A DNA stretch of 64,000 nucleotides. Source: Streptomyces sp. B21-083. GTDB taxonomy: Bacteria > Actinomycetota > Actinomycetes > Streptomycetales > Streptomycetaceae. The notes below the pieces were generated by a model, which saw nothing but the letters and a program-made list of their open reading frames with translations, searched no databases and was not told the DNA's origin. Positions 1 to 64,000 of this stretch are shown here, piece after piece. The stretch covers positions 2,976,001 through 3,040,000 of the forward strand of contig NZ_JARUND010000002.1 of assembly GCF_036898825.1 (NCBI RefSeq), in the 5' to 3' direction. The first letter of the stretch is position 1; the number at the start of each line of letters is the position of its first letter. The position numbers and the translations under genes were made by a program.

Positions 1-1
1 A

Positions 2-1005
<1,004 letters not shown>

Positions 1006-1009
<4 letters not shown>

Positions 1010-2250
1010 GCACCGATGTGACCAAGAGCCCGGCCGCCGCGCCGCCTGGCAAGGGTGGCGGGTCCGCCTCCGGTGGCGGACTGCTCCGGCTGGTGCTGGA
1101 CGGATTGCGCCGCAACATGCGCCAGTACGGCATGCTGCTCGCCCTCGGTCTGATCGTGATCCTGTTCCAGGTGTGGACCGGCGGCGACCTGCTGTTGCCG
1201 CGCAACGTCTCCAACCTGGTGCTCCAGAACAGCTACATCCTGATCCTCGCGATCGGCATGATGCTGGTGATCATCGCGGGTCACATCGACCTGTCGGTCG
1301 GCTCCCTCACGGCGTTCACCGGCGCCTTCGCGGCCGTGCTGATGGTGCAGCACGACATGGCGTGGCCGCTGGCGCTGCTGCTGTGCCTGGCCATCGGCGC
1401 GGCGGCCGGCGCGGCACAGGGCTTCCTGATCGCCTACTTCGGCATACCGTCGTTCATCGTCACCCTCGCGGGCATGCTGATCTTCCGCGGTCTGACGGAG
1501 ATGCTCCTGAAGGGCCAGACCCTCGGCCCCTTCCCGGACGGTCTCCAGAAGATGGGCAACGGCTTCCTGCCCGTGGTCGGCCCGGACACCAACTACCACA
1601 ACCTCACGCTGCTGCTGGGCTTCACGCTGATCGCCTTCTCGGTCATCCAGGAGATCCGCGACCGCAAGCGGCAGCAGGAGTTCGCCCTCGAAGTGGCGCC
1701 CAGGAACCTCTTCATCCTCAAGCTCGTCGCCATCGTCGCCGCGATCCTCACGGTCACGATGCTGCTCGCCAGCTACAAGGGCGCGCCGATCATCCTGATC
1801 GTCCTGGCCCTGCTGGTGGTCGGCTACGGCTACGTCATGCGCAACGCGGTCTTCGGCCGTCACATCTACGCGATCGGCGGCAACCTGCCGGCCGCGAAGC
1901 TGTCCGGCGTCAAGGACAAGAAGGTCACCTTCCTCGTCTTCCTGAACATGGGCGTGCTCGCGGCCCTGGCAGGCATGGTGGTCGCCGCCCGTCTGAACGC
2001 GGCCTCGCCGAAGGCGGGCCTCAGCTTCGAACTCGAGGCGATCGCCTCGTCGTTCATCGGCGGCGCGTCCATGAGCGGCGGTGTCGGCACCGTCCTCGGC
2101 GCGATCATCGGTGGTCTCGTCCTCGGCGTACTGAACAACGGTATGAACCTCCTCAGCGTCGGCACCGACTGGCAGCAGGTCATCAAGGGCCTCGCCCTGC
2201 TGGCCGCGGTCGGGTTCGATGTGTGGAACAAGCGCAAGGTCGGTTCGTAA
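1006..2250 (+). CDS. mmsB: Monosaccharide ABC transporter permease
   Basis: Inner-membrane permease partner of the preceding ATPase, 414 residues from the ATG at 1006, which overlaps the mmsA stop by 4 bp. The N-terminus is a short polar Ala/Pro/Gly tail, followed by about ten hydrophobic segments and the BPD_transp_2 hallmark [10 protein letters not shown] near residue 90. A polar insertion in the middle ([13 protein letters not shown]) separates two membrane halves, which is characteristic of the longer MmsB type rather than RbsC. The C-terminal stretch [18 protein letters not shown] is also typical. An open frame continues upstream of 1006 inside mmsA, but the coupled ATG is the natural start. 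A strong hairpin follows the stop. Confidence 0.92.
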
Positions 2251-2263
2251 GCAAGTCCTGAGG

Positions 2264-2294
2264 GGGCCTCGCGGACACTGCGTCCGCGGGGCCC
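2264..2294 (+). terminator. Rho-independent-like terminator hairpin after mmsB
   Basis: A 13-bp stem (arms 2264-2276 and 2282-2294, one T-G wobble) with a 5-nt loop sits 14 bp after the mmsB stop and is followed by a short T-rich stretch (TTCGGCTTTT). It should end or attenuate the transporter transcript before the epimerase gene. Confidence 0.7.
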
Positions 2295-2325
2295 TTCGGC
2301 TTTTCGCACGAGAGGCAGGAACCCG

Positions 2326-3372
2326 GTGAAGGAACTCTTCGGCAAACTCTCCGACGGGACGGCGGTCCACCGCTGGTCGCTGGAGAACGGCGGCACCCGT
2401 CTGAAGGTCCTGTCGTACGGCGGGATCGTGCAGTCCCTGGAGATCCCGGACAGCGAGGGCCGGTACGCCAACGTCTCCCTGGGCTTCGGCACCATCGAGG
2501 ACTACGTCGCCGGCAGCCCCTACTTCGGTGCCCTGATCGGCCGGTACGGCAACCGCGTCGGCGAGGGACGGTTCACGCTGGACGGCACGGTCCACCAGCT
2601 GTCCGTCAACGACGGCGAGAACAGCCTGCACGGGGGCGCCGAGGGCTTCGACAAGCAGGTGTGGGACATCGAGCCCTTCACCGACGGGTCCGACATCGGC
2701 CTGGTCCTCCAACACACCAGCGCCGACGGCGAGATGGGCTTCCCCGGCACACTGCGGACGAAGGTCACCTACACCCTCACCGAGCACGGCGACTGGCGCA
2801 TCGACTACGAGGCCACCACCGATCGCGTCACCGTCGTCAACCTCACCAGTCACGTCTACTGGAACCTGGCCGGCGAGAGCGCCGGCTCGATCAACGGTCA
2901 CGAGCTGGAGATCGCCGCCGCCCGCTACACCCCCGTCGACGCCGGCCTCATCCCCACCGGCGAGCCGGCCGAGGTCGCGGGCACCCCCTTCGACTTCCGG
3001 GCGCCCAAGACGGTCGGCGCCGACCTCCGCGCGGCCGACCAACAGCTGCTGTACGCCAAGGGCTTCGACCACAACTGGGTCCTCGACAAGGGCGTCACCG
3101 GGGAGCCCGAGCACGTGGCCACCCTCAAGGACCCGGCGTCCGGCCGTACGTTGAGGATCGCGACCACCGAACCGGGCCTGCAGTTCTACTCGGGCAACTT
3201 CCTCGACGGCACCCTCGTCGGCGCCGGCGGCACCATCCACCGCCAGGGCGACGCGCTGTGCCTGGAGACCCAGCACCACCCGGACTCACCGAACCGGCCC
3301 GACTTCCCGTCCACGGTGCTGCGTCCGGGCGAGACCTACCGCACGACGACGGTCCACTCGTTCGACAGGTGA
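2326..3372 (+). CDS. galM: Aldose 1-epimerase (galactose mutarotase family)
   Basis: Interconverts alpha and beta anomers of aldoses in the cytoplasm, feeding sugar kinases or isomerases after import by the transporter just upstream. The protein is 348 residues, normal for GalM. Visible family motifs are GRYGNRVGEGRF near residue 72, the catalytic-His region LHGGAEGFDKQVW, LTSHVYWNLAGES with the second His, and a C-terminal glutamate in PGLQFYSGNF. The GTG start at 2326 follows a purine-rich RBS (AGGCAGGA). It lies 75 bp after mmsB behind a terminator-like hairpin, so it may be only partly co-transcribed with the transporter. Confidence 0.9.
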   Translation: MKELFGKLSDGTAVHRWSLENGGTRLKVLSYGGIVQSLEIPDSEGRYANVSLGFGTIEDYVAGSPYFGALIGRYGNRVGEGRFTLDGTVHQLSVNDGENSLHGGAEGFDKQVWDIEPFTDGSDIGLVLQHTSADGEMGFPGTLRTKVTYTLTEHGDWRIDYEATTDRVTVVNLTSHVYWNLAGESAGSINGHELEIAAARYTPVDAGLIPTGEPAEVAGTPFDFRAPKTVGADLRAADQQLLYAKGFDHNWVLDKGVTGEPEHVATLKDPASGRTLRIATTEPGLQFYSGNFLDGTLVGAGGTIHRQGDALCLETQHHPDSPNRPDFPSTVLRPGETYRTTTVHSFDR

Positions 3373-3554
3373 CGGCCGAACGCGTCGCGAGTGATCGGTT
3401 TCACAGGAGCTTCACAATTTTCCATCGAAGCCACAGCGGTTGAACAGCGCCTCACAGCCGTCCGTATTCAGGTGTGGCCCGCGCTCCCCCGCGCGGGCCA
3501 CCCAGAGCTGGAGGACCCGTCCTCCCCAACGGGTCCGCCACATACGGAGGTTCC

Positions 3555-5321
3555 ATGGCCGACAACGTCACCTCGCTCTTTCGCAGCACGGCGGCGCACA
3601 GCCCCTCGATGGCTGCGCTCGCGCGAGAGAGCGACGGGACCGGCCCGGTCGACTTCTGTATCCCGTGTAACCCCTACTTCCCCACCCCGGCCATGATGGA
3701 CACCATGTCGGCGCGGCTGCGCGACATCATCACGTACTACCCGAGCAGCGCCGACACGATCACCGCCGAGCTGTGCAATCTGCTTCAACTGCCGCCGCAG
3801 GCCGTGGCGATGGGCAACGGCTCGACCGAACTGATCACGTGGATAGACCACTTGCTGGTCCGTGAGTCCCTCGCCGTCCCCGTCCCCACCTTCGGCCGCT
3901 GGACCGACCAGCCCATGGAGACCGGCAAGCGGGTCGACATGTTCCCGCTCCAGGAGTCCAGCGGCTTCTCCCTCGACCTCGCCCAGTACGCCGAGTTCAT
4001 CCGGGCGCGCGGCACCCGGGTCGCCGTCATCTGCAACCCGAACAATCCCGACGGCGGTTTCCTGCACAAGCACGCGCTGGTGCAGTTCATGGACGCGATG
4101 GCCGACCTCGACCTGATCATCATCGACGAGTCGTTCCTCGAGTTCGCCGACGCCGAGGCCGAACCGAGTGTCGTGCAGGAGGCGATGATGCGCCCCAACG
4201 TGATCGTCCTGCGCAGCCTCGGCAAGAACTTCGGTCTGCACGGCATCCGCTTCGGCTACATGGTCGCCAACCCGTCGCTCGCGGGCCGCGTCCGGTCGAT
4301 GCTGCCGAAGTGGAACCTCAACGCCTTCGCCGAGTACGTGGTGTTCATGCTCAAGGAGCACGGCCAGGAGTACTCGCAGAGCCTCCACCAGGTGCGCCGG
4401 GACCGCCTCGACATGGCGAGCCAGCTCTCCTCCCTGCCCGGCCTGACGGTCTACCCGTCACAGGGCAACTTCCTCTTCGTGCGCCTCCCCGTCGGCGCCG
4501 AGGGCACCGTGGTCCGGGACCGGATGCTCACCGAGCATCGCATCCTGGTCCGCGAGTGCGGCAACAAGATCGGCTCGTCCAGTCGCTTCCTTCGTCTCGT
4601 GGTGCGCCCCCAGGTGGACGTGCGTCGCCTGGTGTCCGGCCTGGAACAGGTGCTCTACGGGACCAGGAAGGGAGCCGCCGTACCCGAGCTGAGTGCAGGG
4701 ACCAACTACAGCTCGGGCACGGCGGCGGTGGACAGGCTGGTCAGTGCCACCAACGGGGGCGGTATGCCGGGCCTAGCCGCTCAGGCCCTCGGTACCGGTA
4801 TGCCCGGCGGTTTCGCAGCCGCCGCGGCAGCCGGTACCGGCATGCCGACCCCCATCGCCGCCCCCATGCAGACGCCGACTCCCATGCAGCTGCCGGCCGC
4901 CATGCAGTCCGGCGGCTCCGGCATGCAGATGCCGGCGGCGATGACCGCGCAGAGCTACGGCGGCGGGGGCGCCCAGAGCTACGGCGGCCCGGGCACACAG
5001 ATGCAGATGCCCATGCAGCCGCAGCAACCGCAGCCGGTCCCGCAGCCGCAGATCCCCCAGCCCCAGATGCAGATGCAGATGCAGCCGCCTCAGATGCAGC
5101 AGCCCCAGCCGCCTCAGCAGCCTCAGCAGCCTCAGCAGCCGATGGGCCAGCAACCGATGGTCCCGCAGCAGCCCACCCCGTCCGGCGTCCCGGCCCGCAA
5201 CGGCCTCACGGCCGCCCAGGTCCGCGGCACCACCGGCCCGGGCCTCACCCCGGCCCCGGCAACGGGCTGGCCGGCCGCCCAGAGCTGGCCCAACGCGGCG
5301 GGGATGGGTCAGGCGGGCTGA
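3555..5321 (+). CDS. PLP-dependent aminotransferase (HisC-like) with Gln/Pro/Met-rich C-terminal tail
   Basis: Fold-type I aminotransferase of the histidinol-phosphate aminotransferase/CobD group. The catalytic part (about residues 1-370) shows the NPNNPDGGF loop, the DESFLEF PLP-aspartate region and the Schiff-base lysine in LRSLGKNFGLHGIRFGY. From about residue 375 to the end at 588 the protein is low-complexity: Gly/Ala/Met-rich, then repeated QMQMP, PQPQ and PQQP runs. HisC proteins are normally about 350-380 residues, so the tail is an add-on. The ATG at 3555 is preceded by GGAGG at 3546-3550, which sets the start well inside a longer open frame. The gene stands alone. The substrate is unknown. 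Confidence 0.82.
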   Translation: MADNVTSLFRSTAAHSPSMAALARESDGTGPVDFCIPCNPYFPTPAMMDTMSARLRDIITYYPSSADTITAELCNLLQLPPQAVAMGNGSTELITWIDHLLVRESLAVPVPTFGRWTDQPMETGKRVDMFPLQESSGFSLDLAQYAEFIRARGTRVAVICNPNNPDGGFLHKHALVQFMDAMADLDLIIIDESFLEFADAEAEPSVVQEAMMRPNVIVLRSLGKNFGLHGIRFGYMVANPSLAGRVRSMLPKWNLNAFAEYVVFMLKEHGQEYSQSLHQVRRDRLDMASQLSSLPGLTVYPSQGNFLFVRLPVGAEGTVVRDRMLTEHRILVRECGNKIGSSSRFLRLVVRPQVDVRRLVSGLEQVLYGTRKGAAVPELSAGTNYSSGTAAVDRLVSATNGGGMPGLAAQALGTGMPGGFAAAAAAGTGMPTPIAAPMQTPTPMQLPAAMQSGGSGMQMPAAMTAQSYGGGGAQSYGGPGTQMQMPMQPQQPQPVPQPQIPQPQMQMQMQPPQMQQPQPPQQPQQPQQPMGQQPMVPQQPTPSGVPARNGLTAAQVRGTTGPGLTPAPATGWPAAQSWPNAAGMGQAG

Positions 5322-6135
5322 AGAACCGCGGGGCGGTAGGTCTTTCGGCAGGGTCGAGGCGTCGGGCGATGAGCAAGCCCGCCGCACGACCTCCGGGAAC
5401 CGCTGCCCAGGAATCCACTCCGGGCTGAGCCCGGACCCGCTGATCAGCGGGAACTGCCCGATCGGCTCCCGCTTCCGGCCGTCCGCGCGGTGCTTGCCGG
5501 CGCGTGTGCCCTCGCATCGACGGTGACCGTCCGCGTGCGGCGCCGTCGGGCGCGGGCACCGGCGACACGCCGGAGGCTCTTTCCCGGCACTGCTCCGGAC
5601 CGCGCGCAAAGCCGCCCTGAACGCCCGGGCCGCCCGGGAGCGGCGCCGAGATCGACCAGGGCGCCCGTACCCGCAAAGGGATGCCGCAGAGGCCGCCCGA
5701 ACTCCTTCGCCACGAAGGCGACTACACCGCCGACGCCTTCCGCCGGCCGCGCACCCCGCCCATCGGCCCGCGCCTTGGGAATCCGACCGTTAACGCACCC
5801 GAGGCCCGGGCGACGACGGCAGGTGCGGCTTGTCGGGAGCGTGGTGGGTGTCAGGAGCGCGCTCGCACTGCTGTTGTCCGTGCCGCCCGGGTGCGGTGCG
5901 GCGCCAGTCACGGCACCTGTGACGGACGATTCCCGAGGCCGGCTCACAGCCGCTTGACTACGCGTTCGCGTGGGGCGGTGACCAGGCAGCCGCACCTACC
6001 GTGAGCTGCGGCGAGGCGCCGGGTTCACACGTCCTCCACGAAGCGCCACAGAGGTTCCCACGACCCAGAACGCCGCGCCGCCCACCGCGTAGTCCCGGCC
6101 GCGCGTCCTTTCCAGCCATCCGAGAGGGACCCCGC
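5322..6135. other. Gene-poor interval of about 0.8 kb
   Basis: No open frame here has a convincing RBS, family motif or Streptomyces-like codon pattern on either strand. Arg/Pro-rich frames cover it, but they read like shadows of GC-rich DNA. Around 5906-5922 there is a short inverted repeat (GTCAC, 7-nt spacer, GTGAC). The last 150 bp presumably carry the promoter of the hydrolase operon that starts at 6136. The interval could hold the decayed remnant of a lost gene. Confidence 0.4.
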
Positions 6136-6933
6136 ATGAGCACCTCGGCTCCTGTGCTGTTCATCCACGGTCTGTGGCTCCACGCCACGTCCTGGACACC
6201 GTGGATCGAGCTCTTCAACGAGCGCGGATACGACGCCACGGCGCCGGGCTGGCCCGGTGATCCGGACACCGTCCAGGAGGCCCGAGCGCATCCCGAACGC
6301 CTCGCCGACCAGGGCATCGACGACGTCGTCGAGCACTACGCGTCGATCATCCGCGGACTCGACGCCAGGCCGATCCTCGTCGGCCATTCCTTCGGCGGCA
6401 TGATCGCGCAGAAACTGCTCGGCCAGGATCTGGCCGCCGCCGCGGTGGCGATCGACGCCGCGCAGATCAAGGGTGTACTGCCGTTGCCGCTGTCAGCGCT
6501 GCGGGCGACCTTGCCGGTGTTCAGGAACCCCGCCAACAGGCACCGGGCGATCTCGCTGACCAGCGAACAGTTCCGCTACTCGTTCGGCAACGCCGTCTCC
6601 GAAGAGGAGTCGCGACAGCTCTACGAGCGGTGGACCGTCCCGGCGCCCGGCAAACCCCTCTTCGAGGCCGCCGCCGCCAACTTCAACCCTCACTCGCCGG
6701 CGAAGGTCGACACCGGCAACACCTCGCGCGGTCCCTTGCTGCTGATCTCGGGCGGTCAGGACCACACCGTGCCGGAGGCCGTCACACGGGCGACGCTCAA
6801 GCAGTACCGCCATTCCGAGGCGATCACCGAGATCCTTCGATTCCCGGACCGGGCGCACTCCCTGACCATCGACAGTGGCTGGCGCGACGTCGCCGACACC
6901 GTTCTGACCTGGCTCGCCAAGCAGTCCCTCTGA
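6136..6933 (+). CDS. Alpha/beta-hydrolase, cytoplasmic
   Basis: A 265-residue alpha/beta-hydrolase with no signal peptide. The oxyanion motif FIHGLWLHATSW lies at the N-terminus. The nucleophile elbow is GHSFGG (Ser near residue 82), and the acid and histidine appear in SGGQDHTVP and DRAHSLTID. The ATG at 6136 follows GAGAGGGA and is preferred over an upstream in-frame ATG at 6001 because the family start (VLFIHG) immediately follows. It is the first gene of a same-strand cluster of five genes with 32-80 bp gaps. The substrate is unknown; esterase or haloperoxidase-like activity is plausible. Confidence 0.8.
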   Translation: MSTSAPVLFIHGLWLHATSWTPWIELFNERGYDATAPGWPGDPDTVQEARAHPERLADQGIDDVVEHYASIIRGLDARPILVGHSFGGMIAQKLLGQDLAAAAVAIDAAQIKGVLPLPLSALRATLPVFRNPANRHRAISLTSEQFRYSFGNAVSEEESRQLYERWTVPAPGKPLFEAAAANFNPHSPAKVDTGNTSRGPLLLISGGQDHTVPEAVTRATLKQYRHSEAITEILRFPDRAHSLTIDSGWRDVADTVLTWLAKQSL

Positions 6934-7012
6934 CCACACCGGGACCGCACCGCCATCCCGTGCACCCGCGGCACACCCCTTTCTCTCCGATTTCTCTCCG
7001 AGGAGATCCGCC

Positions 7013-7879
7013 ATGTCCGAAATCCCCACCTCCGCGACCCCGAGCCGCAAGCGCGGGCGCAGGATCCCCGTAGCACTGGCGGCCCTCGCCCTGTTGGTCG
7101 TGACCGGTTCGCAGGCCGCCACCGCGGCGTCGCCGTCGCCGTCGGCCGAGGAACGTCACGGGGCGAAGCCGACCGTGGTTCTGGTGCACGGCGCGTTCGC
7201 CGACTCGTCGAGCTGGAACAAGGTCGTCGCCAGACTCCAGCGCGCGGGGTATCCCGTGATCGCCCCGGCCAACCCGCTGCGCGACCTGACCGGCGACTCC
7301 GCCTACGTCTCCAGCGTCGTGTCCACCATCCCGGGACCGGTCGTTCTGGTCGGACACTCCTACGGCGGCGAGGTCATCTCGAACGCGGCGATCGGTCACT
7401 CCAACGTCAAGGCCATGGTCTTCGTCGCCGGGTTCGCGCCTGCGCAGGGGGAGTCGGGCCTCGACCTGACCGGCAGGTTCCCGGGCAGTCTGCTGCCGGC
7501 GAGTCTGCTCACCCGAGCGTTTCCGCTGCCCGGCGGCGGCACCGGCACGGACGCCTACATCGATGCCCGTAAGTTCCGTACAGCCTTCGCCGCCGACCTG
7601 CCCGCCCGGGACACCGAGCTGATGGCCGCCACGCAGCGTCCCGCGAGCCTGGCGGCCCTGGGCGAACCCAGTGGCCCGCCCGCCTGGAAGACGCTGCCCT
7701 CGTGGTACCTGGTCGCGGGCGCGGACCAGGCCATACCGGCCGCCGCCCAGCGCTTCATGGCCACCCGCGCGAAGTCGCACACCGTCGAGGTCAAGGGCTC
7801 CTCGCACGTGGTCATGCTCTCGCACCCGGATGCCACCACCGACCTGATCGTCGCCGCGGCCCGCTCCACCCGCGACTGA
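7013..7879 (+). CDS. Secreted alpha/beta-hydrolase
   Basis: A 288-residue alpha/beta-hydrolase with an N-terminal export signal: a basic RKRGRR stretch, the hydrophobic core VALAALALLVVTG, and an AATAA-type cleavage region near residue 39. The mature domain starts with VVLVHGAFADSSSW, has the GHSYGG nucleophile elbow, and ends with GADQAIP and a late SSHVVMLSHP histidine. The pattern matches the EstC-like 'alpha/beta fold hydrolase' group common in Streptomyces. It has a clear RBS, GAGGAGA, before the ATG. Its neighbours include two further exported enzymes, so the operon seems to act on a substrate outside the cytoplasm. Confidence 0.82.
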   Translation: MSEIPTSATPSRKRGRRIPVALAALALLVVTGSQAATAASPSPSAEERHGAKPTVVLVHGAFADSSSWNKVVARLQRAGYPVIAPANPLRDLTGDSAYVSSVVSTIPGPVVLVGHSYGGEVISNAAIGHSNVKAMVFVAGFAPAQGESGLDLTGRFPGSLLPASLLTRAFPLPGGGTGTDAYIDARKFRTAFAADLPARDTELMAATQRPASLAALGEPSGPPAWKTLPSWYLVAGADQAIPAAAQRFMATRAKSHTVEVKGSSHVVMLSHPDATTDLIVAAARSTRD

Positions 7880-7931
7880 GCATTCCCCGTCCTGTGCCAC
7901 CTCGGAATCTCTCGCTCCGAAAGGCGATCCC

Positions 7932-9020
7932 ATGACAGTCGAATCCTCGGACGCGGCCACACGTGACCGACGCATGTTCCTCAAACGGATGGCCGTCACG
8001 GCAGCGCTACCCACCGCCGCCGCTCTCGGTACGGCGTCACCCGGCATCGCGGCGGCAGCCGAGCCCGACGGCCTTCCCGACTACGCGCCGATCCCCGCGG
8101 CGTCGGTCGGCCCGACGCCGAACACGGCCGGCTACTTCGTGGGCCGGATCAAAGGCAATCTGTACTGGGTCACCGACTCGTTCTACCAGGCCATGTTCCT
8201 GACCACGCGCGACGGCGTCGTCCTGGTCGACGCACCGCCCACGATCGGGCACAACCTGCTGCGGGCCATCGAAGAGATCACCAGGGCGAACGGCCTGCCG
8301 GGGAAGGTGACCCACCTGGTCTACTCCCACTCCCACGCCGACCACATCGGGGCCTCCTCCATCTTCGGCAGGAACGTGGTGCGCATCGGCCACACCGAGA
8401 CGCGGCGCCTGCTGCGCATCGCCGCCGACCCCAACCGCCCCGCGCCCACGGAGACCTTCGACGACCGCTACGTCCTGCGGGTGGGCGGCGAAGTGCTCGA
8501 ACTCGCCCACCACGGCCCGAACCACTCACCCGACAACATCTTCGTCTACGCACCCCGCCAGGCCACCCTGATGGTCGTCGACGTGCTCTACCCCGGCTGG
8601 GTCCCGTTCAAGGGCCTCGTGGTCTCCCAGGACATCCCCGCCTGGATCAAGGCGCACGACGTGGCCATGGGATACCCGTGGAGGACCCTCGTCGGCGGGC
8701 ACCTCGGCCGACTGGGGGTCCGCGCCGACGGCGATCTCCAGAAGAGGTACGTCGCCGACCTCGAAGCCGGCACCCGTGCCGCGATGGCCGCCGTGGACCC
8801 TACGCCCTTCTTCGAGAAGTACGGGCCCACCGGAAACTCCTGGGCCGTGTTCAAGACGTATCTCGACGCGGTGGCACAGCGGGCAGCGGCTCCTGTCGTG
8901 GCCAAGTACACCGGTGTGCTCGCCGCCGTGGACGTCTTCACCCCGGACAACGCCTTCGCGATGCTCGAATCGCTGCGCATCGACGCCGGAGAGCTCGGCC
9001 CCTTCAGCACCCGTCCGTGA
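7932..9020 (+). CDS. Tat-exported metallo-beta-lactamase-fold hydrolase
   Basis: A 362-residue MBL-fold protein. Its N-terminus carries a twin-arginine signal (RRMFLKRM, matching RRxFLK) followed by an Ala-rich hydrophobic core, so it should be exported folded, as fits a metalloenzyme loaded in the cytoplasm. The zinc site is clear: YSHSHADHIGAS (HxHxDH, near residues 132-137), then AHHGPNHSPDN, VVDVLYPGW and a late GGHLGR histidine. A C-terminal helical region of about 90 residues follows. It sits third in the hydrolase operon, 52 bp after the secreted hydrolase and 34 bp before the next one. The substrate (lactone, ester or other) cannot be read from sequence. Confidence 0.85.
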   Translation: MTVESSDAATRDRRMFLKRMAVTAALPTAAALGTASPGIAAAAEPDGLPDYAPIPAASVGPTPNTAGYFVGRIKGNLYWVTDSFYQAMFLTTRDGVVLVDAPPTIGHNLLRAIEEITRANGLPGKVTHLVYSHSHADHIGASSIFGRNVVRIGHTETRRLLRIAADPNRPAPTETFDDRYVLRVGGEVLELAHHGPNHSPDNIFVYAPRQATLMVVDVLYPGWVPFKGLVVSQDIPAWIKAHDVAMGYPWRTLVGGHLGRLGVRADGDLQKRYVADLEAGTRAAMAAVDPTPFFEKYGPTGNSWAVFKTYLDAVAQRAAAPVVAKYTGVLAAVDVFTPDNAFAMLESLRIDAGELGPFSTRP

Positions 9021-9054
9021 CCCCAGAGTCCGTGACCCCAGAGAAGGAAATCCC

Positions 9055-10056
9055 TTGAGGAAAGCCCTGCTGTCCACGCTCGCGTCCGCGACCGCCGTCG
9101 CCGCTGCCACGGCTCTCACCGTGTTCGTCGGCGCGCCGGCCCCCGCGGCCCCGGTCCTCACCACGGCGAAGGAACACACCGCGCCCACCGGCGAGCGCGT
9201 TCCGGCCGGTTTCACCGAACGCAGACTCAAGGTCGGTGGCGTCGACATCAACTTCGTCGAGGGCGGCAGGGGCAAAACCCTTGTCCTGCTCCACGGCTAC
9301 CCCCAGACCTGGTACGAGTGGCGCGCCCAGTTGCCCGAACTGGCCAAGCACTACCGGGTCATCGCGCCGGACCTGCGCGGCGCCGGCGGGAGCGACGCCC
9401 CCGCCACCGGCTACGACAAGAAGACCCTCGCCGCCGACATCCACGGACTCCTGACCCGACTGGGCCGCGACAAGGACGTCCGGATCGTCGGCCACGACAT
9501 CGGCACGATGGTCGCCTACGCCTACGCCGCCGCGCACCCCCGTGACGTGAAGAAGCTCGTCCTGAGCGAAGCGCCCATCCCCGACAAGAGCATCTACGGC
9601 TTCCCGTCACTGACTGCCGAAGGGCCGGCCCACTGGAACTTCGGCTTCTTCTCAGTGGAGAACGGCCTGCCGGAACAGACCGTCGACGGCCGCGAGACCC
9701 AGTGGGTCGAGGGCTTCACCGACCTGCTGGAGTACAACAAGGCCGGCATCACCCGAGAGGACGCCGCCCTCTACGGCCACTACCTCAAGGACGACGCCCA
9801 CCTGCGCGCCAGCTTCGACTGGTTCCGCACCCTCCACCAGGACGTGGCCGACAACAAGATCAACGGCAGGACGAAACTCACCATGCCGGTCCTGGCGATC
9901 GGAGCCCGGCACAGCCTGGGCAGGGCCGTCCCCGACCAGGTGCGCAAGTACGCCACCCACGTCACCGGAAAGGTGATCGAGAACTCCGGCCACTGGATCT
10001 GGGAGGAGCAGCCCACCGAACTCACCGACACCCTCCTCGCCTTCCTCGCCACCTAG
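9055..10056 (+). CDS. Secreted alpha/beta-hydrolase, epoxide-hydrolase-like
   Basis: A 333-residue hydrolase starting at TTG 9055, preceded by the RBS AGAAGGAAA. Starting there gives a standard signal peptide (RKALLSTLASATAVAAATAL, then an APAPAAP cleavage region), whereas the longer upstream frame overlaps the previous gene. The domain has LHGYPQTWYEWR (the HGxP motif of epoxide hydrolases and dehalogenases), DLRGAGGSD, the nucleophile GHDIGTMVAY with Asp in the elbow, and the late histidine NSGHWIWEEQP. The Asp nucleophile points to epoxide hydrolase or dehalogenase chemistry rather than an esterase. Fourth gene of the operon. Confidence 0.84.
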   Translation: MRKALLSTLASATAVAAATALTVFVGAPAPAAPVLTTAKEHTAPTGERVPAGFTERRLKVGGVDINFVEGGRGKTLVLLHGYPQTWYEWRAQLPELAKHYRVIAPDLRGAGGSDAPATGYDKKTLAADIHGLLTRLGRDKDVRIVGHDIGTMVAYAYAAAHPRDVKKLVLSEAPIPDKSIYGFPSLTAEGPAHWNFGFFSVENGLPEQTVDGRETQWVEGFTDLLEYNKAGITREDAALYGHYLKDDAHLRASFDWFRTLHQDVADNKINGRTKLTMPVLAIGARHSLGRAVPDQVRKYATHVTGKVIENSGHWIWEEQPTELTDTLLAFLAT

Positions 10057-10088
10057 GACCTGCCGGGACCACATCACGAGGAGAGCGC

Positions 10089-10874
10089 ATGGATCTGCAT
10101 CTGTCCGGCAAGGTCGCCGTCGTCACCGGTGCGAGCAAGGGCATCGGACTGGCCGTCACACAGGCGTTGGCGGCCGAGGGTGTGTACGTGGCGGCCGGTG
10201 CACGTCACATCAGCCCCGAGCTGGCCGAACTGGCCGCCGGTGACCGGGTCCGCCCGGTCGAAGTCGACCTGACCACGCCTTCCGGCCCGGCCGAACTCAT
10301 CCGGGCCGCAGTCGCCTTCGGCGGCCTGGACATCCTGGTCAACAACGTGGGCGCGGTCCGCCCGCGTACCGGTGGGTTCCTGTCCGTCACCGACGACGAC
10401 TGGACCTCCACCCTGGCGATCAACTTCCTCACCGCGGTCCGCGTCACCCGCGAGGCACTGCCCTATCTCCTCGAACGCGGCACCGGCACCATCGTGACGG
10501 TCACGTCGGTGAACGCCTCGTTGCCCGACCCGCTGGTCATCGACTACAGCGCTGCCAAAGCCGCCCTGGCCAGCTTCTCCAAATCACTGTCCAAAGAGGT
10601 CGGCCCGCGCGGCATCCGAGTCAACACGGTGAGCCCGGGACCGGTCGCCACAGAGCTGTGGCTCGGCCCTGACGGCGTCGCGGCGACACTCGCCCACGCG
10701 GGCGACACCGCACAGGAGGCCGTGGTGACGCAGGCCGCCGGGGACTCGGTGACGGGGCGTTTCACACTGCCGGGGGAAGTGGCCGACCTGGTCCTCCTCC
10801 TCGCCGGCGACCGGGCCGGAAACGTGACCGGGGCCGACTTCGTCATCGACGGAGGTATGACCAGAAGCCTGTGA
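10089..10874 (+). CDS. Short-chain dehydrogenase/reductase (SDR)
   Basis: A 261-residue classical SDR, NAD(P)H-dependent and cytoplasmic. The cofactor motif TGASKGIG lies at residues 14-21 and NNVG follows near residue 80. The catalytic Ser is in TVTSVNAS and the Tyr/Lys pair in DYSAAK near residue 153. The C-terminus has the usual VTGADFVIDGG end. The ATG at 10089 follows GAGGAGAG. It is the last gene of the hydrolase operon, 32 bp after the epoxide-hydrolase-like gene, and would oxidise or reduce a small product released by the hydrolases. Confidence 0.88.
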   Translation: MDLHLSGKVAVVTGASKGIGLAVTQALAAEGVYVAAGARHISPELAELAAGDRVRPVEVDLTTPSGPAELIRAAVAFGGLDILVNNVGAVRPRTGGFLSVTDDDWTSTLAINFLTAVRVTREALPYLLERGTGTIVTVTSVNASLPDPLVIDYSAAKAALASFSKSLSKEVGPRGIRVNTVSPGPVATELWLGPDGVAATLAHAGDTAQEAVVTQAAGDSVTGRFTLPGEVADLVLLLAGDRAGNVTGADFVIDGGMTRSL

Positions 10875-11009
10875 GCACGTGTGAGTAATGGCCGACATGC
10901 CCTTCCACCCCGGCCAGAGCCGTGACTGCCATGCCCGGTAAGCGTCTCACTCGATACGGTGAGGCACAGTGCGCGTCTGCGTCCGGCAGCCCGCGTGACT
11001 GGGGGAGAC

Positions 11010-14006
11010 ATGGTTCGAGGAAGCGGCCGACCCGCGCCGGGGCGGGAGGGCGGCGGCTCGGAGACGCCCGTTCCCCCCTTACCGGTCCTACCGGTCCTAC
11101 CGGCGGAGGACGCGACACCCGAGGTGCGGTTCGCCGTACTGGGTCCGGTACGAGCCTGGCGGGCCGGCACCGAACTGCACACCGGCCCTCCGCGGCAGCA
11201 GGCCCTTCTCGCCGTGCTGCTGGCGAGCGCCGGCCTGCCGATGTCACTGCCGGAGTTGCTGAGCCTCTTGTGGGGCGGCAGTGCGCCGGCCACCGCCGCG
11301 AACGTCATCCGGCGGCACATCGGCTCGGTGCGCCGGATGATCGAGCCGACCCTGCCCCGTATGGCGCCTGGCCAGTGGCTGCTGGGAGACGGCGGCGGAT
11401 ACCGCATCGACGTCGACGCCCGTTCATCGGACCTCCTTCACTTCCGTGAGCTGTACACGCGGGCCCGTGCGGAGCGTGACACCGGACGCCCCGAGCGGGC
11501 TGTCGACAGATACGCCGAGGCCCTGCGGCTGTGGCGAGGGCCCGCAGGGGCCGGGGTCGGCGCCGAGGTTCGCGGGCACCCGCTGTTCACGCATCTCGAC
11601 AACGAACGTCTGGCGGTCGCCAAGGAAGCGGCGGACCTCACCGTCCGGCTCGGAGACGTCGAGCCGATCCTCGGAGTTCTGCGGGCACTGACCGACCAAC
11701 ACCGGCTGGACGAGCCACTGCACAGCCGTCTGATCGTCGCCCTGTCGATGTCCGGGCGCCAGGCCGAGGCCCTGGGGGTCTTCCACGGCCTGCGCGACCG
11801 GCTGCACAGCGAACTCGGAGTCAGGCCTTCGGCCGGTCTGAACCAAGCGCACCAGCAGGTACTGGCAGGGCCGTCGCCCGCGCCCCCGGCAGCCGTCACC
11901 ACCGAACAGCCCCGTCCGGCAACGGCACCCTCCCCCTTCCCGCGCCCCGCCCAACTACCGGCCGCACCACCCCACTTCGTGGGCCGGGACGCCGAAGTCG
12001 AACGCCTGCTGTCCCTTTTCCCTTCCGATTCCTCTTCGGACTTCTCCTCAGATCTCGCCTCTGCCGACGGCGCGGCCCCCGCGTCCCGAGCCTTGATCAT
12101 CAGCGCGATCGGCGGAATGGCGGGAGTCGGCAAGACCACGCTCGCCCTTCACTTCGCCCACCGGGTCGCCGACCGCTACCCGGACGGACAGTTGTACGTC
12201 GACCTCCGCGGCTTCGACCTCAGCGGATCGGCGACAGCCCCGGCGGAGGCCATCCGCGGATTTCTGGAGAACCTCGGTATCCCCCCGCAGCGGATCCCCG
12301 ACAACCTGGACGCTCAGGCCGCCCTCTACCGAAGCCTGCTGGCCACCCGACGCGTACTGGTCCTGCTCGACAACGCCCGCGACGCGGAACAGGTCCGGCC
12401 TCTCCTTCCCGGATCGGCAGGCTCTTTGGTACTCATCACGAGCCGAAACCAGTTGAGCAGCCTCGTCGCAGCCCACGGGGCGCATCCGTTGATGCTGGAC
12501 GTCATGTCCGCCGAGAGTGCGCGGGAGACTCTCGTACGCCGGCTCGGGTCCGACCGTGTCGACAACGAGCCCGAGGCAGCCGAAACGATCATCTCCCTGT
12601 GCGGCCGGCTCCCGCTGGCCCTGTCCGTCATCTCGGCCCGGGTCCTGATGAATCCTCAACTGCCGTTGGACGCGATGGCCACTCAGCTCCAGGAGGCGGA
12701 CGGGAGCCTGGACGCCTTCCACAGCATGGATCACTTCAGCGACGTACGGGCGGTGTTCGACTGGTCCTACCGCACACTCTCCGACGCGACGGCCCGCCTG
12801 TTCCGGTTGTTGTCCCTCCATCCCGGAACCACTTTCGACACTCGCTCCGCCGCCGCGCTCGCCGGGCTCACCCTCCGCGGAACCCGCCCGCTGCTGGACG
12901 AACTCGTGCGGGCGCACCTCGTCACCATGGAGGAACACGGCCGTCACCGACTGCACGATCTGCTGCGTGCCTACGGACGCGAGGCGACCGACGTCCATGA
13001 CGCCCCGTCCGACAGGAGCGCCGCCCAGGAAAGGCTGTTCCAGCTCTACGTGTGGACAGCGCACGCCGCCCTGCGGCAACTGGACCCGGACCGTCTCTTC
13101 CCTGTCCCTCCGGGCAGCGGACAGGTCGCGGCCGACACCGAACTCACCACCCCGGAAGCGGCGGTGCGATGGTTCCGGACGGAGCGGCTCACACTGACCG
13201 AGCTTGTGCGTCAGGCCGTGCGGGACGACCTCCCCGGCGACGCCTGGCGGCTGGCTCGCCTGCTCGATCCGATGTACGAACGGGTCGGGCACTGGCACGA
13301 CTGGGCAGACCTCCAGCTCACCGCACTGGGCGCCGCCCAGCAGTCGGGGGACGCGGCCGGCCTGGCACACGCGCAGGCGGGCCTGGGACGGGCCCACTCC
13401 CTGCTGCGCCGTTACAGCTCCGGTGAGGAACACCTGCTCAAGGCCCTTGCCCTGTTCGAAGCTCTGGGCGACGACATGGGGAAGGCGCACTGCCTGCGGA
13501 TGCTCGGCTGGATGATGACCCGTACGGGACGCGACCACCAAGCGATCGACTTCATCCGGCAGGCCCTCGACGTGTACCGAACGGCCGGGCACCTCAGCGC
13601 CCAGGCCGAATGCCTCAACGCCCTTGCCTGGTTCCAGGCCTGCCTGGGTGCCCACCACGAATCCGTCGCGAGTGCGGTGCGGTCGCTGCAGCTGTATCGC
13701 CGTACGTCCGACACCGGCGGGACGCGGCACGCCAATGTCTGGGACACGCTGGCCTTCGCCCACCATGGCCTCGGCAATCTGGTTCGGGCCCGTCTCTGCT
13801 ACGAGCGGGCGATCCGCCTGCTGCGGGCAGGCGGGGACCGCTACAACGAGGCGGGCAGTATCAACCGGCTCGGGGACACGCTCGCTCTCGCCGGTGACAT
13901 CGAGGGTGCTCGTGCCCACTGGCGTGCGGCGGTCGGCATCATCGCCCCGATGGATCCGGACTGGGCGGCGGAGATCCAGCAGAAGCTCACTGCGGAGTCG
14001 GAGTGA
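11010..14006 (+). CDS. SARP-family regulator with BTAD, NB-ARC and TPR domains
   Basis: A large transcriptional activator of the AfsR type, 998 residues. In order: an OmpR-like winged helix (about residues 39-125, opening with VRFAVLGPVRAWRAG), a bacterial transcriptional activation domain (about 135-285), an NB-ARC ATPase with Walker A GGMAGVGKTTLAL near residue 370 and the sensor LVLITSRNQL, then a TPR region to the end (about 770-990). The ATG at 11010 follows GGGGGAGA. An in-frame GTG at 10959 is possible but has no RBS. It lies 135 bp after the SDR gene and converges on a paralogous SARP, so it is a candidate controller of the hydrolase operon or of an unlinked pathway. Confidence 0.9.
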   Translation: MVRGSGRPAPGREGGGSETPVPPLPVLPVLPAEDATPEVRFAVLGPVRAWRAGTELHTGPPRQQALLAVLLASAGLPMSLPELLSLLWGGSAPATAANVIRRHIGSVRRMIEPTLPRMAPGQWLLGDGGGYRIDVDARSSDLLHFRELYTRARAERDTGRPERAVDRYAEALRLWRGPAGAGVGAEVRGHPLFTHLDNERLAVAKEAADLTVRLGDVEPILGVLRALTDQHRLDEPLHSRLIVALSMSGRQAEALGVFHGLRDRLHSELGVRPSAGLNQAHQQVLAGPSPAPPAAVTTEQPRPATAPSPFPRPAQLPAAPPHFVGRDAEVERLLSLFPSDSSSDFSSDLASADGAAPASRALIISAIGGMAGVGKTTLALHFAHRVADRYPDGQLYVDLRGFDLSGSATAPAEAIRGFLENLGIPPQRIPDNLDAQAALYRSLLATRRVLVLLDNARDAEQVRPLLPGSAGSLVLITSRNQLSSLVAAHGAHPLMLDVMSAESARETLVRRLGSDRVDNEPEAAETIISLCGRLPLALSVISARVLMNPQLPLDAMATQLQEADGSLDAFHSMDHFSDVRAVFDWSYRTLSDATARLFRLLSLHPGTTFDTRSAAALAGLTLRGTRPLLDELVRAHLVTMEEHGRHRLHDLLRAYGREATDVHDAPSDRSAAQERLFQLYVWTAHAALRQLDPDRLFPVPPGSGQVAADTELTTPEAAVRWFRTERLTLTELVRQAVRDDLPGDAWRLARLLDPMYERVGHWHDWADLQLTALGAAQQSGDAAGLAHAQAGLGRAHSLLRRYSSGEEHLLKALALFEALGDDMGKAHCLRMLGWMMTRTGRDHQAIDFIRQALDVYRTAGHLSAQAECLNALAWFQACLGAHHESVASAVRSLQLYRRTSDTGGTRHANVWDTLAFAHHGLGNLVRARLCYERAIRLLRAGGDRYNEAGSINRLGDTLALAGDIEGARAHWRAAVGIIAPMDPDWAAEIQQKLTAESE

Positions 14007-14020
14007 GCCGGCCTCCCCGA

Positions 14021-14037
14021 CCTGTCATCGGGACAGG
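14021..14037. terminator. Short hairpin at the tail-to-tail SARP junction
   Basis: CCTGTC (14021-14026) and GACAGG (14032-14037) form a small 6-bp stem with a 5-nt loop, where the two convergent SARP genes end 18 bp apart. It could stop transcription from either side, but it is short, lacks a T-tract and overlaps the last codons of the minus-strand gene. Confidence 0.3.
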
Positions 14038-16919
14038 CGTCGGCGCACCGTCTCCGCGTCGGGGTGCGCGAGATGATCCAGGATCAGCAGTGCCTGCCGC
14101 CAGGAAGTACGGGCCTCGGCGCGGTCGCCCGCCGCGTCCTGACTGTCGCCGATGTGCACGAGGGTGTCGGCTTCGAGATATTTGTCGTGGAGCAGTCGAT
14201 AGAGCGTCAACGCGTGCCGGTAACAGGCGACGGCCCGCTCGTACGCGCCGAGATGGTGGTGGGCGTAACCGAGACTGTCCGAGGCGGCGGCTTCGCCGTT
14301 GACGTCGTCCAGATGACGATGGAGGTCAAGAGCCTGCCGGCACTCCACGAGCGCGTGGACATGGTCGCCGCGCAGGATGTGCGTCCAACCCACCTCGTTG
14401 TGAACCTGGGCCAGACCGCTGCGCTGTCCCATGTCCGTGTAGAGGGCGTGAGCGACGGAGTAGTGCGTCAGCGCGGCTTCATGCCGGCCCTCCTTGTTCT
14501 CGAAGAAGGCGAGGTAGCGATGGGTTCGGGCCTCGCCGCCCCGGTCCGAGGCCGCGGTGAACAGCTCCAGAGCCGTAGCGAGATGTTCCCTCGCCCGTCC
14601 GGTGTCACCGAGTCGGCCGTGGCCGAACCCCAGAGCGCGGTGTGCGTGGGCACGGCCGGAAAGATCGCCGGAATGTTCCGCGGCGTCGAGGGCCGCGGTC
14701 TGCAGGGTGAGCTGTTCCTGCCAGCGGCCGTGCCGGTCGAGATGGAGTTCCACCGTGCCGGCCAGCTGCCAGCAGCGGGACGCGGCGTACAGGCGAGCGG
14801 GGCCGTGCGAGACAGCGGCCAGGATGACGGGGCTGTGTTCCTCCATCCAGTTCGCCGCCTCTTCACGGTCGGTGAACCGGACAGGCGCCGCCCCGTCGAC
14901 AGGCGCGGGCAGGATCAGCCGTTCCCGGTGCGGAGCGAGCATGGCACTCGCACGATGCGCACCGTGCAGCAGATGATCCAGCAACCGGTGCAGCGACTCG
15001 GCCTGATCCGCCGGGGAGTCGTGGACGCGGAGCAGCTCGCCCGCGTACGCCCGAAGGAGGTCATGGCACACGAAGCGGCCGGGAGAGCGTTCGGTGAGCA
15101 GGTGTGCGCCGAGCAGTTCGGACAGGGCCGGCCGTACCCGCGCCTGGGGCAGGCCGAGGAGGCTGGACACGGTCGCGAGGGACATGTCCGGGCCGGGGTG
15201 GAGCGACAGGCGGCGGAACACCTGAGCGGCGAGAGGTGTGAGTACCTGGTAGGACCAGGACAGGACCGTCTCGATGTCGGTGGCCGGATCCCCCGTCGAC
15301 AGGGTCGCCAGCCGGTTGCCCTCCTCTCGCAGTTCCGCGGCGAGGACGCCGAGATCGAGGTGCGGGTTCATCATCGTGCGGGCGCTGACGACGGCCAGCG
15401 CGAGCGGAAGGCCGGCGCAGAAGTCGATGATGTCCTGGACCGCCTGAGGCTGCGCGGCCAGCCGCTCGTGGCCCAGGCGGCCGGCCAGGAACGCGTGTGC
15501 GTCGGTGTCGTCGAGCACGTCGAGGGCGATCGGGTGCGCACCCTCGGCCACCAGTCCTGAGAGGAAGGTACGGCTGGTGACGATGGCGAGGCTGCCGGCC
15601 GCGCCCGGCAGCAGCGGGCGGACCTGTTCGGTGTCCCGGGCGTTGTCCAGGACGACCAGGACCCGCTTTCCGGTCAGGAGGCCGCGGTACAGAGAGGCCT
15701 GGGCGTCGACACTCGTCGGCATCTGCTCCGGGGTGACTCCCAAGGCGTCCAGGAACGATCTCAGGATCTGTTCGGGACCGACCGTCGCCCCGCCCGGGTC
15801 GAATCCACGCAGGTCGGTGTAGAGCTGTCCGTCGGGGTAACGGTGCGCGACCTCGTGCGCCCAGTGGATGGCCAACGTGGTCTTCCCGACACCGGCCATA
15901 CCTCCGATGGCGCTGATGACGACGGACTGCGCGGACCTGCCGTCGGCCGGCAGCAGGCGTCGCGCCAAGGCCATCTCCGCCCGCCGGCCTGTGAAAACGC
16001 CCAGATCCGGGGGCAGTTGTGCGGGCGGCGCTTGGATGAAGGCGGCCTGCGGCGCACTCGTACCGGCGTCGGAAGGGGCGGACGGGTCACCGGGGGCATC
16101 CCCTGTGCGGCGGCGGTTCTCCGAGCGGGTGCGGTGGACGCCCTCGGCCGCGATCGCCAGCTCCGGACCGGGATCGAGCCCGAGCTCCTCGCTCAGCCGC
16201 GTCCTGACGTCCTCGTAACACTGACGTGCCTGCCGAGTGTCCCCGGTGCGAAGCAGGACGGTGACGAGTCGTGCGTGCAGCGCTTCGTCCAACGGGTGGG
16301 CTGCCGCCGCCCGGCGCAGGAACAGCAGGCAGCGCTCCAGGTGGACGTCCCCGGCGTCGAGGGCGGCGTCGGCTCCCTCTGTCACGGCGTCCCGGTACTC
16401 ACGGTCGATGCGCGTGAACATGGGGTGCGTGCGCACGGACGCCGTCAGTCCACTGACGACCGGTCCGCGCCACAGGTCGAGCGCGTCCATGAGACGGTCC
16501 GCGCCCTCGACGGCGTCCCCGGCCCGTCTGTCCTCCGCGGCACGGACGCGCAGGGTACGGAACTGAGGAAGGTCGAGCTGGTCGCTGCCGAGCCGCAACC
16601 GGTAACCGCCCGACCCCCGCGTCAGAAGGGGCACCTGGGGGCTGCCGGGCTGCGGACCGAGCACGTTCCGCAACGCCCCGACATGACGGTGCACCATGTT
16701 GGGCGCGCTCTCCGGAGCCGTCTCGCCCCAGAGTACGTCGACGATCTCGGACATGAGCACGGGCCGGTCGGCCTGGGTCAGCAGGACGGCCAGCAGGGCG
16801 CGCCGCGTGGGCGGACCGAGGTCGAGCTCTGTGCCGCCCCGCCATGCCTTGAGCGGACCCAGCACCGTCGCACGCACGAGTTCCACTGGTGAGAGGTCCT
16901 GACGAAAGGAGTCCAACAC
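14025..16919 (-). CDS. SARP-family regulator with BTAD, NB-ARC and TPR domains (paralog of the upstream one)
   Basis: Second AfsR-type regulator, 964 residues, convergent with the first. It has a winged helix (about residues 14-100, VRATVLGPLKAWRGG), a BTAD domain (about 115-265), an NB-ARC domain with the same Walker A region GGMAGVGKTTLAI near residue 340 and VLDNARDTEQVRPLLPG, and C-terminal TPRs. Motif wording is nearly the same as in the 11010 gene, so the pair are paralogs. The annotated start is GTG 16919; an in-frame GTG at 16886, just before the conserved winged helix, is an alternative with a weak AGGA. It is divergent from a LuxR gene across a 244-bp region that carries a SARP-type repeat. 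Confidence 0.88.
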   Translation of the reverse strand: MLDSFRQDLSPVELVRATVLGPLKAWRGGTELDLGPPTRRALLAVLLTQADRPVLMSEIVDVLWGETAPESAPNMVHRHVGALRNVLGPQPGSPQVPLLTRGSGGYRLRLGSDQLDLPQFRTLRVRAAEDRRAGDAVEGADRLMDALDLWRGPVVSGLTASVRTHPMFTRIDREYRDAVTEGADAALDAGDVHLERCLLFLRRAAAAHPLDEALHARLVTVLLRTGDTRQARQCYEDVRTRLSEELGLDPGPELAIAAEGVHRTRSENRRRTGDAPGDPSAPSDAGTSAPQAAFIQAPPAQLPPDLGVFTGRRAEMALARRLLPADGRSAQSVVISAIGGMAGVGKTTLAIHWAHEVAHRYPDGQLYTDLRGFDPGGATVGPEQILRSFLDALGVTPEQMPTSVDAQASLYRGLLTGKRVLVVLDNARDTEQVRPLLPGAAGSLAIVTSRTFLSGLVAEGAHPIALDVLDDTDAHAFLAGRLGHERLAAQPQAVQDIIDFCAGLPLALAVVSARTMMNPHLDLGVLAAELREEGNRLATLSTGDPATDIETVLSWSYQVLTPLAAQVFRRLSLHPGPDMSLATVSSLLGLPQARVRPALSELLGAHLLTERSPGRFVCHDLLRAYAGELLRVHDSPADQAESLHRLLDHLLHGAHRASAMLAPHRERLILPAPVDGAAPVRFTDREEAANWMEEHSPVILAAVSHGPARLYAASRCWQLAGTVELHLDRHGRWQEQLTLQTAALDAAEHSGDLSGRAHAHRALGFGHGRLGDTGRAREHLATALELFTAASDRGGEARTHRYLAFFENKEGRHEAALTHYSVAHALYTDMGQRSGLAQVHNEVGWTHILRGDHVHALVECRQALDLHRHLDDVNGEAAASDSLGYAHHHLGAYERAVACYRHALTLYRLLHDKYLEADTLVHIGDSQDAAGDRAEARTSWRQALLILDHLAHPDAETVRRRLSR

Positions 16920-17032
16920 GGCGACGGACGACGGTAGTTGACCCGACGGGACTGAAGACAGGGACAGTATCGCTCCCCCGTCTCGCGGAGCGGCACCTTC
17001 CGCCGCATGCGGGGCGACGGGCCTCCCCGGGC

Positions 17033-17061
17033 GTCACCTTTCGGTCACCCATCCGTCACCA
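17033..17061 (+). promoter_or_regulatory. Triple 11-bp-periodic direct repeat, candidate SARP operator
   Basis: GTCACC occurs at 17033-17038, 17044-17049 and 17055-17060, an exact 11-bp period. SARP activators typically bind heptameric direct repeats one helical turn apart, just upstream of a weak -10. A TAGCGT -10-like hexamer follows at 17071-17076, about 9 bp after the last repeat and about 88 bp before the LuxR gene at 17164. Two SARP genes lie beside it. The repeat and spacing are seen directly; binding is inferred. Confidence 0.6.
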
Positions 17062-17163
17062 CACCCTACGTAGCGTGGGCGTCGCACAGCTCAGCAGGGC
17101 GCGGGCAGCGCGCTGACCTGTGGGTTCATTCATCCTTACACCTGCGGAAGTGATGGGGACACG

Positions 17164-17742
17164 ATGTTGTCGACGATCATCCACGACCCTCGCCTGCTGC
17201 ACGAACGGTTCCTGAAGGCATGCCGGAGCACCACCGGCCCCGTCGTGGTGGTCAGCGACGTCACCCTGTTGATGAACAGCCCCGCGGCCGCCCTGATACG
17301 CGCCGACGACCGCCCTCTGCTGTGGAAGTGGGCAGGCCAGGAGGTCGCGTCCAGTACGCAGGGGACGGCTGCGCCACGGGCGGTCGCGCTGGCATCCGGA
17401 GCCCGGCCGCGGCGCTGCGAGGGCATCTGGACGGGGCCCACTCTGATCGGAGCGATCATCGGGCTCACTGCTCCCGCTTCCGCCCGGCTCCCACGGCCCG
17501 TTCTCCGCGCCGAGGGCAGGCGCGGAGAATGGCCCGATCTGACGGAGGCACAGCGCTTGGTGGTCGAACACGTCGCCCACGGCCTGACCAACCGGGAGAC
17601 GGCCGCCCTGTTGTCCGTCTCGCGCCACACGGTGGACTACCACCTGCGGCACGTCTTCCGGAAGCTGCAGATCCACTCCCGGGTGGAACTCGCCCGTCTG
17701 GTGGCAGAGGTGACTGCGGGCACGGCACGTCTGCCGACGTGA
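17164..17742 (+). CDS. LuxR-type transcriptional regulator
   Basis: A 192-residue regulator with a C-terminal LuxR/GerE helix-turn-helix (about residues 125-182: WPDLTEAQRLVVEHVAHGLT, then NRETAALLSVSRHTVDYHLR and the end helix KLQIHSRVELARL). The N-terminal 110 residues look like a truncated sensory region (VVVVSDVTLLMNSPAAALI) related to the middle domain of GAF-type LuxR regulators. No receiver Asp is evident, so it is an orphan regulator. The ATG at 17164 has only a weak RBS (ATGGGGA). The upstream SARP-like repeat suggests that a SARP switches it on. Confidence 0.8.
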   Translation: MLSTIIHDPRLLHERFLKACRSTTGPVVVVSDVTLLMNSPAAALIRADDRPLLWKWAGQEVASSTQGTAAPRAVALASGARPRRCEGIWTGPTLIGAIIGLTAPASARLPRPVLRAEGRRGEWPDLTEAQRLVVEHVAHGLTNRETAALLSVSRHTVDYHLRHVFRKLQIHSRVELARLVAEVTAGTARLPT

Positions 17743-18048
17743 GCGTCCATGGGGGGGCGGCGGGCGGACGAGGGGCTCGCGGGGGCGCGGTCATCGCGCG
17801 GCCTCATCCGGACGCCGTCAGCCGATGTCCGGGTCGCCGGACTCTTCGTGAAGACTGTCCTTGGCGTGAAGGCACCAGGCCGCCTTCCCAGCTCAACCTC
17901 TCCCTACGGAAGAGCCGCACCCCCTTCCCCGAGACATCAAGCGGCGGCACCCGGTCCGGCTGGTACGCCAAGGGCACCCGCTCCGATTCCCCGGGCTGGC
18001 TCTGGTCGGCGAGCACGGTGGACGCGGGTCATCGTCTCTTCCCCGCCC
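17743..18048. other. Interval without a supported gene
   Basis: About 300 bp between the LuxR gene and the end of the convergent DUF4157 gene. Several frames are open, but none has an RBS or recognisable motif. A plus-strand frame around 17895-18045 contains an amino-acid pattern (LSLRKS, SGWYAKGTRS) that might be a remnant of a small protein. I see no tRNA or clear terminator. Confidence 0.3.
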
Positions 18049-19155
18049 TCACGCCGTCAGCGTGCCGTCCGGGGCCTCACTCACGGAGACCTTCTTGGGC
18101 TGGCGGTCCAGGGCGTTCGCTACGACAGCCCCAACACCCTTCGGGTCGTTGGTCTGCTCGGGCGGCGCCTCCGAGTACCGCTCGATGGCCTTCGTCAGGT
18201 ACTTGGGGTTCCAGGACGAAACGGCCCCCCTGACCGATACAGACTCCACGCGGCGCTTGCCGACGCGCGACTTGATGGCAGGCAGGATCTGGTCCGAGTA
18301 CAGGCCGCCCGGCACCTGGTACAGGCTGGCATGTCCGCCGACCTTGCCGCCGTCCCGCAGGTACACCGTGATGGTGAGGCAGCTGGTCACGCTGGGGTAG
18401 GTGATCGTGCCGCCCGGCCCGACCTCGTCCACCTCGCCCTCGGCGATCGACACCTCCGTGACAGTGTTCTCGGTGTCGGGAGCGCGCTGCACCGCATGCT
18501 GCCCGGCCGACTGCGCGGTGGGGGCTTCACGCGACTGCTGCTCGGCGCGCTGTACCGCCGGGCCGGACGTGACCCGGGTCGCGTTGGCCTCGGCTTCGCG
18601 TTCGAATCGGTCGGAAGGGTCGGAGACCTTCAGGCCCGAGCCGTTGTCGGTGCCCGCCACCGGACCCTGGCGCTGCTGGATGACATGGGTCAGTTCATGG
18701 GCCAGCGTGTGCTGGTCGCCGCCCCCGTCACCGATGACGACATGACTGCCCGAGGTGTACGCCCGAGCACCGACCTCCGCCGCCGAGGCCTTCGCCGCGC
18801 TGTCGTTGTGGATCCGTACGTCCGAGAAGTCCGCACCCAGCCGCGACTCCATGTCCGTACGGGTCGCGTCATCCAGCGGACTGCCACCCGAACGCAGCAC
18901 ATCGTGCACCGCCGACCGCTGCACCTCGGGCTGCTCCGCTTGCTGATGACCACAGCCCGCGCCATGCTGATGCTTCTCCTGCGCCCAGGAATGGCCGGCC
19001 GTGCGGAGCATCTGTACGACGGCCGCGTTGCCGGCGGAGCTCTGCAGGGCGAGACGGGCGGACGACGGCGCCCCGCCCCCGGCCCTGGACTTGCGGGCGG
19101 TCGTGGGGCCTTCATTCTTGGCGGCGTTCGCTCTGGCGTCGTCTCGCTCAAGCAT
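18049..19155 (-). CDS. DUF4157 domain protein (HELTH metallopeptidase-like) with unusual C-terminal domain
   Basis: A 368-residue protein. After an Arg/Ala-rich N-terminus, a DUF4157 domain runs from about residue 75 to 155: VLRSGGSPLDDATRTDMESR, DFSDVRIHND, and the zinc-binding HELTHVIQQ. DUF4157 proteins are often linked to extracellular contractile injection systems or secreted toxins, but no such genes are seen here. A spacer rich in Gln, Ala and Glu (VQRAEQQSREAP) leads to a compact C-terminal domain (about 225-368). This has a Cys...VGGH arrangement (SCLTITVYLRDGGKVGGHAS) resembling the active-site region of CheD-like deamidases. The ATG at 19155 follows GAAGAGAG; an upstream TTG at 19188 is less likely. 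No signal peptide. Confidence 0.78.
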   Translation of the reverse strand: MLERDDARANAAKNEGPTTARKSRAGGGAPSSARLALQSSAGNAAVVQMLRTAGHSWAQEKHQHGAGCGHQQAEQPEVQRSAVHDVLRSGGSPLDDATRTDMESRLGADFSDVRIHNDSAAKASAAEVGARAYTSGSHVVIGDGGGDQHTLAHELTHVIQQRQGPVAGTDNGSGLKVSDPSDRFEREAEANATRVTSGPAVQRAEQQSREAPTAQSAGQHAVQRAPDTENTVTEVSIAEGEVDEVGPGGTITYPSVTSCLTITVYLRDGGKVGGHASLYQVPGGLYSDQILPAIKSRVGKRRVESVSVRGAVSSWNPKYLTKAIERYSEAPPEQTNDPKGVGAVVANALDRQPKKVSVSEAPDGTLTA

Positions 19156-19322
19156 GGCGGGGCTCTCTTCCCATGGGAATAACTCCAACTCATCCTACCG
19201 ACAAGGGGTTTGACCGAAGAGCACACACACTTCGGGCAGCGAGCGGAGCAGCAGGCCCAGAGCCGGCCTTTTCGGCGGCTCGCTCAAGCCGACGCCTGTC
19301 CAGTGACCTCGCGACGGACGCC

Positions 19323-19814
19323 TCACGCGTCCGCATCCTCTCCCCGGCGCCTCACCAGTGACAGCCACCCAGGTACGTCCACCTCGGCCCGGACCGTCTT
19401 CCCGGGCGGCGAGTCCCGGTCCATGACCTCCCACCGGTCCGCCACCGCGTCGACGAGGACCAGCCCGCGCCCGGACTCCGCCAGGGGCGGCGCGGCCCGT
19501 ACGTCCCTCGGTCCCGGCGGACGCGGCCCGCTGCGACTGTCGGTGACCTCGACGCGCACGCTCCCCGTGACGAGTGTGAGCCGCAGCTCGAAGTCCCTCC
19601 CGGGGACCCGTCCGTGGGTCACGGCGTTCGCGGCCAGCTCGGCGACGATCACCGCGACGGCCTCGGAGACGTCCGAGCCGTACGGGATGCCCCAGGTGTG
19701 CAGCTGACCCACGGCGAGGTGCCGGGCGAGGCGGGCGCCGCGCGGAGTGGCACTCAACCGCTGCCTGAACATACGTACGGTAACCGGGTGTTGAGGGGCC
19801 GAAGGTGCGCTCAT
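19323..19814 (-). CDS. ATP-binding anti-sigma-factor-like protein (HATPase_c)
   Basis: A 163-residue stand-alone GHKL ATPase domain of the RsbW/SpoIIAB type common in Streptomyces. The N-box is VAELAANAVTHG and the G1 region is SGRGLVLVDAVAD. There is no histidine phosphotransfer domain, so it would act as a serine kinase, an anti-sigma switch or a co-regulator. It is divergent from an XRE/DUF5753 gene followed by a DUF397 gene, the arrangement known from WhiJ/AbaA-like developmental loci. The ATG at 19814 has no strong RBS. Confidence 0.85.
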   Translation of the reverse strand: MSAPSAPQHPVTVRMFRQRLSATPRGARLARHLAVGQLHTWGIPYGSDVSEAVAVIVAELAANAVTHGRVPGRDFELRLTLVTGSVRVEVTDSRSGPRPPGPRDVRAAPPLAESGRGLVLVDAVADRWEVMDRDSPPGKTVRAEVDVPGWLSLVRRRGEDADA

Positions 19815-19973
19815 GGGCCCAATGTGCCGGGCGGGAGGGCCACTTCACCAGGTCGAAGCCGCGTACGCCGGGGCAGCGTACGCGGTCACGGACTGGACAG
19901 TACTCGTCACTAGAAGTGACCATGAGGGGATCGGGTGAGTCCGGCGGGGCGGATGTGCGGGAGGTGGTCGAAG

Positions 19974-20816
19974 GTGGCTGACAGCACGGTGGGGACGTTC
20001 GGCGGCGGAGAGCCGGAGGTGTCGGACAGTCTGCGGACGTTCGGGGCGGTGGTCCAGGCGTTGCGCGAGCACGCGGGGCTGAGCCGGGAGGAGTTCGCGG
20101 AACTGGTGCGGTTCTCCAAGCACACGGTGGCGTCGATCGAGCAGGGGCGACGGATGCCGGATCCCGTGTTCGTGGAGCGGGCGGAGGAGGTCCTCGGGAA
20201 CACGGGGGCCTTGCGGAAGGCGGCGGCACATCTGGCCCGCCAACCGGGGCTGGCGGCCTGGTTCAGGCAGTGGGCGCGGCTGGAGGCGGTGGCGATCAGT
20301 CTGTACACGTATGAATGCCGCATGGTTCCAGGGCTGCTGCAAACAGAGGCGTACGCACGGCAGTTGTTCGTCGACGAGTTGCCACCGCTGGCAGACGAAG
20401 AGATCGAGACCAACTGGATCGCACGAGCCAAGCGACAGACCTTGCTGCGAGAGCGCCCGAACACAGCCTTCGGCTTCCTTCTTGAGGAACACCTGTTTCG
20501 GCGGTGCACAGGCGGGAGCGACGTCACACGGGACCTGATCGACCACGTACTCGCAATCACAGAGCTGCGGAACGTAGAAGTCCAGGTCATGCCTTTGGTG
20601 CGGGCCTCGCACGCCGGGCTGCACGGGCCCATGCAACTTCTCGAATCCCCGGAACACAAGTGGTACGCCTACACCGAGGCCCCAGAGTCCGGCCAGCTCA
20701 TCTCCGACGCCAAAGTGATCAGCGTGCTCCAGCAGCGATATGCCAGGATGCGTGCACAGGCTCTCACGCTCGAAGACTCCGTGAGACTGTTGGAGCGGAT
20801 GCGAGGGGAACTATGA
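19974..20816 (+). CDS. XRE-family regulator with DUF5753 (WhiJ-like)
   Basis: A 280-residue DNA-binding protein. The helix-turn-helix is at about residues 20-75 (LREHAGLSREEFAELVRFSK, VASIEQGRRMPDP) and the DUF5753 domain fills the rest (MVPGLLQTEAYAR near residue 120, then VMPLVRASHAGLHGPMQLLE). The start chosen is GTG 19974, after GGGAGG at 19959-19964. In-frame GTG 19935 and ATG 19953 lie further upstream and would put the RBS inside the gene. The stop overlaps the DUF397 start by 4 bp. By family, the pair regulates development or antibiotic genes, with DUF397 as its small partner. Confidence 0.88.
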   Translation: MADSTVGTFGGGEPEVSDSLRTFGAVVQALREHAGLSREEFAELVRFSKHTVASIEQGRRMPDPVFVERAEEVLGNTGALRKAAAHLARQPGLAAWFRQWARLEAVAISLYTYECRMVPGLLQTEAYARQLFVDELPPLADEEIETNWIARAKRQTLLRERPNTAFGFLLEEHLFRRCTGGSDVTRDLIDHVLAITELRNVEVQVMPLVRASHAGLHGPMQLLESPEHKWYAYTEAPESGQLISDAKVISVLQQRYARMRAQALTLEDSVRLLERMRGEL

Positions 20817-21058
20817 GCACCAGTGGTCTGTCCTGGTTCAAGTCGAGTTACAGCAGCAGCGGCTCCGGCGACTGTGTCGAAGTCGCCCTCGACTGGCACA
20901 AGTCCAGCTACAGCAGTGGTAGCGAGGGCGACTGCATAGAGGTCGCCACCTGCCCCGGCGCCATCCACATCCGGGACTCCAAGGACAAGGCCGGGCCCCA
21001 ACTCGCCCTCTCCCCCGGCACTTGGGCCGACTTCGTCGGGTACGCGGTCAAGGTCTGA
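20813..21058 (+). CDS. DUF397 protein with duplicated N-terminal motif
   Basis: An 81-residue DUF397 protein, translationally coupled (ATGA) to the XRE gene. It has the usual end GTWADFVGYAV. The family's opening motif is present twice in a row: WFKSSYSSSGSGDCVEVA and then WHKSSYSSGSEGDCIEVA. Normal DUF397 proteins (about 60-70 residues) have it once, so this looks like an internal duplication of roughly 20 residues. DUF397 proteins are partners of DUF5753 regulators, and the adjacent gene fits that. Confidence 0.88.
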   Translation: MSTSGLSWFKSSYSSSGSGDCVEVALDWHKSSYSSGSEGDCIEVATCPGAIHIRDSKDKAGPQLALSPGTWADFVGYAVKV

Positions 21059-21120
21059 ACCGAACGTAACCCGGGCCCGAGGCGTCACAGTCCCGACAGC
21101 TTCAGCTTCGGGGGGACCCC

Positions 21121-22038
21121 ATGCGTACGTACACCACCCGCACCACAACCCGGCTCGCCCTCACCCTCACCACCGCCCTGTTCGCGACCGGTTGCGGCGG
21201 CGACAAGGCGGAGTCCAGCACCGCGCCCGACCTCAAAGTCAGCCCCTCCCCGTCGGCGGGCCGTGCTCAGGAGGTCGCCGACGCCTGGGACGGTTCCGAG
21301 GCCGCCAAGGTGTGGCGCAGCGGCTACCACCCGATGGGCGAACCGGCCCAGGCGCCCGGCAACGGCTTCCACAGCGACGCCGACAAAGAGGCCTTCGGCC
21401 TGCAGAACTACGTACTGAAGGGCCAACTCCCCACCACCGCACCGGAGAAGGGCCAGGTGAAGTGGGCGGGCGGCGGCTCGCTCACCTTCCCCCTGCTGGA
21501 CGCGCGGCGGACATACACCACCCTGGGCCGCAACAGCAGCCCCGAAGCCCCTCATCTCACCGTCACGGGCGCCAAGTTGGGGGAGATGGCCATCACCACC
21601 GGTCGTGGCCCGGCGACCGTACCCGCCTGGCTGTTCACGCTGGAGGGGTACGACGAGCCGCTGAAGCGGGTCGCCGTCAATCCGTCGAAGCTCCCGAAGT
21701 CTCCGATCGGGCAGCTCAGGGAGTCGCCCACCGAACTCTATGAACTCCAGAGGATGGTGGACGTGTCCGAGGACGGGCGGACCGTGACCGTAGTGGCGCA
21801 GCACGGGACCTGCGACGACGGCCCGCGTGTGCAAGCTCTGGAGACGGACGGCAGCGTGGTGCTCTCGGCGACCGTCGCGGGCGGTAACTACGACGGGGCC
21901 TGCGCCGCCGTCATGCTCGAAAAGAAGGTGAAGGTCACGCTGGACCGGCCGCTGGGCAACCGAATCGTCCTGGACGCCTACATGGGACGGCCGGTGCCGT
22001 ACGGCGAGCAGAGCTGGCCGTCAGCGAGCTGGAGCTGA
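21121..22038 (+). CDS. Lipoprotein of unknown function
   Basis: A 305-residue lipoprotein with N-terminal RTTTRLALTLTTALF and the lipobox FATGC (Cys near residue 25). The mature part begins with a Ser/Pro linker. I recognise no catalytic motif. Single cysteines in GTCDDGP and YDGACAAVM may form a disulfide. The ATG at 21121 follows a G-rich stretch. The C-terminus looks shifted: after 22038, other frames carry protein-like sequence as far as 22138, so the annotated end may result from small indels. It is not obviously linked to the preceding DUF397 gene, 62 bp away. Confidence 0.75.
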   Translation: MRTYTTRTTTRLALTLTTALFATGCGGDKAESSTAPDLKVSPSPSAGRAQEVADAWDGSEAAKVWRSGYHPMGEPAQAPGNGFHSDADKEAFGLQNYVLKGQLPTTAPEKGQVKWAGGGSLTFPLLDARRTYTTLGRNSSPEAPHLTVTGAKLGEMAITTGRGPATVPAWLFTLEGYDEPLKRVAVNPSKLPKSPIGQLRESPTELYELQRMVDVSEDGRTVTVVAQHGTCDDGPRVQALETDGSVVLSATVAGGNYDGACAAVMLEKKVKVTLDRPLGNRIVLDAYMGRPVPYGEQSWPSASWS

Positions 22039-22311
22039 AGGCGGCGCAGCCGCCGGCCTTCTCACCCTTACCGCGCTGGGGAGTTCAACCTCGGCGGGAT
22101 ACGCGGGGACGCTGACCGTGGACGTCGAAAGCAGCTGACGCCCGCCTCACCGGCGTAGCTCGCGCAACGAGGGGTGTGGACACAGCAGCCGGTCGCCGGG
22201 CCGCCCCGTCCACACCCATCCCGCATGCTCACCCCGACTCGACGGCGCCCCCGTCACGGGTCGCCGCCTCGCCGGGGTGGGCCTACAACTCCCCTACGGA
22301 TCCTGCGGACT
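22039..22311. other. Intergenic interval, first part possibly a frameshifted gene end
   Basis: The first 100 bp contain coding-like sequence in frames other than the upstream lipoprotein, ending at a TGA at 22136-22138. The remaining part, to the convergent DUF4360 gene, shows no supported gene, RNA or repeat. Confidence 0.35.
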
Positions 22312-22956
22312 TCACTTCGTCGGGCACGGCTGCCACGCCAGGTGGTAGACCGTGTTGATGTCGCCGTCCGTCGAGTCCATCGCCATGAAGCTGGTGCCCG
22401 TCGACGAACCCGCGTTCACCCGCAGCTCCGTGTTGATGTTGAAGTTGCGCTGAACTCCACAGGGCGCGTAGACCAGTTGGGCCCAGTCCGTGACGTCCGT
22501 GGCCTGCCAGTTGTCGTTGATCGGGCCGTTGTACGTGTGGGTGCGGGCCACCGTGGCCGATGAGCCCTGGAAGTAGTACGAGGCCTTCTGGACGGCACTC
22601 GCGCCCCGCTGGAGAGCGGCGAAGCCCCGGTAGTCGGCGCTGGCGATGGCGTACGTGAAGCCCGCCGGGACGCGCACCTTCAGGTTGAGCTGGCAGTTCT
22701 TGCGGAACGCCGTCGGGTCGGAGTTGCCGCCGACCTGGGCGAGGTAGTCGCTGTAGGTGACGGTGAAGGCGGTGTTGTCGCCGGAGACGGCCACCGCGGC
22801 CGTACCGGCGGGACAGCCGGAGCCGTTCACCGTGGCGACGGTGATGACGATCTTGTCCGGGGGCGGATTGTCGAAGGACGACCCGGCACCCTGGGCGGGT
22901 ATCGCAGCGGCGAACAGAGCGGCTATCGCGCCGCTCACAAGCAGACCACCAGCCAT
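22312..22956 (-). CDS. Secreted DUF4360 protein
   Basis: A 214-residue secreted protein with an N-terminal signal (LLVSGAIAALFAAAIPAQGA). The mature protein matches the DUF4360 family: PPPDKIVITVATVNGSGCPA, TVTYSDYLAQVGG, RKNCQLNL, the late DINTVYHLAWQPCP. Conserved cysteines suggest disulfides outside the cell. The function of the family is unknown. The ATG at 22956 is preceded by AAAGGGAGAACC; a slightly upstream ATG at 22971 adds a basic KGR but has no RBS. It stands alone. Confidence 0.85.
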   Translation of the reverse strand: MAGGLLVSGAIAALFAAAIPAQGAGSSFDNPPPDKIVITVATVNGSGCPAGTAAVAVSGDNTAFTVTYSDYLAQVGGNSDPTAFRKNCQLNLKVRVPAGFTYAIASADYRGFAALQRGASAVQKASYYFQGSSATVARTHTYNGPINDNWQATDVTDWAQLVYAPCGVQRNFNINTELRVNAGSSTGTSFMAMDSTDGDINTVYHLAWQPCPTK

Positions 22957-23282
22957 GGTTCTCCCTTTCATCGCGTGTTGCAGTGGGGGGTGAGAGCCAC
23001 GCACACAGTCATGCGCATGCCAAATACATGCTCATGCCCGCACCGAGCCTGTGATTGAGCAGTGAAGGATCTGTGAAGGCGGGGCGGTCGCAGCATAGGT
23101 GGCGGGGCAGTTACCAGCCAGGTCGATCCCCGGCCAATCCCCGGCCACGCGCGGCCTGATTCCCTCGTCGATGTAGCCCACAGCCAACGTCCCGCCACAG
23201 GGAGGAAAGCGAGGGCGGCCCGAACGCACGGTGAGAGTGCGTTCGGGCCGCCCTGGCAGAACTGCCGGTCAGACCACGGTAG

Positions 23283-25550
23283 TTACTTCAGATAGACCAG
23301 GCCGTCCGTGGTGACGGCCGGGCGGCCGGGCGTGCCGACGACCACGATCTTGACCGTGTGCTTGGCGCTCGCGCTCCAGCTCTTCGTCCAGATCGCGTCG
23401 CGGTACTTCGTCGTCGCAGACTTCAGGTCCACCGTGGCGACCTTGACGTTGTCCACGTACACGTTGACCTGGCCCGATGCCGAGGCCCGCGACACCGCGA
23501 GGGCGGCCGAGCGGCCCGTGAACGTCCAGGTCAGCGTCGCGTTCTTGGCGGAGCTGGAGTACGACTTGCCGCCCAGGTAGCCGGCCGACGACTTCGTCGT
23601 CCAGGTGCCCGTGCGGGTCGCCGAGGTCTCCTGGAGGATCACCGGCGTACCGGCGACCGAGGCCGCCTTGGTGTTGCCCGCCTGGTCGTACGCCGTCATC
23701 GACCAGGTCGTGGCCGCACCGGACTTGGAGGTCAGGTTGGCGCCGGTGACCGTCGGGCCGTACGTCTTGGCGACCGGGGCCGTCAGACGTACCTCCTTCA
23801 GGGCGGCCGAGTCCGTCGCCTTCCACTTCAGGGTGACCGGGACGGCCGTCGTGTTCACCGTGCCGGTGGTGAGGGAGAGGTTCGGCGCGGTGGTGAAGGC
23901 AGGCGCTGCCGTCTCGGCGACGACGGTAGCGGCGGCGGTGGTCGTCGCCTTACCGGAGACGTGGGTGGCCCGTACGGCCACGGAGTGCGTGCCGAGCGCC
24001 AGGTTCACCGTTCCGGAGGTCGCCGTACCCGCTGTGGTCGCGGCGACCTTGCCGTCGACCAGCACCTCGAACTTGGCGATCAGTGCGGCAGGCGTGGTCG
24101 CCGCCCAACTGACCGTCGTGGCCGACTTGGTGTACGTCCGCGTGCCCGAAGTGCCCGCTCCCGTCACCGACTTGAGGGTGAGGCCGGTGACCGGGCCCGC
24201 CGCATAGCTGCGGATGGTGGGCAGTTGGGCGTAGAGCTTGGTGCCCGGGCACTCGGTGGCGTAACCGTCGCCGTGGCCGTGGATGGTCGGGAAGCTGAGC
24301 TGGTCGCCCGTCTTCCACGTCCTGGTGTTGTACTGGCTGGTCCCGGCGGCGCCCGCGGTGAGCGTGGTCGTGCCGGCCGGGTCGACGCCGTACTGGCCGA
24401 GCTTCCAGGCGGCGAGGCGGGCGACGGAGGTCAGCACGGCGGTCGGCGGCTCGACCAGGTTGTAGTTGCCGAGGACCGAGATGCCGGTGGTCTGGGTGTT
24501 GAAGCCGTAGGCGTGTGCGCCCAGGACCGCCTTGTCGACCCCGCCCTTCCGGCCCTCGAAGATCGTGCCGCACTTGTCGACCAGGAAGTTGTAGCCGATG
24601 TCCCGCCAGCCGTTCGATTTGACGTGGTACACGTGAATGGCACGGATCATCGCCGGGGACTGGTCGCACGTGTAGTCGTTCGTCGCGGCGGTGTGGTGGA
24701 CGACCACCGCCTTGATCCCGGCAGGGAGGTAGGTCGGCGCCTCGGGGCTGATCGACTCGTCCGCGCCCCAGCCCGCCCGCGAGGTGATCGGCGGCTTGGG
24801 AGCGGTGGACTTCGGAGCCATGAGACCGGTGCTCGTCGAGGCGTCCGCCGATGCCGGATCCGACGTGGATGCCGATGCCGGTGTCTCCGACGGGGTCCTC
24901 GTAAGGGAGGTGTCCGGCGGCTCCGACGCGGAGGCGGCCGAGTCCGTCCGGGTCTCCGTCCGCGAGGCGGAGTCCGTCTCGTCGGGTGTGATCGTCGTGT
25001 CCGGCGGCTCGGTGCTCGCCGCCGCGAACCCCGGCGGTTCCAGGCCCGAGCCCGAACCGGTGCCGGGGTCGATCATGTCGACGCGCAGTCCCTCGGGCAG
25101 CTCGGCGGACTCCTTGCCGTCGACCCGGACCTCGACGCCGTCGGAAGCGCCGACCCACGCGGGCTCGGTACCGGCGCGGGTCGCGCCCTCCTCGCCGGGT
25201 CCGCTGTCCGTGCCCAGTTCCAGCCAGGACGACCAGTTGTCGGTGCCGGCGTCCCGGGTACGGACCTCGACCTTGCCCGCCATCTTCGCCGACGGGTCGG
25301 ACCAGGTGACGCCGAGCATGCTGAACGGCTCGGTGTCCCGCCTGGCCAGCGTCGCCGAGTCACCGTCGGCGGCGACCTTCAGCGCCGCCGCGTACTCCTC
25401 ACCCGCGAGCGGTCGGGAGACCGGCTTGCCGTCGGCGGCCACGCCGCGCGCGCCACCGCCGCTCACACCCTGCACGACCAGGACCCCGGACACCCCGGCG
25501 GCCACAACGGCCCCGATGCCCCACCCTCGACTCGATCTCAGCGATTTCAC
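23283..25550 (-). CDS. Secreted N-acetylmuramoyl-L-alanine amidase of the PGRP type
   Basis: A 755-residue exported peptidoglycan amidase. In order: an N-terminal signal or anchor (GIGAVVAAGVSGVLVVQGV), an N-terminal accessory region (about 45-165), a long Ser/Thr/Pro/Glu linker (about 170-245), and the PGRP/amidase_2 domain (about 255-440). Zinc ligands are visible in VVHHTAATNDY near residue 283 and in HGHGDGYATECPG near 430, with the YNFLVDKCGTIFEGR motif between. The C-terminal 300 residues are beta-rich repeats ending in a jelly-roll-like domain (TLTWTFTGRSAALAVSR), probably for wall or glycan binding. The GTG at 25550 is the start. It would cleave the stem peptide from MurNAc in the cell wall. 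Confidence 0.88.
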   Translation of the reverse strand: MKSLRSSRGWGIGAVVAAGVSGVLVVQGVSGGGARGVAADGKPVSRPLAGEEYAAALKVAADGDSATLARRDTEPFSMLGVTWSDPSAKMAGKVEVRTRDAGTDNWSSWLELGTDSGPGEEGATRAGTEPAWVGASDGVEVRVDGKESAELPEGLRVDMIDPGTGSGSGLEPPGFAAASTEPPDTTITPDETDSASRTETRTDSAASASEPPDTSLTRTPSETPASASTSDPASADASTSTGLMAPKSTAPKPPITSRAGWGADESISPEAPTYLPAGIKAVVVHHTAATNDYTCDQSPAMIRAIHVYHVKSNGWRDIGYNFLVDKCGTIFEGRKGGVDKAVLGAHAYGFNTQTTGISVLGNYNLVEPPTAVLTSVARLAAWKLGQYGVDPAGTTTLTAGAAGTSQYNTRTWKTGDQLSFPTIHGHGDGYATECPGTKLYAQLPTIRSYAAGPVTGLTLKSVTGAGTSGTRTYTKSATTVSWAATTPAALIAKFEVLVDGKVAATTAGTATSGTVNLALGTHSVAVRATHVSGKATTTAAATVVAETAAPAFTTAPNLSLTTGTVNTTAVPVTLKWKATDSAALKEVRLTAPVAKTYGPTVTGANLTSKSGAATTWSMTAYDQAGNTKAASVAGTPVILQETSATRTGTWTTKSSAGYLGGKSYSSSAKNATLTWTFTGRSAALAVSRASASGQVNVYVDNVKVATVDLKSATTKYRDAIWTKSWSASAKHTVKIVVVGTPGRPAVTTDGLVYLK

Positions 25551-25725
25551 ACGGGTATAGGTGTCGGGAGAACGATGGACGTCAACCGATCAACCTGGAC
25601 ATTCATCCGTCCCGGTGGTTTGTGAGCGCCCCGTTGGAGCAAGATCGGTCGCCATACGATGGCTCTGAAAGACTGAGAGATTTACGTCTTCGCGCGATCC
25701 AGGGCATTCGCGGGTCCTACGGGTT

Positions 25726-26184
25726 CTACGGGTTTTCCCAGGCAGCCGGTTCCGCCGCCAGCCCCCGCACCGGCTCCGGCAGCTCCCCCGCCGCCAGATC
25801 GGCGAAGGTCACCCCCTCCAGCACCTTGCGGACGTTGGCACGCAGCGCGACCCACAGCGGCAGCAGCGGTTCGGCGGGGCCGGTGTAGGCGAGGCCGCTC
25901 GGCCGCTCGCCGCGCACCGACACGATGGGCCCGTCGACGGCCCGGACGACGTCCGCGACGGTGATCTCGGCTGCGGGGCGCGCCAGCCGGTAGCCGCCGT
26001 TGCCGCCGCGCCGGGAGTCGACGATCCCGCCGCGCCGCAGATCCCCGAGGATGCCCTCCAGGAACTTGTGCGGAATGGTCTGGGCGGCGGCGACGGTCTC
26101 GGCCTTCACGGCAGTCTCCCCCTGCCGTACGGCGAGTTCCAGCACCGCTCGTACCGCGTAGTCCGCCCGTGCCGAGATCCTCAT
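25726..26184 (-). CDS. Rrf2-family transcriptional regulator lacking cluster cysteines
   Basis: A 152-residue Rrf2 regulator with the typical start MRISARADYAVRAVLELA, the winged-helix region IPHKFLEGILGDLRRGGIVD and the wing RRGGNGGYRLARP. IscR- and NsrR-type members bind an Fe-S cluster through three cysteines in the C-terminal half. This protein has no cysteine at all, so it cannot sense through a cluster of that kind. The ATG at 26184 is certain from the family. The right end of a tnpB element lies only about 53 bp upstream, so the natural promoter may have been replaced or shortened. Confidence 0.87.
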   Translation of the reverse strand: MRISARADYAVRAVLELAVRQGETAVKAETVAAAQTIPHKFLEGILGDLRRGGIVDSRRGGNGGYRLARPAAEITVADVVRAVDGPIVSVRGERPSGLAYTGPAEPLLPLWVALRANVRKVLEGVTFADLAAGELPEPVRGLAAEPAAWENP

Positions 26185-26236
26185 GAGGTCATTGTCGGTG
26201 GTCGTGATGCGGATGTGTGTCGTCGCGGTGTGGACA

Positions 26237-26266
26237 TTGACTTCCTCCCCCTCGTGAACGAGGGGG
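26237..26266 (-). repeat. Right-end hairpin / candidate omega-RNA 3' end of the first tnpB element
   Basis: A perfect 8-bp stem (26247-26254 with 26259-26266) and a 4-nt loop directly after the tnpB stop, followed on the gene strand by AGGAAGTCAA. In this family the 3' part of tnpB and the right end form the guide-RNA scaffold, and the flanking genomic sequence beyond TCAA becomes the guide. The hairpin is seen directly; the RNA role is inferred. Confidence 0.55.
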
Positions 26267-26270
26267 GTTC

Positions 26271-27473
26271 CTACGGCTCGCGCCGTGGGGTTTTCTGCTT
26301 CATCGCCGGCTGCCCCGTCCGGGAGGACTCCCGTTGAGGTCTTACACCGGCTCCACAGACAGAGACCGCCAGCCCGGCGGCCAGAATATTCTTCGCCGCG
26401 TTCACGTCCCGGTCATGGACCGCACCGCATTCACACGTCCACGTACGGACGTTGAGCGGCAGCTTCGACCGGATGGTGCCGCAGGTGGAACACAGTTTGG
26501 ACGAGGGGAACCACCGGTCGACGGCGATCACTTCCCGCCCGTACCAGGCGGCCTTGTACTCCAGCATGCCGCGGAACTCCGACCATGCCGCGTCGGCGAC
26601 GGCGCGGGACAGGCTCCGGTTCCTGACCATGTTGCGGACGGTCAGGTCCTCGATCACGACCGTTTGGTTCTCACGGACGAGCCGGGTGGTCAGCTTGTGG
26701 AGGAAGTCCCGGCGCCGGTCGGCGATCCGGGCATGGACGCGGGCGACCTTCCGGCGGGCCCTGGCCCGGTTGGCGCCGTCACCCTTGGCCTTGCGGGACA
26801 GTTCCCGCTGCGCTCTGGCGAGCCGGGCCCGGTCCTTGCGCTCGTGCTTCGGGTTGGTGATCTTCTCCCCGGTGGAGAGCGTCGCCAGAGACGTGATGCC
26901 CAGGTCGATGCCGACCGCGTTCGTGGTGGCCGGGGCCGGGGTGATCGTGTCGTCGCAGAGCATCGACACGAACCAGCGCCCGGCCGCGTCCTGGGACACG
27001 GTCACCGTGGACGGCGTGACACCCTCCGGGAGCGGCCTCGACCACACAATGTCCAAAGGCTCGGCCATCTTGGCGAGAGTCAGTTCGCCTTCACGGAAGC
27101 GGAAGCCGCTGGTCGTGTACTCCGCGCTCCTGCGGGACTTCTTCCGCGACTTGAAGCGCGGATACTTCGCCCGCTTGCCGAAGAAGTTGGTGAACGCCAC
27201 CTGCAAGTGCCGCAGCGTCTGTTGGAGCGGAACCGACGACACCTCGCCCAGGTAAGCCAGCTCCTCGGTCTTCTTCCATGCCGTCAGCATCGCGGAGGTC
27301 TGGTTGTAGTTGACCCGCTCCTGCCGCGCCCATGCCCGGGTGCGGGCGTCGAGCGCCATGTTGTAGACCTTCCGCACGCAACCGAAGGTCCGCGACAGCT
27401 CAGCCGCCTGCGCATCCGTCGGATAGAAGCGGTACCTGAACGCCCGCTTCACGTGGTTTGTGGTCACGCTCAC
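26271..27473 (-). CDS. tnpB: TnpB RNA-guided nuclease (IS605 OrfB family), full length
   Basis: A 400-residue TnpB. The N-terminal wedge begins with RAFRYRFYPTDAQAAELSRT, and RuvC catalytic acids are all present: Asp in AVGIDLGITSLA (near 185), Glu in VVIEDLTVRNM (near 273) and Asp in HDRDVNAAKN (near 354). A zinc ribbon is formed by CSTCG and CECG. Length and motifs are those of an intact protein. The GTG at 27473 gives a normal N-terminus. TnpB proteins of this family are guided by an RNA from the element's right end to cut matching DNA. It separates an Rrf2 gene from a beta-galactosidase gene. Confidence 0.9.
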   Translation of the reverse strand: MSVTTNHVKRAFRYRFYPTDAQAAELSRTFGCVRKVYNMALDARTRAWARQERVNYNQTSAMLTAWKKTEELAYLGEVSSVPLQQTLRHLQVAFTNFFGKRAKYPRFKSRKKSRRSAEYTTSGFRFREGELTLAKMAEPLDIVWSRPLPEGVTPSTVTVSQDAAGRWFVSMLCDDTITPAPATTNAVGIDLGITSLATLSTGEKITNPKHERKDRARLARAQRELSRKAKGDGANRARARRKVARVHARIADRRRDFLHKLTTRLVRENQTVVIEDLTVRNMVRNRSLSRAVADAAWSEFRGMLEYKAAWYGREVIAVDRWFPSSKLCSTCGTIRSKLPLNVRTWTCECGAVHDRDVNAAKNILAAGLAVSVCGAGVRPQRESSRTGQPAMKQKTPRREP

Positions 27474-27575
27474 AAACTAGTGTTACTACTGGTGAGAATC
27501 AAATCTGCGGGTCAGAGCACTGCGATTCGCCCTGGCGGCAAATCCCAGTTCCCTGCCCTGCTCCACAGGAGTCCG

Positions 27576-27612
27576 ATTCCTCCCCGACCTGAAGGCCAGG
27601 GTTTCCTCGGAG
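27576..27612 (-). repeat. Left-side hairpin matching the design of the right-end hairpin
   Basis: Arms 27582-27589 and 27594-27601 pair on the minus strand with two G-T wobbles around a 4-nt loop. The flanks (TTCCTCCCC and GGGTTTCC on the plus strand) and loop are the same as in the hairpin at 26247-26266, and it has the same orientation. It is either the left terminal structure recognised by a TnpA or the remnant right end of an older element. Confidence 0.5.
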
Positions 27613-27710
27613 GGATCCGATGACCGCACCCGCGTACTCGCGTAACCGCGCAAGTCCGCACACGTCCATACACGTTCACACGCACGGGCCGTACGGCCGA
27701 GGAGACCACG

Positions 27711-30689
27711 TTGGTGCTGAGCAGAAGGACCTTCACCGCATTCGCCGGCACCGCAGCCCTCGGTCTCTCCCTCAGCGCGAGCGCGGGCGGGGGCTCCGAA
27801 GGGCCGGGCGGATCGGCGTACGCGGCCCCCATCGCGCCCACCGGACCGGCCCCCGACCCGCCCTCGGCGGACGGCCGCCCGCACACCGTCGGCTTCGACC
27901 GCTACTCCCTGCTCGTCGACGGCCGACGGCTCGTCCTGTGGTCGGGCGAGATGCACCCCTTCCGTCTGCCCAGCCCGTCCCTGTGGCGGGACGTCCTGCA
28001 GAAGACGCGTGCGCACGGCTACAACGCCGTCAGCGTCTACGTGGCCTGGAACTACCACTCCGCCGCCCCCGGGCAGTACGACTTCACGGGCGTCCGCGAC
28101 CTGGACCTCTTCCTGCGCCAGGCCGCCGAGACCGGGCTGTACGTCATCCTGCGGCCGGGCCCGTACATCAACGCCGAGGTCGACGCCGGCGGCTTCCCCG
28201 GCTGGCTGACCGCGACGAAGGGCCGCGCCCGCACCTCCGACCCGACCTATCTCTCCCACGTCGACGAGTGGCTGACGGCGGTCAACCGGATCGTCGCCCG
28301 GCATCTCCACACCCGGGGCGACGGAACGGTCCTGCTCTACCAGATCGAGAACGAGTACGGCTCGTACGTCACCGAGCCCACCGGCGTCGACTACATGGCC
28401 CATCTGTACGCCAAGGTCCGCGCCGACGGCATCGACGTCCCCCTCTTCCACAACGACCTGGGCAGGAACGGCTACTGGGCCCCCGGCTCCTTCGACACCG
28501 GCGGCGAGCAGGGGCGTTGGCTGTACGGCTTCGACGGTTACCCGGACCCTGATCAACTCCCGCCGGACTGGGGTCACTTCGGTATCGGCGGCGTGAAGGG
28601 CGGGGCCACGGCGAGTCCCGAAACCCCTGGATTCATCCCCGAGTTCGGGGGCGGCTGGTTCGATCCGTGGGGCGGCGCCGAGTTCGACGGGGCGGGGTAC
28701 GCGGGGTCGGCTCGGACCCGGGACGCGGCCTACGAACGGCGTTTCTACCTCACCAACCTCGCCAACGGCATCACCGTCCACAACGTCTACATGACCTTCG
28801 GCGGCACCAGTTGGGGCTGGCTGCCCGCCCCGCAGGTGTACACGTCGTACGACTACGGCGCCGCCTTCGACGAGGGGCGCCGGGCGACCCCGAAGGTCGT
28901 CCCCATGCACCAGCTCGGGCATCTCCTGCGGTGCGTCCCGGAGTTGGCCAAGCTGGACCGGGCCGAGGACATCACCACAGGGGGCGGAATCAAGGTCTAC
29001 CACCTCGCCAACCCGGACACCCACGCCCACGTGTACGTCCTGCGCAACGACTCCACGGAGTCGGTCACCTCGACGCTCCCGGTCGCCGGGACCTCGCTGT
29101 CGGTCACCGTCCCCGCCTCGGACGCGCGTCTCCTCACCGCCAAAATCGCTTTGGGGCAACGGAAGCTGGCGTACTCCAACGCCCAGCCGATGCTGCGGCT
29201 GACGGCAGGGCACCAGGACGTCGCCGTGCTGACGGGGCGGGCCGGAGAGGCGACGGTGACGGCGGTGGAGTGCGCGAGCGAGCCGACGGTGACCGTACTC
29301 GCGGGCGACGCGGAGTCCTCGTACGCGGACGGGGTCGTGCGGGTGAGCGCCCGGCTCGGCGGGCTCACCCGGGTGCTGGTGGAAGGCGGCGGTGTCCCGA
29401 CACCCCTCCTGCTCCTCCTCGCCGACGACGAGACCTCCGTGCGGCTCTGGCCGCGCGAGACTCCGGCCGGGTCGGTGCTGGTCTTCGGGCCATCACTGCT
29501 GCGGACCGCCGAACTGGAAGATGGCGCCGTGCGGTTGACCGGGGACACCGTCGAGGCCGCCGAGCTGGAGATGTGGGCGCCGCACGGGGTTCGTGAAGTC
29601 GTCTGGAACCAGGAGTCGTTGCGGACGTCGGCGACCGACTCCGGGAGCCTGCGGGCCGAGCAGCCCTTGGCCGGTGTCCCGGCTGTCGCACTGCCCGTAC
29701 TGGACGGCTGGCGGCGGCAGACGGAGAACCCCGAGTCCGAGCCGGGGTTCGACGACGCGAACTGGACGGTCGCCGACCGGACTTCGACGTTCAGTACGAC
29801 GGCCGTGCCCGACGGGCAGCCCGTGCTGTTCGCCGACGACTACGGATTCCACTACGGGGACGTCTGGTACCGGGGCTCCTTCACCGGCGCCCAGGGCATG
29901 GAATCCGTGAACCTCGGCTACAGCACCGGGACACAGGGGCTGCTGATGGCATGGCTGGACGGCGAGCCGCTGGGCACGCACCGGATGCCCGTGCCGGACA
30001 CGAAGACGGCGCGGAAGGGGAGTTGGGCGGCCACAGCGAGCTTCGACGTGCCGGAGAAGGTACGGACGTCCGGCAGGCATGTGCTGTCCGTGCTGGTGCG
30101 GCGGATGCAGCACGACATGGACGGCAAGGCGCTGGACACGCACAAGGTCGCGCGCGGTCTGACGGCGGTGACCTTCACCGGCGCCTTCCCTGCGGTGAGT
30201 TGGCGGGTACAGGGTGCGGCGGCGGCCGATCCGGTGCGGGGGCCGCTCAACACCGGTGGGCTGCACGGAGAGCGGTCGGGCTGGCATCTGCCGGGGTACG
30301 GGGACGAGGGCTGGCCCGAGGTCGACCTGCCGCGTGCCGAGCGGCGACGGCAGGGGGTGACCTGGTACCGGACGGGGTTCCGGCTCGCCGTCGATCCGGG
30401 CGTCGACGCGTCGATCGGACTGCTGCTGGAGGACGATCCGTTGCGCGCCTACCGCGTCCAGATCTTCCTGAACGGCTGGAACATGGGCCAGTACGTCAAC
30501 GACGTAGGCCCCCAGCACACCTTCGTCCTCCCGAACGGCATCCTGCGTACCCGGGGCGCCAACACCCTTGCCCTGGCGGTGCTTTCGGACGGGACGACCG
30601 AGTCGGGGCCGGGGCGGGTACGGCTGACGCTGCTGGGGAGCGCGGCCGGGGGAGTTCCGGTGACGGTCCTCCCCTCCCCCGGCCGGTAG
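27711..30689 (+). CDS. Exported beta-galactosidase, glycoside hydrolase family 35
   Basis: A 992-residue GH35 enzyme releasing terminal beta-galactose. The N-terminus has a Tat signal (LSRRTFTAFAG) and an Ala/Gly-rich linker, so it acts outside the cell. The TIM barrel shows FRLPSPSLWRDVLQK, YVAWNYHSAAPGQYDF, the acid/base Glu in LYQIENEYGSY near residue 213 and the nucleophile Glu in PEFGGGWFDPWGG near 310. The second half contains beta-sandwich domains typical of large GH35 enzymes. The start is TTG 27711 or GTG 27714, both after GAGGAGA. It is convergent with an arabinofuranosidase gene 10 bp away, a pairing that suits degradation of plant arabinogalactan. Confidence 0.92.
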   Translation: MVLSRRTFTAFAGTAALGLSLSASAGGGSEGPGGSAYAAPIAPTGPAPDPPSADGRPHTVGFDRYSLLVDGRRLVLWSGEMHPFRLPSPSLWRDVLQKTRAHGYNAVSVYVAWNYHSAAPGQYDFTGVRDLDLFLRQAAETGLYVILRPGPYINAEVDAGGFPGWLTATKGRARTSDPTYLSHVDEWLTAVNRIVARHLHTRGDGTVLLYQIENEYGSYVTEPTGVDYMAHLYAKVRADGIDVPLFHNDLGRNGYWAPGSFDTGGEQGRWLYGFDGYPDPDQLPPDWGHFGIGGVKGGATASPETPGFIPEFGGGWFDPWGGAEFDGAGYAGSARTRDAAYERRFYLTNLANGITVHNVYMTFGGTSWGWLPAPQVYTSYDYGAAFDEGRRATPKVVPMHQLGHLLRCVPELAKLDRAEDITTGGGIKVYHLANPDTHAHVYVLRNDSTESVTSTLPVAGTSLSVTVPASDARLLTAKIALGQRKLAYSNAQPMLRLTAGHQDVAVLTGRAGEATVTAVECASEPTVTVLAGDAESSYADGVVRVSARLGGLTRVLVEGGGVPTPLLLLLADDETSVRLWPRETPAGSVLVFGPSLLRTAELEDGAVRLTGDTVEAAELEMWAPHGVREVVWNQESLRTSATDSGSLRAEQPLAGVPAVALPVLDGWRRQTENPESEPGFDDANWTVADRTSTFSTTAVPDGQPVLFADDYGFHYGDVWYRGSFTGAQGMESVNLGYSTGTQGLLMAWLDGEPLGTHRMPVPDTKTARKGSWAATASFDVPEKVRTSGRHVLSVLVRRMQHDMDGKALDTHKVARGLTAVTFTGAFPAVSWRVQGAAAADPVRGPLNTGGLHGERSGWHLPGYGDEGWPEVDLPRAERRRQGVTWYRTGFRLAVDPGVDASIGLLLEDDPLRAYRVQIFLNGWNMGQYVNDVGPQHTFVLPNGILRTRGANTLALAVLSDGTTESGPGRVRLTLLGSAAGGVPVTVLPSPGR

Positions 30690-30699
30690 TCGAAGAGAC

Positions 30700-32214
30700 C
30701 TACGCCAGCCGGATCACGTTCCACGACAGCGGCTCCAGAACGGCGGTCAGGGTGCCGTCCTGGAGGGTGGTGCCGGTGGTCTGGTGCGGGGTGACGCGCT
30801 CCGGGTCGTCCAGGGTGTTGCGGGCGTCCGGGTCGGCGTCGGCGACCGTGCTGTGCTCGACGACCGTCGTCAACTCCAGGCCGTTCAGCACGACTTCGAG
30901 CGGCAGCGGCTGTGTGCGGTCCCGGTTGACGGCGAAGACGGTGACCGTGCCGTCTTCGGCGCGTACGGCGGTGGCGTGCAGCAGGTCCGCCTCGCCGTAC
31001 TTCTTCGTCTCGTAGGTCGGCGAGTCCACCCGTACGTCGAGGACCTCGCCGCGTCCGTACCTGCTGGCCTGTGCGAACGGGAAGAAGGTCGTCTGGCGCC
31101 AGGCCGGGCCGCCCGGCTCGGTCATGATCGGCGCGATGACGTTGACGAGCTGGGCGAGACAGGCGACGGTGACGCGGTCCGCGTGCCGGAGCAGGGCGAT
31201 GAGCAGCGAACCGAAGACGACGGCGTCGGTGACGGAGTAGACGTCCTCCAGGAGGCGCGGGGCCTCGGCCCAGTCCCGCTCGCCGGAGTTCTCGATCGCG
31301 TGCCACCCCGACGTGTACCAGACGTTCCACTCGTCGAAGGAGAGGTTGATCTTCTTCTTCGACTTGAGGCGGGCCCCGACGTGGTCGCAGGTCGCGACCA
31401 CGTTGTCGATGAACGACTCCATGTCCACGGCGGAGGCCAGGAAGGAGTCGATGTCACCGTCCTGGGGCTCGTAGTAGGCGTGCAGGGAGATGTAGTCGAC
31501 CAGCTCGTACGTCTCCTGGAGGACCGTCGACTCCCAGGTGGCGAACGTGTCCATGCCCTGGCTGGAGGAGCCGCAGGCGACGAGTTCGAGGTCCGGCTCG
31601 ATCTGGCGCATCGCGCGGGCGGTCTCGGCGGCGAGCCGGCCGTACTCCTCGGCGGTCTTGTGGCCGGTCTGCCAGGGGCCGTCCATCTCGTTGCCGAGGC
31701 ACCACATCTTGATGCCGAACGGGTCCTTGTCGCCATGGGCGGCACGCAGGTCCGAACGGGCGGTGCCGGCGGGGTGGTTGGCGTACTCCTGGAGTTCGAG
31801 GGCCTCGGCGACCCCTCGGGTGCCGAGGTTGACGGCCATCACCGGCTCGGCCTGCGGGCCGAGCTTGCGGAGGAAGTCGATGTACTCGGAGAGCCCGAAG
31901 CGGTTGGACTCCGTCGAGCGCCAGGCGAGGTCGAGGCGGCGGGGGCGTTCCTCGACCGGGCCGACCGAGTCCTCCCAGTTGAAGCCGGAGACGAAGTTGC
32001 CGCCGGGGTAGCGGATGGCGGTGACGCCGAGTTCGCGGACCAGTTCCAGTACGTCCGTGCGCAGGCCCGCCTCGTCCGCGGTGGGATGGCCCGGCTCGAA
32101 GATTCCGGTGTAGACGCAGCGGCCGAGGTGTTCGACGAAGGAGCCGAAGAGCCGGGGATTGACCTCACCGACGGTGAAGGCGGGGTCGATCGTGAAACGG
32201 GCGGTGCGGGACAT
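30700..32214 (-). CDS. abfA: Alpha-L-arabinofuranosidase, glycoside hydrolase family 51
   Basis: A 504-residue GH51 enzyme without a signal peptide, so intracellular, cleaving arabinofuranose from imported oligosaccharides. Motifs include NPRLFGSFVEHLGRCVYTGI at the N-terminus, IRYPGGNFVSGFNWEDSVG, the acid/base Glu in WCLGNEMDGPWQ near residue 175 and the nucleophile Glu in SFDEWNVWY near 295. The ATG at 32214 follows GAGAGGAACCC. The leader immediately upstream has a run of near-identical 7-nt repeats, and further upstream is a pair of AACGATCGTT palindromes that probably control it. Confidence 0.93.
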   Translation of the reverse strand: MSRTARFTIDPAFTVGEVNPRLFGSFVEHLGRCVYTGIFEPGHPTADEAGLRTDVLELVRELGVTAIRYPGGNFVSGFNWEDSVGPVEERPRRLDLAWRSTESNRFGLSEYIDFLRKLGPQAEPVMAVNLGTRGVAEALELQEYANHPAGTARSDLRAAHGDKDPFGIKMWCLGNEMDGPWQTGHKTAEEYGRLAAETARAMRQIEPDLELVACGSSSQGMDTFATWESTVLQETYELVDYISLHAYYEPQDGDIDSFLASAVDMESFIDNVVATCDHVGARLKSKKKINLSFDEWNVWYTSGWHAIENSGERDWAEAPRLLEDVYSVTDAVVFGSLLIALLRHADRVTVACLAQLVNVIAPIMTEPGGPAWRQTTFFPFAQASRYGRGEVLDVRVDSPTYETKKYGEADLLHATAVRAEDGTVTVFAVNRDRTQPLPLEVVLNGLELTTVVEHSTVADADPDARNTLDDPERVTPHQTTGTTLQDGTLTAVLEPLSWNVIRLA

Positions 32215-32228
32215 GGGTTCCTCTCCGG

Positions 32229-32300
32229 CGTTCTGCGTTCTGCGTTCCGTGCTCTGTGCTCTGTGCTCTGTGCTCTTGTGCTCAGCGTTCTGCGTGCGGT
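32229..32300. repeat. Heptanucleotide direct-repeat tract in the abfA leader
   Basis: Just upstream of the abfA RBS the DNA consists of repeated 7-mers: GTTCTGC twice, then GTGCTCT several times in a row, then GTTCTGC again. A tract like this can expand or contract by slippage. It lies in the 5' leader, so repeat number could alter RBS access or spacing from the promoter. Confidence 0.6.
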
Positions 32301-32394
32301 GTTCGGCACATTCGGTGTTCGGTATCTCGGTATCCGCTCGTATCCCCGAACAGGACCGTAATTTTGGAGTGTCCGCACGTCAATGGCGTGAGTG

Positions 32395-32431
32395 TCCAAC
32401 GATCGTTCCGAGTTCTCCAACGATCGTTGGA
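32395..32431. promoter_or_regulatory. Two AACGATCGTT palindromes, candidate operator between abfA and the HTH gene
   Basis: TCCAACGATCGTT occurs at 32395-32407 and 32416-32428, exactly 21 bp (two helical turns) apart. The second copy extends to a perfect 16-bp palindrome, TCCAACGATCGTTGGA. The pair lies in the divergent region between abfA and the gene at 32473, a natural place for a LacI/GntR-type sugar repressor or for the HTH protein encoded alongside. Confidence 0.6.
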
Positions 32432-32472
32432 TTTCCCTGGTGCCCGGGGGTCCGAACGCATAGGGTCGGCCC

Positions 32473-33075
32473 GTGAGTGAGCCCCTCCCGGAGACCCTGG
32501 CCCGCCTCGAAGAACGCATCGCCGAGGCCGGCCTCGACAGCGCCGAAGTCCTCGACGTACGCGTCCTGTCCGCCCGTACCGCTCTCACCGAGGGCGAGAT
32601 CCGCGCGCTGCTGACCGAGGGCGCGGAGCCTTTGGCCGACGACATCGAGGGCCGTATCCGGCGCCGGGTGCGCACCCTCCACGAGACGCGGCTCTCGACG
32701 AACGGCAGGAAGCGTGCCGAGGTCTGCAAGGAGGTCGCGAACGCCCTATCGATCAGCCCCGAGTGGGCCCGTCAGCTGCTCCTCGGCAAGAAGATGCCGA
32801 ACGTTCCCGACCTCACCGCGCTCGCCGCGTACTTCGGAGTCGAGCAGGGCACCGGCTTCTTCACCGACCCCGCGCCCATCGTGCTCCACCGTGAACTGCG
32901 CCGGCTGCTCGGAGAACTCGGCGGCGCCGAGGAGGGCCCGCTGGTCCGGTTCGCGACCCGGCACGGTGTCGTCACGCTGGCCCTGCGCGGCCGACGGCTG
33001 ACCCCGCGCAAGCAGGAAGCCCTCGCGGTGATGCTCGAAGGCCTGCTGAGCGGCGGCGAGGAGACGGAGCGGTGA
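32473..33075 (+). CDS. XRE-like helix-turn-helix regulator, first gene of a four-gene overlapped operon
   Basis: A 200-residue protein. The N-terminal half is helical and charged (ETLARLEERIAEAG). The middle has an HTH (about residues 70-130: NGRKRAEVCKEVANALSISP, EWARQLLLGKKMPNVPDLTA, YFGVEQGTGFF). The C-terminus is helical. GTG 32473 has no RBS, but a TAGGGT -10-like hexamer lies 7 nt upstream (32461-32466), suggesting a leaderless transcript. Its stop overlaps the next start by 4 bp. HTH genes followed by ImmA-like genes are familiar from mobile-element repressor/protease pairs, but here they are wired to a membrane protein and a monooxygenase. Confidence 0.8.
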   Translation: MSEPLPETLARLEERIAEAGLDSAEVLDVRVLSARTALTEGEIRALLTEGAEPLADDIEGRIRRRVRTLHETRLSTNGRKRAEVCKEVANALSISPEWARQLLLGKKMPNVPDLTALAAYFGVEQGTGFFTDPAPIVLHRELRRLLGELGGAEEGPLVRFATRHGVVTLALRGRRLTPRKQEALAVMLEGLLSGGEETER

Positions 33076-33713
33076 CGCCGAGGCGGACGACGCGCGGGAT
33101 GACGAAGGGGATGACAAGGGGTGTGCTGGCCGCGCTGCTGTCCTCCCGGGCCGCGCACCGGCTGCGGACCCGGGGTGCGATGCGTGACCTGACCGGCGCG
33201 CTCGACGTGGCACTGCGGGACCAGGCCAACAGCACCTCAGGTGTACGGGAGTTGTGCCGGGCACTGTGCGCGGAGATGAGCGCGCGGCGCGGGCGGCGCG
33301 TCGAGCTGCGGTTCGAGCGTTTCCCCGACGAGATCGAAGTCACCGGTCTGTGCGTGGAGTTCCACGACTTCGACCTCGTGATCGTCGAGGAACGGGCCGA
33401 GGCGGTGCAGCAACTCGTCATCCTGGGACACGAGTTGTGGCACCTGCACGCCGGGCACTGCCATCACCACAGTGTCGGCGCGAGCGCCGCCCGGGTCCTG
33501 GCCGACGAGCAGTCCTGGCAGGGCGGCGCGCTGACCGTCGCCGCCCGCAACGGCTCCCGCGAGGCCGACGAGGCCGACGCCGAGGAGTTCGGCCACCGCC
33601 TCGCCACCGTCTTCCGGCCGTGGGTGGAGGGCCGTACGACGAGCGCGGGCAGCAGTGGTGTGCAGTCCTCGCTGGGGTATCACGGCCGGGGAAGCGGAAA
33701 CGCCCGGCGATGA
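33072..33713 (+). CDS. ImmA/IrrE-family metallopeptidase-like protein
   Basis: A 213-residue protein with an HExxH zinc motif in VILGHELWHLHAGH (about residues 117-130). A downstream acidic helix, EADEADAEEFGHRL, could supply the third ligand, as in ImmA/IrrE/COG2856 proteins. Family members cleave a partner HTH repressor in response to stress or quorum signals, and the HTH gene just upstream (GTGA overlap) is the obvious partner. The N-terminal 35 residues are basic and may bind nucleic acid or be disordered. The stop overlaps the next start (ATGA). Confidence 0.82.
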   Translation: MTPRRTTRGMTKGMTRGVLAALLSSRAAHRLRTRGAMRDLTGALDVALRDQANSTSGVRELCRALCAEMSARRGRRVELRFERFPDEIEVTGLCVEFHDFDLVIVEERAEAVQQLVILGHELWHLHAGHCHHHSVGASAARVLADEQSWQGGALTVAARNGSREADEADAEEFGHRLATVFRPWVEGRTTSAGSSGVQSSLGYHGRGSGNARR

Positions 33714-34957
33714 ACCCCTCCGGCTTCCTCGGCGAGCCGTACTCCGTCCTCGTGTTCGGGACACCGATCGTGTTCCTTGCCGCCGCCCTGGTGTTCAAGC
33801 TGCCCAGCATCGTCAGCCTGTGGGGAGACCCGCTGCGGCGCGCGGTCGGCGGACTGCTGCTGCTCGCCTGCGGCATCTTCGTCCTCGCCGCGCCCCCGGC
33901 CGTCGCCTGGACCAACCGGGTCACCGGCGTGCCCAACCTCGCGGCGCCCCTCGTCTACAGCTTCCTCGTCGCGTTCTGCGGGGCGAGCCTGCTGCTGATG
34001 ATCGCGTGGCGCGGCGGCCTCACCGGGCGCTCACCGGGATCGGCGGGATCAGCCAAGGGGCGTCGCGCGATGCGATGGGTCGCCGTCGGGCACGCGGGGG
34101 TGATCGTCGCGCTGTGGGTGCTGTTCGCGCTCGCGGACGTACCCGTGGAGCGCCGGCGGGACCTGGACACGTACTACGCCCGGACGCCCTTCATGCGCGA
34201 GCTGATCGTGCTCTACCTGCTCGCGCACACCACGTCCTGTGTCCTGACGTACCGGCTGGTCCGGAACTGGATCCACACCGCCGGGCTCGACGTGTGGCTG
34301 CGCCGGGGCCTGCGGTCGCTGGCCGTCGGCTACGCCGCCAACCTGGTGTTCGACGCGGCGAAGGGCACCGCCGTCCTCGCCCGCTGGGCGGGCGGCGACC
34401 TGGATCCGCTCTCCACGGAACTTGCCCCCGTCGCCGCCTGCGTGGCCGCCGTCCTGATCGCGACGGGGTTCGTGCTGCCGCACGCCGGCCAGTATCTGCG
34501 CGCCCGCCGACAGCTCCGGCGCGCCCGCCGCCGGCTCGGCCCGCTGTACGACCTGCTGCGCACCGCCACCGGCAGAGGCGTCCCCTTCTCGCTGCGGGCC
34601 ACCCCGGAACTGCGGCTGATCCGCCGCGAGACGTTCATCCGAGATGCCCTGCTGCAACTCGCCCGCCACTTCGACGAGGAGCTGCGGCGGCGGACGTACG
34701 AGGCCGCCGTGGACCTGGGACACGGCGCGCGGCGGGCGGGAGCGCTGGCGGCGGCGGTGACGATCCGGGACGCGATCGAGGCGCGCGCCCTGTCCCGTGA
34801 CCCTTCTCCCCACGTCACCGGCCACGCGACCGACTTGCTCACGGACCTGCTCCAGGGCATCGAAGCCGTGTCCCAGGTGCTGAATCACCCCGATGAGATC
34901 GAGGCGGTGCGCACCCTCGCGGCCGCCCCAGCAGAGAGTCTGCACGTATATGAGTGA
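33710..34957 (+). CDS. MAB_1171c-type membrane protein with DUF6545
   Basis: A 415-residue integral membrane protein. About seven hydrophobic helices fill residues 1-260 (for example PIVFLAAALVFKLPSIVSLW, LLLLACGIFVLAAPPAVAW, LIVLYLLAHTTSCVLTYRLV). A cytoplasmic C-terminal DUF6545-like helical domain follows (RLGPLYDLLRTATG, ETFIRDALLQLARHFDEELR). Proteins of this kind are annotated as putative transporters without proof. The ATG at 33710 overlaps the upstream stop by 4 bp, and the gene's end overlaps the FAD gene by 8 bp. The four genes are therefore one translational unit. Confidence 0.82.
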   Translation: MNPSGFLGEPYSVLVFGTPIVFLAAALVFKLPSIVSLWGDPLRRAVGGLLLLACGIFVLAAPPAVAWTNRVTGVPNLAAPLVYSFLVAFCGASLLLMIAWRGGLTGRSPGSAGSAKGRRAMRWVAVGHAGVIVALWVLFALADVPVERRRDLDTYYARTPFMRELIVLYLLAHTTSCVLTYRLVRNWIHTAGLDVWLRRGLRSLAVGYAANLVFDAAKGTAVLARWAGGDLDPLSTELAPVAACVAAVLIATGFVLPHAGQYLRARRQLRRARRRLGPLYDLLRTATGRGVPFSLRATPELRLIRRETFIRDALLQLARHFDEELRRRTYEAAVDLGHGARRAGALAAAVTIRDAIEARALSRDPSPHVTGHATDLLTDLLQGIEAVSQVLNHPDEIEAVRTLAAAPAESLHVYE

Positions 34958-36383
34958 TCGCCCGACTTCCGTCGACTCCCCCCTCGGACCAGCCTCCGGA
35001 CGTGCCGTCAGGTCGGCCGTCGTGCTCGGCGGTTCGCTCGCCGGGCTGCTCGCGGCCCGTGCCCTGGTCGGGTTCGCCGACCGCGTGACCGTCGTCGAGC
35101 GTGACGTCCTGCCGGACGGCCCCGAGCCGCGCCGGAACCTGCCGCAGGCCCGGCACGCGCATGTGCTGTGGTCAGGTGGTGCCCGGGCCGTCGAGGAACT
35201 GGTGCCGGGCGTCGGCGAGTTGCTGCTCGACGCCGGTGCGCACCGGCTGGCGGTCACCACGGACATGGTCGCGCTGGCGCCGCAGGGCTGGTTCCGGCGG
35301 TGGGACGAGTCGCACCATGCGTTCCTGTGCGGCCGGGATCTGCTGGACGCGACGGTCCGCGCCCAGATCCTGGACGACGACCGGGTCAAACTGGTCGAGC
35401 ACGCAGAGGTGTTGGGTTTGGAGGGCACGGCCGAGGCCGTCACCGGCGTGCGGGTGCGCGGCGCCGACGGCAGCCGGAGCACACTCCACGCGGACCTGGT
35501 CGTGGACGCCACCGGCCGCGCCTCGCGCACCCCGCACTGGCTGCGCGAGTTGGGGCTGCCCGAACCGCCGCGCCGCGTGGTCGACTCCGGGCTCGCGTAC
35601 GCCAGCCGGATCTACCGGGCGCCCGAACCCGCCCGGCAGGGCTACCCGATGGTCACCGTGCAGGCGGACCCGAGGGGGGCCGGTCCGGGCCGGGCGGGCG
35701 TCCTGGTACCCGTCGAGGACGGCTGTTGGCTGGTCTCCCTGTCCGGCACCCGGGGCTGCGAACCTCCTACGGACGGCGTCGAGTTCACACGTTTCGCCCG
35801 CGAGGAGCTGCGTCACCCGGTGATCGCCGAACTGCTCGCGGGAGCCGAGCCCCTGACGGGCGTCTCCGTCACCCGTACGACGTCGAACCGCCGGCACTAC
35901 TACGAGCGGATGTCCGCCTGGCCGGAGAACTTCACGGTGATCGGCGACGCGCTGGCCGCCTACAACCCGATCTACGGCCACGGGATGTCGGTGGCGGCCC
36001 AAAGTGCCGTCGCCCTCAGAGATGTGATCCGCCGTCAGGGCTGGGGCGCACCCGGCCTGTCCCGCCATGTCCAGAAGGCGGTGGCCCGTCCGGTCGCCGC
36101 CGCCTGGGACCTGGCGACGAGCCAGGACATCTTCTATCCCGGCGCCACAGAACACGGCCCCACCCTGCGGGACCGTCTGCTGGCGGCCTACGTGGGCCGC
36201 CTCATGCGCACGGCCACGGGCAACGGCCGTATCGCGCGCCGGGTGACCGACGTGACGTCCCTGGAACGCGGCGCGGAGGTGCTGCTGGCCCCAAGTGTGC
36301 TGCTGGCGGCGGCGATCGGCCCGCTGAAACCGCCGCTGAGCGGACCGCCGCTGCGACCGGAGGAGTGGAAGGCCGCCGATTGA
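34950..36383 (+). CDS. FAD-dependent monooxygenase-like oxidoreductase
   Basis: A 477-residue flavoprotein of the PHBH/geranylgeranyl-reductase-like group. The Rossmann motif is VLGGSLAGLLAARAL near residue 25, the second FAD motif is FTVIGDALAAYNPIYGHGMS near 330, and the NLPQARHAHVLWSGG stretch marks the common Streptomyces 'FAD-dependent monooxygenase' type. The start ATG 34950 overlaps the DUF6545 gene by 8 bp. The stop TGA at 36381-36383 coincides with the terminal TTGAC of the second tnpB element, so the last codons may have been shaped by that insertion. The substrate is unknown. Confidence 0.85.
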   Translation: MSDRPTSVDSPLGPASGRAVRSAVVLGGSLAGLLAARALVGFADRVTVVERDVLPDGPEPRRNLPQARHAHVLWSGGARAVEELVPGVGELLLDAGAHRLAVTTDMVALAPQGWFRRWDESHHAFLCGRDLLDATVRAQILDDDRVKLVEHAEVLGLEGTAEAVTGVRVRGADGSRSTLHADLVVDATGRASRTPHWLRELGLPEPPRRVVDSGLAYASRIYRAPEPARQGYPMVTVQADPRGAGPGRAGVLVPVEDGCWLVSLSGTRGCEPPTDGVEFTRFAREELRHPVIAELLAGAEPLTGVSVTRTTSNRRHYYERMSAWPENFTVIGDALAAYNPIYGHGMSVAAQSAVALRDVIRRQGWGAPGLSRHVQKAVARPVAAAWDLATSQDIFYPGATEHGPTLRDRLLAAYVGRLMRTATGNGRIARRVTDVTSLERGAEVLLAPSVLLAAAIGPLKPPLSGPPLRPEEWKAAD

Positions 36384-36389
36384 CATGCT

Positions 36390-36408
36390 CCTCGGGCTGA
36401 GCCCGAGG
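36390..36408 (-). repeat. Right-end hairpin of the second tnpB element
   Basis: Perfect 8-bp stem CCTCGGGC/GCCCGAGG with a TGA loop, 6 bp after the terminal TTGAC shared with the first element. Its position after the tnpB stop fits a right-end or guide-RNA scaffold structure. Confidence 0.5.
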
Positions 36409-36439
36409 ATTCTGGCCGTCCCCACCTGTTGCTGTGCCG

Positions 36440-37609
36440 CTACGCGGCACGGCTTTCAGTGGGGATTCCGTGGCTTCCTGTTTCTTCGCGCTGTGCCGGG
36501 ACAAGTCCCGGTCCTACCGGCGCTCCGCAGGCTGTTGCCGCCAGTCCGGCGGCCTGTTTGACGTTGATCGCGGCGTTGTGGTCGCGGTCGTGGACGGTGC
36601 TGCAGGCGGGGCAGGTCCATTCCCGTACCTGCAGGGGTTTGGGCCCGTCCCGATGACCGCAGGCCGAGCACACCTGGCTGGTGGGCTCGAACCGGCCGAT
36701 CCTGACGAAGGTCCGGCCGTACCTTTTTGCCTTGTACTCGAGCATGCCAACGAACTGGGCCCAGCCCGCGTCGTGCACGCTTTTGGCCAGCCGGGTGCGT
36801 GCGAGTCCGGATACCGCCAGGTCCTCCACCGCGACCGCTTGGTTCTCGCGGATCAACGTCGTGGAGAGCTGGTGGTGGAACTCGTTACGCGCATCAGCCA
36901 CAGCGGCGTGGGCACGGGCCACCTTCAGCCGGGCCTTTTCCCGGTTCTTCGAACCCTTCCGCTTACGGGACAGTTCCCGCTGGGCCTTCTTCAGCTTCTT
37001 CTCCGCCCGGCGCAGAAACCGCGGGCTGTCGATCTTCGTGCCGTCGGAGAGGACCGCGAAGTGGGTGAGGCCCAGGTCGATGCCGATCGCGGCCTCGGGG
37101 TCCGGCTCCGTCCAGCGGGCAAGGTTCGTCTCGGCATCGGTGTCGATGACGAACGAGGCGAAGTACCGGCCCGCCGCGTCCACGATCACCGTCACACTCG
37201 ACGGAGTCACCGGCAGGACCCGCGACCACTTCACCTTCACCTCGCCGATCTTCGGCAACGACAGCCGCCCGCCCCCAGTGATCTTCCAGCGGGCGTTCGC
37301 GGTGAACCGGATCGCCTGCCGGGAATCCTTGCGCGACCTGAAACGCGGAGCACCCACCCGCTTCCCCTTGCGCTCCCCCTTCAGCGAGGCGAAGAAGTTC
37401 CGGTACGCGGCCTGCACGTCCCGCAGCGCCTGCTGCAGGACGACCGAGGAAACCTCGGCCAGCCAGGACCGTTCGGGAGTGTTCTTGGCCCGGGTGATCA
37501 ACTGCTGGGACAGGACAGCGGCCTTGGGGTAGGCCGCCTGAGCCGCACGGGCATCCTCACGGGCGCGCACCGCGTCGTTGAACACGACACCCCCTGTCGC
37601 CGGGAACAC
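36440..37609 (-). pseudogene. tnpB: TnpB nuclease, N-terminally truncated
   Basis: The open part encodes 389 residues with all RuvC acids (AIGIDLGLTHFA near 176, VAVEDLAVSGL near 260, HDRDHNAAIN near 338) and a zinc ribbon (CSACG, CPAC). However, the first conserved motif (RYRFYPT and about 25 residues, seen in the other tnpB here) is absent. The frame begins abruptly at VFPATGGVVFNDAVRARE, and an in-frame TGA lies five codons upstream of GTG 37609. The normal RTFGxxRVVFND helix is recognisable but altered. The gene is probably inactive, unless the short N-terminus is tolerated. Confidence 0.75.
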
Positions 37610-37824
37610 CCGTTCCCCGCCTCACCCCCACGACCCGCACCGTCCGGCTCCGCCGCAACGACACCGCGGCACTCCGCGCCGCAATCACGAGATTCGCTTC
37701 ACCACCGGGCTGAACTTCAGCCCGATGCACTGCGAATGAAGCTCGTTAGACGGCCCGAGTGGACAGCCCGGTTGTCACCGAATGACATTGCCTGTTCGCC
37801 GGTAGCGGCCGTACCGTCCGGATC

Positions 37825-38748
37825 ATGCTTCCTGTGGTCGAGACGGACGAACAATGGGACAAGGTCGTCCCCGACGAGACGGTGATGCGGGCCGGGGCGG
37901 CCGACCTGTGCGCGCGCCTCGGCCTGGGCGGCGCCCCGCTGACCCGGTTCCCGGACGGCTCACAGCCGGTGTACGCGGTCGGCGACGAACTCGTCCTGAA
38001 ACTGTTCCCCGGGGCCGCCGCCGAGGACGGCCGGGCCGAGGGCCGGGTCCTGTCGTACCTGCGGGGCCGGCTCCCCGTACCGACCCCGAAGGTCCACGAC
38101 TTCGGGCCGTACGAGAACGGCTGGCAGTACGTCCTGATGTCCCGCCTGCCCGGCGTGAACCTCGCCCACGTCTGGGGCCATGTCCCGCGCGCCCACCGGG
38201 AGCGCCTCGTCACCGAGATCGGCGAGGCGCTGGCCGCCCTGCACGCCCTCGACCCCGCGCCCCTCGACGACATCCTCGGCCCGGAGAACTGGGGCGCGTT
38301 CCTGGACCGGCGGCGCGAACGCACGGTGGAGCAGCAGCGCGGTCACGGGCTGTCGGCGGCCTGGCTGGACCAGATCCCCGACTTCCTCGCCGCGAACCCG
38401 CTTCCCCGCACCCCGGCCCGCTCGCTGCTGCACACCGAGGTGATGCAGCAGCACTTCCTGATCGACCCGGACACCTGGCACCTGACCGGCCTCTTCGACT
38501 TCGAGCCGGCGATGATCGGCGACCGCGCGTACGACTTCGTGGGCGTCGGCCTGTTCGTCACCCGGGGCGACCCGGACCTGCTGGGCCGCCTGTCCCGCGC
38601 GTACGGCCACACCTTCGCCCTGCACCGGCTCCTCGCGTACACACTGCTGCACGTGTACAGCAACCTGCCCTGGTACATGCGCGAACTGCACGTACCCGTG
38701 GAGGGGACCTGGGAGGCGGTGGCGGAGGAGTGGTTCGGTACGGCGTGA
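37825..38748 (+). CDS. Aminoglycoside-phosphotransferase-family (APH) kinase with atypical active site
   Basis: A 307-residue small-molecule kinase fold. The nucleotide loop and lysine are in DELVLKLFPG, and the hinge is in YVLMSRLPGVNLAHVWG. The catalytic loop reads LLHTEVMQQHFLID where APH enzymes have HxDxxxxN, so Asp is Glu and Asn is His. The metal motif is GLFDFEPAMIGDRAYDF. This variant loop seems regular in a Streptomyces subgroup, so it is a subfamily trait rather than decay, but classical drug resistance should not be assumed. The gene starts 88 bp beyond the second tnpB element's left hairpin. Confidence 0.78.
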   Translation: MLPVVETDEQWDKVVPDETVMRAGAADLCARLGLGGAPLTRFPDGSQPVYAVGDELVLKLFPGAAAEDGRAEGRVLSYLRGRLPVPTPKVHDFGPYENGWQYVLMSRLPGVNLAHVWGHVPRAHRERLVTEIGEALAALHALDPAPLDDILGPENWGAFLDRRRERTVEQQRGHGLSAAWLDQIPDFLAANPLPRTPARSLLHTEVMQQHFLIDPDTWHLTGLFDFEPAMIGDRAYDFVGVGLFVTRGDPDLLGRLSRAYGHTFALHRLLAYTLLHVYSNLPWYMRELHVPVEGTWEAVAEEWFGTA

Positions 38749-38764
38749 CCCGCTGGTGACCGGG

Positions 38765-39649
38765 TCAGCCGGCGAACGCCGGCTGGGCGACCCCCTTGCC
38801 CGCTTCCGGGACGACCAGGAGCGAGCCCGACATCGGGTGGGCGGCGGACAGGCCGACGCGGGCCGTGGTGATGTACAGATCCGTGAGGTTCGGGCCGCCG
38901 AAGGCGCAGGCCGTGGGGCGGATCGTCGGGAGGATGATCGTACGGTCCAGGGTGCCGGCCGGGGTGTAGCGGCGGACCGCTCCGCCGTCCCACAGGGCGA
39001 CCCAGACGCAGCCGTCCGCGTCGACCGTCAGGCCGTCGGGGAAGCCGGCGCCCTCCTCGATCAGCGCCAACTGGCGGCGGTTGCCGACACTCTGCCCGTC
39101 GGCCGACACGTCGAAGACGTCGACGCGGCGGGTCGGGGAGTCGATGTAGTACATCAGGCGGCCGTCCGGGCTCCAGCCCGTCCCGTTGCTCACCGCGACG
39201 TCGTTCAGGACCGTCGTGGCCCCGCCGTCCCCCGTGAACCGGGACAGTGTGCCGCCGCCCGGCGCCTCGTCGTAGCGCATCGTGCCGGCCCACAGGGAGC
39301 CGTCGGGGGCCACCGCCGCGTCGTTCGCCCGGCGACCGGGGGTCGGCTCGTGGTGCAGCCAGCGGAAGCCGGTGGCTGAGTCGGCGCCGTCCCCGTCGCC
39401 GTCGTACAGGGCCACTCCGTCGCGCAGGTTCAGGACCAGGCCGCCGCCCGCGCGTGGTTTCGCCGCGCCCACGTGCTGCTCCGTCGCCATGACCGTGCGG
39501 CGGCCCGTCGACGGGTCGTAGGTGTTGACGCGGGAGCCGAGGATGTCGATCCAGATCAGCCGGGACGCCGCCGCGTCCCACGTCGGGCCCTCACCGAGGG
39601 TCGCCTGCGCCTGGACCGCCACTTCGAGGGCGGGTTCGTACGTCGTCAT
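38765..39649 (-). CDS. SMP-30/gluconolactonase-family sugar lactonase
   Basis: A 294-residue six-bladed beta-propeller lactonase hydrolysing aldonolactones. Metal-binding positions can be recognised: Glu in LGEGPTWD near residue 19, Asn in RANDAAVAPDG and NGTGWSPDG, and Asp in FPDGLTVDADG. It is cytoplasmic. Its start overlaps the stop of the IclR gene by 4 bp (ATGA), so the regulator and lactonase are one operon with the regulator first. This suggests catabolism of a pentose or hexose through an oxidative pathway. Confidence 0.9.
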   Translation of the reverse strand: MTTYEPALEVAVQAQATLGEGPTWDAAASRLIWIDILGSRVNTYDPSTGRRTVMATEQHVGAAKPRAGGGLVLNLRDGVALYDGDGDGADSATGFRWLHHEPTPGRRANDAAVAPDGSLWAGTMRYDEAPGGGTLSRFTGDGGATTVLNDVAVSNGTGWSPDGRLMYYIDSPTRRVDVFDVSADGQSVGNRRQLALIEEGAGFPDGLTVDADGCVWVALWDGGAVRRYTPAGTLDRTIILPTIRPTACAFGGPNLTDLYITTARVGLSAAHPMSGSLLVVPEAGKGVAQPAFAG

Positions 39650-40419
39650 GCCACACTCCGGTGACCGAGGCGCTCGGAGAGTTCGGCGGCGCCCTTGGCG
39701 GCGAGCTGTTCCAGCTCCGAACGGTGGTCGTCGCTCCAGCGGATCATCGGGACGGAGATCGACAGCGCGGCGACCACCCGGCCCGTGCGGTCCTGCACCG
39801 GTGCGGCCACGCAGCTCACGTCCGGGTTCGACTCACGGTTCTCCACAGCGACACCCCGGCGGCGGATCTCCGCGAGAGCCTCACGCAGGACCGCCGGGTC
39901 GGTGATGCTGTTCGGCGTCATCGCGGGCAGCGGAACCTTGTCGGGGACCCGGGCGGAGAGCTCGTGGTCGGGGAGCGAGGCCAGCAGCATCTTGCCCACG
40001 GAAGTGCAGTGGGCGGGCAGGCGGCGGCCCGCGGCCGACACCATCCGGACCGCGTGGGTGGAGTCCACCTTGGCGATGTAGATGACGTCCGTGCCTTCGA
40101 GGATCGCGACGTGCACCGTCTCGCCGCAGTTCTCGGCGACGGACCGGGCGACCTGCAGACCCTCCGCGGCGAGGTCGAGCTGCTCGGCGTAACGGCTGCC
40201 GAGCTGGTACGGGCGCACGCCCAGGCGGTAGCGTCCCGGCTGGCCGGGGACCTGCACGATGTACGAACGGGCGGCGAGCGTCGTCACCAGTTCGTGCACG
40301 GTGGTGCGCGGCAGCTGAAGCCGGCGCACTATGTCCGGGGCGGAGAGAGTCCCGTCTCCGTCCAGGAAGAGCTCAAGAATGTCGAGAGCCCGGGTCACGG
40401 CAGGTACGAGGCGTCCCAT
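39646..40419 (-). CDS. IclR-family transcriptional regulator
   Basis: A 257-residue IclR regulator. The N-terminal winged helix (VTRALDILELFLDGDGTLSA, PRTTVHELVTTLAARSYI) is followed by the effector domain with GRRLPAHCTSVGKMLLASLP and the C-terminal VAALSISVPMIRW. It heads the operon with the sugar lactonase and presumably responds to a sugar acid or lactone. An inverted repeat at 40454-40482, 35 bp upstream of the start, is a likely operator. Confidence 0.92.
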   Translation of the reverse strand: MGRLVPAVTRALDILELFLDGDGTLSAPDIVRRLQLPRTTVHELVTTLAARSYIVQVPGQPGRYRLGVRPYQLGSRYAEQLDLAAEGLQVARSVAENCGETVHVAILEGTDVIYIAKVDSTHAVRMVSAAGRRLPAHCTSVGKMLLASLPDHELSARVPDKVPLPAMTPNSITDPAVLREALAEIRRRGVAVENRESNPDVSCVAAPVQDRTGRVVAALSISVPMIRWSDDHRSELEQLAAKGAAELSERLGHRSVA

Positions 40420-40453
40420 GACGGCCCCCTCTCTTGTGTTCAGGGTGTCTACG

Positions 40454-40482
40454 ATCTCGAGCGATACGACGACGTTCGAGAT
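40454..40482. promoter_or_regulatory. Inverted repeat upstream of the IclR gene, candidate operator
   Basis: ATCTCGA (40454-40460) and TCGAGAT (40476-40482) form a 7-bp inverted repeat with a 15-bp spacer, 35 bp before the IclR start. Autoregulation through a palindrome near the promoter is usual for this family. Confidence 0.45.
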
Positions 40483-40629
40483 TTCAACAGACGATCGGCA
40501 TGACGAACAGGGGACAGGCTAACCACAAGGGCTCGGCCGGGCAATGGGCGTGCGACGGCTTCGTTGCCGTCCGTGACTGTCCTCGCCGCCCGACAGGCGG
40601 TCCGGGCAGCTCCCGAGACATACGGGACG

Positions 40630-41202
40630 ATGGTTCATATGTTCACGGTCATCGACTTCCAGCTGGTGCTGCTGCGCCGCATGGCGGACCACAATCCGGA
40701 CCTCGTGGAAGACGCCCGGCACCAGCTGGGCGTGTCGATCGCGGACATGCGCGAGGCCAACAAACGCTGGCAGGCGATGCTGCGCTCCAAGTACGCCCGA
40801 GCCGCCGCCTCCCGGTATCGCTCGGTCCTCGGCACCGCGGAGTCGGTGACGGCGCGCAAAATCGGGGACCTGGAGTGCGAGGCCTGGCTGTGGCCGGTCC
40901 CCCTCTGGCCCGACCTGCGCTTCGAGGTGCTCGTGGCCCCGAACGGCGTGGCCTGGAACGAATGGCTGGTGCGGGCCCCGGGCGCCCCCGCCCCCGAACT
41001 CCGTACGCCGGACGATCTGCGCCCGTGGTCCTGCACGGTCGACGAGGTCGCCCGCGCCTTCGCCCCCGCCCGCCCGCTGGAGGGCACGGCCCCGACTCGC
41101 TGGGGCCTGGCGTTCACGGCGCCGGACGGGACGGGGGTACGGCGGGAGTGCGCGGCGGAGTTCACCTGGGGGCTGCTGCAGCGGGTGGCGGTCAAGGACT
41201 GA
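40630..41202 (+). CDS. Protein of unknown function
   Basis: About 190 residues, no signal peptide or membrane segment. The N-terminal third is helical and basic (LVLLRRMADHNPDLVEDARH, REANKRWQAMLRSKYARAA). The rest is Trp/Pro-rich (CEAWLWPVPLWPDLRFEVLV, VAWNEWLVRAPG). I do not recognise a family. Codon use is typical of the surroundings, so it is likely real. The start is uncertain: ATG 40630 or 40639, neither with a strong RBS. It is transcribed away from the IclR operon and convergent with the ATP-grasp gene. Confidence 0.65.
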   Translation: MVHMFTVIDFQLVLLRRMADHNPDLVEDARHQLGVSIADMREANKRWQAMLRSKYARAAASRYRSVLGTAESVTARKIGDLECEAWLWPVPLWPDLRFEVLVAPNGVAWNEWLVRAPGAPAPELRTPDDLRPWSCTVDEVARAFAPARPLEGTAPTRWGLAFTAPDGTGVRRECAAEFTWGLLQRVAVKD

Positions 41203-41220
41203 GTCTGTCGACCCCGCCGG

Positions 41221-42108
41221 TCACGACCGTCCCTGACGGCCGACGGCGGCCCGCAGGATGGCCTGCACGACCACCGGTACCGAGTCCGGGTGCAGATCGA
41301 GGAACAGGTTCGGCTCGATCAACTCCAGTTCCATGACCCGGGGTTCACCGTCGTCACCGAGGACCAGGTCGACCCGGGCGTACAGCAGACCGGAGTTGTC
41401 CGGCACAGCGGCCAACGCCTGTTCCGCTACGGCGAGTTCGGCCGAGGTCGGGATCCAGACCTCAAGGTCGGGATGGGCGACCTTGTCGTCGTCGTACGCC
41501 GTGCCGGGAGCCAGTACGGCCCCCTTGCGGCTGGCGTGCAGAAAGCTGCCCCCGAAGAACTGCAGGGCACGCTCCCCGGTGACGTCGATGCTCCCGACGT
41601 ACGGCTGCACCATCGCGGTGAACCCCTCGGCGTGCATACGCGCGAGATGCCGTACGGCCGTCTCCCGGTCCTCGGGTGTGTAGCGGGCCGCGTAACGGGC
41701 GCCGGCGCCGGAGGTGGGCTTGACGACGTACTCGCGGTCGTCGGGAAGGCCGGGGGCGTCGCCGGGGGCCAGGTAGCTGGTCGGAACCGTGGGGACACCG
41801 GCCGCGGCCAGCTCACCGAGGTACCGCTTGTCCATGTTCCAGCGCAGGACGCCGACCGGATTCGCGACCCGCGTGAGCTTCCCGCACCGCTCCAGCCAGC
41901 CCGCGAACTCCTCCGCGCGCCAGCTGTAGTCCCAGGTGGACCGCACCACCGCGAGGTCGAAGGACGCCCAGTCGATGTCGGGGTCGTCCCAGTGGACGGC
42001 GGTCGCGTCGGCCCCGGCTGCCAGCAACTCCCGTACCAGGAGCGGAAAATCCCGGTCCTTGCTGGTACCGGGCCGGGGGTCGTAGGTGACGATCGCGATG
42101 CGGACCAC
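41221..42108 (-). CDS. ATP-grasp domain protein
   Basis: A 295-residue ATP-grasp-fold protein of the RimK/STM4014-like kind. Visible features are an N-terminal Rossmann-like segment (VRIAIVTYDPRP, AVVRSTWDYSWR), the nucleotide-binding lysine in YVVKPTSGAGARYAARY, the adenine-hinge MVQPYVGSIDVTGERALQFF, and metal-binding residues near VMELELIEPNLFLDLHP. Such enzymes ligate a carboxylate to an amine or thiol using ATP. The GTG start at 42108 has an excellent RBS (GAGGGAGT). It is a single gene; the substrate is unknown. Confidence 0.82.
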   Translation of the reverse strand: MVRIAIVTYDPRPGTSKDRDFPLLVRELLAAGADATAVHWDDPDIDWASFDLAVVRSTWDYSWRAEEFAGWLERCGKLTRVANPVGVLRWNMDKRYLGELAAAGVPTVPTSYLAPGDAPGLPDDREYVVKPTSGAGARYAARYTPEDRETAVRHLARMHAEGFTAMVQPYVGSIDVTGERALQFFGGSFLHASRKGAVLAPGTAYDDDKVAHPDLEVWIPTSAELAVAEQALAAVPDNSGLLYARVDLVLGDDGEPRVMELELIEPNLFLDLHPDSVPVVVQAILRAAVGRQGRS

Positions 42109-42404
42109 GGGGACTCCCTCGATGAGGCGTGCGGTAAGGCGCGTAGAGCTGGTTCACCACTGATGGTGATTCCGGATGAAGGTTAACAAGCGCTTGACCC
42201 TCACCTTCGGTGAAGCCCCGGCATCGGTGACGGAACGAGGAACCGCGGTGCGGGCCGGCTGCGGCGCCTGACGCGGGTGCGGTGGGCGGTCGGAAGTGAC
42301 CGTGAATGTGTTTCTTCCGGCAGCCGATGGTGTACGGAGGGATCGGGACGGAAGCAGTCCCTGCGATGGTTGCGACCGATGTGACGAGCCAAGGAGTACG
42401 ACGC

Positions 42405-43895
42405 GTGTCCTCTCTCTTCCCCGGGCTGACCGACGACCCGACCGGCGCCCCGAGCGGCGCCCCGAGCGGGCGGCCCGCCCTCCGCTTCGGCGAGCGCTCG
42501 CTGACGTACGCCGAACTCGCCGCCACGGCCAGAGCCCTCGCCGACCGGATCTCCGGGGCGGGCGGCCGGGTCGCCGTCTGGGCGACGCCGACGCTGGAGA
42601 CGGCCGTCGGTGTCGTGGCCGCCCTGCTGGCCGGGGTCCCGGCGGTGCCGCTCAACCCGAAGTCGGGCGAGAGCGAGTTGGGCCACATCCTGAAGGACAG
42701 CTCACCCACTCTCGTACTCACCGCGCCGGGCGCCCAACTCCCGGACGCCTTCCGCTCGTTGGAGCGCATCGAGGTCGAGGTGGCCGGCCCGGCACGTCCC
42801 CCTTCGGGAGCGCCCGGGACGGCGTACGATCCCGCCCCGGAATCCCCCGCCCTGATCGTCTACACGTCCGGCACCACCGGGCCGCCCAAGGGTGCCGTCA
42901 TCCCGCGCCGGGCCGTCGCCACCACCCTGGACGCGCTCGCCGACGCCTGGCAGTGGACCGGCGAGGACGTGCTGGTGCACGGGCTTCCGCTCTTTCATGT
43001 GCACGGTCTGATTCTCGGCATCCTCGGCCCGCTGCGGCGCGGCGGCTCGGTACGGCACCTCGGGCGGTTCGGGACGGAGGGCGTCACCCGCGAGCTGAAC
43101 GACGGGGCGACGATGCTGTTCGGCGTGCCGACGATGTACCACCGGATCGCGGAGGCGCTGCCCGGCGACCCGGAGCTCGCCGGGGCGCTCGGCCGGGCCC
43201 GGCTGCTCGTCTCCGGTTCCGCCGCGCTGCCCGTGCACGACCACGAGCGGATCACGGCGGCGACCGGCCGCCGGGTCGTGGAGCGCTACGGCATGACCGA
43301 GACCCTGATGAACACAAGTGTCCGCGCGGACGGGGAGGCGCGCGCGGGCACAGTCGGCGTACCGCTGCCGGGCGTCGAGCTGCGGCTCGTCGAGGAGGAC
43401 GGGGCGCCCATCACGGCGTACGACGGCGAGACCGTGGGCGAGATCCAGGTGCGCGGGCCGAACCTGTTCACCGAGTACCTGAACCGGCCCGACGCCACCG
43501 CCGCCGCGTTCACCGCCGACGGCTGGTTCCGCACCGGGGACATGGCGGTGCGCGATCCCGACGGCTATGTCCGTATCGTCGGCCGCAAAGCCACCGACCT
43601 GATCAAGAGCGGCGGCTACAAGATCGGCGCGGGCGAGATCGAGAACGCGCTGCTGGAGCACGCGGGCGTACGCGAGGCCGCCGTGACCGGAGAGCCCGAC
43701 GCCGACCTGGGCGAACGGATCGTCGCCTGGATCGTCCCCGCCGATCCGCAGTCCCCACCGGACGCCGACGAGTTGGCCAACCATGTCGCGGCCCGTCTCG
43801 CCCCGCACAAGCGCCCCCGGGTCGTGCGTTACCTGGACGCCCTCCCGCGCAACGACATGGGGAAGATCATGAAGCGGGCGCTGCCCAGTGACTGA
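42405..43895 (+). CDS. matB: Malonyl-CoA synthetase
   Basis: Acyl-CoA synthetase of the AMP-forming superfamily, 496 residues, extremely similar to remembered Streptomyces coelicolor MatB (for example RPALRFGERSLTYAEL, IPRRAVATTLDALADAWQWT, RYGMTETLMNTSVRADGE). It activates malonate or methylmalonate to the CoA thioester, supplying extender units. The phosphate loop YTSGTTGPPKG lies near residue 152 and the late lysine region is NDMGKIMKRALP. GTG 42405 with AAGGAG at 42391-42396 fits the family N-terminus (SSLFPGL); a longer frame from ATG 42306 is not needed. A small TGAPSGAPSG duplication occurs near the N-terminus. It overlaps the next gene by 8 bp. Confidence 0.93.
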   Translation: MSSLFPGLTDDPTGAPSGAPSGRPALRFGERSLTYAELAATARALADRISGAGGRVAVWATPTLETAVGVVAALLAGVPAVPLNPKSGESELGHILKDSSPTLVLTAPGAQLPDAFRSLERIEVEVAGPARPPSGAPGTAYDPAPESPALIVYTSGTTGPPKGAVIPRRAVATTLDALADAWQWTGEDVLVHGLPLFHVHGLILGILGPLRRGGSVRHLGRFGTEGVTRELNDGATMLFGVPTMYHRIAEALPGDPELAGALGRARLLVSGSAALPVHDHERITAATGRRVVERYGMTETLMNTSVRADGEARAGTVGVPLPGVELRLVEEDGAPITAYDGETVGEIQVRGPNLFTEYLNRPDATAAAFTADGWFRTGDMAVRDPDGYVRIVGRKATDLIKSGGYKIGAGEIENALLEHAGVREAAVTGEPDADLGERIVAWIVPADPQSPPDADELANHVAARLAPHKRPRVVRYLDALPRNDMGKIMKRALPSD

Positions 43896-45453
43896 CCGGG
43901 CCCCCGGGCGCCTCTCCGCCCGCGAGATCATCGCCCTGCTCTGCGACAACGCCGACGCCAGTACAGACAACTCCACTGGCGGCTTCGTCGAACTGCCCTG
44001 CCCCACCCGGGAGCGCGAGCCCGACGGTCCCCTCGCCTGGCAGGGTTACGACGCCTCGCGCGCCCGCGCCACCGCCCGCACCGGCGAGGAGGAGTCCGTC
44101 GTCTGTGGCACCGCCCGTGTCGGGGGCACCCCGGCCGTACTGATCGCCTTCGAGTTCGGCTTCCTCGGCGGCTCGCTCGGCGAACGCACCGGAGACCGCC
44201 TTGAGCGCGCGTACGAGTACGCGCGCGATCACCGCCTGCCCGTCGTGCCGCTCGTCGCGACGGGCGGCAGCCGGATGCAGGAGGGCATGCTCGCGCTGAC
44301 CCAGCTCCAGCGCGTGGCCCGGCAGTCGGCGCTGACCCGTGCGGCGGGCCTGCCGCAGATCGCGGTGCTCCGGGATCCGACGACCGGCGGCGGGTGGGCG
44401 ACCCTGGGCGCGGGCGCCGACGTCGTGCTGGCACTGCCCGGCGCCCAGGTGGGCTTCGCGGGTTCCCGGGTCCGGCCTGCCGACGCGGACCCGGCGGCGT
44501 ACACGGCCGAGGCGCAGGTGGCGGCGGGCGCGGCCGACGCGATCGTACGTCCGGAGGCGCTCCGCGAAACGCTGGCCCTGTGGCTGCGGCTGCTGAGCGC
44601 CGGTGCGATCGGCGCCGACCCGACGCGGGCCGTCCCGCCCCCGGCCCTGCTGATCACCGACGCCATCGACACCGCCAACGCTGCCGACGCCACCGGCGAG
44701 GGCCCGGCGGGGGCCGCCCCACTGGACACCGACGCCGCCGTTGCTACCGACACCGCCGGCGAGGGCCGGGCGGAGGCCCCGCATCCTCCGCCCGTCCCCC
44801 GTTCCGCGTCCCTCCCCTCCACCGGCTGGGACGCCGTCCGGCGCGCCCGGTCCCCTCGGCGTCCGCGCGCCGACGCCTACCTGGACGCCTACTTCACCCG
44901 GCGTGCCGCGATCAGCGGTGACCGCTGCGGGGGCACCGACGCCGGGATGGTGTGCGGGTTCGGTGAGCGGGCGGAGGACGGGCGGACCGTCGCGTACGCC
45001 GCGCAGCTCGGCACGGCCACCCGTCCCGCCGGCTATCGCACCGCCGCCCGGCTGATCCGCCTCGCGGACCGGCTCGGCATCCCGGTGCTGACCCTGGTGG
45101 ACACCCCGGGCGCCGCCAACGACGCCGACGCCGAGCGTCAGGGCGCGGGCGCCGCGATCGCGGACCTCTTCGGCGCGGTCGCCGCCGCCCGCACGCCGGT
45201 CACCACGCTGCTGATCGGCGAGGGCGGCTCGGGCGGCGCCCTGGCCCTGGCCGCTCCCGGCAACACCTGGGCCACGCCGGACAGCTACTTCTCCGTCATC
45301 GCGCCAGAGCTGGCGGCGGCCATCCTCAAGCGCCCGGAGCGTGAGGTGGAGGCGACGGCGGACCAGCTTCGGATCCGGCCGCAGGACCTGGTGGAGCTGG
45401 GGGTGGTACGGGGCATCGTGGGCCGCCCGGCCCCCGCCCCGGACCTTCGGTGA
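43888..45453 (+). CDS. Acyl-CoA carboxylase carboxyltransferase-like protein (fused beta/alpha halves)
   Basis: A 521-residue protein with two crotonase-type carboxyltransferase halves. The N-terminal half carries ESVVCGTARVGGTPAVLIAF, FGFLGGSLGERTGDR and GSRMQEGMLAL. The C-terminal half carries VDTPGAANDADAERQGAGAA and GEGGSGGALALA. A low-complexity Ala/Asp/Glu/Pro linker (about residues 255-315) joins them. The layout resembles an AccD-AccA fusion. The GTG start lies within the end of matB (8-bp overlap), so malonyl-CoA synthetase and carboxyltransferase are co-translated. Whether it makes or consumes malonyl-CoA is unclear; no biotin carboxylase or BCCP gene is adjacent. Confidence 0.85.
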   Translation: MTDRAPGRLSAREIIALLCDNADASTDNSTGGFVELPCPTREREPDGPLAWQGYDASRARATARTGEEESVVCGTARVGGTPAVLIAFEFGFLGGSLGERTGDRLERAYEYARDHRLPVVPLVATGGSRMQEGMLALTQLQRVARQSALTRAAGLPQIAVLRDPTTGGGWATLGAGADVVLALPGAQVGFAGSRVRPADADPAAYTAEAQVAAGAADAIVRPEALRETLALWLRLLSAGAIGADPTRAVPPPALLITDAIDTANAADATGEGPAGAAPLDTDAAVATDTAGEGRAEAPHPPPVPRSASLPSTGWDAVRRARSPRRPRADAYLDAYFTRRAAISGDRCGGTDAGMVCGFGERAEDGRTVAYAAQLGTATRPAGYRTAARLIRLADRLGIPVLTLVDTPGAANDADAERQGAGAAIADLFGAVAAARTPVTTLLIGEGGSGGALALAAPGNTWATPDSYFSVIAPELAAAILKRPEREVEATADQLRIRPQDLVELGVVRGIVGRPAPAPDLR

Positions 45454-45518
45454 CGCCCCGCGCCCTTCAGCGGCTCCGCCAACTCCACCTTCGCGCCCTT
45501 GTTCCGCCAGGCGCAGAG

Positions 45519-45550
45519 TTGCCTGGAAGACATAAAGGATAAATACCCAT
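45519..45550 (+). promoter_or_regulatory. AT-rich candidate promoter upstream of mbl
   Basis: In an otherwise GC-rich 218-bp gap there is a TTGCCT followed after about 15 bp by TAAATA (45540-45545) in an AT-rich run. It precedes mbl by about 125 bp. The boxes are approximate; this is the only promoter-like patch in the gap. Confidence 0.3.
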
Positions 45551-45671
45551 ACGGCGGCACCCCACCCGGCCCCCTACAACAGGCGCCCCACTCCCCCGCC
45601 ACCGCACGATGCCAGTGGAGGCCCGCCGACCGGCGCGGCCCGTACGGTCTGCGCTCTCGGGAGGATCTGCC

Positions 45672-46709
45672 ATGACCGTCAGTCTGGAACAGATGCGCCG
45701 CTGCCATTTCGCCGTCGACCTCGGGGCCGCGCGGACCCGCGTCTACGTCAAGGGTGAAGGGATCGTCGTCGACCAGCCGTCGGTCGCCGCCGTGAACACC
45801 AAGACCGGTGCGCTGATCGCGGTCGGGGAGTTCGCCGAGAAGATGACGGGGCGTACACCCCACTACATCCGAGTCGTGCGGCCCGTGTCCGGCGGAACCG
45901 TCGTCGACATCGAGATGGCGCAGCGCATGCTGCGGCACCTGATCGGCGACAAGGTCCGCCGCAGCCTGCGCCGCAAGCCCTTCCTGCGGGCCGCCGCCTG
46001 CTACCCGCACGACGCCGACCCGCTCGCGCAGCGCGCGGCCATCGAGACGCTCGTCGGTCTCGGCGCCCGGCGCGTCGAACTCGTGGACACGCTCGTCGCC
46101 GCCGCCGTGGGCTGCGGACTGCCCGTCGAGCAGCCCGAGGCGACCATGGTCATGGTGTGCGGCGCCGCCGCCACCCAGCTCGCCGTTCTCTCCCTCGGCT
46201 CGATCGTGACCGCCGAACGGATCCCGGTCGGGGGCGAGGCCGTCGACCACGCGATCGTGCAGCACCTGCGCCACCAGCACGAACTGATGCTGCCCAGCCA
46301 GTCCGTACGTCCGCTGCAGCTCGCCCTCTCCGGCAACGGGCTCACCGCCCACGGCCCGTCGTCCACCGAGATCCACGGCCGGGACGTCGCCACCGGCCTC
46401 GCCCGCTCCGTCCAGGTCGACACCGCCGCCGTGCGTGACGCCATCCAGACGCCGCTGACCGCCGTACTCGACGGCATCGGCAAGGTGCTGCGGGACTGCC
46501 CGCCCGATCTGGTGGCCGACCTCGCCGACCGCGGCATCATGATGGTCGGCGGCAGCGCGCTGCTCCCCGGGTTCGACCAGATGCTGCGGCAGGCCACGGG
46601 CATGCCGGTGCACATCGCCGAACGGCCGGACGTGTGCGCGGTGCAGGGCCTCGGGTACATGCTGGAGGGCCGTATCGAGCCGCTGGTACTGGATCCGCTG
46701 GCCACCTGA
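45672..46709 (+). CDS. mbl: MreB-like actin homologue Mbl
   Basis: A 345-residue bacterial actin. ATP-binding motifs are present: HFAVDLGAARTRVYVKGEG near residue 12, VSGGTVVDIEMAQRMLRHLI, and MMVGGSALLPGFDQML near 300. The phosphate-2 loop (MVMVCGAAATQLAVLSL) departs from the strict MreB wording, as expected for the divergent Streptomyces Mbl protein that helps build spore walls. ATG 45672 has GGGAGG at 45658-45664; an ATG at 45609 is in frame but has no RBS. It is followed 35 bp later by the histidine kinase gene. Confidence 0.87.
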   Translation: MTVSLEQMRRCHFAVDLGAARTRVYVKGEGIVVDQPSVAAVNTKTGALIAVGEFAEKMTGRTPHYIRVVRPVSGGTVVDIEMAQRMLRHLIGDKVRRSLRRKPFLRAAACYPHDADPLAQRAAIETLVGLGARRVELVDTLVAAAVGCGLPVEQPEATMVMVCGAAATQLAVLSLGSIVTAERIPVGGEAVDHAIVQHLRHQHELMLPSQSVRPLQLALSGNGLTAHGPSSTEIHGRDVATGLARSVQVDTAAVRDAIQTPLTAVLDGIGKVLRDCPPDLVADLADRGIMMVGGSALLPGFDQMLRQATGMPVHIAERPDVCAVQGLGYMLEGRIEPLVLDPLAT

Positions 46710-46744
46710 GACCGCCCACCCGACCCGGCGGCCCCACCATCCGC

Positions 46745-48196
46745 ATGCCAGTCGACCCGCCCCCACCTCCCTCTCCTCCCCTGCCGTCCCGTCTCGAAGC
46801 CGTACTGGGCATCGGTTCCGATCTCGAACTGCGCACCACCCTCCAGCACATCGTGGACGGCGCGGCCGAGTTGACCGGTGCCCGGTACGCGGGGCTCGGT
46901 ATGGCCGACCCCGGGCACGACGGTCTCGTGGAGGTCCGCAGGGCCGATCCGGGGCGCGCCGAACGGGAGGGCGTCGCCGCCATCGACGTACCGATCCTCG
47001 TGGAGGGCGAGGAGTTCGGGCGGCTGTATCTCGCCGAGAAACTCGACGGGTCCCCGTTCGGCGACGACGAGAGGGAGTTGCTGCGGGTGCTGGCCACACA
47101 GGCCGGCATCGCGATCGGGAACGCCCGGCTGTACGAGACCGCGCGGCAGCGGGAGCGCTGGATCGAGGGTGCCGCCGCCGTCACCACCGCGCTGCTCACC
47201 GGCAAGGCCTCCGACGACGCGCTGATGATCGTCGCGGACCGCGCCCGGCTTCTCGCCGACGCCGCCGCGGGCGTCATCCTGCAGCCGACGGCCACCGGCG
47301 GCATGGAGATCGTGACCGCCTCCACGTTCGACGACCCCGGTGACATCGTCGGGACCGTCATCGCCCCGGGCAGTCCCGTTCTCGTTCAACTCCTGGGCGG
47401 GGAGCCGGTGTTCGTCGACGACTCGGCGACCGACCCGCGGATGACGACCCCTGTACGGCACCGGTTCGGACCCAGCATGATGCTGCCGTTGCAGGCCGAG
47501 GGGAGGCTGATCGGCACGCTCGCGCTGCCGCGCCGACGCGGCGACCGCCCGTACACCGGCACGGAACGGCTCCTCGCGACGCAGTTCGCCTCACAGGCGG
47601 CCCTCGCGCTCGTCCTCGCCGACGCCCGGCGCCGCCGCGCCCGCCTCGCGGTGTACGAGGACCGCGACCGGATCGCCCGGGACCTGCACGATCTCGTCGT
47701 CCAACGGCTGTTCGCCACCGGCATGATGCTGGAGTCCACCCAGCGCCGGGCCGGCGACGACGCCGACGTGCGCGAGATCCTCGGGCACGCCGTCGACGAA
47801 CTCCAGGCCACCGTCCAGGAGGTCCGGACGACCATTTTCGCCCTCCAGCAGTCCCCCGCCGACGCGCCGACAGGCTTGCGCGGCAAGGTACTTCGTGAGA
47901 CGGCCGGTACGACGGCGGTACTCGGCCGCCGGCCCTCCGTCCGCTTCACCGGGCCCGTCGAGCACCGCGTCCCCTCCCCCGTCGCCGCCCGGCTCCTCAC
48001 CGCCCTGCGCCGCACCCTCGCCACCGCCGTACGCCGTCCCGGTGTCACCCGCGTCGAGGTCACGGTCGACGCGACGGCGGTCCTGCCGGACGGCCGGGAA
48101 GCCGTACGGCTGACGGTCTACGTCGATGACACAACGGGCGCAGGCCCGGGTACGACGGTCATCTGGCAGGCACCGCTGGGAGACGGCACCCTGTAG
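46745..48196 (+). CDS. GAF-domain histidine kinase (DevS/NarL-type partner) with degenerate ATPase domain
   Basis: A 483-residue cytoplasmic sensor. Two GAF domains (about residues 25-160 and 175-310) are followed by a HisKA_3 helix pair with the phospho-acceptor in RIARDLHDLVVQRLFATGMM near residue 316. The expected HATPase domain is short and lacks a recognisable N-box Asn and G-boxes (LLTALRRTLATAVRRPG, then WQAPLGDGT), so kinase activity is doubtful. There is no response regulator next door. ATG 46745 follows mbl by 35 bp and has no strong RBS, so it may be coupled to mbl. Confidence 0.83.
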   Translation: MPVDPPPPPSPPLPSRLEAVLGIGSDLELRTTLQHIVDGAAELTGARYAGLGMADPGHDGLVEVRRADPGRAEREGVAAIDVPILVEGEEFGRLYLAEKLDGSPFGDDERELLRVLATQAGIAIGNARLYETARQRERWIEGAAAVTTALLTGKASDDALMIVADRARLLADAAAGVILQPTATGGMEIVTASTFDDPGDIVGTVIAPGSPVLVQLLGGEPVFVDDSATDPRMTTPVRHRFGPSMMLPLQAEGRLIGTLALPRRRGDRPYTGTERLLATQFASQAALALVLADARRRRARLAVYEDRDRIARDLHDLVVQRLFATGMMLESTQRRAGDDADVREILGHAVDELQATVQEVRTTIFALQQSPADAPTGLRGKVLRETAGTTAVLGRRPSVRFTGPVEHRVPSPVAARLLTALRRTLATAVRRPGVTRVEVTVDATAVLPDGREAVRLTVYVDDTTGAGPGTTVIWQAPLGDGTL

Positions 48197-48231
48197 AGAG
48201 GTCACGGACCGTCGACGGCGGAGGGCAGCCA

Positions 48232-48852
48232 GTGACTGACATCGACACGCGTGACGACATGTCCGTCGGCACTCGCGTGGGCACGTTCATGGACACCGGT
48301 ATGCACACCGGCATGCATTCAGGTACGGACACCGGTATGGATACCGGCACGGGCACGCGCGTCGGGGCGCGCGTCCGCACGCGCATCGGGGTGACCGGGC
48401 ACCGCTCGATCCCCGCCGCCGTTCTGCCGTCCGTCCGTACGGGCATCCGCCGGCAGTTGCGGGGCGACGAGGAACTGGAGGCTCTGAGCTGCCTCGCGGC
48501 CGGGGCCGACCAGTTGTTCGCCGACATGGCCCTGGACCGGGGCATACCCGTCACCGCCGTGATCCCCGGCATGGACTACGAGACCCACCTCGGCGACGCC
48601 GACACCCGCGCCGCATACCGCCGCATCCTCAACTCCTGCCGTACACAAGTGAATCTGCCCGAGGAGGCGACACACGAAGAGGCCTACTTCGCGGCCGGCC
48701 GCTGGATCGTCGACCACGCCGACCGGCTGGTCGCGGTATGGGACGGTCAGCCCGCACGAGGACTCGGCGGCACCGGGGACGTGGTGGCGTACGCCCGCCG
48801 CACCGGCGTTCCGGTGACGGTGCTGTGGCGACCGGGGGTGCTGCGCGGCTGA
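48232..48852 (+). CDS. SLOG-superfamily nucleotide-sensor-like protein
   Basis: A 206-residue protein whose domain (about residues 48-206) has the Rossmann-like SLOG pattern: RIGVTGHRSIP at the start, CLAAGADQLFADMALDRGIP, and ADRLVAVWDGQPARGLGGTG with a glycine-rich nucleotide pocket. SLOG proteins are predicted to bind or process nucleotide-derived signals in conflict systems and often pair with SLATT membrane effectors. The adjacent convergent gene encodes a SLATT-like protein. The N-terminal 45 residues are a strange repetitive run of MDTG/MHTG/TDTG units. GTG 48232 follows GGAGGG; later in-frame ATGs could remove the repeat. Confidence 0.75.
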   Translation: MTDIDTRDDMSVGTRVGTFMDTGMHTGMHSGTDTGMDTGTGTRVGARVRTRIGVTGHRSIPAAVLPSVRTGIRRQLRGDEELEALSCLAAGADQLFADMALDRGIPVTAVIPGMDYETHLGDADTRAAYRRILNSCRTQVNLPEEATHEEAYFAAGRWIVDHADRLVAVWDGQPARGLGGTGDVVAYARRTGVPVTVLWRPGVLRG

Positions 48853-48861
48853 GTTCGGGGG

Positions 48862-49857
48862 TCAACCGCCGAACCGCACCAGCCAGTCGGTGTGCTGCGG
48901 TGAGACGACCCGCTCGGCCTCGGCCACCGCCTCAGCCCACCCCGCCTCCGTCACCGTCTTCACCATCGAGACGCGCAGTGTCTCCAGGTCCTGTTCGATG
49001 AGGGAGTGGGCATACGTCAACGGCCGGTGCCGCCGCACCTCCTGCCAGGCCACCCCGGCAGCCGCGCCGGCGCTGAGAAGCCCGGTGAGATCCCAGCCGC
49101 CGATCACGCCGAGGGCCCTGAGCACAGCCGCCAGCAGGGCGAGCCCTGTCAGGACGGCCGTGACGGAGGACCAGCGCACGGAGGCGCGATGCGACTCGGA
49201 GGCGCGGTTCTTGTACCAGACGAACTGTTCCAGCAGCCGGTCCCGGAGATAGATCTCCCGGCGAGCGGCGAACGGCTTGGCGCGCACGGCCCGCATGACC
49301 GGGGTGATCTGCCCGGTTCCACGGGCGTGGGCCCCGTTGCGGGAGTCCTCCCAGCCCACCCGTCTGAGTTCCCGGAGCCGCTCCTCCAGCCGTTCCGCGA
49401 ACAGCCCGTCGGGGTCGGAGACCCGGGAGTGGAACGGCCCCCCGTGGACCATGTACTGCCAGGCAAGCGACTTGAGGAGCTCCGCCACATCGCGGTGCGC
49501 CCGCCACTGGGCACGGGCCCGGCGTCGGGCGATATGCAGTCCGATCGCAATCGTGAACGCGTAAAGCAGAGCCGCAAATGCCGCTGGAACATGACTGTTG
49601 AAACGCTCCGCCAGCATCGCCATCGCGGTCGCCGACAACAGGAGCAGCAACTGCGTGCGCACCGCGTAGAGGGACTCACTCTGACGGCTCAGAGCCCGCC
49701 GATCGCTCACGACAAACAGTGGCGGAAGATCATTCTCACTCAGCGTGACACTGGGCCCCGGAGTACCGGCGTGCAATTGACTCACCCCCGTGGTCATTGC
49801 CCACGCATTAGCCAACTCTTGGTGGTCAGAGCCTGAAGTCGAATGGGCGGATTCCAT
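48862..49857 (-). CDS. SLATT/DUF4231-type membrane protein, divergent from the fxs locus
   Basis: A 331-residue protein. A hydrophobic hairpin lies at about residues 69-85 and 91-109, a long charged helical region follows (QWRAHRDVAELLKSLAWQYM, EERLRELRRVGWEDSRN), and a second hydrophobic pair comes at about 225-265, then a helical tail. This fits the DUF4231/SLATT group predicted to form membrane pores when triggered. It is convergent with the SLOG gene (10-bp gap) and divergent from the FxsA precursor gene, sharing its upstream region. ATG 49857 is used; an internal ATG at 49797 is possible. Confidence 0.75.
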   Translation of the reverse strand: MESAHSTSGSDHQELANAWAMTTGVSQLHAGTPGPSVTLSENDLPPLFVVSDRRALSRQSESLYAVRTQLLLLLSATAMAMLAERFNSHVPAAFAALLYAFTIAIGLHIARRRARAQWRAHRDVAELLKSLAWQYMVHGGPFHSRVSDPDGLFAERLEERLRELRRVGWEDSRNGAHARGTGQITPVMRAVRAKPFAARREIYLRDRLLEQFVWYKNRASESHRASVRWSSVTAVLTGLALLAAVLRALGVIGGWDLTGLLSAGAAAGVAWQEVRRHRPLTYAHSLIEQDLETLRVSMVKTVTEAGWAEAVAEAERVVSPQHTDWLVRFGG

Positions 49858-49974
49858 CCTGGGGGTCGCCCTCCGGTATCGTCCGCGTCAAAACCAGACT
49901 TTCTTGGTGCCGGTCGGTCCCAACCGGCGACAAGGGGGCTGGACAGCGCCAGCAGAAGGAGCTACGAGCCAGTC

Positions 49975-50151
49975 ATGAGCCTCTCTCAGTCACAGGCAAC
50001 GCCCGTCAGCGGTACTCGGTCGACCTTCCAGCCGCTGACCCCGCTGGCGGACCTCTCCCGACACTCGCATGCGGTCATGAACATGATCGGACGGTTGCCG
50101 GACAGCCCCGACAGGCGTCCGACAAACCCCACCTTCAACTCGGCGGTTTGA
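49975..50151 (+). CDS. fxsA: FxSxx-COOH RiPP precursor peptide FxsA
   Basis: A 58-residue peptide starting MSLSQSQATPV and ending PTNPTFNSAV, so its last five residues are F-N-S-A-V, the F-x-S-x-x-COOH signature that names the family. The leader holds TFQPLTPLADLSRHSHAVMN, a conserved-looking recognition stretch. No cysteines. In this family a radical SAM enzyme (FxsB) joins residues of the C-terminal motif into a small cyclophane. ATG 49975 has a purine-rich AGAAGGAG about 13 bp upstream. The maturase gene follows 141 bp later, after a strong hairpin. Confidence 0.9.
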   Translation: MSLSQSQATPVSGTRSTFQPLTPLADLSRHSHAVMNMIGRLPDSPDRRPTNPTFNSAV

Positions 50152-50175
50152 GCCTGAAGGTTCACGCGGACAGGT

Positions 50176-50202
50176 GTATCCGACGGCACCACCGTCGGAT
50201 GC
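50176..50202 (+). terminator. Hairpin between fxsA and fxsB (attenuator candidate)
   Basis: Arms 50176-50186 and 50192-50202 form an 11-bp stem (one wobble) around a 5-nt loop, 24 bp after the fxsA stop. A leaky terminator here would give much more precursor than maturase mRNA, as is usual in RiPP clusters. Confidence 0.6.
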
Positions 50203-50292
50203 CCCCCATGTCACAGGTGTCACGCTCGTCAACTTCGGTAACATTTCGACGAGTTGGCCTCGGGTAGGGTAGTGGGTTTGCGATGATGCAGT

Positions 50293-52449
50293 GTGACGAG
50301 CCCCTCCCTCCAGCAGCTGGTCCTCAAGGTGCACAGCAGATGTGACCTGGCCTGCGACCACTGCTATGTGTACGAGCATGCCGACCAGGGCTGGAAAGCT
50401 CGCCCGGTAGTCATCTCCGAAGAGGCGCTCACCCGGACCGCCCGGCAGTTCGCCTCCTACGCCGAGGCTCACAAGCTTCCTTCCGTGACGATCATCCTCC
50501 ACGGGGGCGAGCCCCTCCTCTGTGGCCCTACGCGGCTCAGAAACATCTGCGCGGAACTCACACGGGCCCTCACCCCGGTCACCACACTGGACCTCCAGAT
50601 TCACACCAACGGAATCCAGCTGAGCCCGCGGCATCTGGACGTCTTCGCGGAATTCGGCGTCAAGGTGGGTATTTCGCTCGACGGTGACCGCGCCGCCAAC
50701 GACCGGCACAGACTCGACCGCAGAGGCCGCAGCAGCTACGACCGGGTACTGCGCGGAATCGATCTGCTGCGCACCCCCGCGTACCGCCACCTCTTCGGCG
50801 GCCTACTCTGTACCGTCGATGTCGCGAACGACCCCGTCACGGTGCACGAATCACTTACGGCGCTTGATCCTCCCCGTATCGATTATTTGCTACCGCACTC
50901 GACTTGGGAGAACCCGCCGCCGAACCCCTCCGGGTCACCGACCCCGTACGCCGACTGGCTGCTCGCCGTGTTCGACCTCTGGGAGAAACAGGGACGCAGG
51001 ATTCCCGTACGGACCTTCGAGTCGGTGCTCAGCACACTGCGCGGCGGTCCCAGTCTGACCGAGGCGATGGGACTCGCCCCGTCCGACCTCGCGGTGGTCG
51101 AGACGGACGGCAGTTTCGAGCAGGCGGACTCGCTCAAGACGGCGTTCGACGGAGCGGCGGCCACGGGGTACGACGTCTTCCGGCACGGGTTCGAGGAGTT
51201 CGCCCGGCACGAGGGGGTGCTGGCCCGCCAGCGCGGGCTCGCCGGGGTCAGCGAGGAGTGCCGTCGCTGTCCGGTGGTCGACTCCTGCGGCGGCGGCCTG
51301 TACGCCCATCGCTACAGTGCCGAACGCGACTTCGACAACCCTTCCGTCTTCTGCGCCGACCTGCGCGCCCTGGTGGAGGGCATCGCCGAGCGGGTGACGA
51401 ACCGGGCGCTCGCCCCGTCGGTCTGCCGGCCGGACGAACTGAGCCTCTCCCAGCTGCGGTTGGACCGGGCATTGCTGCGGGTCGTGCACGACGACCCGAT
51501 GCCGGAGCCCGGCTGGGACGACGCCTGGCGGACTCTGCTGGAGCTGGACGCCGGGGACGACACGGTCCGGCACCTCAACGAGGTTCTCGCCCACCCCTAC
51601 GTCCGCACCTGGCTGCTCCGGTCCCGGCACGGAGCAGCGGATCTCCCCCGGTTCATGGCTCTGGCCTTCTCGGCGGCCGTGCGGGCCGGCGCCGATGTGA
51701 TGCTCTGCTGGGACCAGTCCGAACGCGCCCTCCATCTCCCCGCGCTGGGCACGTTCACGCTGGCGGAGCCGGGTCGGGTCGAGGTCAAGACGACACCGGG
51801 CGGCTTCTGTGTGTTCGGCCCGTCGGGCCCCGTACAGGTGCAGCTCGCCGACGCCGCTGCCGCCGTCCAGTGGCGTCCGCTGGACACCGTGGAACTGTCC
51901 GGTCGGCCGGCCCTGGTGGTCGACGACGCGGACTCCTACCGCGACTGCTTCCCCGTTCCGCTCGCCCCCGGGCCGACCCCGGCGTCCTTCGCCGAGCGCC
52001 TGAGGCGGGCGTACGACCTGCTCGACGCCCGGCTGCCTCGGTGGTCCGAGGACCGCAACGCGTTGCTCGTCACCACCGTCACTCCGCTCGCAGCGGGCAG
52101 CGGGCTGCGGCTCGGCACGCACGGGCCGGGGGCGCTGGGTGCGGCGGTCGACTTCACGCCGGAGGAGTTCGTGCGTGAACTCCCGCGTCTGGGGCGGCGG
52201 GCCAGGCTCACCTCCCTCCGGGAGACAAGTGACCTGAACGTCCTGGGCAACCGGGCGGGCCGCCTCCTCGACGAGGCCTTCGAGCAACTCGGCAACTCCC
52301 GTCGCGAGGACGCCGTACGCGCCCTGGTCGAGCTGACCGCGCTCCCGGAGAACGAACTCACGCAAACGGGCGCGGTGTTGGCCGCACAACTCTGGACGGA
52401 ATGGGCGAAGCACCCGGACCCACCGACCCGGAAGCCCCACCGTGCCTGA
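50293..52449 (+). CDS. fxsB: Radical SAM/SPASM maturase FxsB with extended C-terminal domain
   Basis: A 718-residue maturase acting on FxsA. The radical SAM cluster motif is CDLACDHCYVY (Cys17, 21, 24), followed by the HGGEPLL glycine motif and SLDGDRAANDRHR. A SPASM-type auxiliary cluster site lies near residues 324-354 (CRRCPVVDSCGGG, FCADL). After residue 370 comes a 350-residue extension resembling the beta-hydroxylase (HExxH) domain fused to some FxsB proteins, but no HExxH is present, so it matches the inactivated-extension class. GTG 50293 lies 22 bp after a TAGGGT hexamer. Its stop overlaps the acetyltransferase gene by 8 bp. Confidence 0.9.
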   Translation: MTSPSLQQLVLKVHSRCDLACDHCYVYEHADQGWKARPVVISEEALTRTARQFASYAEAHKLPSVTIILHGGEPLLCGPTRLRNICAELTRALTPVTTLDLQIHTNGIQLSPRHLDVFAEFGVKVGISLDGDRAANDRHRLDRRGRSSYDRVLRGIDLLRTPAYRHLFGGLLCTVDVANDPVTVHESLTALDPPRIDYLLPHSTWENPPPNPSGSPTPYADWLLAVFDLWEKQGRRIPVRTFESVLSTLRGGPSLTEAMGLAPSDLAVVETDGSFEQADSLKTAFDGAAATGYDVFRHGFEEFARHEGVLARQRGLAGVSEECRRCPVVDSCGGGLYAHRYSAERDFDNPSVFCADLRALVEGIAERVTNRALAPSVCRPDELSLSQLRLDRALLRVVHDDPMPEPGWDDAWRTLLELDAGDDTVRHLNEVLAHPYVRTWLLRSRHGAADLPRFMALAFSAAVRAGADVMLCWDQSERALHLPALGTFTLAEPGRVEVKTTPGGFCVFGPSGPVQVQLADAAAAVQWRPLDTVELSGRPALVVDDADSYRDCFPVPLAPGPTPASFAERLRRAYDLLDARLPRWSEDRNALLVTTVTPLAAGSGLRLGTHGPGALGAAVDFTPEEFVRELPRLGRRARLTSLRETSDLNVLGNRAGRLLDEAFEQLGNSRREDAVRALVELTALPENELTQTGAVLAAQLWTEWAKHPDPPTRKPHRA

Positions 52450-53932
52450 GCGGCTCCCCCAGACGGCCACCCCGGCCCCCTCACCCAGGGCGACCCCTAC
52501 CACCCACGCACCCGACCCGGCCTCCTCCCCGGCGACCACTCCAGGCCGACCCCCACGACCGACCACCCCCACGAACACGACCGACCAACCCCTCCCCGCG
52601 GCAGCCACCCCGAACCTCCCGCCCCAAACGGCCCCAACCACCCACGCACCCGACCCGGCCTCCCCGGCGACCACTCCAGGCCGACCCCCACGACCGACCA
52701 CCCCCACGAACACGACCAACCGACCCCTCCTCGCGGCAGCCACCCCGAACCTCCCGCCCCAAGCGGCCCCAACCACCCACGCACCCGACCCGGCCTCCCC
52801 GGCGACCACTCCAGGCCGACCCCCACGACCGACCACCCCCACGAACACGACCGACCAACCCCTCCCCGCGGCAGCCACCCCGAACCTCCCGCCCCAAACG
52901 GCCTCGGCCTCCCGCAGGGCGGTCGCCTCGGACCAGGGACCGCGGGCAACCACCCCGACTCGGGCCGGCCGCGCGAACCCGGTCGGGTCAGCCCGCCACA
53001 CCGCAAGCGCCCCGGAAGAGGCGCCTCTGCCAACTCCGGCGCCGCCCATCCCCGCAGACGCGACCGGCCCGGCTCCCCAGACCCCGACCGCCCCGGGCCT
53101 CCCGCCTCGGCCACCGTTCACCCCCACGGCCGGCACCCGTCCCGGCCCTGCCGTCGCATCCCACTCCGCCGGTCAACTACGGGACGCGATCGCCGAGTTG
53201 GGTGTCCGCCCCGGCGCTCCCCTCATCGTCCACGCCTCCCTGCGCGGCACCGGTCTTGGTCCCTCGCTCGTACGGGACTGTCTGCTCGCCGCGCTGGGAG
53301 CCGGCGGCACCCTTGTCGTGCCCGCGTTCACGCCGGAGAACTCCGACACCTCGCGGGCGTACCGGGTAGCCACCGAGGGGCTGACCGAGCGGGAGAAGGC
53401 CGTCCACCGGGCCTCGATGCCGCCCTTCGCCGCGGACAGCACGCCGTGTCCCTCCACGGGGGCGCTGGCCGAATGTGTGCGGACCACTCCCGGTGCCGTC
53501 CGCAGCACCCATCCGCAGACCTCCTTCGCCGGACTCGGGCCCAGGGCCGCGGAGTTGCTCGGCCGGCACGACCCGCACTGCCATCTCGGTGAGCGCTCGC
53601 CGCTGGCCGCGCTGTACGCGGCGGATGCCCAGATCCTGTTGCTGCGCGTCGGGTTCGAGGTGTGCAGCGCGTTCCATCTGGCCGAGTACCGGACGACGCC
53701 GCCCACACCTCGGCGTACGTACCGGTGCGTGGTGGGCGAGCGGGGGAACTGGATCTCGTACGAGGATCTCGCCCTGGACGACAGCGACTTCGGCGCGATC
53801 GGGAAGCGGCTCCCGCGTGAACTGGTGGTGGAGCGGGAATGGGCCGGAAAAACGGTCACGCTTTGCGCCATGCGCGCCGTTGTGGACCACGCCGTCGATC
53901 AGATGGCCAGTTATCGCCCCGGATTGACGTAA
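52442..53932 (+). CDS. AAC(3)-family N-acetyltransferase with tandem-repeat N-terminus, in the fxs locus
   Basis: A 496-residue protein. Residues about 240-490 form an aminoglycoside 3-N-acetyltransferase-like domain (APLIVHASLRGTGLG, GGTLVVPAFTPENSD, STHPQTSFAGLGPRA, CHLGERSPLAALYA with the conserved His). The first 240 residues are low-complexity Pro/Thr/Ala and contain three nearly identical 45-residue repeats (each including TTHAPDP, GRPPRPTTPTN, AAATPNLPP). The GTG start overlaps fxsB by 8 bp, so it is co-translated with the maturase. Acetylation of the RiPP or of a linked amine is more likely here than drug resistance. Confidence 0.85.
   Translation: MPERLPQTATPAPSPRATPTTHAPDPASSPATTPGRPPRPTTPTNTTDQPLPAAATPNLPPQTAPTTHAPDPASPATTPGRPPRPTTPTNTTNRPLLAAATPNLPPQAAPTTHAPDPASPATTPGRPPRPTTPTNTTDQPLPAAATPNLPPQTASASRRAVASDQGPRATTPTRAGRANPVGSARHTASAPEEAPLPTPAPPIPADATGPAPQTPTAPGLPPRPPFTPTAGTRPGPAVASHSAGQLRDAIAELGVRPGAPLIVHASLRGTGLGPSLVRDCLLAALGAGGTLVVPAFTPENSDTSRAYRVATEGLTEREKAVHRASMPPFAADSTPCPSTGALAECVRTTPGAVRSTHPQTSFAGLGPRAAELLGRHDPHCHLGERSPLAALYAADAQILLLRVGFEVCSAFHLAEYRTTPPTPRRTYRCVVGERGNWISYEDLALDDSDFGAIGKRLPRELVVEREWAGKTVTLCAMRAVVDHAVDQMASYRPGLT
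52501..52908 (+). repeat. Three tandem 135-bp repeats inside the AAC(3)-like gene
   Basis: Near-identical units begin at 52501 (138 bp, one extra codon), 52639 and 52774 (135 bp each), keeping the frame. Very few differences at DNA level indicate recent amplification, so copy number may vary between strains. Confidence 0.85.
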
Positions 53933-54025
53933 AACAAGCAACCCCGGCGAGCCGACCGTCGGGCACATTGTTGGTTCCGGTCAGGTGACCCCGGCGCTGG
54001 GGCGCACCGACGGGCAGGGGGGCGT

Positions 54026-55384
54026 GTGGAAAACACCGAACGGGGTCGGGACCGGGTGCCGGACACCCAGCCCTACTTCTTCCTTTCCTACGCCCACACA
54101 CCACCCTGGGGCACGGGCGGCGGAGACCCCGATCACTGGGTGCACGTCCTGTACCGGGACCTGTGCAACCACATCATGGCGCTCACCGATCTGCCCGCCG
54201 GTTCCCAGGCCGGTTTTATGGACCGGGAGATGCACTCCGGCGAGGGCTGGCCGGAGAAGCTCAGCGAGAACCTCGCCAAGTGCCGGGTGTTCGTACCGCT
54301 GTTCTCGCCCCGCTACTTCACCAGCGAGATGTGCGGCCGCGAGTGGTTCGCCTTCCACGAGCGGGTCCTGCACGCCAGGGCCACCGGCGCCGGCTCCGCG
54401 TCCGTCATCGTCCCCGCCCTGTGGACCCGGGTGGACTACGACCAACTCCCGGACTCCGTACGGCACATCCACCTCGACCACGCGACCTACGGCGACCGCT
54501 ACGCCACCAACGGGATCTACGGCCTGATCAAACTCAACCGGCTGCACGACGAGTACGAGGAGACCGTGCTGGGCCTGGCGCAGCGGATCGTGCGGGTCGC
54601 CCACGAGTCACCGCTGCCGCCGAGCAGGCCCCGCAACTACGAGAGCACGCCCAGCGCGTTCAAGCCGCGCGGCTCGGGCCCCCGGCACATCCACCTCACC
54701 GTGGCCGCACCGACCCGCGACAGCGTCCCCGAGTACCGCGACATCCGGCCGTACGGCGAGGACGCGCAGGACTGGAACCCGTACCATGGTGAGTCCACTC
54801 GTCCTCTGCCGTCGCTCGCCGAGGAACTCATCCGCTCCCTCGACTACCGGATCACGGTGTCCTCCTTCGACGACGAGGACACCGGGGAGCCCCAGACGGT
54901 GTCGGGCGGCAACTCCCCGGACGACAACGGCGATCAGGGCGAGAAGGACGACAAGGCGGTGGGCAGGCCGGGCATCCTGCTGGTCGACCGCTGGGTGCTG
55001 ACCGACGAGGAACGGCGGCGGCGGCTCAAGATCTTCGACTCGCACGCCCGGCCGTGGGTGAGTGCCATCGTCCCGTGGAACCGCCTCGACCTGCAGTGTC
55101 ACAGCTCGGAGGGGCGGCAGCTCACCGAGGAACTGGAGCGCACCCTCCCGTTGATCCTGGACCGGGGCCGGCGCACCGACTGCCGGATCGCCGTGATCGG
55201 GGTACCCACGCTCAAGGCCTTCACCGACGTGCTGCCCTCCGTCGTGGCCCATACGACCCGGCAGTTCCTCAAGCACGCGGAGGCCCATCCGCCGCCGGGG
55301 CCGCACATCCCGAGGCCCCGCCTGATGGGCCCCGTCCAGCTGCAGTACCCGGAAGCGGGATCCAACGACGGAGGAGAAGCATGA
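54026..55384 (+). CDS. fxsC: TIR-like protein FxsC
   Basis: A 452-residue protein. A TIR-like domain occupies about residues 17-160 (QPYFFLSYAHTPPW, FMDREMHSGEGWPEKLSENL, CRVFVPLFSPRYFTSEMCGR). A Pro/Arg-rich linker leads to the FxsC C-terminal domain (about 210-435: EDAQDWNPYHGESTRPLPSL, WVSAIVPWNRLDLQCHS). TIR domains can hydrolyse NAD or mediate signalling; which applies here cannot be told. GTG 54026 follows AGGGGGGC; other GTGs nearby are possible. Its stop overlaps fxsT (ATGA). Confidence 0.88.
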   Translation: MENTERGRDRVPDTQPYFFLSYAHTPPWGTGGGDPDHWVHVLYRDLCNHIMALTDLPAGSQAGFMDREMHSGEGWPEKLSENLAKCRVFVPLFSPRYFTSEMCGREWFAFHERVLHARATGAGSASVIVPALWTRVDYDQLPDSVRHIHLDHATYGDRYATNGIYGLIKLNRLHDEYEETVLGLAQRIVRVAHESPLPPSRPRNYESTPSAFKPRGSGPRHIHLTVAAPTRDSVPEYRDIRPYGEDAQDWNPYHGESTRPLPSLAEELIRSLDYRITVSSFDDEDTGEPQTVSGGNSPDDNGDQGEKDDKAVGRPGILLVDRWVLTDEERRRRLKIFDSHARPWVSAIVPWNRLDLQCHSSEGRQLTEELERTLPLILDRGRRTDCRIAVIGVPTLKAFTDVLPSVVAHTTRQFLKHAEAHPPPGPHIPRPRLMGPVQLQYPEAGSNDGGEA

Positions 55385-58300
55385 CGGCCGTGCAGAACGG
55401 ACGTATCATCACCTTCTACTCATACAAGGGCGGTACCGGGCGCACCATGGCCCTCGCCAACACGGCGTGGATCCTCGCCGCCAGCGGCAAGCGGGTCCTG
55501 GCCGTCGACTGGGACCTGGAGGCGCCGGGCCTGCACCGCTTCTTCCATCCGTTCCTGGAGCCGAACGCACTGGTGGCCACCACCGGAGTCATCAACATCA
55601 TTCATGACTTCGCGTGGGCGGCGACCACCGGCCCGCAGCGCACCGGCGACTGGCAGGACGACTACGCGAACGTCGAGCAGCACGCCATCTCCCTCACCCC
55701 GGAACGGTTCGGGATGAGCTTCAAGGACGGCGGTTCGCTCGACTTCCTGTCCGCGGGCCGCCAGGACCGCGCATACTCGGCGACGGTGTCCTCCCTGGAA
55801 TGGGACAACTTCTACGACCGGCTGGGCGGCGGCGCGTTCCTCAAGTCGCTGCGCACCAACATGAAGAAGTCGTACGACTACGTCCTCATCGACAGCCGTA
55901 CCGGACTGTCCGACAACGCGGACATCTGCACCATGCAGATGCCCGATGTCCTGGTCGACTGCTTCACCCTCAGCGACCAGTCCCTGGACGGCGGCGCCGC
56001 GGTGGCCCGCAGCGTCGAGGACGGTTCCCTTCCGCACCCGATCCGGGTGCTGCCCGTGCCGATGCGTATCGACGAGGGTGAGAAGGACAAGGTCGACGCC
56101 GGCCGGGCGCTGGCCCGGCTGCGCTTCCAGGGGCTGCCCAAGGGGCTCAAGGGCGAGAAACTGGGCCCGGACGAGCAGACGGCCTACTGGGGCAGCGTCG
56201 AGATCCCCTACCGCCCCTACTACGCCTACGAGGAGACCCTCGCGACCTTCGGCGACGCGAAGGGCGATCCCAAGTCACTGCTGTCCGCGTTCGAGCGGCT
56301 CACCCAGGTCATCACCGACGGCGACGTCACCTCGCTGCCGCCGATCCCCGAGCCGGTGCGGCTGCGCTGCCGTGACGCGTACCTCAGGCGGCGCCCGCTG
56401 ACCAGCGCGGCCAATGTGGTCGTGGCGTACTCGGCGGAGAACCGGATGTGGGCCGACTGGGTCGAGTCGCTGCTCAAGCGGGTCGGCTGCAACGTCGTGA
56501 CGCACGACATCTCCGGCGGCCCCGTCGAGCGCGCGGACTCGGCCACCCGCACCGTGATCCTTTTGTCGACCGCGTTCCAGAAGTCCCGGTACGCCGACGC
56601 CGTCTGGCGCACCCTCACCGACACCGGCATGGACTCCCCGCCCGGTACGACGGTTCCGCTCCGGGTCGACGAGGTGCGGCTGCCCGAGGCCTACCTCGAC
56701 CACAACCCGGTGGACCTGCACCGGTTCGACGAGACACAGTGCGCCGCCGCGGTGCTGCGCGCCCTGGGACTGCCCGGGCAGGCACCGGAGGCCGGACCGC
56801 ACGCGGCCCGCTTCCCCGGCAACACTCCGGCGTATCTGAGCGCACCGCAGCGCAACAACACGTTCACGGGCCGGGACGTCATCCTGGAGCGGATCCGCGA
56901 CCAGCTCGGCGGCGGTGTCTCCGCCGGCCCCTCGCAGCCCCAGGTCCTGTTCGGGCTCGGCGGTGTGGGCAAGACCCAGGTCGCGCTGGAGTACGTACAC
57001 CGCTTCATGGGGGACTACGACCTGGTCTGGTGGACGTCCGCCGAGCACGAGGACGATGTCGTCGCCTCGCTCGCCGAACTCGGCACCCGCATCGGTGCGC
57101 CCGGCCGTGACGACATCACCATGGCCAGCAAGGAAGCCCGCCAGATGCTGTCGCGGGGCACGCCGACCAGCCGCTGGCTGCTGGTCTTCGACAACGCCGA
57201 CGACCCGGCCGCGCTGACTCCGTACTTCCCGACCGGCGGCAGCGGGCACATCCTCATCACCTCCCGCAACCAGGCCTGGGCGCAACAGGGTTCGGCCCAG
57301 CTCGTCGACGTCTTCCTCCGCGAGGAGAGCGTCGAACACCTCACCCGGCGGGCCAGGGGGCTGACCCCCGAGGCGGCCGACCAGGTGGCGCTGGCGGTGG
57401 GCGACCTGCCGCTGGCCGTCGAGCAGGCGGCGGCCTGGCTGGCCGAGACGGCCACGCCCGTGGAGACGTATCTGCGGCAGCTCGCCGAGCAGACCACCGA
57501 CGTCCTGGACCTCAACCAGCCCGCCGACTATCCGAAGACGGTCGCGGCGACCTGGAACGTGTCCATCTCCCGGCTGAAGGAACGTTCTCCCGCCTCGGTA
57601 CGGCTGTTGCAGCTGTGCGCGTTCCTCGCTCCGGAGCCGATCTCCTCCGACCTGCTCTACAGCAAGGAGATGATCGACGCCCTCAAGCCGTACGACCCGG
57701 CGCTCCAGGAGCCGTTGCTGCTCGGCCGGGTCGTCCAGGAGATCGGGCGGTTCGCGCTGGCCAAGGTCGACCAGGTCAGCAACAGCATCCAGGTCCACCG
57801 GCTGGTCCAGGCCGTGATCCGCGCCCAGTTGACCGAGGAGGAGCAGCGCCACGCCCGGCATGTCGTCCACACCGTGCTCGCGGGCGCCCGTCCCGACGGT
57901 GACGAGCCGATCGACGACCCCGAGAGCTGGCCCCGGTTCGGCGTCATCTGGCCGCACCTCACCGCCTCCGACGCCCGCAACTGCACCGAGTCCGAGACGC
58001 GCCGGCTGCTCATCGACCGGGTCCGCTACTACTGGAAACGCGGTGACTTCCCCAACGCGCAGAAACGCGCCGAGGATCTGCTGGACCACTGGAAGCCGCT
58101 GCGCGGCGAGGACGACGTGCAGTATCTGTATCTGCGCTGCCAGCTGGCCAACGTGCTGCGCTCGCAAGGGCGTTACATCGAGGCCCGGGACATCGACACC
58201 GAACTGCTGGACCGCCAGCGCCGGGTCCTCGGCCCCACGCACCCGCACACGTACGTCACCACGTCCAGCCTCGCCAGCGACCTCGCCGCCCTCGGTGACT

Positions 58301-59316
58301 ACCGGTCCGCGGTGGACCTCGCCCGTGAGGCGCACGACGGGTTCAGCGAGATCTTCCACGAGTCCCACCCCAGGACCCTCAACGCGGCCAACAACCTCGC
58401 CCTCGCCCTGCGCATGGTGGGCCGCTACGGCGAGGCCCGCGACCTCGACCAGGAGACGCTCGACCGACGCCAGCGCGTACTGGGGCCGGAGCATCCCTAC
58501 ACGCTGGCCTCGGCCGAGGGGCTGGGCCGCGACCTGCGCGAGGTCGGCCGGTACGCGGAGTCGGTGGCGGTGTTGTCACAGGCGTACGACACGCACAAGC
58601 GCATCCTCGGCAAGGAGTTCCCGGGCACCCTGCGGTGCGCCAAGTCCCTCGCGGTGTCGCTGCGTCGGGCCGGACAGTTCGAGGACGCCCGGCGGCTGAC
58701 GACGGCGACGCAGGACCAGTACCGGAGCCAGTACAAGGAGCCGACGCCGGACTCGCTGGCCTGCGATCTGAACATGGCGGCCGACCTGTTCGCGGCCGAC
58801 GACCGGGAGCGGGCCCGCGAGGTCGCCCGGGAGGCGCTGGCCAGGTACATGGACGTACCGGGTGAGGCCCACCCGTACACCCAGGCCGCGCTGAACAACC
58901 TCGGTATCTACCACTGGGGCTGCGGCGACACGGAGAAGGCGGACACGGTGTTCCGGCAGGTGCTGCGGCGCATGGGCGAGGTGCTGGGGCCGCAGCATCC
59001 GCACTCCCTGTTCTGCGGGGTCAACTACGCCAACGTACTGGCCGGCCAGGGCCGTCTCGACGAGGCCCGGGAGCTGGAGGAGAACGCGGTGGTCACCTTG
59101 CGCCAGATCCTGGGCCCGCATCACCCGGAGACCCTGGCCGTGGTCGCCAACTCCGCCTTGACACTCAGCGAGTTGGGCCATGAGGCGGAGGCGGAGCGGC
59201 GGCACGGCGAGGCGCTGACGGAGCTGCGGATGCTGCTCGGCGACGAGAACGGGATCACCCGGTTCGCCCACAGCAGGCGGCGGGTGTACCGGGACCTGGA
59301 GCCGCTGGCGGTGTGA
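55381..59316 (+). CDS. fxsT: FxsT: KGGT-ATPase / TIR / NB-ARC / TPR protein of the FxSxx-COOH system
   Basis: A 1311-residue multidomain protein, translationally coupled to fxsC (ATGA overlap, RBS GGAGGAGA). N-terminal ParA/MinD-like ATPase with deviant Walker A YSYKGGTGRTMALANTA (residues 14-30) and VDWDLEAPGLHRFF. A TIR-like domain at about 343-465 starts NVVVAYSAENRMWADWVESL. NB-ARC at about 492-770 has P-loop FGLGGVGKTQVALEY and LVFDNADDPA. A TPR region of repeated LGPxHPxT units spans about 880-1270. The architecture is that of a STAND sensor/effector. The start at 55381 is preferred over a long upstream open frame lying within fxsC. Confidence 0.9.
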   Translation: MTAVQNGRIITFYSYKGGTGRTMALANTAWILAASGKRVLAVDWDLEAPGLHRFFHPFLEPNALVATTGVINIIHDFAWAATTGPQRTGDWQDDYANVEQHAISLTPERFGMSFKDGGSLDFLSAGRQDRAYSATVSSLEWDNFYDRLGGGAFLKSLRTNMKKSYDYVLIDSRTGLSDNADICTMQMPDVLVDCFTLSDQSLDGGAAVARSVEDGSLPHPIRVLPVPMRIDEGEKDKVDAGRALARLRFQGLPKGLKGEKLGPDEQTAYWGSVEIPYRPYYAYEETLATFGDAKGDPKSLLSAFERLTQVITDGDVTSLPPIPEPVRLRCRDAYLRRRPLTSAANVVVAYSAENRMWADWVESLLKRVGCNVVTHDISGGPVERADSATRTVILLSTAFQKSRYADAVWRTLTDTGMDSPPGTTVPLRVDEVRLPEAYLDHNPVDLHRFDETQCAAAVLRALGLPGQAPEAGPHAARFPGNTPAYLSAPQRNNTFTGRDVILERIRDQLGGGVSAGPSQPQVLFGLGGVGKTQVALEYVHRFMGDYDLVWWTSAEHEDDVVASLAELGTRIGAPGRDDITMASKEARQMLSRGTPTSRWLLVFDNADDPAALTPYFPTGGSGHILITSRNQAWAQQGSAQLVDVFLREESVEHLTRRARGLTPEAADQVALAVGDLPLAVEQAAAWLAETATPVETYLRQLAEQTTDVLDLNQPADYPKTVAATWNVSISRLKERSPASVRLLQLCAFLAPEPISSDLLYSKEMIDALKPYDPALQEPLLLGRVVQEIGRFALAKVDQVSNSIQVHRLVQAVIRAQLTEEEQRHARHVVHTVLAGARPDGDEPIDDPESWPRFGVIWPHLTASDARNCTESETRRLLIDRVRYYWKRGDFPNAQKRAEDLLDHWKPLRGEDDVQYLYLRCQLANVLRSQGRYIEARDIDTELLDRQRRVLGPTHPHTYVTTSSLASDLAALGDYRSAVDLAREAHDGFSEIFHESHPRTLNAANNLALALRMVGRYGEARDLDQETLDRRQRVLGPEHPYTLASAEGLGRDLREVGRYAESVAVLSQAYDTHKRILGKEFPGTLRCAKSLAVSLRRAGQFEDARRLTTATQDQYRSQYKEPTPDSLACDLNMAADLFAADDRERAREVAREALARYMDVPGEAHPYTQAALNNLGIYHWGCGDTEKADTVFRQVLRRMGEVLGPQHPHSLFCGVNYANVLAGQGRLDEARELEENAVVTLRQILGPHHPETLAVVANSALTLSELGHEAEAERRHGEALTELRMLLGDENGITRFAHSRRRVYRDLEPLAV

Positions 59317-59416
59317 GGCGGGGTGCGGTGAGGTCCGGGACGGGGGCGTCGGCATCGGGTGGTCGCCGGCGCTTCACCCGGCAGTCGGCCGGGGCCCGCC
59401 GTCACGTTCCCGTCGT

Positions 59417-59433
59417 CCCGCCCGAAAGGCGGG
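59417..59433. terminator. Hairpin between convergent fxsT and hydrolase genes
   Basis: CCCGCC (59417-59422) and GGCGGG (59428-59433) with loop CGAAA lie between the 3' ends of two convergent genes. A bidirectional terminator is likely, although no T-tract follows. Confidence 0.4.
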
Positions 59434-59495
59434 CCTGGAGGCGTCAGGTGCCCGCGCCCGGTGCGGCGGGCGTGCCTGGCGTCCCGGCAGGACCT

Positions 59496-60377
59496 CTAGG
59501 GCTGAGTGGTGTCCGCGAGCAGCCAGTTGAGGGCGATCGGCAGGGCGCGCAGGGACGCGAAGTGGGCCGCCGCCGGTTCCAGGACGGCCGTGGAGCGTGG
59601 GATGCGGGCCGCGAGCCAGGAGGAGTGCGAGGCGGGCGAGAAGACGTCCAGCCCGCCGTGCCACAGCAGCACCGGCACATCGATCTGTGCCGGGTCGAAT
59701 CCCCACGGGCCGGTCAGCGCGAGGGCGTCGTCGATCCAGCCGTACGGTGAAGTGCGCAGCGCCTCAAGGTAGTTGCGCAGGAGCATCGAGCGGATGGTGT
59801 TGTCGGAGACGATCATCCGGTCGTCGTCGGTGAGTTCCGTGCGCAGTTCCTCGAGGAGCTTCGCCGGATCGCTGCGGATGGCCGCCGACCGCGGGATGAG
59901 CCGGGCCGCGAACCGCTCCGGATCGGTGAACGCCGTGCTGAACTCGTTGACGTTGGAGGGGGCCATGCCGGCGAACCAGTCGAGCCCTTCCGCGTCTCTG
60001 GGCGCGAGCCCGACCAGCGCGGCGGCCCGGGTCACCCGGTCCGGCAGCAGCGCGGCACAGGCGAGGGCGTGCGGGGCGCCACCTGATCGCCCGGCGACCG
60101 CGAACCGGTCGAGCCCTAGGGCGTCGGCGACCACGGAGACGTCGTTGACCACGTCGACGATCCGCCGGCCCTTCTTGCGGTCCGAACCGCCGTATCCGGG
60201 ACGGTCGTAGCTGATGAGGCAGGCGCCGTGCTGATACAGGAACATCGCGCGGGGCCGGGGACCGACCCGGCTGCCGGGTGTGCCGTGCAGGAGGAACACG
60301 GGGTGTCCGTTCGGGTCTCCCGAGATCTCGACCCGTAAGCGCCGCCCGTCCGCGGTCCGCACATGGTCCGCCACCAC
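59496..60377 (-). CDS. Alpha/beta-hydrolase
   Basis: A 293-residue cytoplasmic alpha/beta-hydrolase: VFLLHGTPGSRVGPRP, ISYDRPGYGGSDR, nucleophile elbow AGRSGGAPHALA with Ser near residue 95, the acid in WHGGLDVFSP and the late histidine in PAAAHFASLRAL. No signal peptide. The start is GTG 60377 (or 60374) after a G-rich RBS. It is convergent with fxsT, so probably not part of that system. The substrate is unknown. Confidence 0.85.
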   Translation of the reverse strand: MVADHVRTADGRRLRVEISGDPNGHPVFLLHGTPGSRVGPRPRAMFLYQHGACLISYDRPGYGGSDRKKGRRIVDVVNDVSVVADALGLDRFAVAGRSGGAPHALACAALLPDRVTRAAALVGLAPRDAEGLDWFAGMAPSNVNEFSTAFTDPERFAARLIPRSAAIRSDPAKLLEELRTELTDDDRMIVSDNTIRSMLLRNYLEALRTSPYGWIDDALALTGPWGFDPAQIDVPVLLWHGGLDVFSPASHSSWLAARIPRSTAVLEPAAAHFASLRALPIALNWLLADTTQP

Positions 60378-60621
60378 CGCCGCGTCCCCCTCCCCCTGGC
60401 CGACTCACTCGACCGGGACCACGCTGCCCGATCCCTGCCCGGATGCACAGAGGGCGAAACGGGTATGGCCGGCGCCGGACCTTCCGGCCCGGGGTACCCG
60501 GTCCTTTCTTCGGCCCCCTTTCCCCTACTGTTTTCGGAGTCCCGGAGCCCGGGGTCACTCCCCTGACCTCCCCCTTACCCCTACCTGGCACACTGTCCGC
60601 ACCCGGAGAAGGAGCAACCGC

Positions 60622-61719
60622 ATGTCGATGGTCGGCAGCCTGCGCAAAGTGGCCCGCCTGGCTCGGCGTGGGCGGCCGCGGGTGGACCTCAGTCACCCCG
60701 CCCGGTCACCGCTCGGCTCGACCGTCGTCAACTGCGTGATCTACCGCGAGGGTGTACGTCAGCCCACCGCGCCCACCGTCGAGGAGTCCGTCGCCCGCGT
60801 CCGCAAGCACCACCGCGGCTTCGTCTGGCTCGGCCTGCACGAACCCTCCGAGACGGAGTTCGCCCGCGTCGCCGAACTGTTCGGGCTGCACCCGCTCGCC
60901 GTCGAGGACGCGGTCCAGGCCCACCAGCGTCCCAAGGTGGAGCGGTACGGCGATGTCCTGTTCGCCGTGTTCAAGACGGTCTGCTACGTCGAGCACGAGG
61001 AACTCACCGCGACCAGCGAGGTCGTCACCACCGGCGAGATCATGGTCTTCGCGGGCCCCGACTTCGTCGTCACCGTCCGGCACGGCCGGCACGGCTCCCT
61101 CGGTCCCCTGCGCGAGGAGCTGGAGTCCGACCCGGAGCAGCTCGGCAGGGGCCCGGCCGCGGTGCTGCACGCCATCGCCGACCATGTCGTCGACGACTAC
61201 CTGAACGTCACGGACGCCGTCCAGGACGACCTCGACCAGGTCGAGTCGGACGTGTTCTCGCCGCAGAGCCCGCGCACCGCCGACGCCGGCCGTATCTACC
61301 AGCTCAAGCGGGAACTCCTCGAACTGAAGCGGGCGGTGGTCCCCCTCGGCCGACCCCTCCAGCAGCTGGCCACCGAGCCGATGCCGTCCGTCGAGCCGGC
61401 GATACAGGCCTACTTCCGGGACGTGTCCGACCATCTGATCCGCGCCACCGAGCAGATCCACGCCTTCGACGCCCTGCTCGACTCGATCCTCCAGGCCCAC
61501 CTCGCGCAGGTCACCGTCGCCCAGAACGAGGACATGCGGAAGATCACCGCGTGGGCCGCGATCGTCGCCGTACCGACCATGGTCTGCGGGATCTACGGCA
61601 TGAACTTCCAGCACATGCCCGAGCTGCACTGGCGCTACGGCTACCCGCTCGTCCTCGTCGTCATCGCCGCCGCCTGCTTCTTCGTCCACCGCGGTTTCAA
61701 ACGCAACGGCTGGCTGTGA
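60622..61719 (+). CDS. corA: CorA-family magnesium/divalent-cation transporter
   Basis: A 365-residue CorA-type channel. A large N-terminal cytoplasmic domain (HRGFVWLGLHEPSETEFARV, FGLHPLAVEDAVQAHQRPK, EIMVFAGPDFVVTVRHG) is followed by long coiled helices and two C-terminal transmembrane segments. The signature GMN is in CGIYGMNFQHMPE near residue 331. The C-terminus is basic (RGFKRNGWL). ATG 60622 follows GAGAAGGAG; a longer upstream frame overlaps the divergent hydrolase and is unlikely. Confidence 0.93.
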   Translation: MSMVGSLRKVARLARRGRPRVDLSHPARSPLGSTVVNCVIYREGVRQPTAPTVEESVARVRKHHRGFVWLGLHEPSETEFARVAELFGLHPLAVEDAVQAHQRPKVERYGDVLFAVFKTVCYVEHEELTATSEVVTTGEIMVFAGPDFVVTVRHGRHGSLGPLREELESDPEQLGRGPAAVLHAIADHVVDDYLNVTDAVQDDLDQVESDVFSPQSPRTADAGRIYQLKRELLELKRAVVPLGRPLQQLATEPMPSVEPAIQAYFRDVSDHLIRATEQIHAFDALLDSILQAHLAQVTVAQNEDMRKITAWAAIVAVPTMVCGIYGMNFQHMPELHWRYGYPLVLVVIAAACFFVHRGFKRNGWL

Positions 61720-61792
61720 ACACGGCCCACCCCCCGCCCGTACCTTCTGTCGAGTCGTACGTCCGCCGTACCACCCGACCTGGAGAGGCGCA

Positions 61793-62275
61793 GTGTTCCA
61801 GCAGCAAACCCGGCGATCGCCCCGCAGGGCCGTCGCGCTCGCCGCGCTCCTGACGGCCGTCGCCCTCCCCCTGACCACCGCCTGTACGTCGGACACGGAC
61901 GCGGGCACGGACTCCGGGAAGAAGGCGTCGCCGGCCGCGTCGGAGTCCATGCCGCCCGCTCCCGTGGCGGCCGTGGTCGCGCCGGCCAAGGTCGAGGTGA
62001 TCGCCAAGCTGACCGGCTGCGAGGTGACGATCCGCACCGACGCGAAGGAACTGCGCGAGGGCGTCTGCCACACCGCCGACGGCGACTACCTGATCACGAC
62101 GTTCCCCGAGGAGAAGTACAAGCTCACCTGGCTCGACAGCGCGGCCATCTACGGCGGCAAGTACCTGGTCGGCACCAAGTGGGTCATCAGCGCGCCCCCG
62201 AAACTCCAGGAATCACTGCGCCAGAAGGTCGGCGGCACCTTCGAGGACCTGAACGACCACGACGCGCAGAACTAG
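61793..62275 (+). CDS. Small lipoprotein of unknown function
   Basis: A 160-residue lipoprotein: basic N-terminus RRSPRRAVALAALLTAVALP with lipobox TTAC (Cys near residue 31), an acidic/Ser/Ala linker, then a compact domain with two cysteines (KLTGCEVTIRTDAKELREGV, CHTADGDY) that may pair. I recognise no catalytic motif. GTG 61793 has GGAGAGG upstream. Its stop overlaps the stop of the opposite-strand lipoprotein gene by 4 bp. It may be co-transcribed with corA, 73 bp upstream. Confidence 0.78.
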   Translation: MFQQQTRRSPRRAVALAALLTAVALPLTTACTSDTDAGTDSGKKASPAASESMPPAPVAAVVAPAKVEVIAKLTGCEVTIRTDAKELREGVCHTADGDYLITTFPEEKYKLTWLDSAAIYGGKYLVGTKWVISAPPKLQESLRQKVGGTFEDLNDHDAQN

Positions 62276-62790
62276 GACTTCGCCGCCACGGGTACCGGCT
62301 GCGGCTCGTAGTCGCTGATGACGTACGCCTGCTCGTCGTCGGCCGCGTTCTTCCGCGGGTCCAGGGTGATCCGGACGGGGTGCCCGTCGGGCGCGTACTC
62401 CGCCTCCGCCGTGTCCGCGCCCTCGTCGTGGGCCCGGGCCAGCCGGTCCAGCAGCCCGCCGATGGTGGGCACCTCCTCGCGCGCCCGCCGCACCGCGCCC
62501 CGCCCGCTCTCGTCGAGCCCGACCACCTTGGCGACCTTCCCGTCCCGCACCGTCACCCGGAACCTGCCGATGAGGCTGCGCTCACCCTCGCTCGACGTCA
62601 GCGTGTAGGCGTACGAGGCGGGCTCGTCCCAGGACTCCGCGAACGACGAGAACGAGGAGGAGGGAGTGGGCGAGGTCCCCGACGAGCCCTCCCCGGACTC
62701 CGAGGCCCCGGAATCCCCGCCACAGCCGACGACCGTGCACAGCAGCCCCCCGACGAGCACGACGGACGACAGCGATCGGACCGAAGCCAT
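62272..62790 (-). CDS. Small lipoprotein, DUF6174-like
   Basis: A 172-residue lipoprotein with signal SSVVLVGGLLCTVVGCGG (lipobox VVGC), a Ser/Gly linker, and a domain with SYAYTLTSSEGERSLIGRFR, VRDGKVAKVVGLDESG and EYAPDGHPVRITLDP, a pattern seen in DUF6174 proteins. The function is unknown. ATG 62790 follows AGGGGGATC; the upstream TTG at 62808 would include the RBS. Convergent with the lipoprotein at 61793. Confidence 0.78.
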   Translation of the reverse strand: MASVRSLSSVVLVGGLLCTVVGCGGDSGASESGEGSSGTSPTPSSSFSSFAESWDEPASYAYTLTSSEGERSLIGRFRVTVRDGKVAKVVGLDESGRGAVRRAREEVPTIGGLLDRLARAHDEGADTAEAEYAPDGHPVRITLDPRKNAADDEQAYVISDYEPQPVPVAAKS

Positions 62791-62877
62791 GGTGATCCCC
62801 CTGAACAAACGAACGAGTCCCGACTACCGCTACGACGCGTATTCGCCGGAAAACGTTCATCGGAGCACCGAAAGCTC

Positions 62878-63621
62878 TCAGGCCGCGTGCCCCTGCCCTG
62901 CCGCTGCCTGGTCCGTCACCACCCCGGCGATCCCGGTGAGGAAGGCGTCCACGAGGTCGTACGCCCGCTGCCGTGACTCCTCGCGCAGGGCGCGGGTCTC
63001 CGCGAGCAGCCGGTCCGGGTCCTCACCGTGCGCCCTGGCCTCGGCCCGGCCGCCCGCGTCCAGCCACTGGAGCAGGGTCTCCTCGTCGAGCTCGGGATGG
63101 AACTGCACCCCGAGTGCCCGCCCGGCCCGGAACGCCTGCGGACCGACCGCGCTGCGGGCCAGCTCCACCGCGCCCGGCGGGACCGTGAACCGGTCGAAGT
63201 GCCACTGGAACCAGGGCCCCGCCGGAATCAGCCCGGGCACGTCCGACTCGACGGCCGTCCAGCCGATCTCGTGCCGGGGCGCCGCCTCGACGCTCCCCCC
63301 GAGGGCGGTGGCGAGCGCCTGCGCCCCGAAGCAGATGCCGAGCACGGGCAGTTCGGCGGCGTACGCGGTGCGCAGCAGCTCCAGTTCGCCGTCGATCCAG
63401 GGCGCGACCGAGGCCCTGTCGTAGACCGACCAGGGTGCGCCGAGCAGCACGACCAGGTCGTAGCCGGCCGGGTCGGGGAAGTCGAACTCCACGCCGGGGC
63501 TGTCGTACCGCTCGGCCGGTACGACGATCAACTCGTCGATGTCATAGTCGAGTTGGGCGATCCGGTCGCCGACGGGACCGGACAGCGAGAGATGGTCGTG
63601 ACGTATGACGAGGGCGCGCAC
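62878..63621 (-). CDS. Class I glutamine amidotransferase-like protein
   Basis: A 247-residue GATase1 domain protein. The nucleophile Cys is in VLGICFGAQALATALGG, the catalytic His/Glu in LGVQFHPELDEETLLQWL, and the oxyanion region in VVLLGAPWSVYD. Stand-alone proteins of this type are often annotated as GMP-synthase-like amidotransferases. The start chosen is GTG 63621, because the GGAG 6 bp before it is a proper RBS; a GTG at 63633 would place that RBS inside the gene. It shares a strand with the MarR gene at the edge. Confidence 0.88.
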   Translation of the reverse strand: MRALVIRHDHLSLSGPVGDRIAQLDYDIDELIVVPAERYDSPGVEFDFPDPAGYDLVVLLGAPWSVYDRASVAPWIDGELELLRTAYAAELPVLGICFGAQALATALGGSVEAAPRHEIGWTAVESDVPGLIPAGPWFQWHFDRFTVPPGAVELARSAVGPQAFRAGRALGVQFHPELDEETLLQWLDAGGRAEARAHGEDPDRLLAETRALREESRQRAYDLVDAFLTGIAGVVTDQAAAGQGHAA

Positions 63622-63684
63622 GGAGTTCTCCACTTCTGGCAGAGTGGGGGCGGGGCGAGATCATGGCCGGGGGGGGCACGGGGG

Positions 63685-63999
63685 TCAGCTCTTGGGGCGC
63701 CGTCCGCTGCGGCGCGGGGCGGGTTCGGCGCCGTCCAGCAGTTCCAGTCGGCGGTCCTCCCCGTGGGTCTCGACCTGGACGACGATTCTGCGGAGCGCGT
63801 CCGCGGTCGCCCGGCACTCCTCGGCGCTCAGCGGCGCGGCGACGAACGCCTCCTCGTCGTTGAAGTCCGGGAAGAGCGTCCGCATCAGCTCCTCGCCCTG
63901 CTCCGTGAGCCCGAGCAGCACCCGCCGCCCGTCGGACGGGTGCTCGATACGCCGGACCAGCCCACGTGACTCCAGGGTCCGGGCCACGCCGGTGAGCGT
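63685..63999 (-). CDS. MarR-family regulator, 3' part (5' end outside window)
   Basis: C-terminal portion of a MarR winged-helix regulator. The recognition helix and wing are visible (TLTGVARTLESRGLVRRIEH, PSDGRRVLLGLTEQGEEL), followed by a helical dimerisation tail and a basic Arg-rich end (RRSGRRPKS). The frame stays open to the window edge, so the gene continues beyond it. It lies about 60 bp upstream of the amidotransferase gene on the same strand and could be its regulator. Confidence 0.87.
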   Translation of the reverse strand, partial: TLTGVARTLESRGLVRRIEHPSDGRRVLLGLTEQGEELMRTLFPDFNDEEAFVAAPLSAEECRATADALRRIVVQVETHGEDRRLELLDGAEPAPRRSGRRPKS

Positions 64000-64000
64000 C

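What the first reader, a model, noticed from the sequence alone, without database searches (positions are those of the whole stretch)
48232..59316. FxSxx-COOH cyclophane RiPP locus joined to TIR, STAND, SLOG and SLATT parts: a candidate defence or signalling system
In one 11-kb stretch there is a precursor ending FNSAV, a radical SAM maturase, an acetyltransferase, a TIR-like protein, a 1311-residue ATPase/TIR/NB-ARC/TPR protein, and divergently a SLATT membrane protein next to a SLOG sensor. The fxs core is a named family set with unclear biology. Apart from the peptide and its enzymes, the parts are ones seen in bacterial immune systems (NAD-cleaving TIR, nucleotide-sensing SLOG, pore-forming SLATT, STAND). 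One model is that the modified peptide is a signal or guard that keeps the TIR/STAND proteins silent until infection or kin contact. Coupling is strong: fxsB/acetyltransferase overlap by 8 bp and fxsC/fxsT by 4 bp.
Basis: partly seen in the sequence, partly recalled or inferred. Interest (0 to 1): 0.9.

Follow-up and report, generated by a model that had tools for sequence, protein, structure and literature searches.

The report
Cyclophane-peptide TIR system with SLOG-SLATT arm
In Streptomyces, a gene set that makes a small cross-linked peptide and a plant-NLR-like TIR switch is repeatedly accompanied by a predicted nucleotide sensor and a membrane protein, which suggests a signalling circuit that ends at the cell membrane.

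Summary
In 197 genomes of the order, 51 of 60 SLATT_3 matches lie within 25 kb of fxsB, about 0.5 expected. Of 111 fxsB loci read, 55 carry this SLOG, each with a membrane partner: SLATT in 49, a TrkA/RyR channel-like protein in 6 of a second family. The SLOG is fused to SLATT in one locus and folds like YpsA, more distantly ThsA. FxsC keeps the TIR glutamate in 63 of 68 rows; FxsT's TIR has V, L, A or T there in 64 of 69. Best reading: FxsT is an NLR-like switch, FxsC its TIR enzyme, SLOG plus channel the output arm; the peptide's gating role is inferred. The link is not absolute: 12 of 80 named SLATT loci lack fxs or SLOG nearby. Antiphage function is untested. The core was described in 2020; the output arm is a new variant.

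The parts
48232..48852 (+). SLOG (YpsA-like Rossmannoid) protein; conserved part about 48367-48852, ahead of it a low-complexity N-terminal stretch
48862..49857 (-). Tandem SLATT (SLATT_3 + SLATT_1) membrane protein
   Evidence: PF18184 8.5e-48, PF18181 2e-40; three hydropathy peaks called at 65-83, 92-110, 234-252; a fourth hydrophobic stretch near 255-275 is my reading by eye
49975..50151 (+). fxsA, FxSxx-COOH precursor, 58 aa ending FNSAV
   Evidence: like precursors found by pattern upstream of fxsB in 142 of 172 loci tried
50293..52449 (+). fxsB, radical SAM/SPASM cyclophane maturase fused to an inactivated HExxH (beta-hydroxylase) domain
   Evidence: TIGR04269 582.8/370, NF040587 369.7/225; CxxxCxxC present, no HExxH
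52442..53932 (+). AAC(3)-fold N-acetyltransferase with a Pro/Thr-rich N-terminal region
   Evidence: PF02522 4.7e-62; below the cut-off of each of the five AAC(3) models matched
54026..55384 (+). fxsC, TIR protein with the glutamate of the CGxE motif (start may be 54056)
   Evidence: NF040588, TIGR04276; Glu in 63 of 68 rows
55381..59316 (+). fxsT, KGGVGR ATPase - TIR without that glutamate - NB-ARC - TPR
   Evidence: NF040586 1037/300, NF047398 139.8/90; NB-ARC P-loop Lys in 69 of 69 rows
59496..60377 (-). alpha/beta-hydrolase, convergent with fxsT, conserved partner of long-FxsB loci
   Evidence: PF00561 4.6e-18; 59 of 65 and 18 of 21 long-FxsB loci, 0 of 23 short ones

Best explanation
This is an NLR-like TIR/STAND signalling system built around a cyclophane peptide, with a separate membrane output arm. 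FxsB cross-links Phe and Ser of the FNS motif at the end of FxsA (inferred from a characterised relative); the acetyltransferase and the hydrolase probably finish or turn over the peptide (inferred). FxsT is the switch: TPRs sense, NB-ARC oligomerises, and its TIR, which lacks the glutamate, serves as an adaptor that recruits the TIR enzyme FxsC (inferred from residues and domain order). FxsC then makes an NAD-derived nucleotide (inferred). The SLOG protein reads it and opens the SLATT membrane protein, depolarising or arresting the cell (inferred from the conserved pair, the SLOG-SLATT fusion and the swap to a TrkA/RyR protein). The mature peptide most likely sets the threshold of FxsT (inferred, weakest step). 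Shown here: the parts, their recurrent linkage, the division between glutamate-bearing and glutamate-less TIRs, the SLOG fold (by prediction), and exchange of the membrane partner.
For: Linkage: 51 of 60 SLATT_3 matches within 25 kb of fxsB, 43 of them at 0.4 to 2.1 kb, about 0.46 expected for random placement. SLOG in 55 of 111 fxsB loci, with SLATT in 49 and with TrkA/RyR in 6, alone in 0. The pair sits with fxs at site I, at site II, in an inverted-operon form of site II, and at two other places (L081, L082). SLOG and SLATT of L082-L084 nest in the site I clade, while their FxsB belongs to far lineages, so the same pair stands beside different fxs operons. Fusion: the same SLOG family joined to tandem SLATT in L091, next to a TIR protein. 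Five of the 6 strong SLATT_3 loci without fxs lie beside another TIR protein. TIR residues: FxsC Glu in 63 of 68; in FxsT the equivalent position is V, L, A or T in 64 of 69, and the Glu of the solved TIR 3h16 aligns with that position. The SLOG fold is close to YpsA and ShosA, weaker to TRPM2 and ThsA. Purifying selection: pooled dN/dS SLOG 0.24, SLATT 0.19, FxsC 0.14, FxsT 0.13. MscB, a radical SAM enzyme of the triceptide group, makes a Phe-C4 to Ser-Cbeta link (PMC11002830, passages).
Against: Fxs does not need the pair: 19 of 65 long-FxsB loci of the window's family have no SLOG, two of them at the same site with the same flanks (L096, L098). Nor does the pair always need fxs: 8 of 80 named SLATT loci have SLOG-SLATT and no intact fxs in the held flank; 2 of these hold under 3 kb on that side, L124 has operon remnants and L159 a 61-residue FxsB-like remnant; in L132 and L149 other genes stand in its place. 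Four of 80 have SLATT and fxs without SLOG, one of them at a contig end. In the class sample none of 76 SLOG matches outside the window's family lies within 25 kb of any of 53 FxsB matches, and 20 further SLOG loci that I fetched have other neighbours. The match of the FxsC TIR to a solved TIR is weak (E 0.056). Residue 407 of FxsT, one before the glutamate position, is D or E in 33 of 69, and 5 of 69 residues at the position itself were not listed, so an alignment slip is not wholly excluded. No enzyme activity, ligand or interaction was shown; no SLATT model could be made.
Confidence: 0.45

Rival explanations
1. SLOG-SLATT is an independent two-gene unit (for example a nucleotide-gated stress or TIR-responsive device) that happens to be held beside fxs by old synteny; it does not act with the fxs proteins.
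For: Relatives share the sites by descent; 8 of 80 named loci keep the pair without intact fxs nearby; many fxs loci lack the pair; the SLOG family has other neighbours elsewhere.
Against: The pair accompanies fxs at several unrelated sites and beside different fxs lineages, persists through inversion of the fxs operon, and in another family SLOG again sits beside fxs with a different membrane partner.
Confidence: 0.2
2. The system is a chromosomal physiological switch (development, envelope stress or NAD homeostasis) and not antiphage; the peptide is a conserved intracellular ligand. This concerns the role and does not exclude the mechanism above.
For: Core-like flanks, no tRNA in 36000-64000; no SLATT relative in 72,556 plasmid records (E up to 1e-5) and 50,697 phage records (E up to 1e-3); the last six residues of FxsA change less than the rest (15 of 216 against 296 of 1758 compared positions), so the product does not look diversifying.
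Against: Patchy distribution (58 genomes of the window's family have a long FxsB in a 197-genome sample), replacement of whole operons in place, exchange of effectors and one SLOG relative labelled as plasmid-borne (P0087) would suit a conflict system; the related systems were read as conflict systems by Kaur et al. (PMC7159879).
Confidence: 0.35
3. An ordinary RiPP antimicrobial or kin toxin, with SLATT as immunity or export protein.
For: A RiPP precursor with maturase and tailoring enzyme is present; SLATT has hydrophobic segments.
Against: No transporter among the eleven proteins scanned from 42306 to 60377; the core is conserved, not diversified; FxsC and FxsT have no place in this model; SLATT proteins without fxs lie beside TIR proteins in 5 of 6 loci.
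Confidence: 0.07

Closest known systems
Standalone FxSxx peptide-processing system with AP-ATPase (Kaur et al. 2020, eLife, PMC7159879; section 24 read, other passages seen)
   Same: FxSxx precursor, radical SAM/SPASM enzyme, AP-ATPase with TIR, TPRs and an inactive MinD/ParA-like domain; predicted conflict role
   Different: That section names a zincin-like peptidase as core, inactivated here; it does not mention SLOG, SLATT, TrkA/RyR or an alpha/beta-hydrolase with FxSxx
NCBIfam FxSxx-COOH set (FxsB TIGR04269, FxsBH NF040587, FxsC NF040588/TIGR04276, FxsT NF040586)
   Same: All five models exceed their cut-offs
   Different: The SLOG matched no NCBIfam model and the SLATT only general SLATT models
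Thoeris (ThsB TIR with ThsA SIR2-SLOG; architecture recalled)
   Different: SLOG stands alone and is paired with a membrane protein, no SIR2; a STAND protein and a RiPP are added
TIR-SLATT and SLOG-SLATT gene pairs (TIR-SLATT in phages: PMC9503650, passages)
   Same: SLATT predicted there as an ADP-ribose-derivative-regulated membrane effector
   Different: Here bound to a peptide-maturing TIR/STAND operon and exchangeable for a TrkA/RyR protein
Triceptide radical SAM enzymes (XncB, OscB, MscB; PMC11002830, passages)
   Same: Three-residue cyclophane chemistry, Phe-Ser link by MscB
   Different: FxsB of this window is not assayed; it carries a dead HExxH domain

Membership tests
FxSxx-COOH (fxs) system | short precursor ending F-x-S-x-x | tested here: met
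   ends FNSAV
FxSxx-COOH (fxs) system | FxsB radical SAM/SPASM over NCBI cut-off | tested here: met
   582.8 against 370 bits
FxSxx-COOH (fxs) system | FxsC and FxsT over NCBI cut-offs | tested here: met
   231.2/130, 156.4/55, 1037/300
FxSxx-COOH (fxs) system | Phe-Ser cyclophane in the product | not testable with these tools
   needs mass spectrometry or NMR
Standalone peptide-processing system of Kaur et al. 2020 | active zincin-like metallopeptidase (HExxH) | tested here: not met
   FxsB carries the lost-HExxH extension and no HExxH; other long-FxsB loci keep HEFQH
Standalone peptide-processing system of Kaur et al. 2020 | AP-ATPase with TIR and inactive MinD/ParA-like domain | tested here: met
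   KGGVGR ATPase, TIR_2, NB-ARC, TPR; KGGTGR Walker A variant conserved
VMAP ternary system | vWA, MoxR and VMAP genes adjacent | tested here: not met
   none among the eleven proteins scanned between 42306 and 60377; genes further out were not scanned
SLOG superfamily, YpsA-like | SLOG Rossmannoid fold | tested here: met
SLOG superfamily, YpsA-like | match to a curated SLOG sequence model | tested here: not met
   no Pfam or NCBIfam hit
SLATT | SLATT domain and hydrophobic hairpins | tested here: met
   PF18184, PF18181; hydropathy peaks
Thoeris | ThsA with SIR2 or other effector fused to SLOG | tested here: not met
   SLOG is a separate 206-aa protein; no Thoeris model among PADLOC hits
Thoeris | TIR-made cyclic ADP-ribose variant activates the SLOG protein | not testable with these tools
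   biochemistry needed
Antiphage defence system | match to a named defence system | tested here: not met
   PADLOC, six proteins: only pVip 36 bits to FxsB and candidate PDC-M28B 75 and 35 bits to FxsT
Antiphage defence system | protects against phage | not testable with these tools
   plating assay needed

The most novel reading that the evidence does not exclude
A bacterial circuit with the logic of an animal or plant NLR pathway: a ribosomal cyclophane peptide licenses a STAND switch, the switch recruits a separate TIR enzyme through a catalytically dead TIR, and the nucleotide made is read by a SLOG protein that opens one of several interchangeable ion-channel-like effectors (SLATT in Streptomyces, TrkA/RyR in a sister family).
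Probability: 0.3. Interest if true: 0.88.

Novelty: new variant of a known kind. Interest (0 to 1): 0.64.

Why it matters
The fxs gene set is named in NCBIfam and was predicted to serve conflict, but I found no experiment on its function in the held library. If SLOG-SLATT is its output arm, the question becomes directly testable: activate FxsT, follow NAD and membrane potential, and ask which part the peptide controls. It would also be a case of a RiPP acting inside the cell as the regulator of an NLR-like switch, and of a nucleotide sensor with exchangeable membrane effectors.

Tried and rejected
Sequence searches for the SLOG in Pfam, NCBIfam and the PDB found nothing; the fold comparison settled it. 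A single-sequence PDB search with the FxsC TIR found nothing; a profile found only a weak flax TIR match. In one search FxsA seemed to evolve under dN/dS near 1 between the window and L116/L117 (1.02, 1.32; 0.08 against L115). Pooled over 36 row-disjoint pairs it is 0.42, faster than the other genes but purifying, and slowest in the core, so the arms-race reading was dropped; three rows in those pairs (L057/L167, L045/L191, L050/L189) enter twice as the same DNA. My impression from the order sample that SLOG-SLATT never occurs without fxs failed in the named sample (8 of 80). Membership in an ordinary mobile defence island was considered and not supported, with one SLOG relative labelled as plasmid-borne against this. 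Literature searches for fxs with SLOG or SLATT gave only Kaur 2020 and the 2022 virus survey as relevant; Burroughs 2015 and Haft and Basu 2011 are not held, so an earlier mention there cannot be excluded. The fxsB listing was cut, so short-FxsB loci are a partial sample; a weak SLATT_3 match in G024, counted as a miss in the 51 of 60, lies 161 bp from an FxsB seen only. The SLATT structure job was never accepted by the busy machine.

Full report

Is the SLOG/SLATT link real? In 197 genomes of the order, PF18184 gives 60 matches in 58 genomes, 57 of them strong. Set against FxsB, 51 of 60 are within 25 kb: 43 at 0.4 to 2.1 kb, 41 of these on the opposite strand, and 8 at 7.5 to 10.2 kb. Random placement predicts about 0.46 (taking 8 Mb per genome and the FxsB listed). 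That expectation ignores common descent, so I looked for independence. Gene maps from my own ORF caller show the pair beside fxs at site I (AMP-binding, ACCA, MreB, GAF kinase), at site II (DUF1684, trypsin-like protease; domains), at site II with the fxs operon inverted between hydrolase and SLATT (L061, L062, L065, L068, L071, L073), and at two further places (L081, L082). In L083 and L084 a different fxs type (short FxsB, order A-C-T-B) stands beside it. On trees (quick search, SH-aLRT support), SLOG and SLATT of L082-L084 nest in the site I clade (30 and 33 rows that I chose) while their FxsB lies far away (74 rows; L082 is a long branch). So an fxs operon was exchanged next to a resident pair, or the pair moved. 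L096 and L098 have site I flanks and a 78% identical FxsB domain but neither gene. Among the 74 rows the two are both present in 49 and both absent in 25, at the score limits used there.

Counts over the 111 fxsB loci that I read. Window's family, long FxsB, 65 loci: SLOG+SLATT 46, SLATT alone 1 (L080, SLATT about 30% identical); short FxsB, 22 loci: 3; unclear type, 2 loci: 0. Second family (f3), long, 21 loci: SLOG with a TrkA_N/RyR protein 6, SLATT 0; short, 1 locus: 0. SLOG without a membrane partner: 0 of 55. The TrkA/RyR profile was built from two of those six, so four are new finds. Pfam shows both domains in L097, L112 and L195, and TrkA_N in the part of L211 tested; L206 and L212 rest on the profile. 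The hydrolase accompanies 59 of 65 and 18 of 21 long-FxsB loci and 0 of 23 short ones. Three of the 49 SLOG-SLATT fxs loci (L048, L070, L077) lack FxsC.

Outside fxs. Six strong SLATT_3 matches have no fxs. Five lie beside another TIR protein: TIR-WD40 in L087-L090 (two tested by Pfam, two by profile) and PfkB-TIR in L086; L085 shows none. In L091 the SLOG family is fused to tandem SLATT, next to an LSDAT-SLATT fusion and a TIR protein. In the class sample the SLOG family occurs in 61 of 296 genomes. Outside the window's family none of 76 matches lies within 25 kb of one of 53 FxsB matches. Twenty such loci that I fetched, 17 of them from other families, show no fxs, SLATT or TrkA/RyR match; their neighbours look like XRE-type regulators (by eye), caspases (Pfam, two tested) and others, and L277 has a TIR-WD40-like hit of 73 bits. 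The sensor is thus versatile, and its tie to fxs was seen only in this order.

Limits. In 80 named Streptomyces SLATT loci, 68 have SLOG and fxs, 8 have SLOG without intact fxs, 4 have fxs without SLOG. These were the best 80 of 299, and 7 of them are the same DNA as loci of the first set. Two of the 8 hold under 3 kb on that side; L124 keeps operon remnants and L159 a 61-residue FxsB-like stretch; in L132 and L149 other genes stand there. So the pair can outlive the operon.

Mechanism. Rows for the residue counts are the called genes of usual length: 68 FxsC and 69 FxsT. In FxsC the CGxE glutamate is kept in 63 of 68 (Q in 3, H in 2), and a weak profile match (E 0.056) places it on a glutamate of a flax rust resistance protein TIR (that this residue is catalytic is recalled). 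In FxsT the same place is V, L, A or T in 64 of 69; the other 5 were not listed; the glutamate of the solved TIR 3h16 aligns with it. The residue before it is D or E in 33 of 69. NB-ARC keeps its P-loop lysine and Walker B aspartate in 69 of 69. This suggests a switch with an adaptor TIR and a separate TIR enzyme. Given SLATT's predicted role as an ADP-ribose-derivative-regulated membrane effector (PMC9503650, passages), SLOG-SLATT is the natural output. The peptide: 142 precursors in 172 loci tried were found by a pattern that itself demands F-x-S-x-x. Over 36 row-disjoint pairs, three rows of which enter twice as the same DNA, the last six residues change in 15 of 216 compared positions against 296 of 1758 elsewhere, so the product is nearly constant and a diversifying toxin or kin signal is unlikely. 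MscB links Phe C4 to Ser Cbeta (PMC11002830, passages).

Defence or not. PADLOC names no system for the six proteins scanned. No SLATT relative was found in 72,556 plasmids or 50,697 phages at the limits used, but one SLOG relative is labelled as plasmid-borne (P0087, 73% identical). Flanks are core-like and no tRNA lies in 36000-64000. Patchiness, effector exchange and operon replacement point the other way. I keep both roles open.

What is known. Kaur et al. 2020 (section 24 read) describe the fxs core as a peptide-processing conflict system, including standalone ones with TIR-like AP-ATPase partners and an inactive MinD/ParA domain. In the passages seen, SLATT appears in that paper only with GTPase-centric systems. 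My searches found no paper in the held library that joins fxs with SLOG, SLATT or TrkA/RyR; two key older papers are not held. Verdict: a new variant of a known kind, well supported as genetic linkage, moderately as mechanism, unproven as defence.

Noticed in passing
L097, L112, L195, L206, L211, L212: fxs loci of a sister family carry the SLOG beside a TrkA_N/RyR channel-like protein instead of SLATT.
   Followed up: yes
L091:7550-12133: SLOG-SLATT fusion, LSDAT(SLOG)-SLATT fusion and a TIR protein in one cluster without fxs.
   Followed up: partly
L271:7089-8512, L279:7039-8516: The same SLOG family directly after a caspase (Peptidase_C14) gene; L275 looks alike by sequence. A possible SLOG-caspase pair.
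   Followed up: partly
L136:9549-9806: An ORF in the place of fxsA ends FDAAI: Ser of the FxS motif is Ala, in a locus with SLATT but no SLOG.
   Followed up: no
window 52442-53160: The acetyltransferase has about 240 Pro/Thr-rich, repeat-like residues ahead of its domain; the median length of its cluster in 31 loci is 270 aa against 496 here.
   Followed up: no
L080:1620-3544: Two divergent SLATT_3-SLATT_1 genes side by side next to the hydrolase of an fxs locus, without SLOG.
   Followed up: partly
L086:10642-13795: Two genes of one cluster next to a SLATT gene; the first, tested by Pfam, is PfkB fused to a CAP12/Pycsar-type TIR domain.
   Followed up: partly
L132, L149 (site I): The fxs operon is replaced by other short genes while SLOG-SLATT stays.
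   Followed up: partly
L263-L270, L276: Members of the SLOG family lie near genes that look like XRE-type regulators in other actinomycete families (by eye).
   Followed up: no
P0087: A SLOG relative, 73% identical, is labelled as lying on a Streptomyces plasmid.
   Followed up: no
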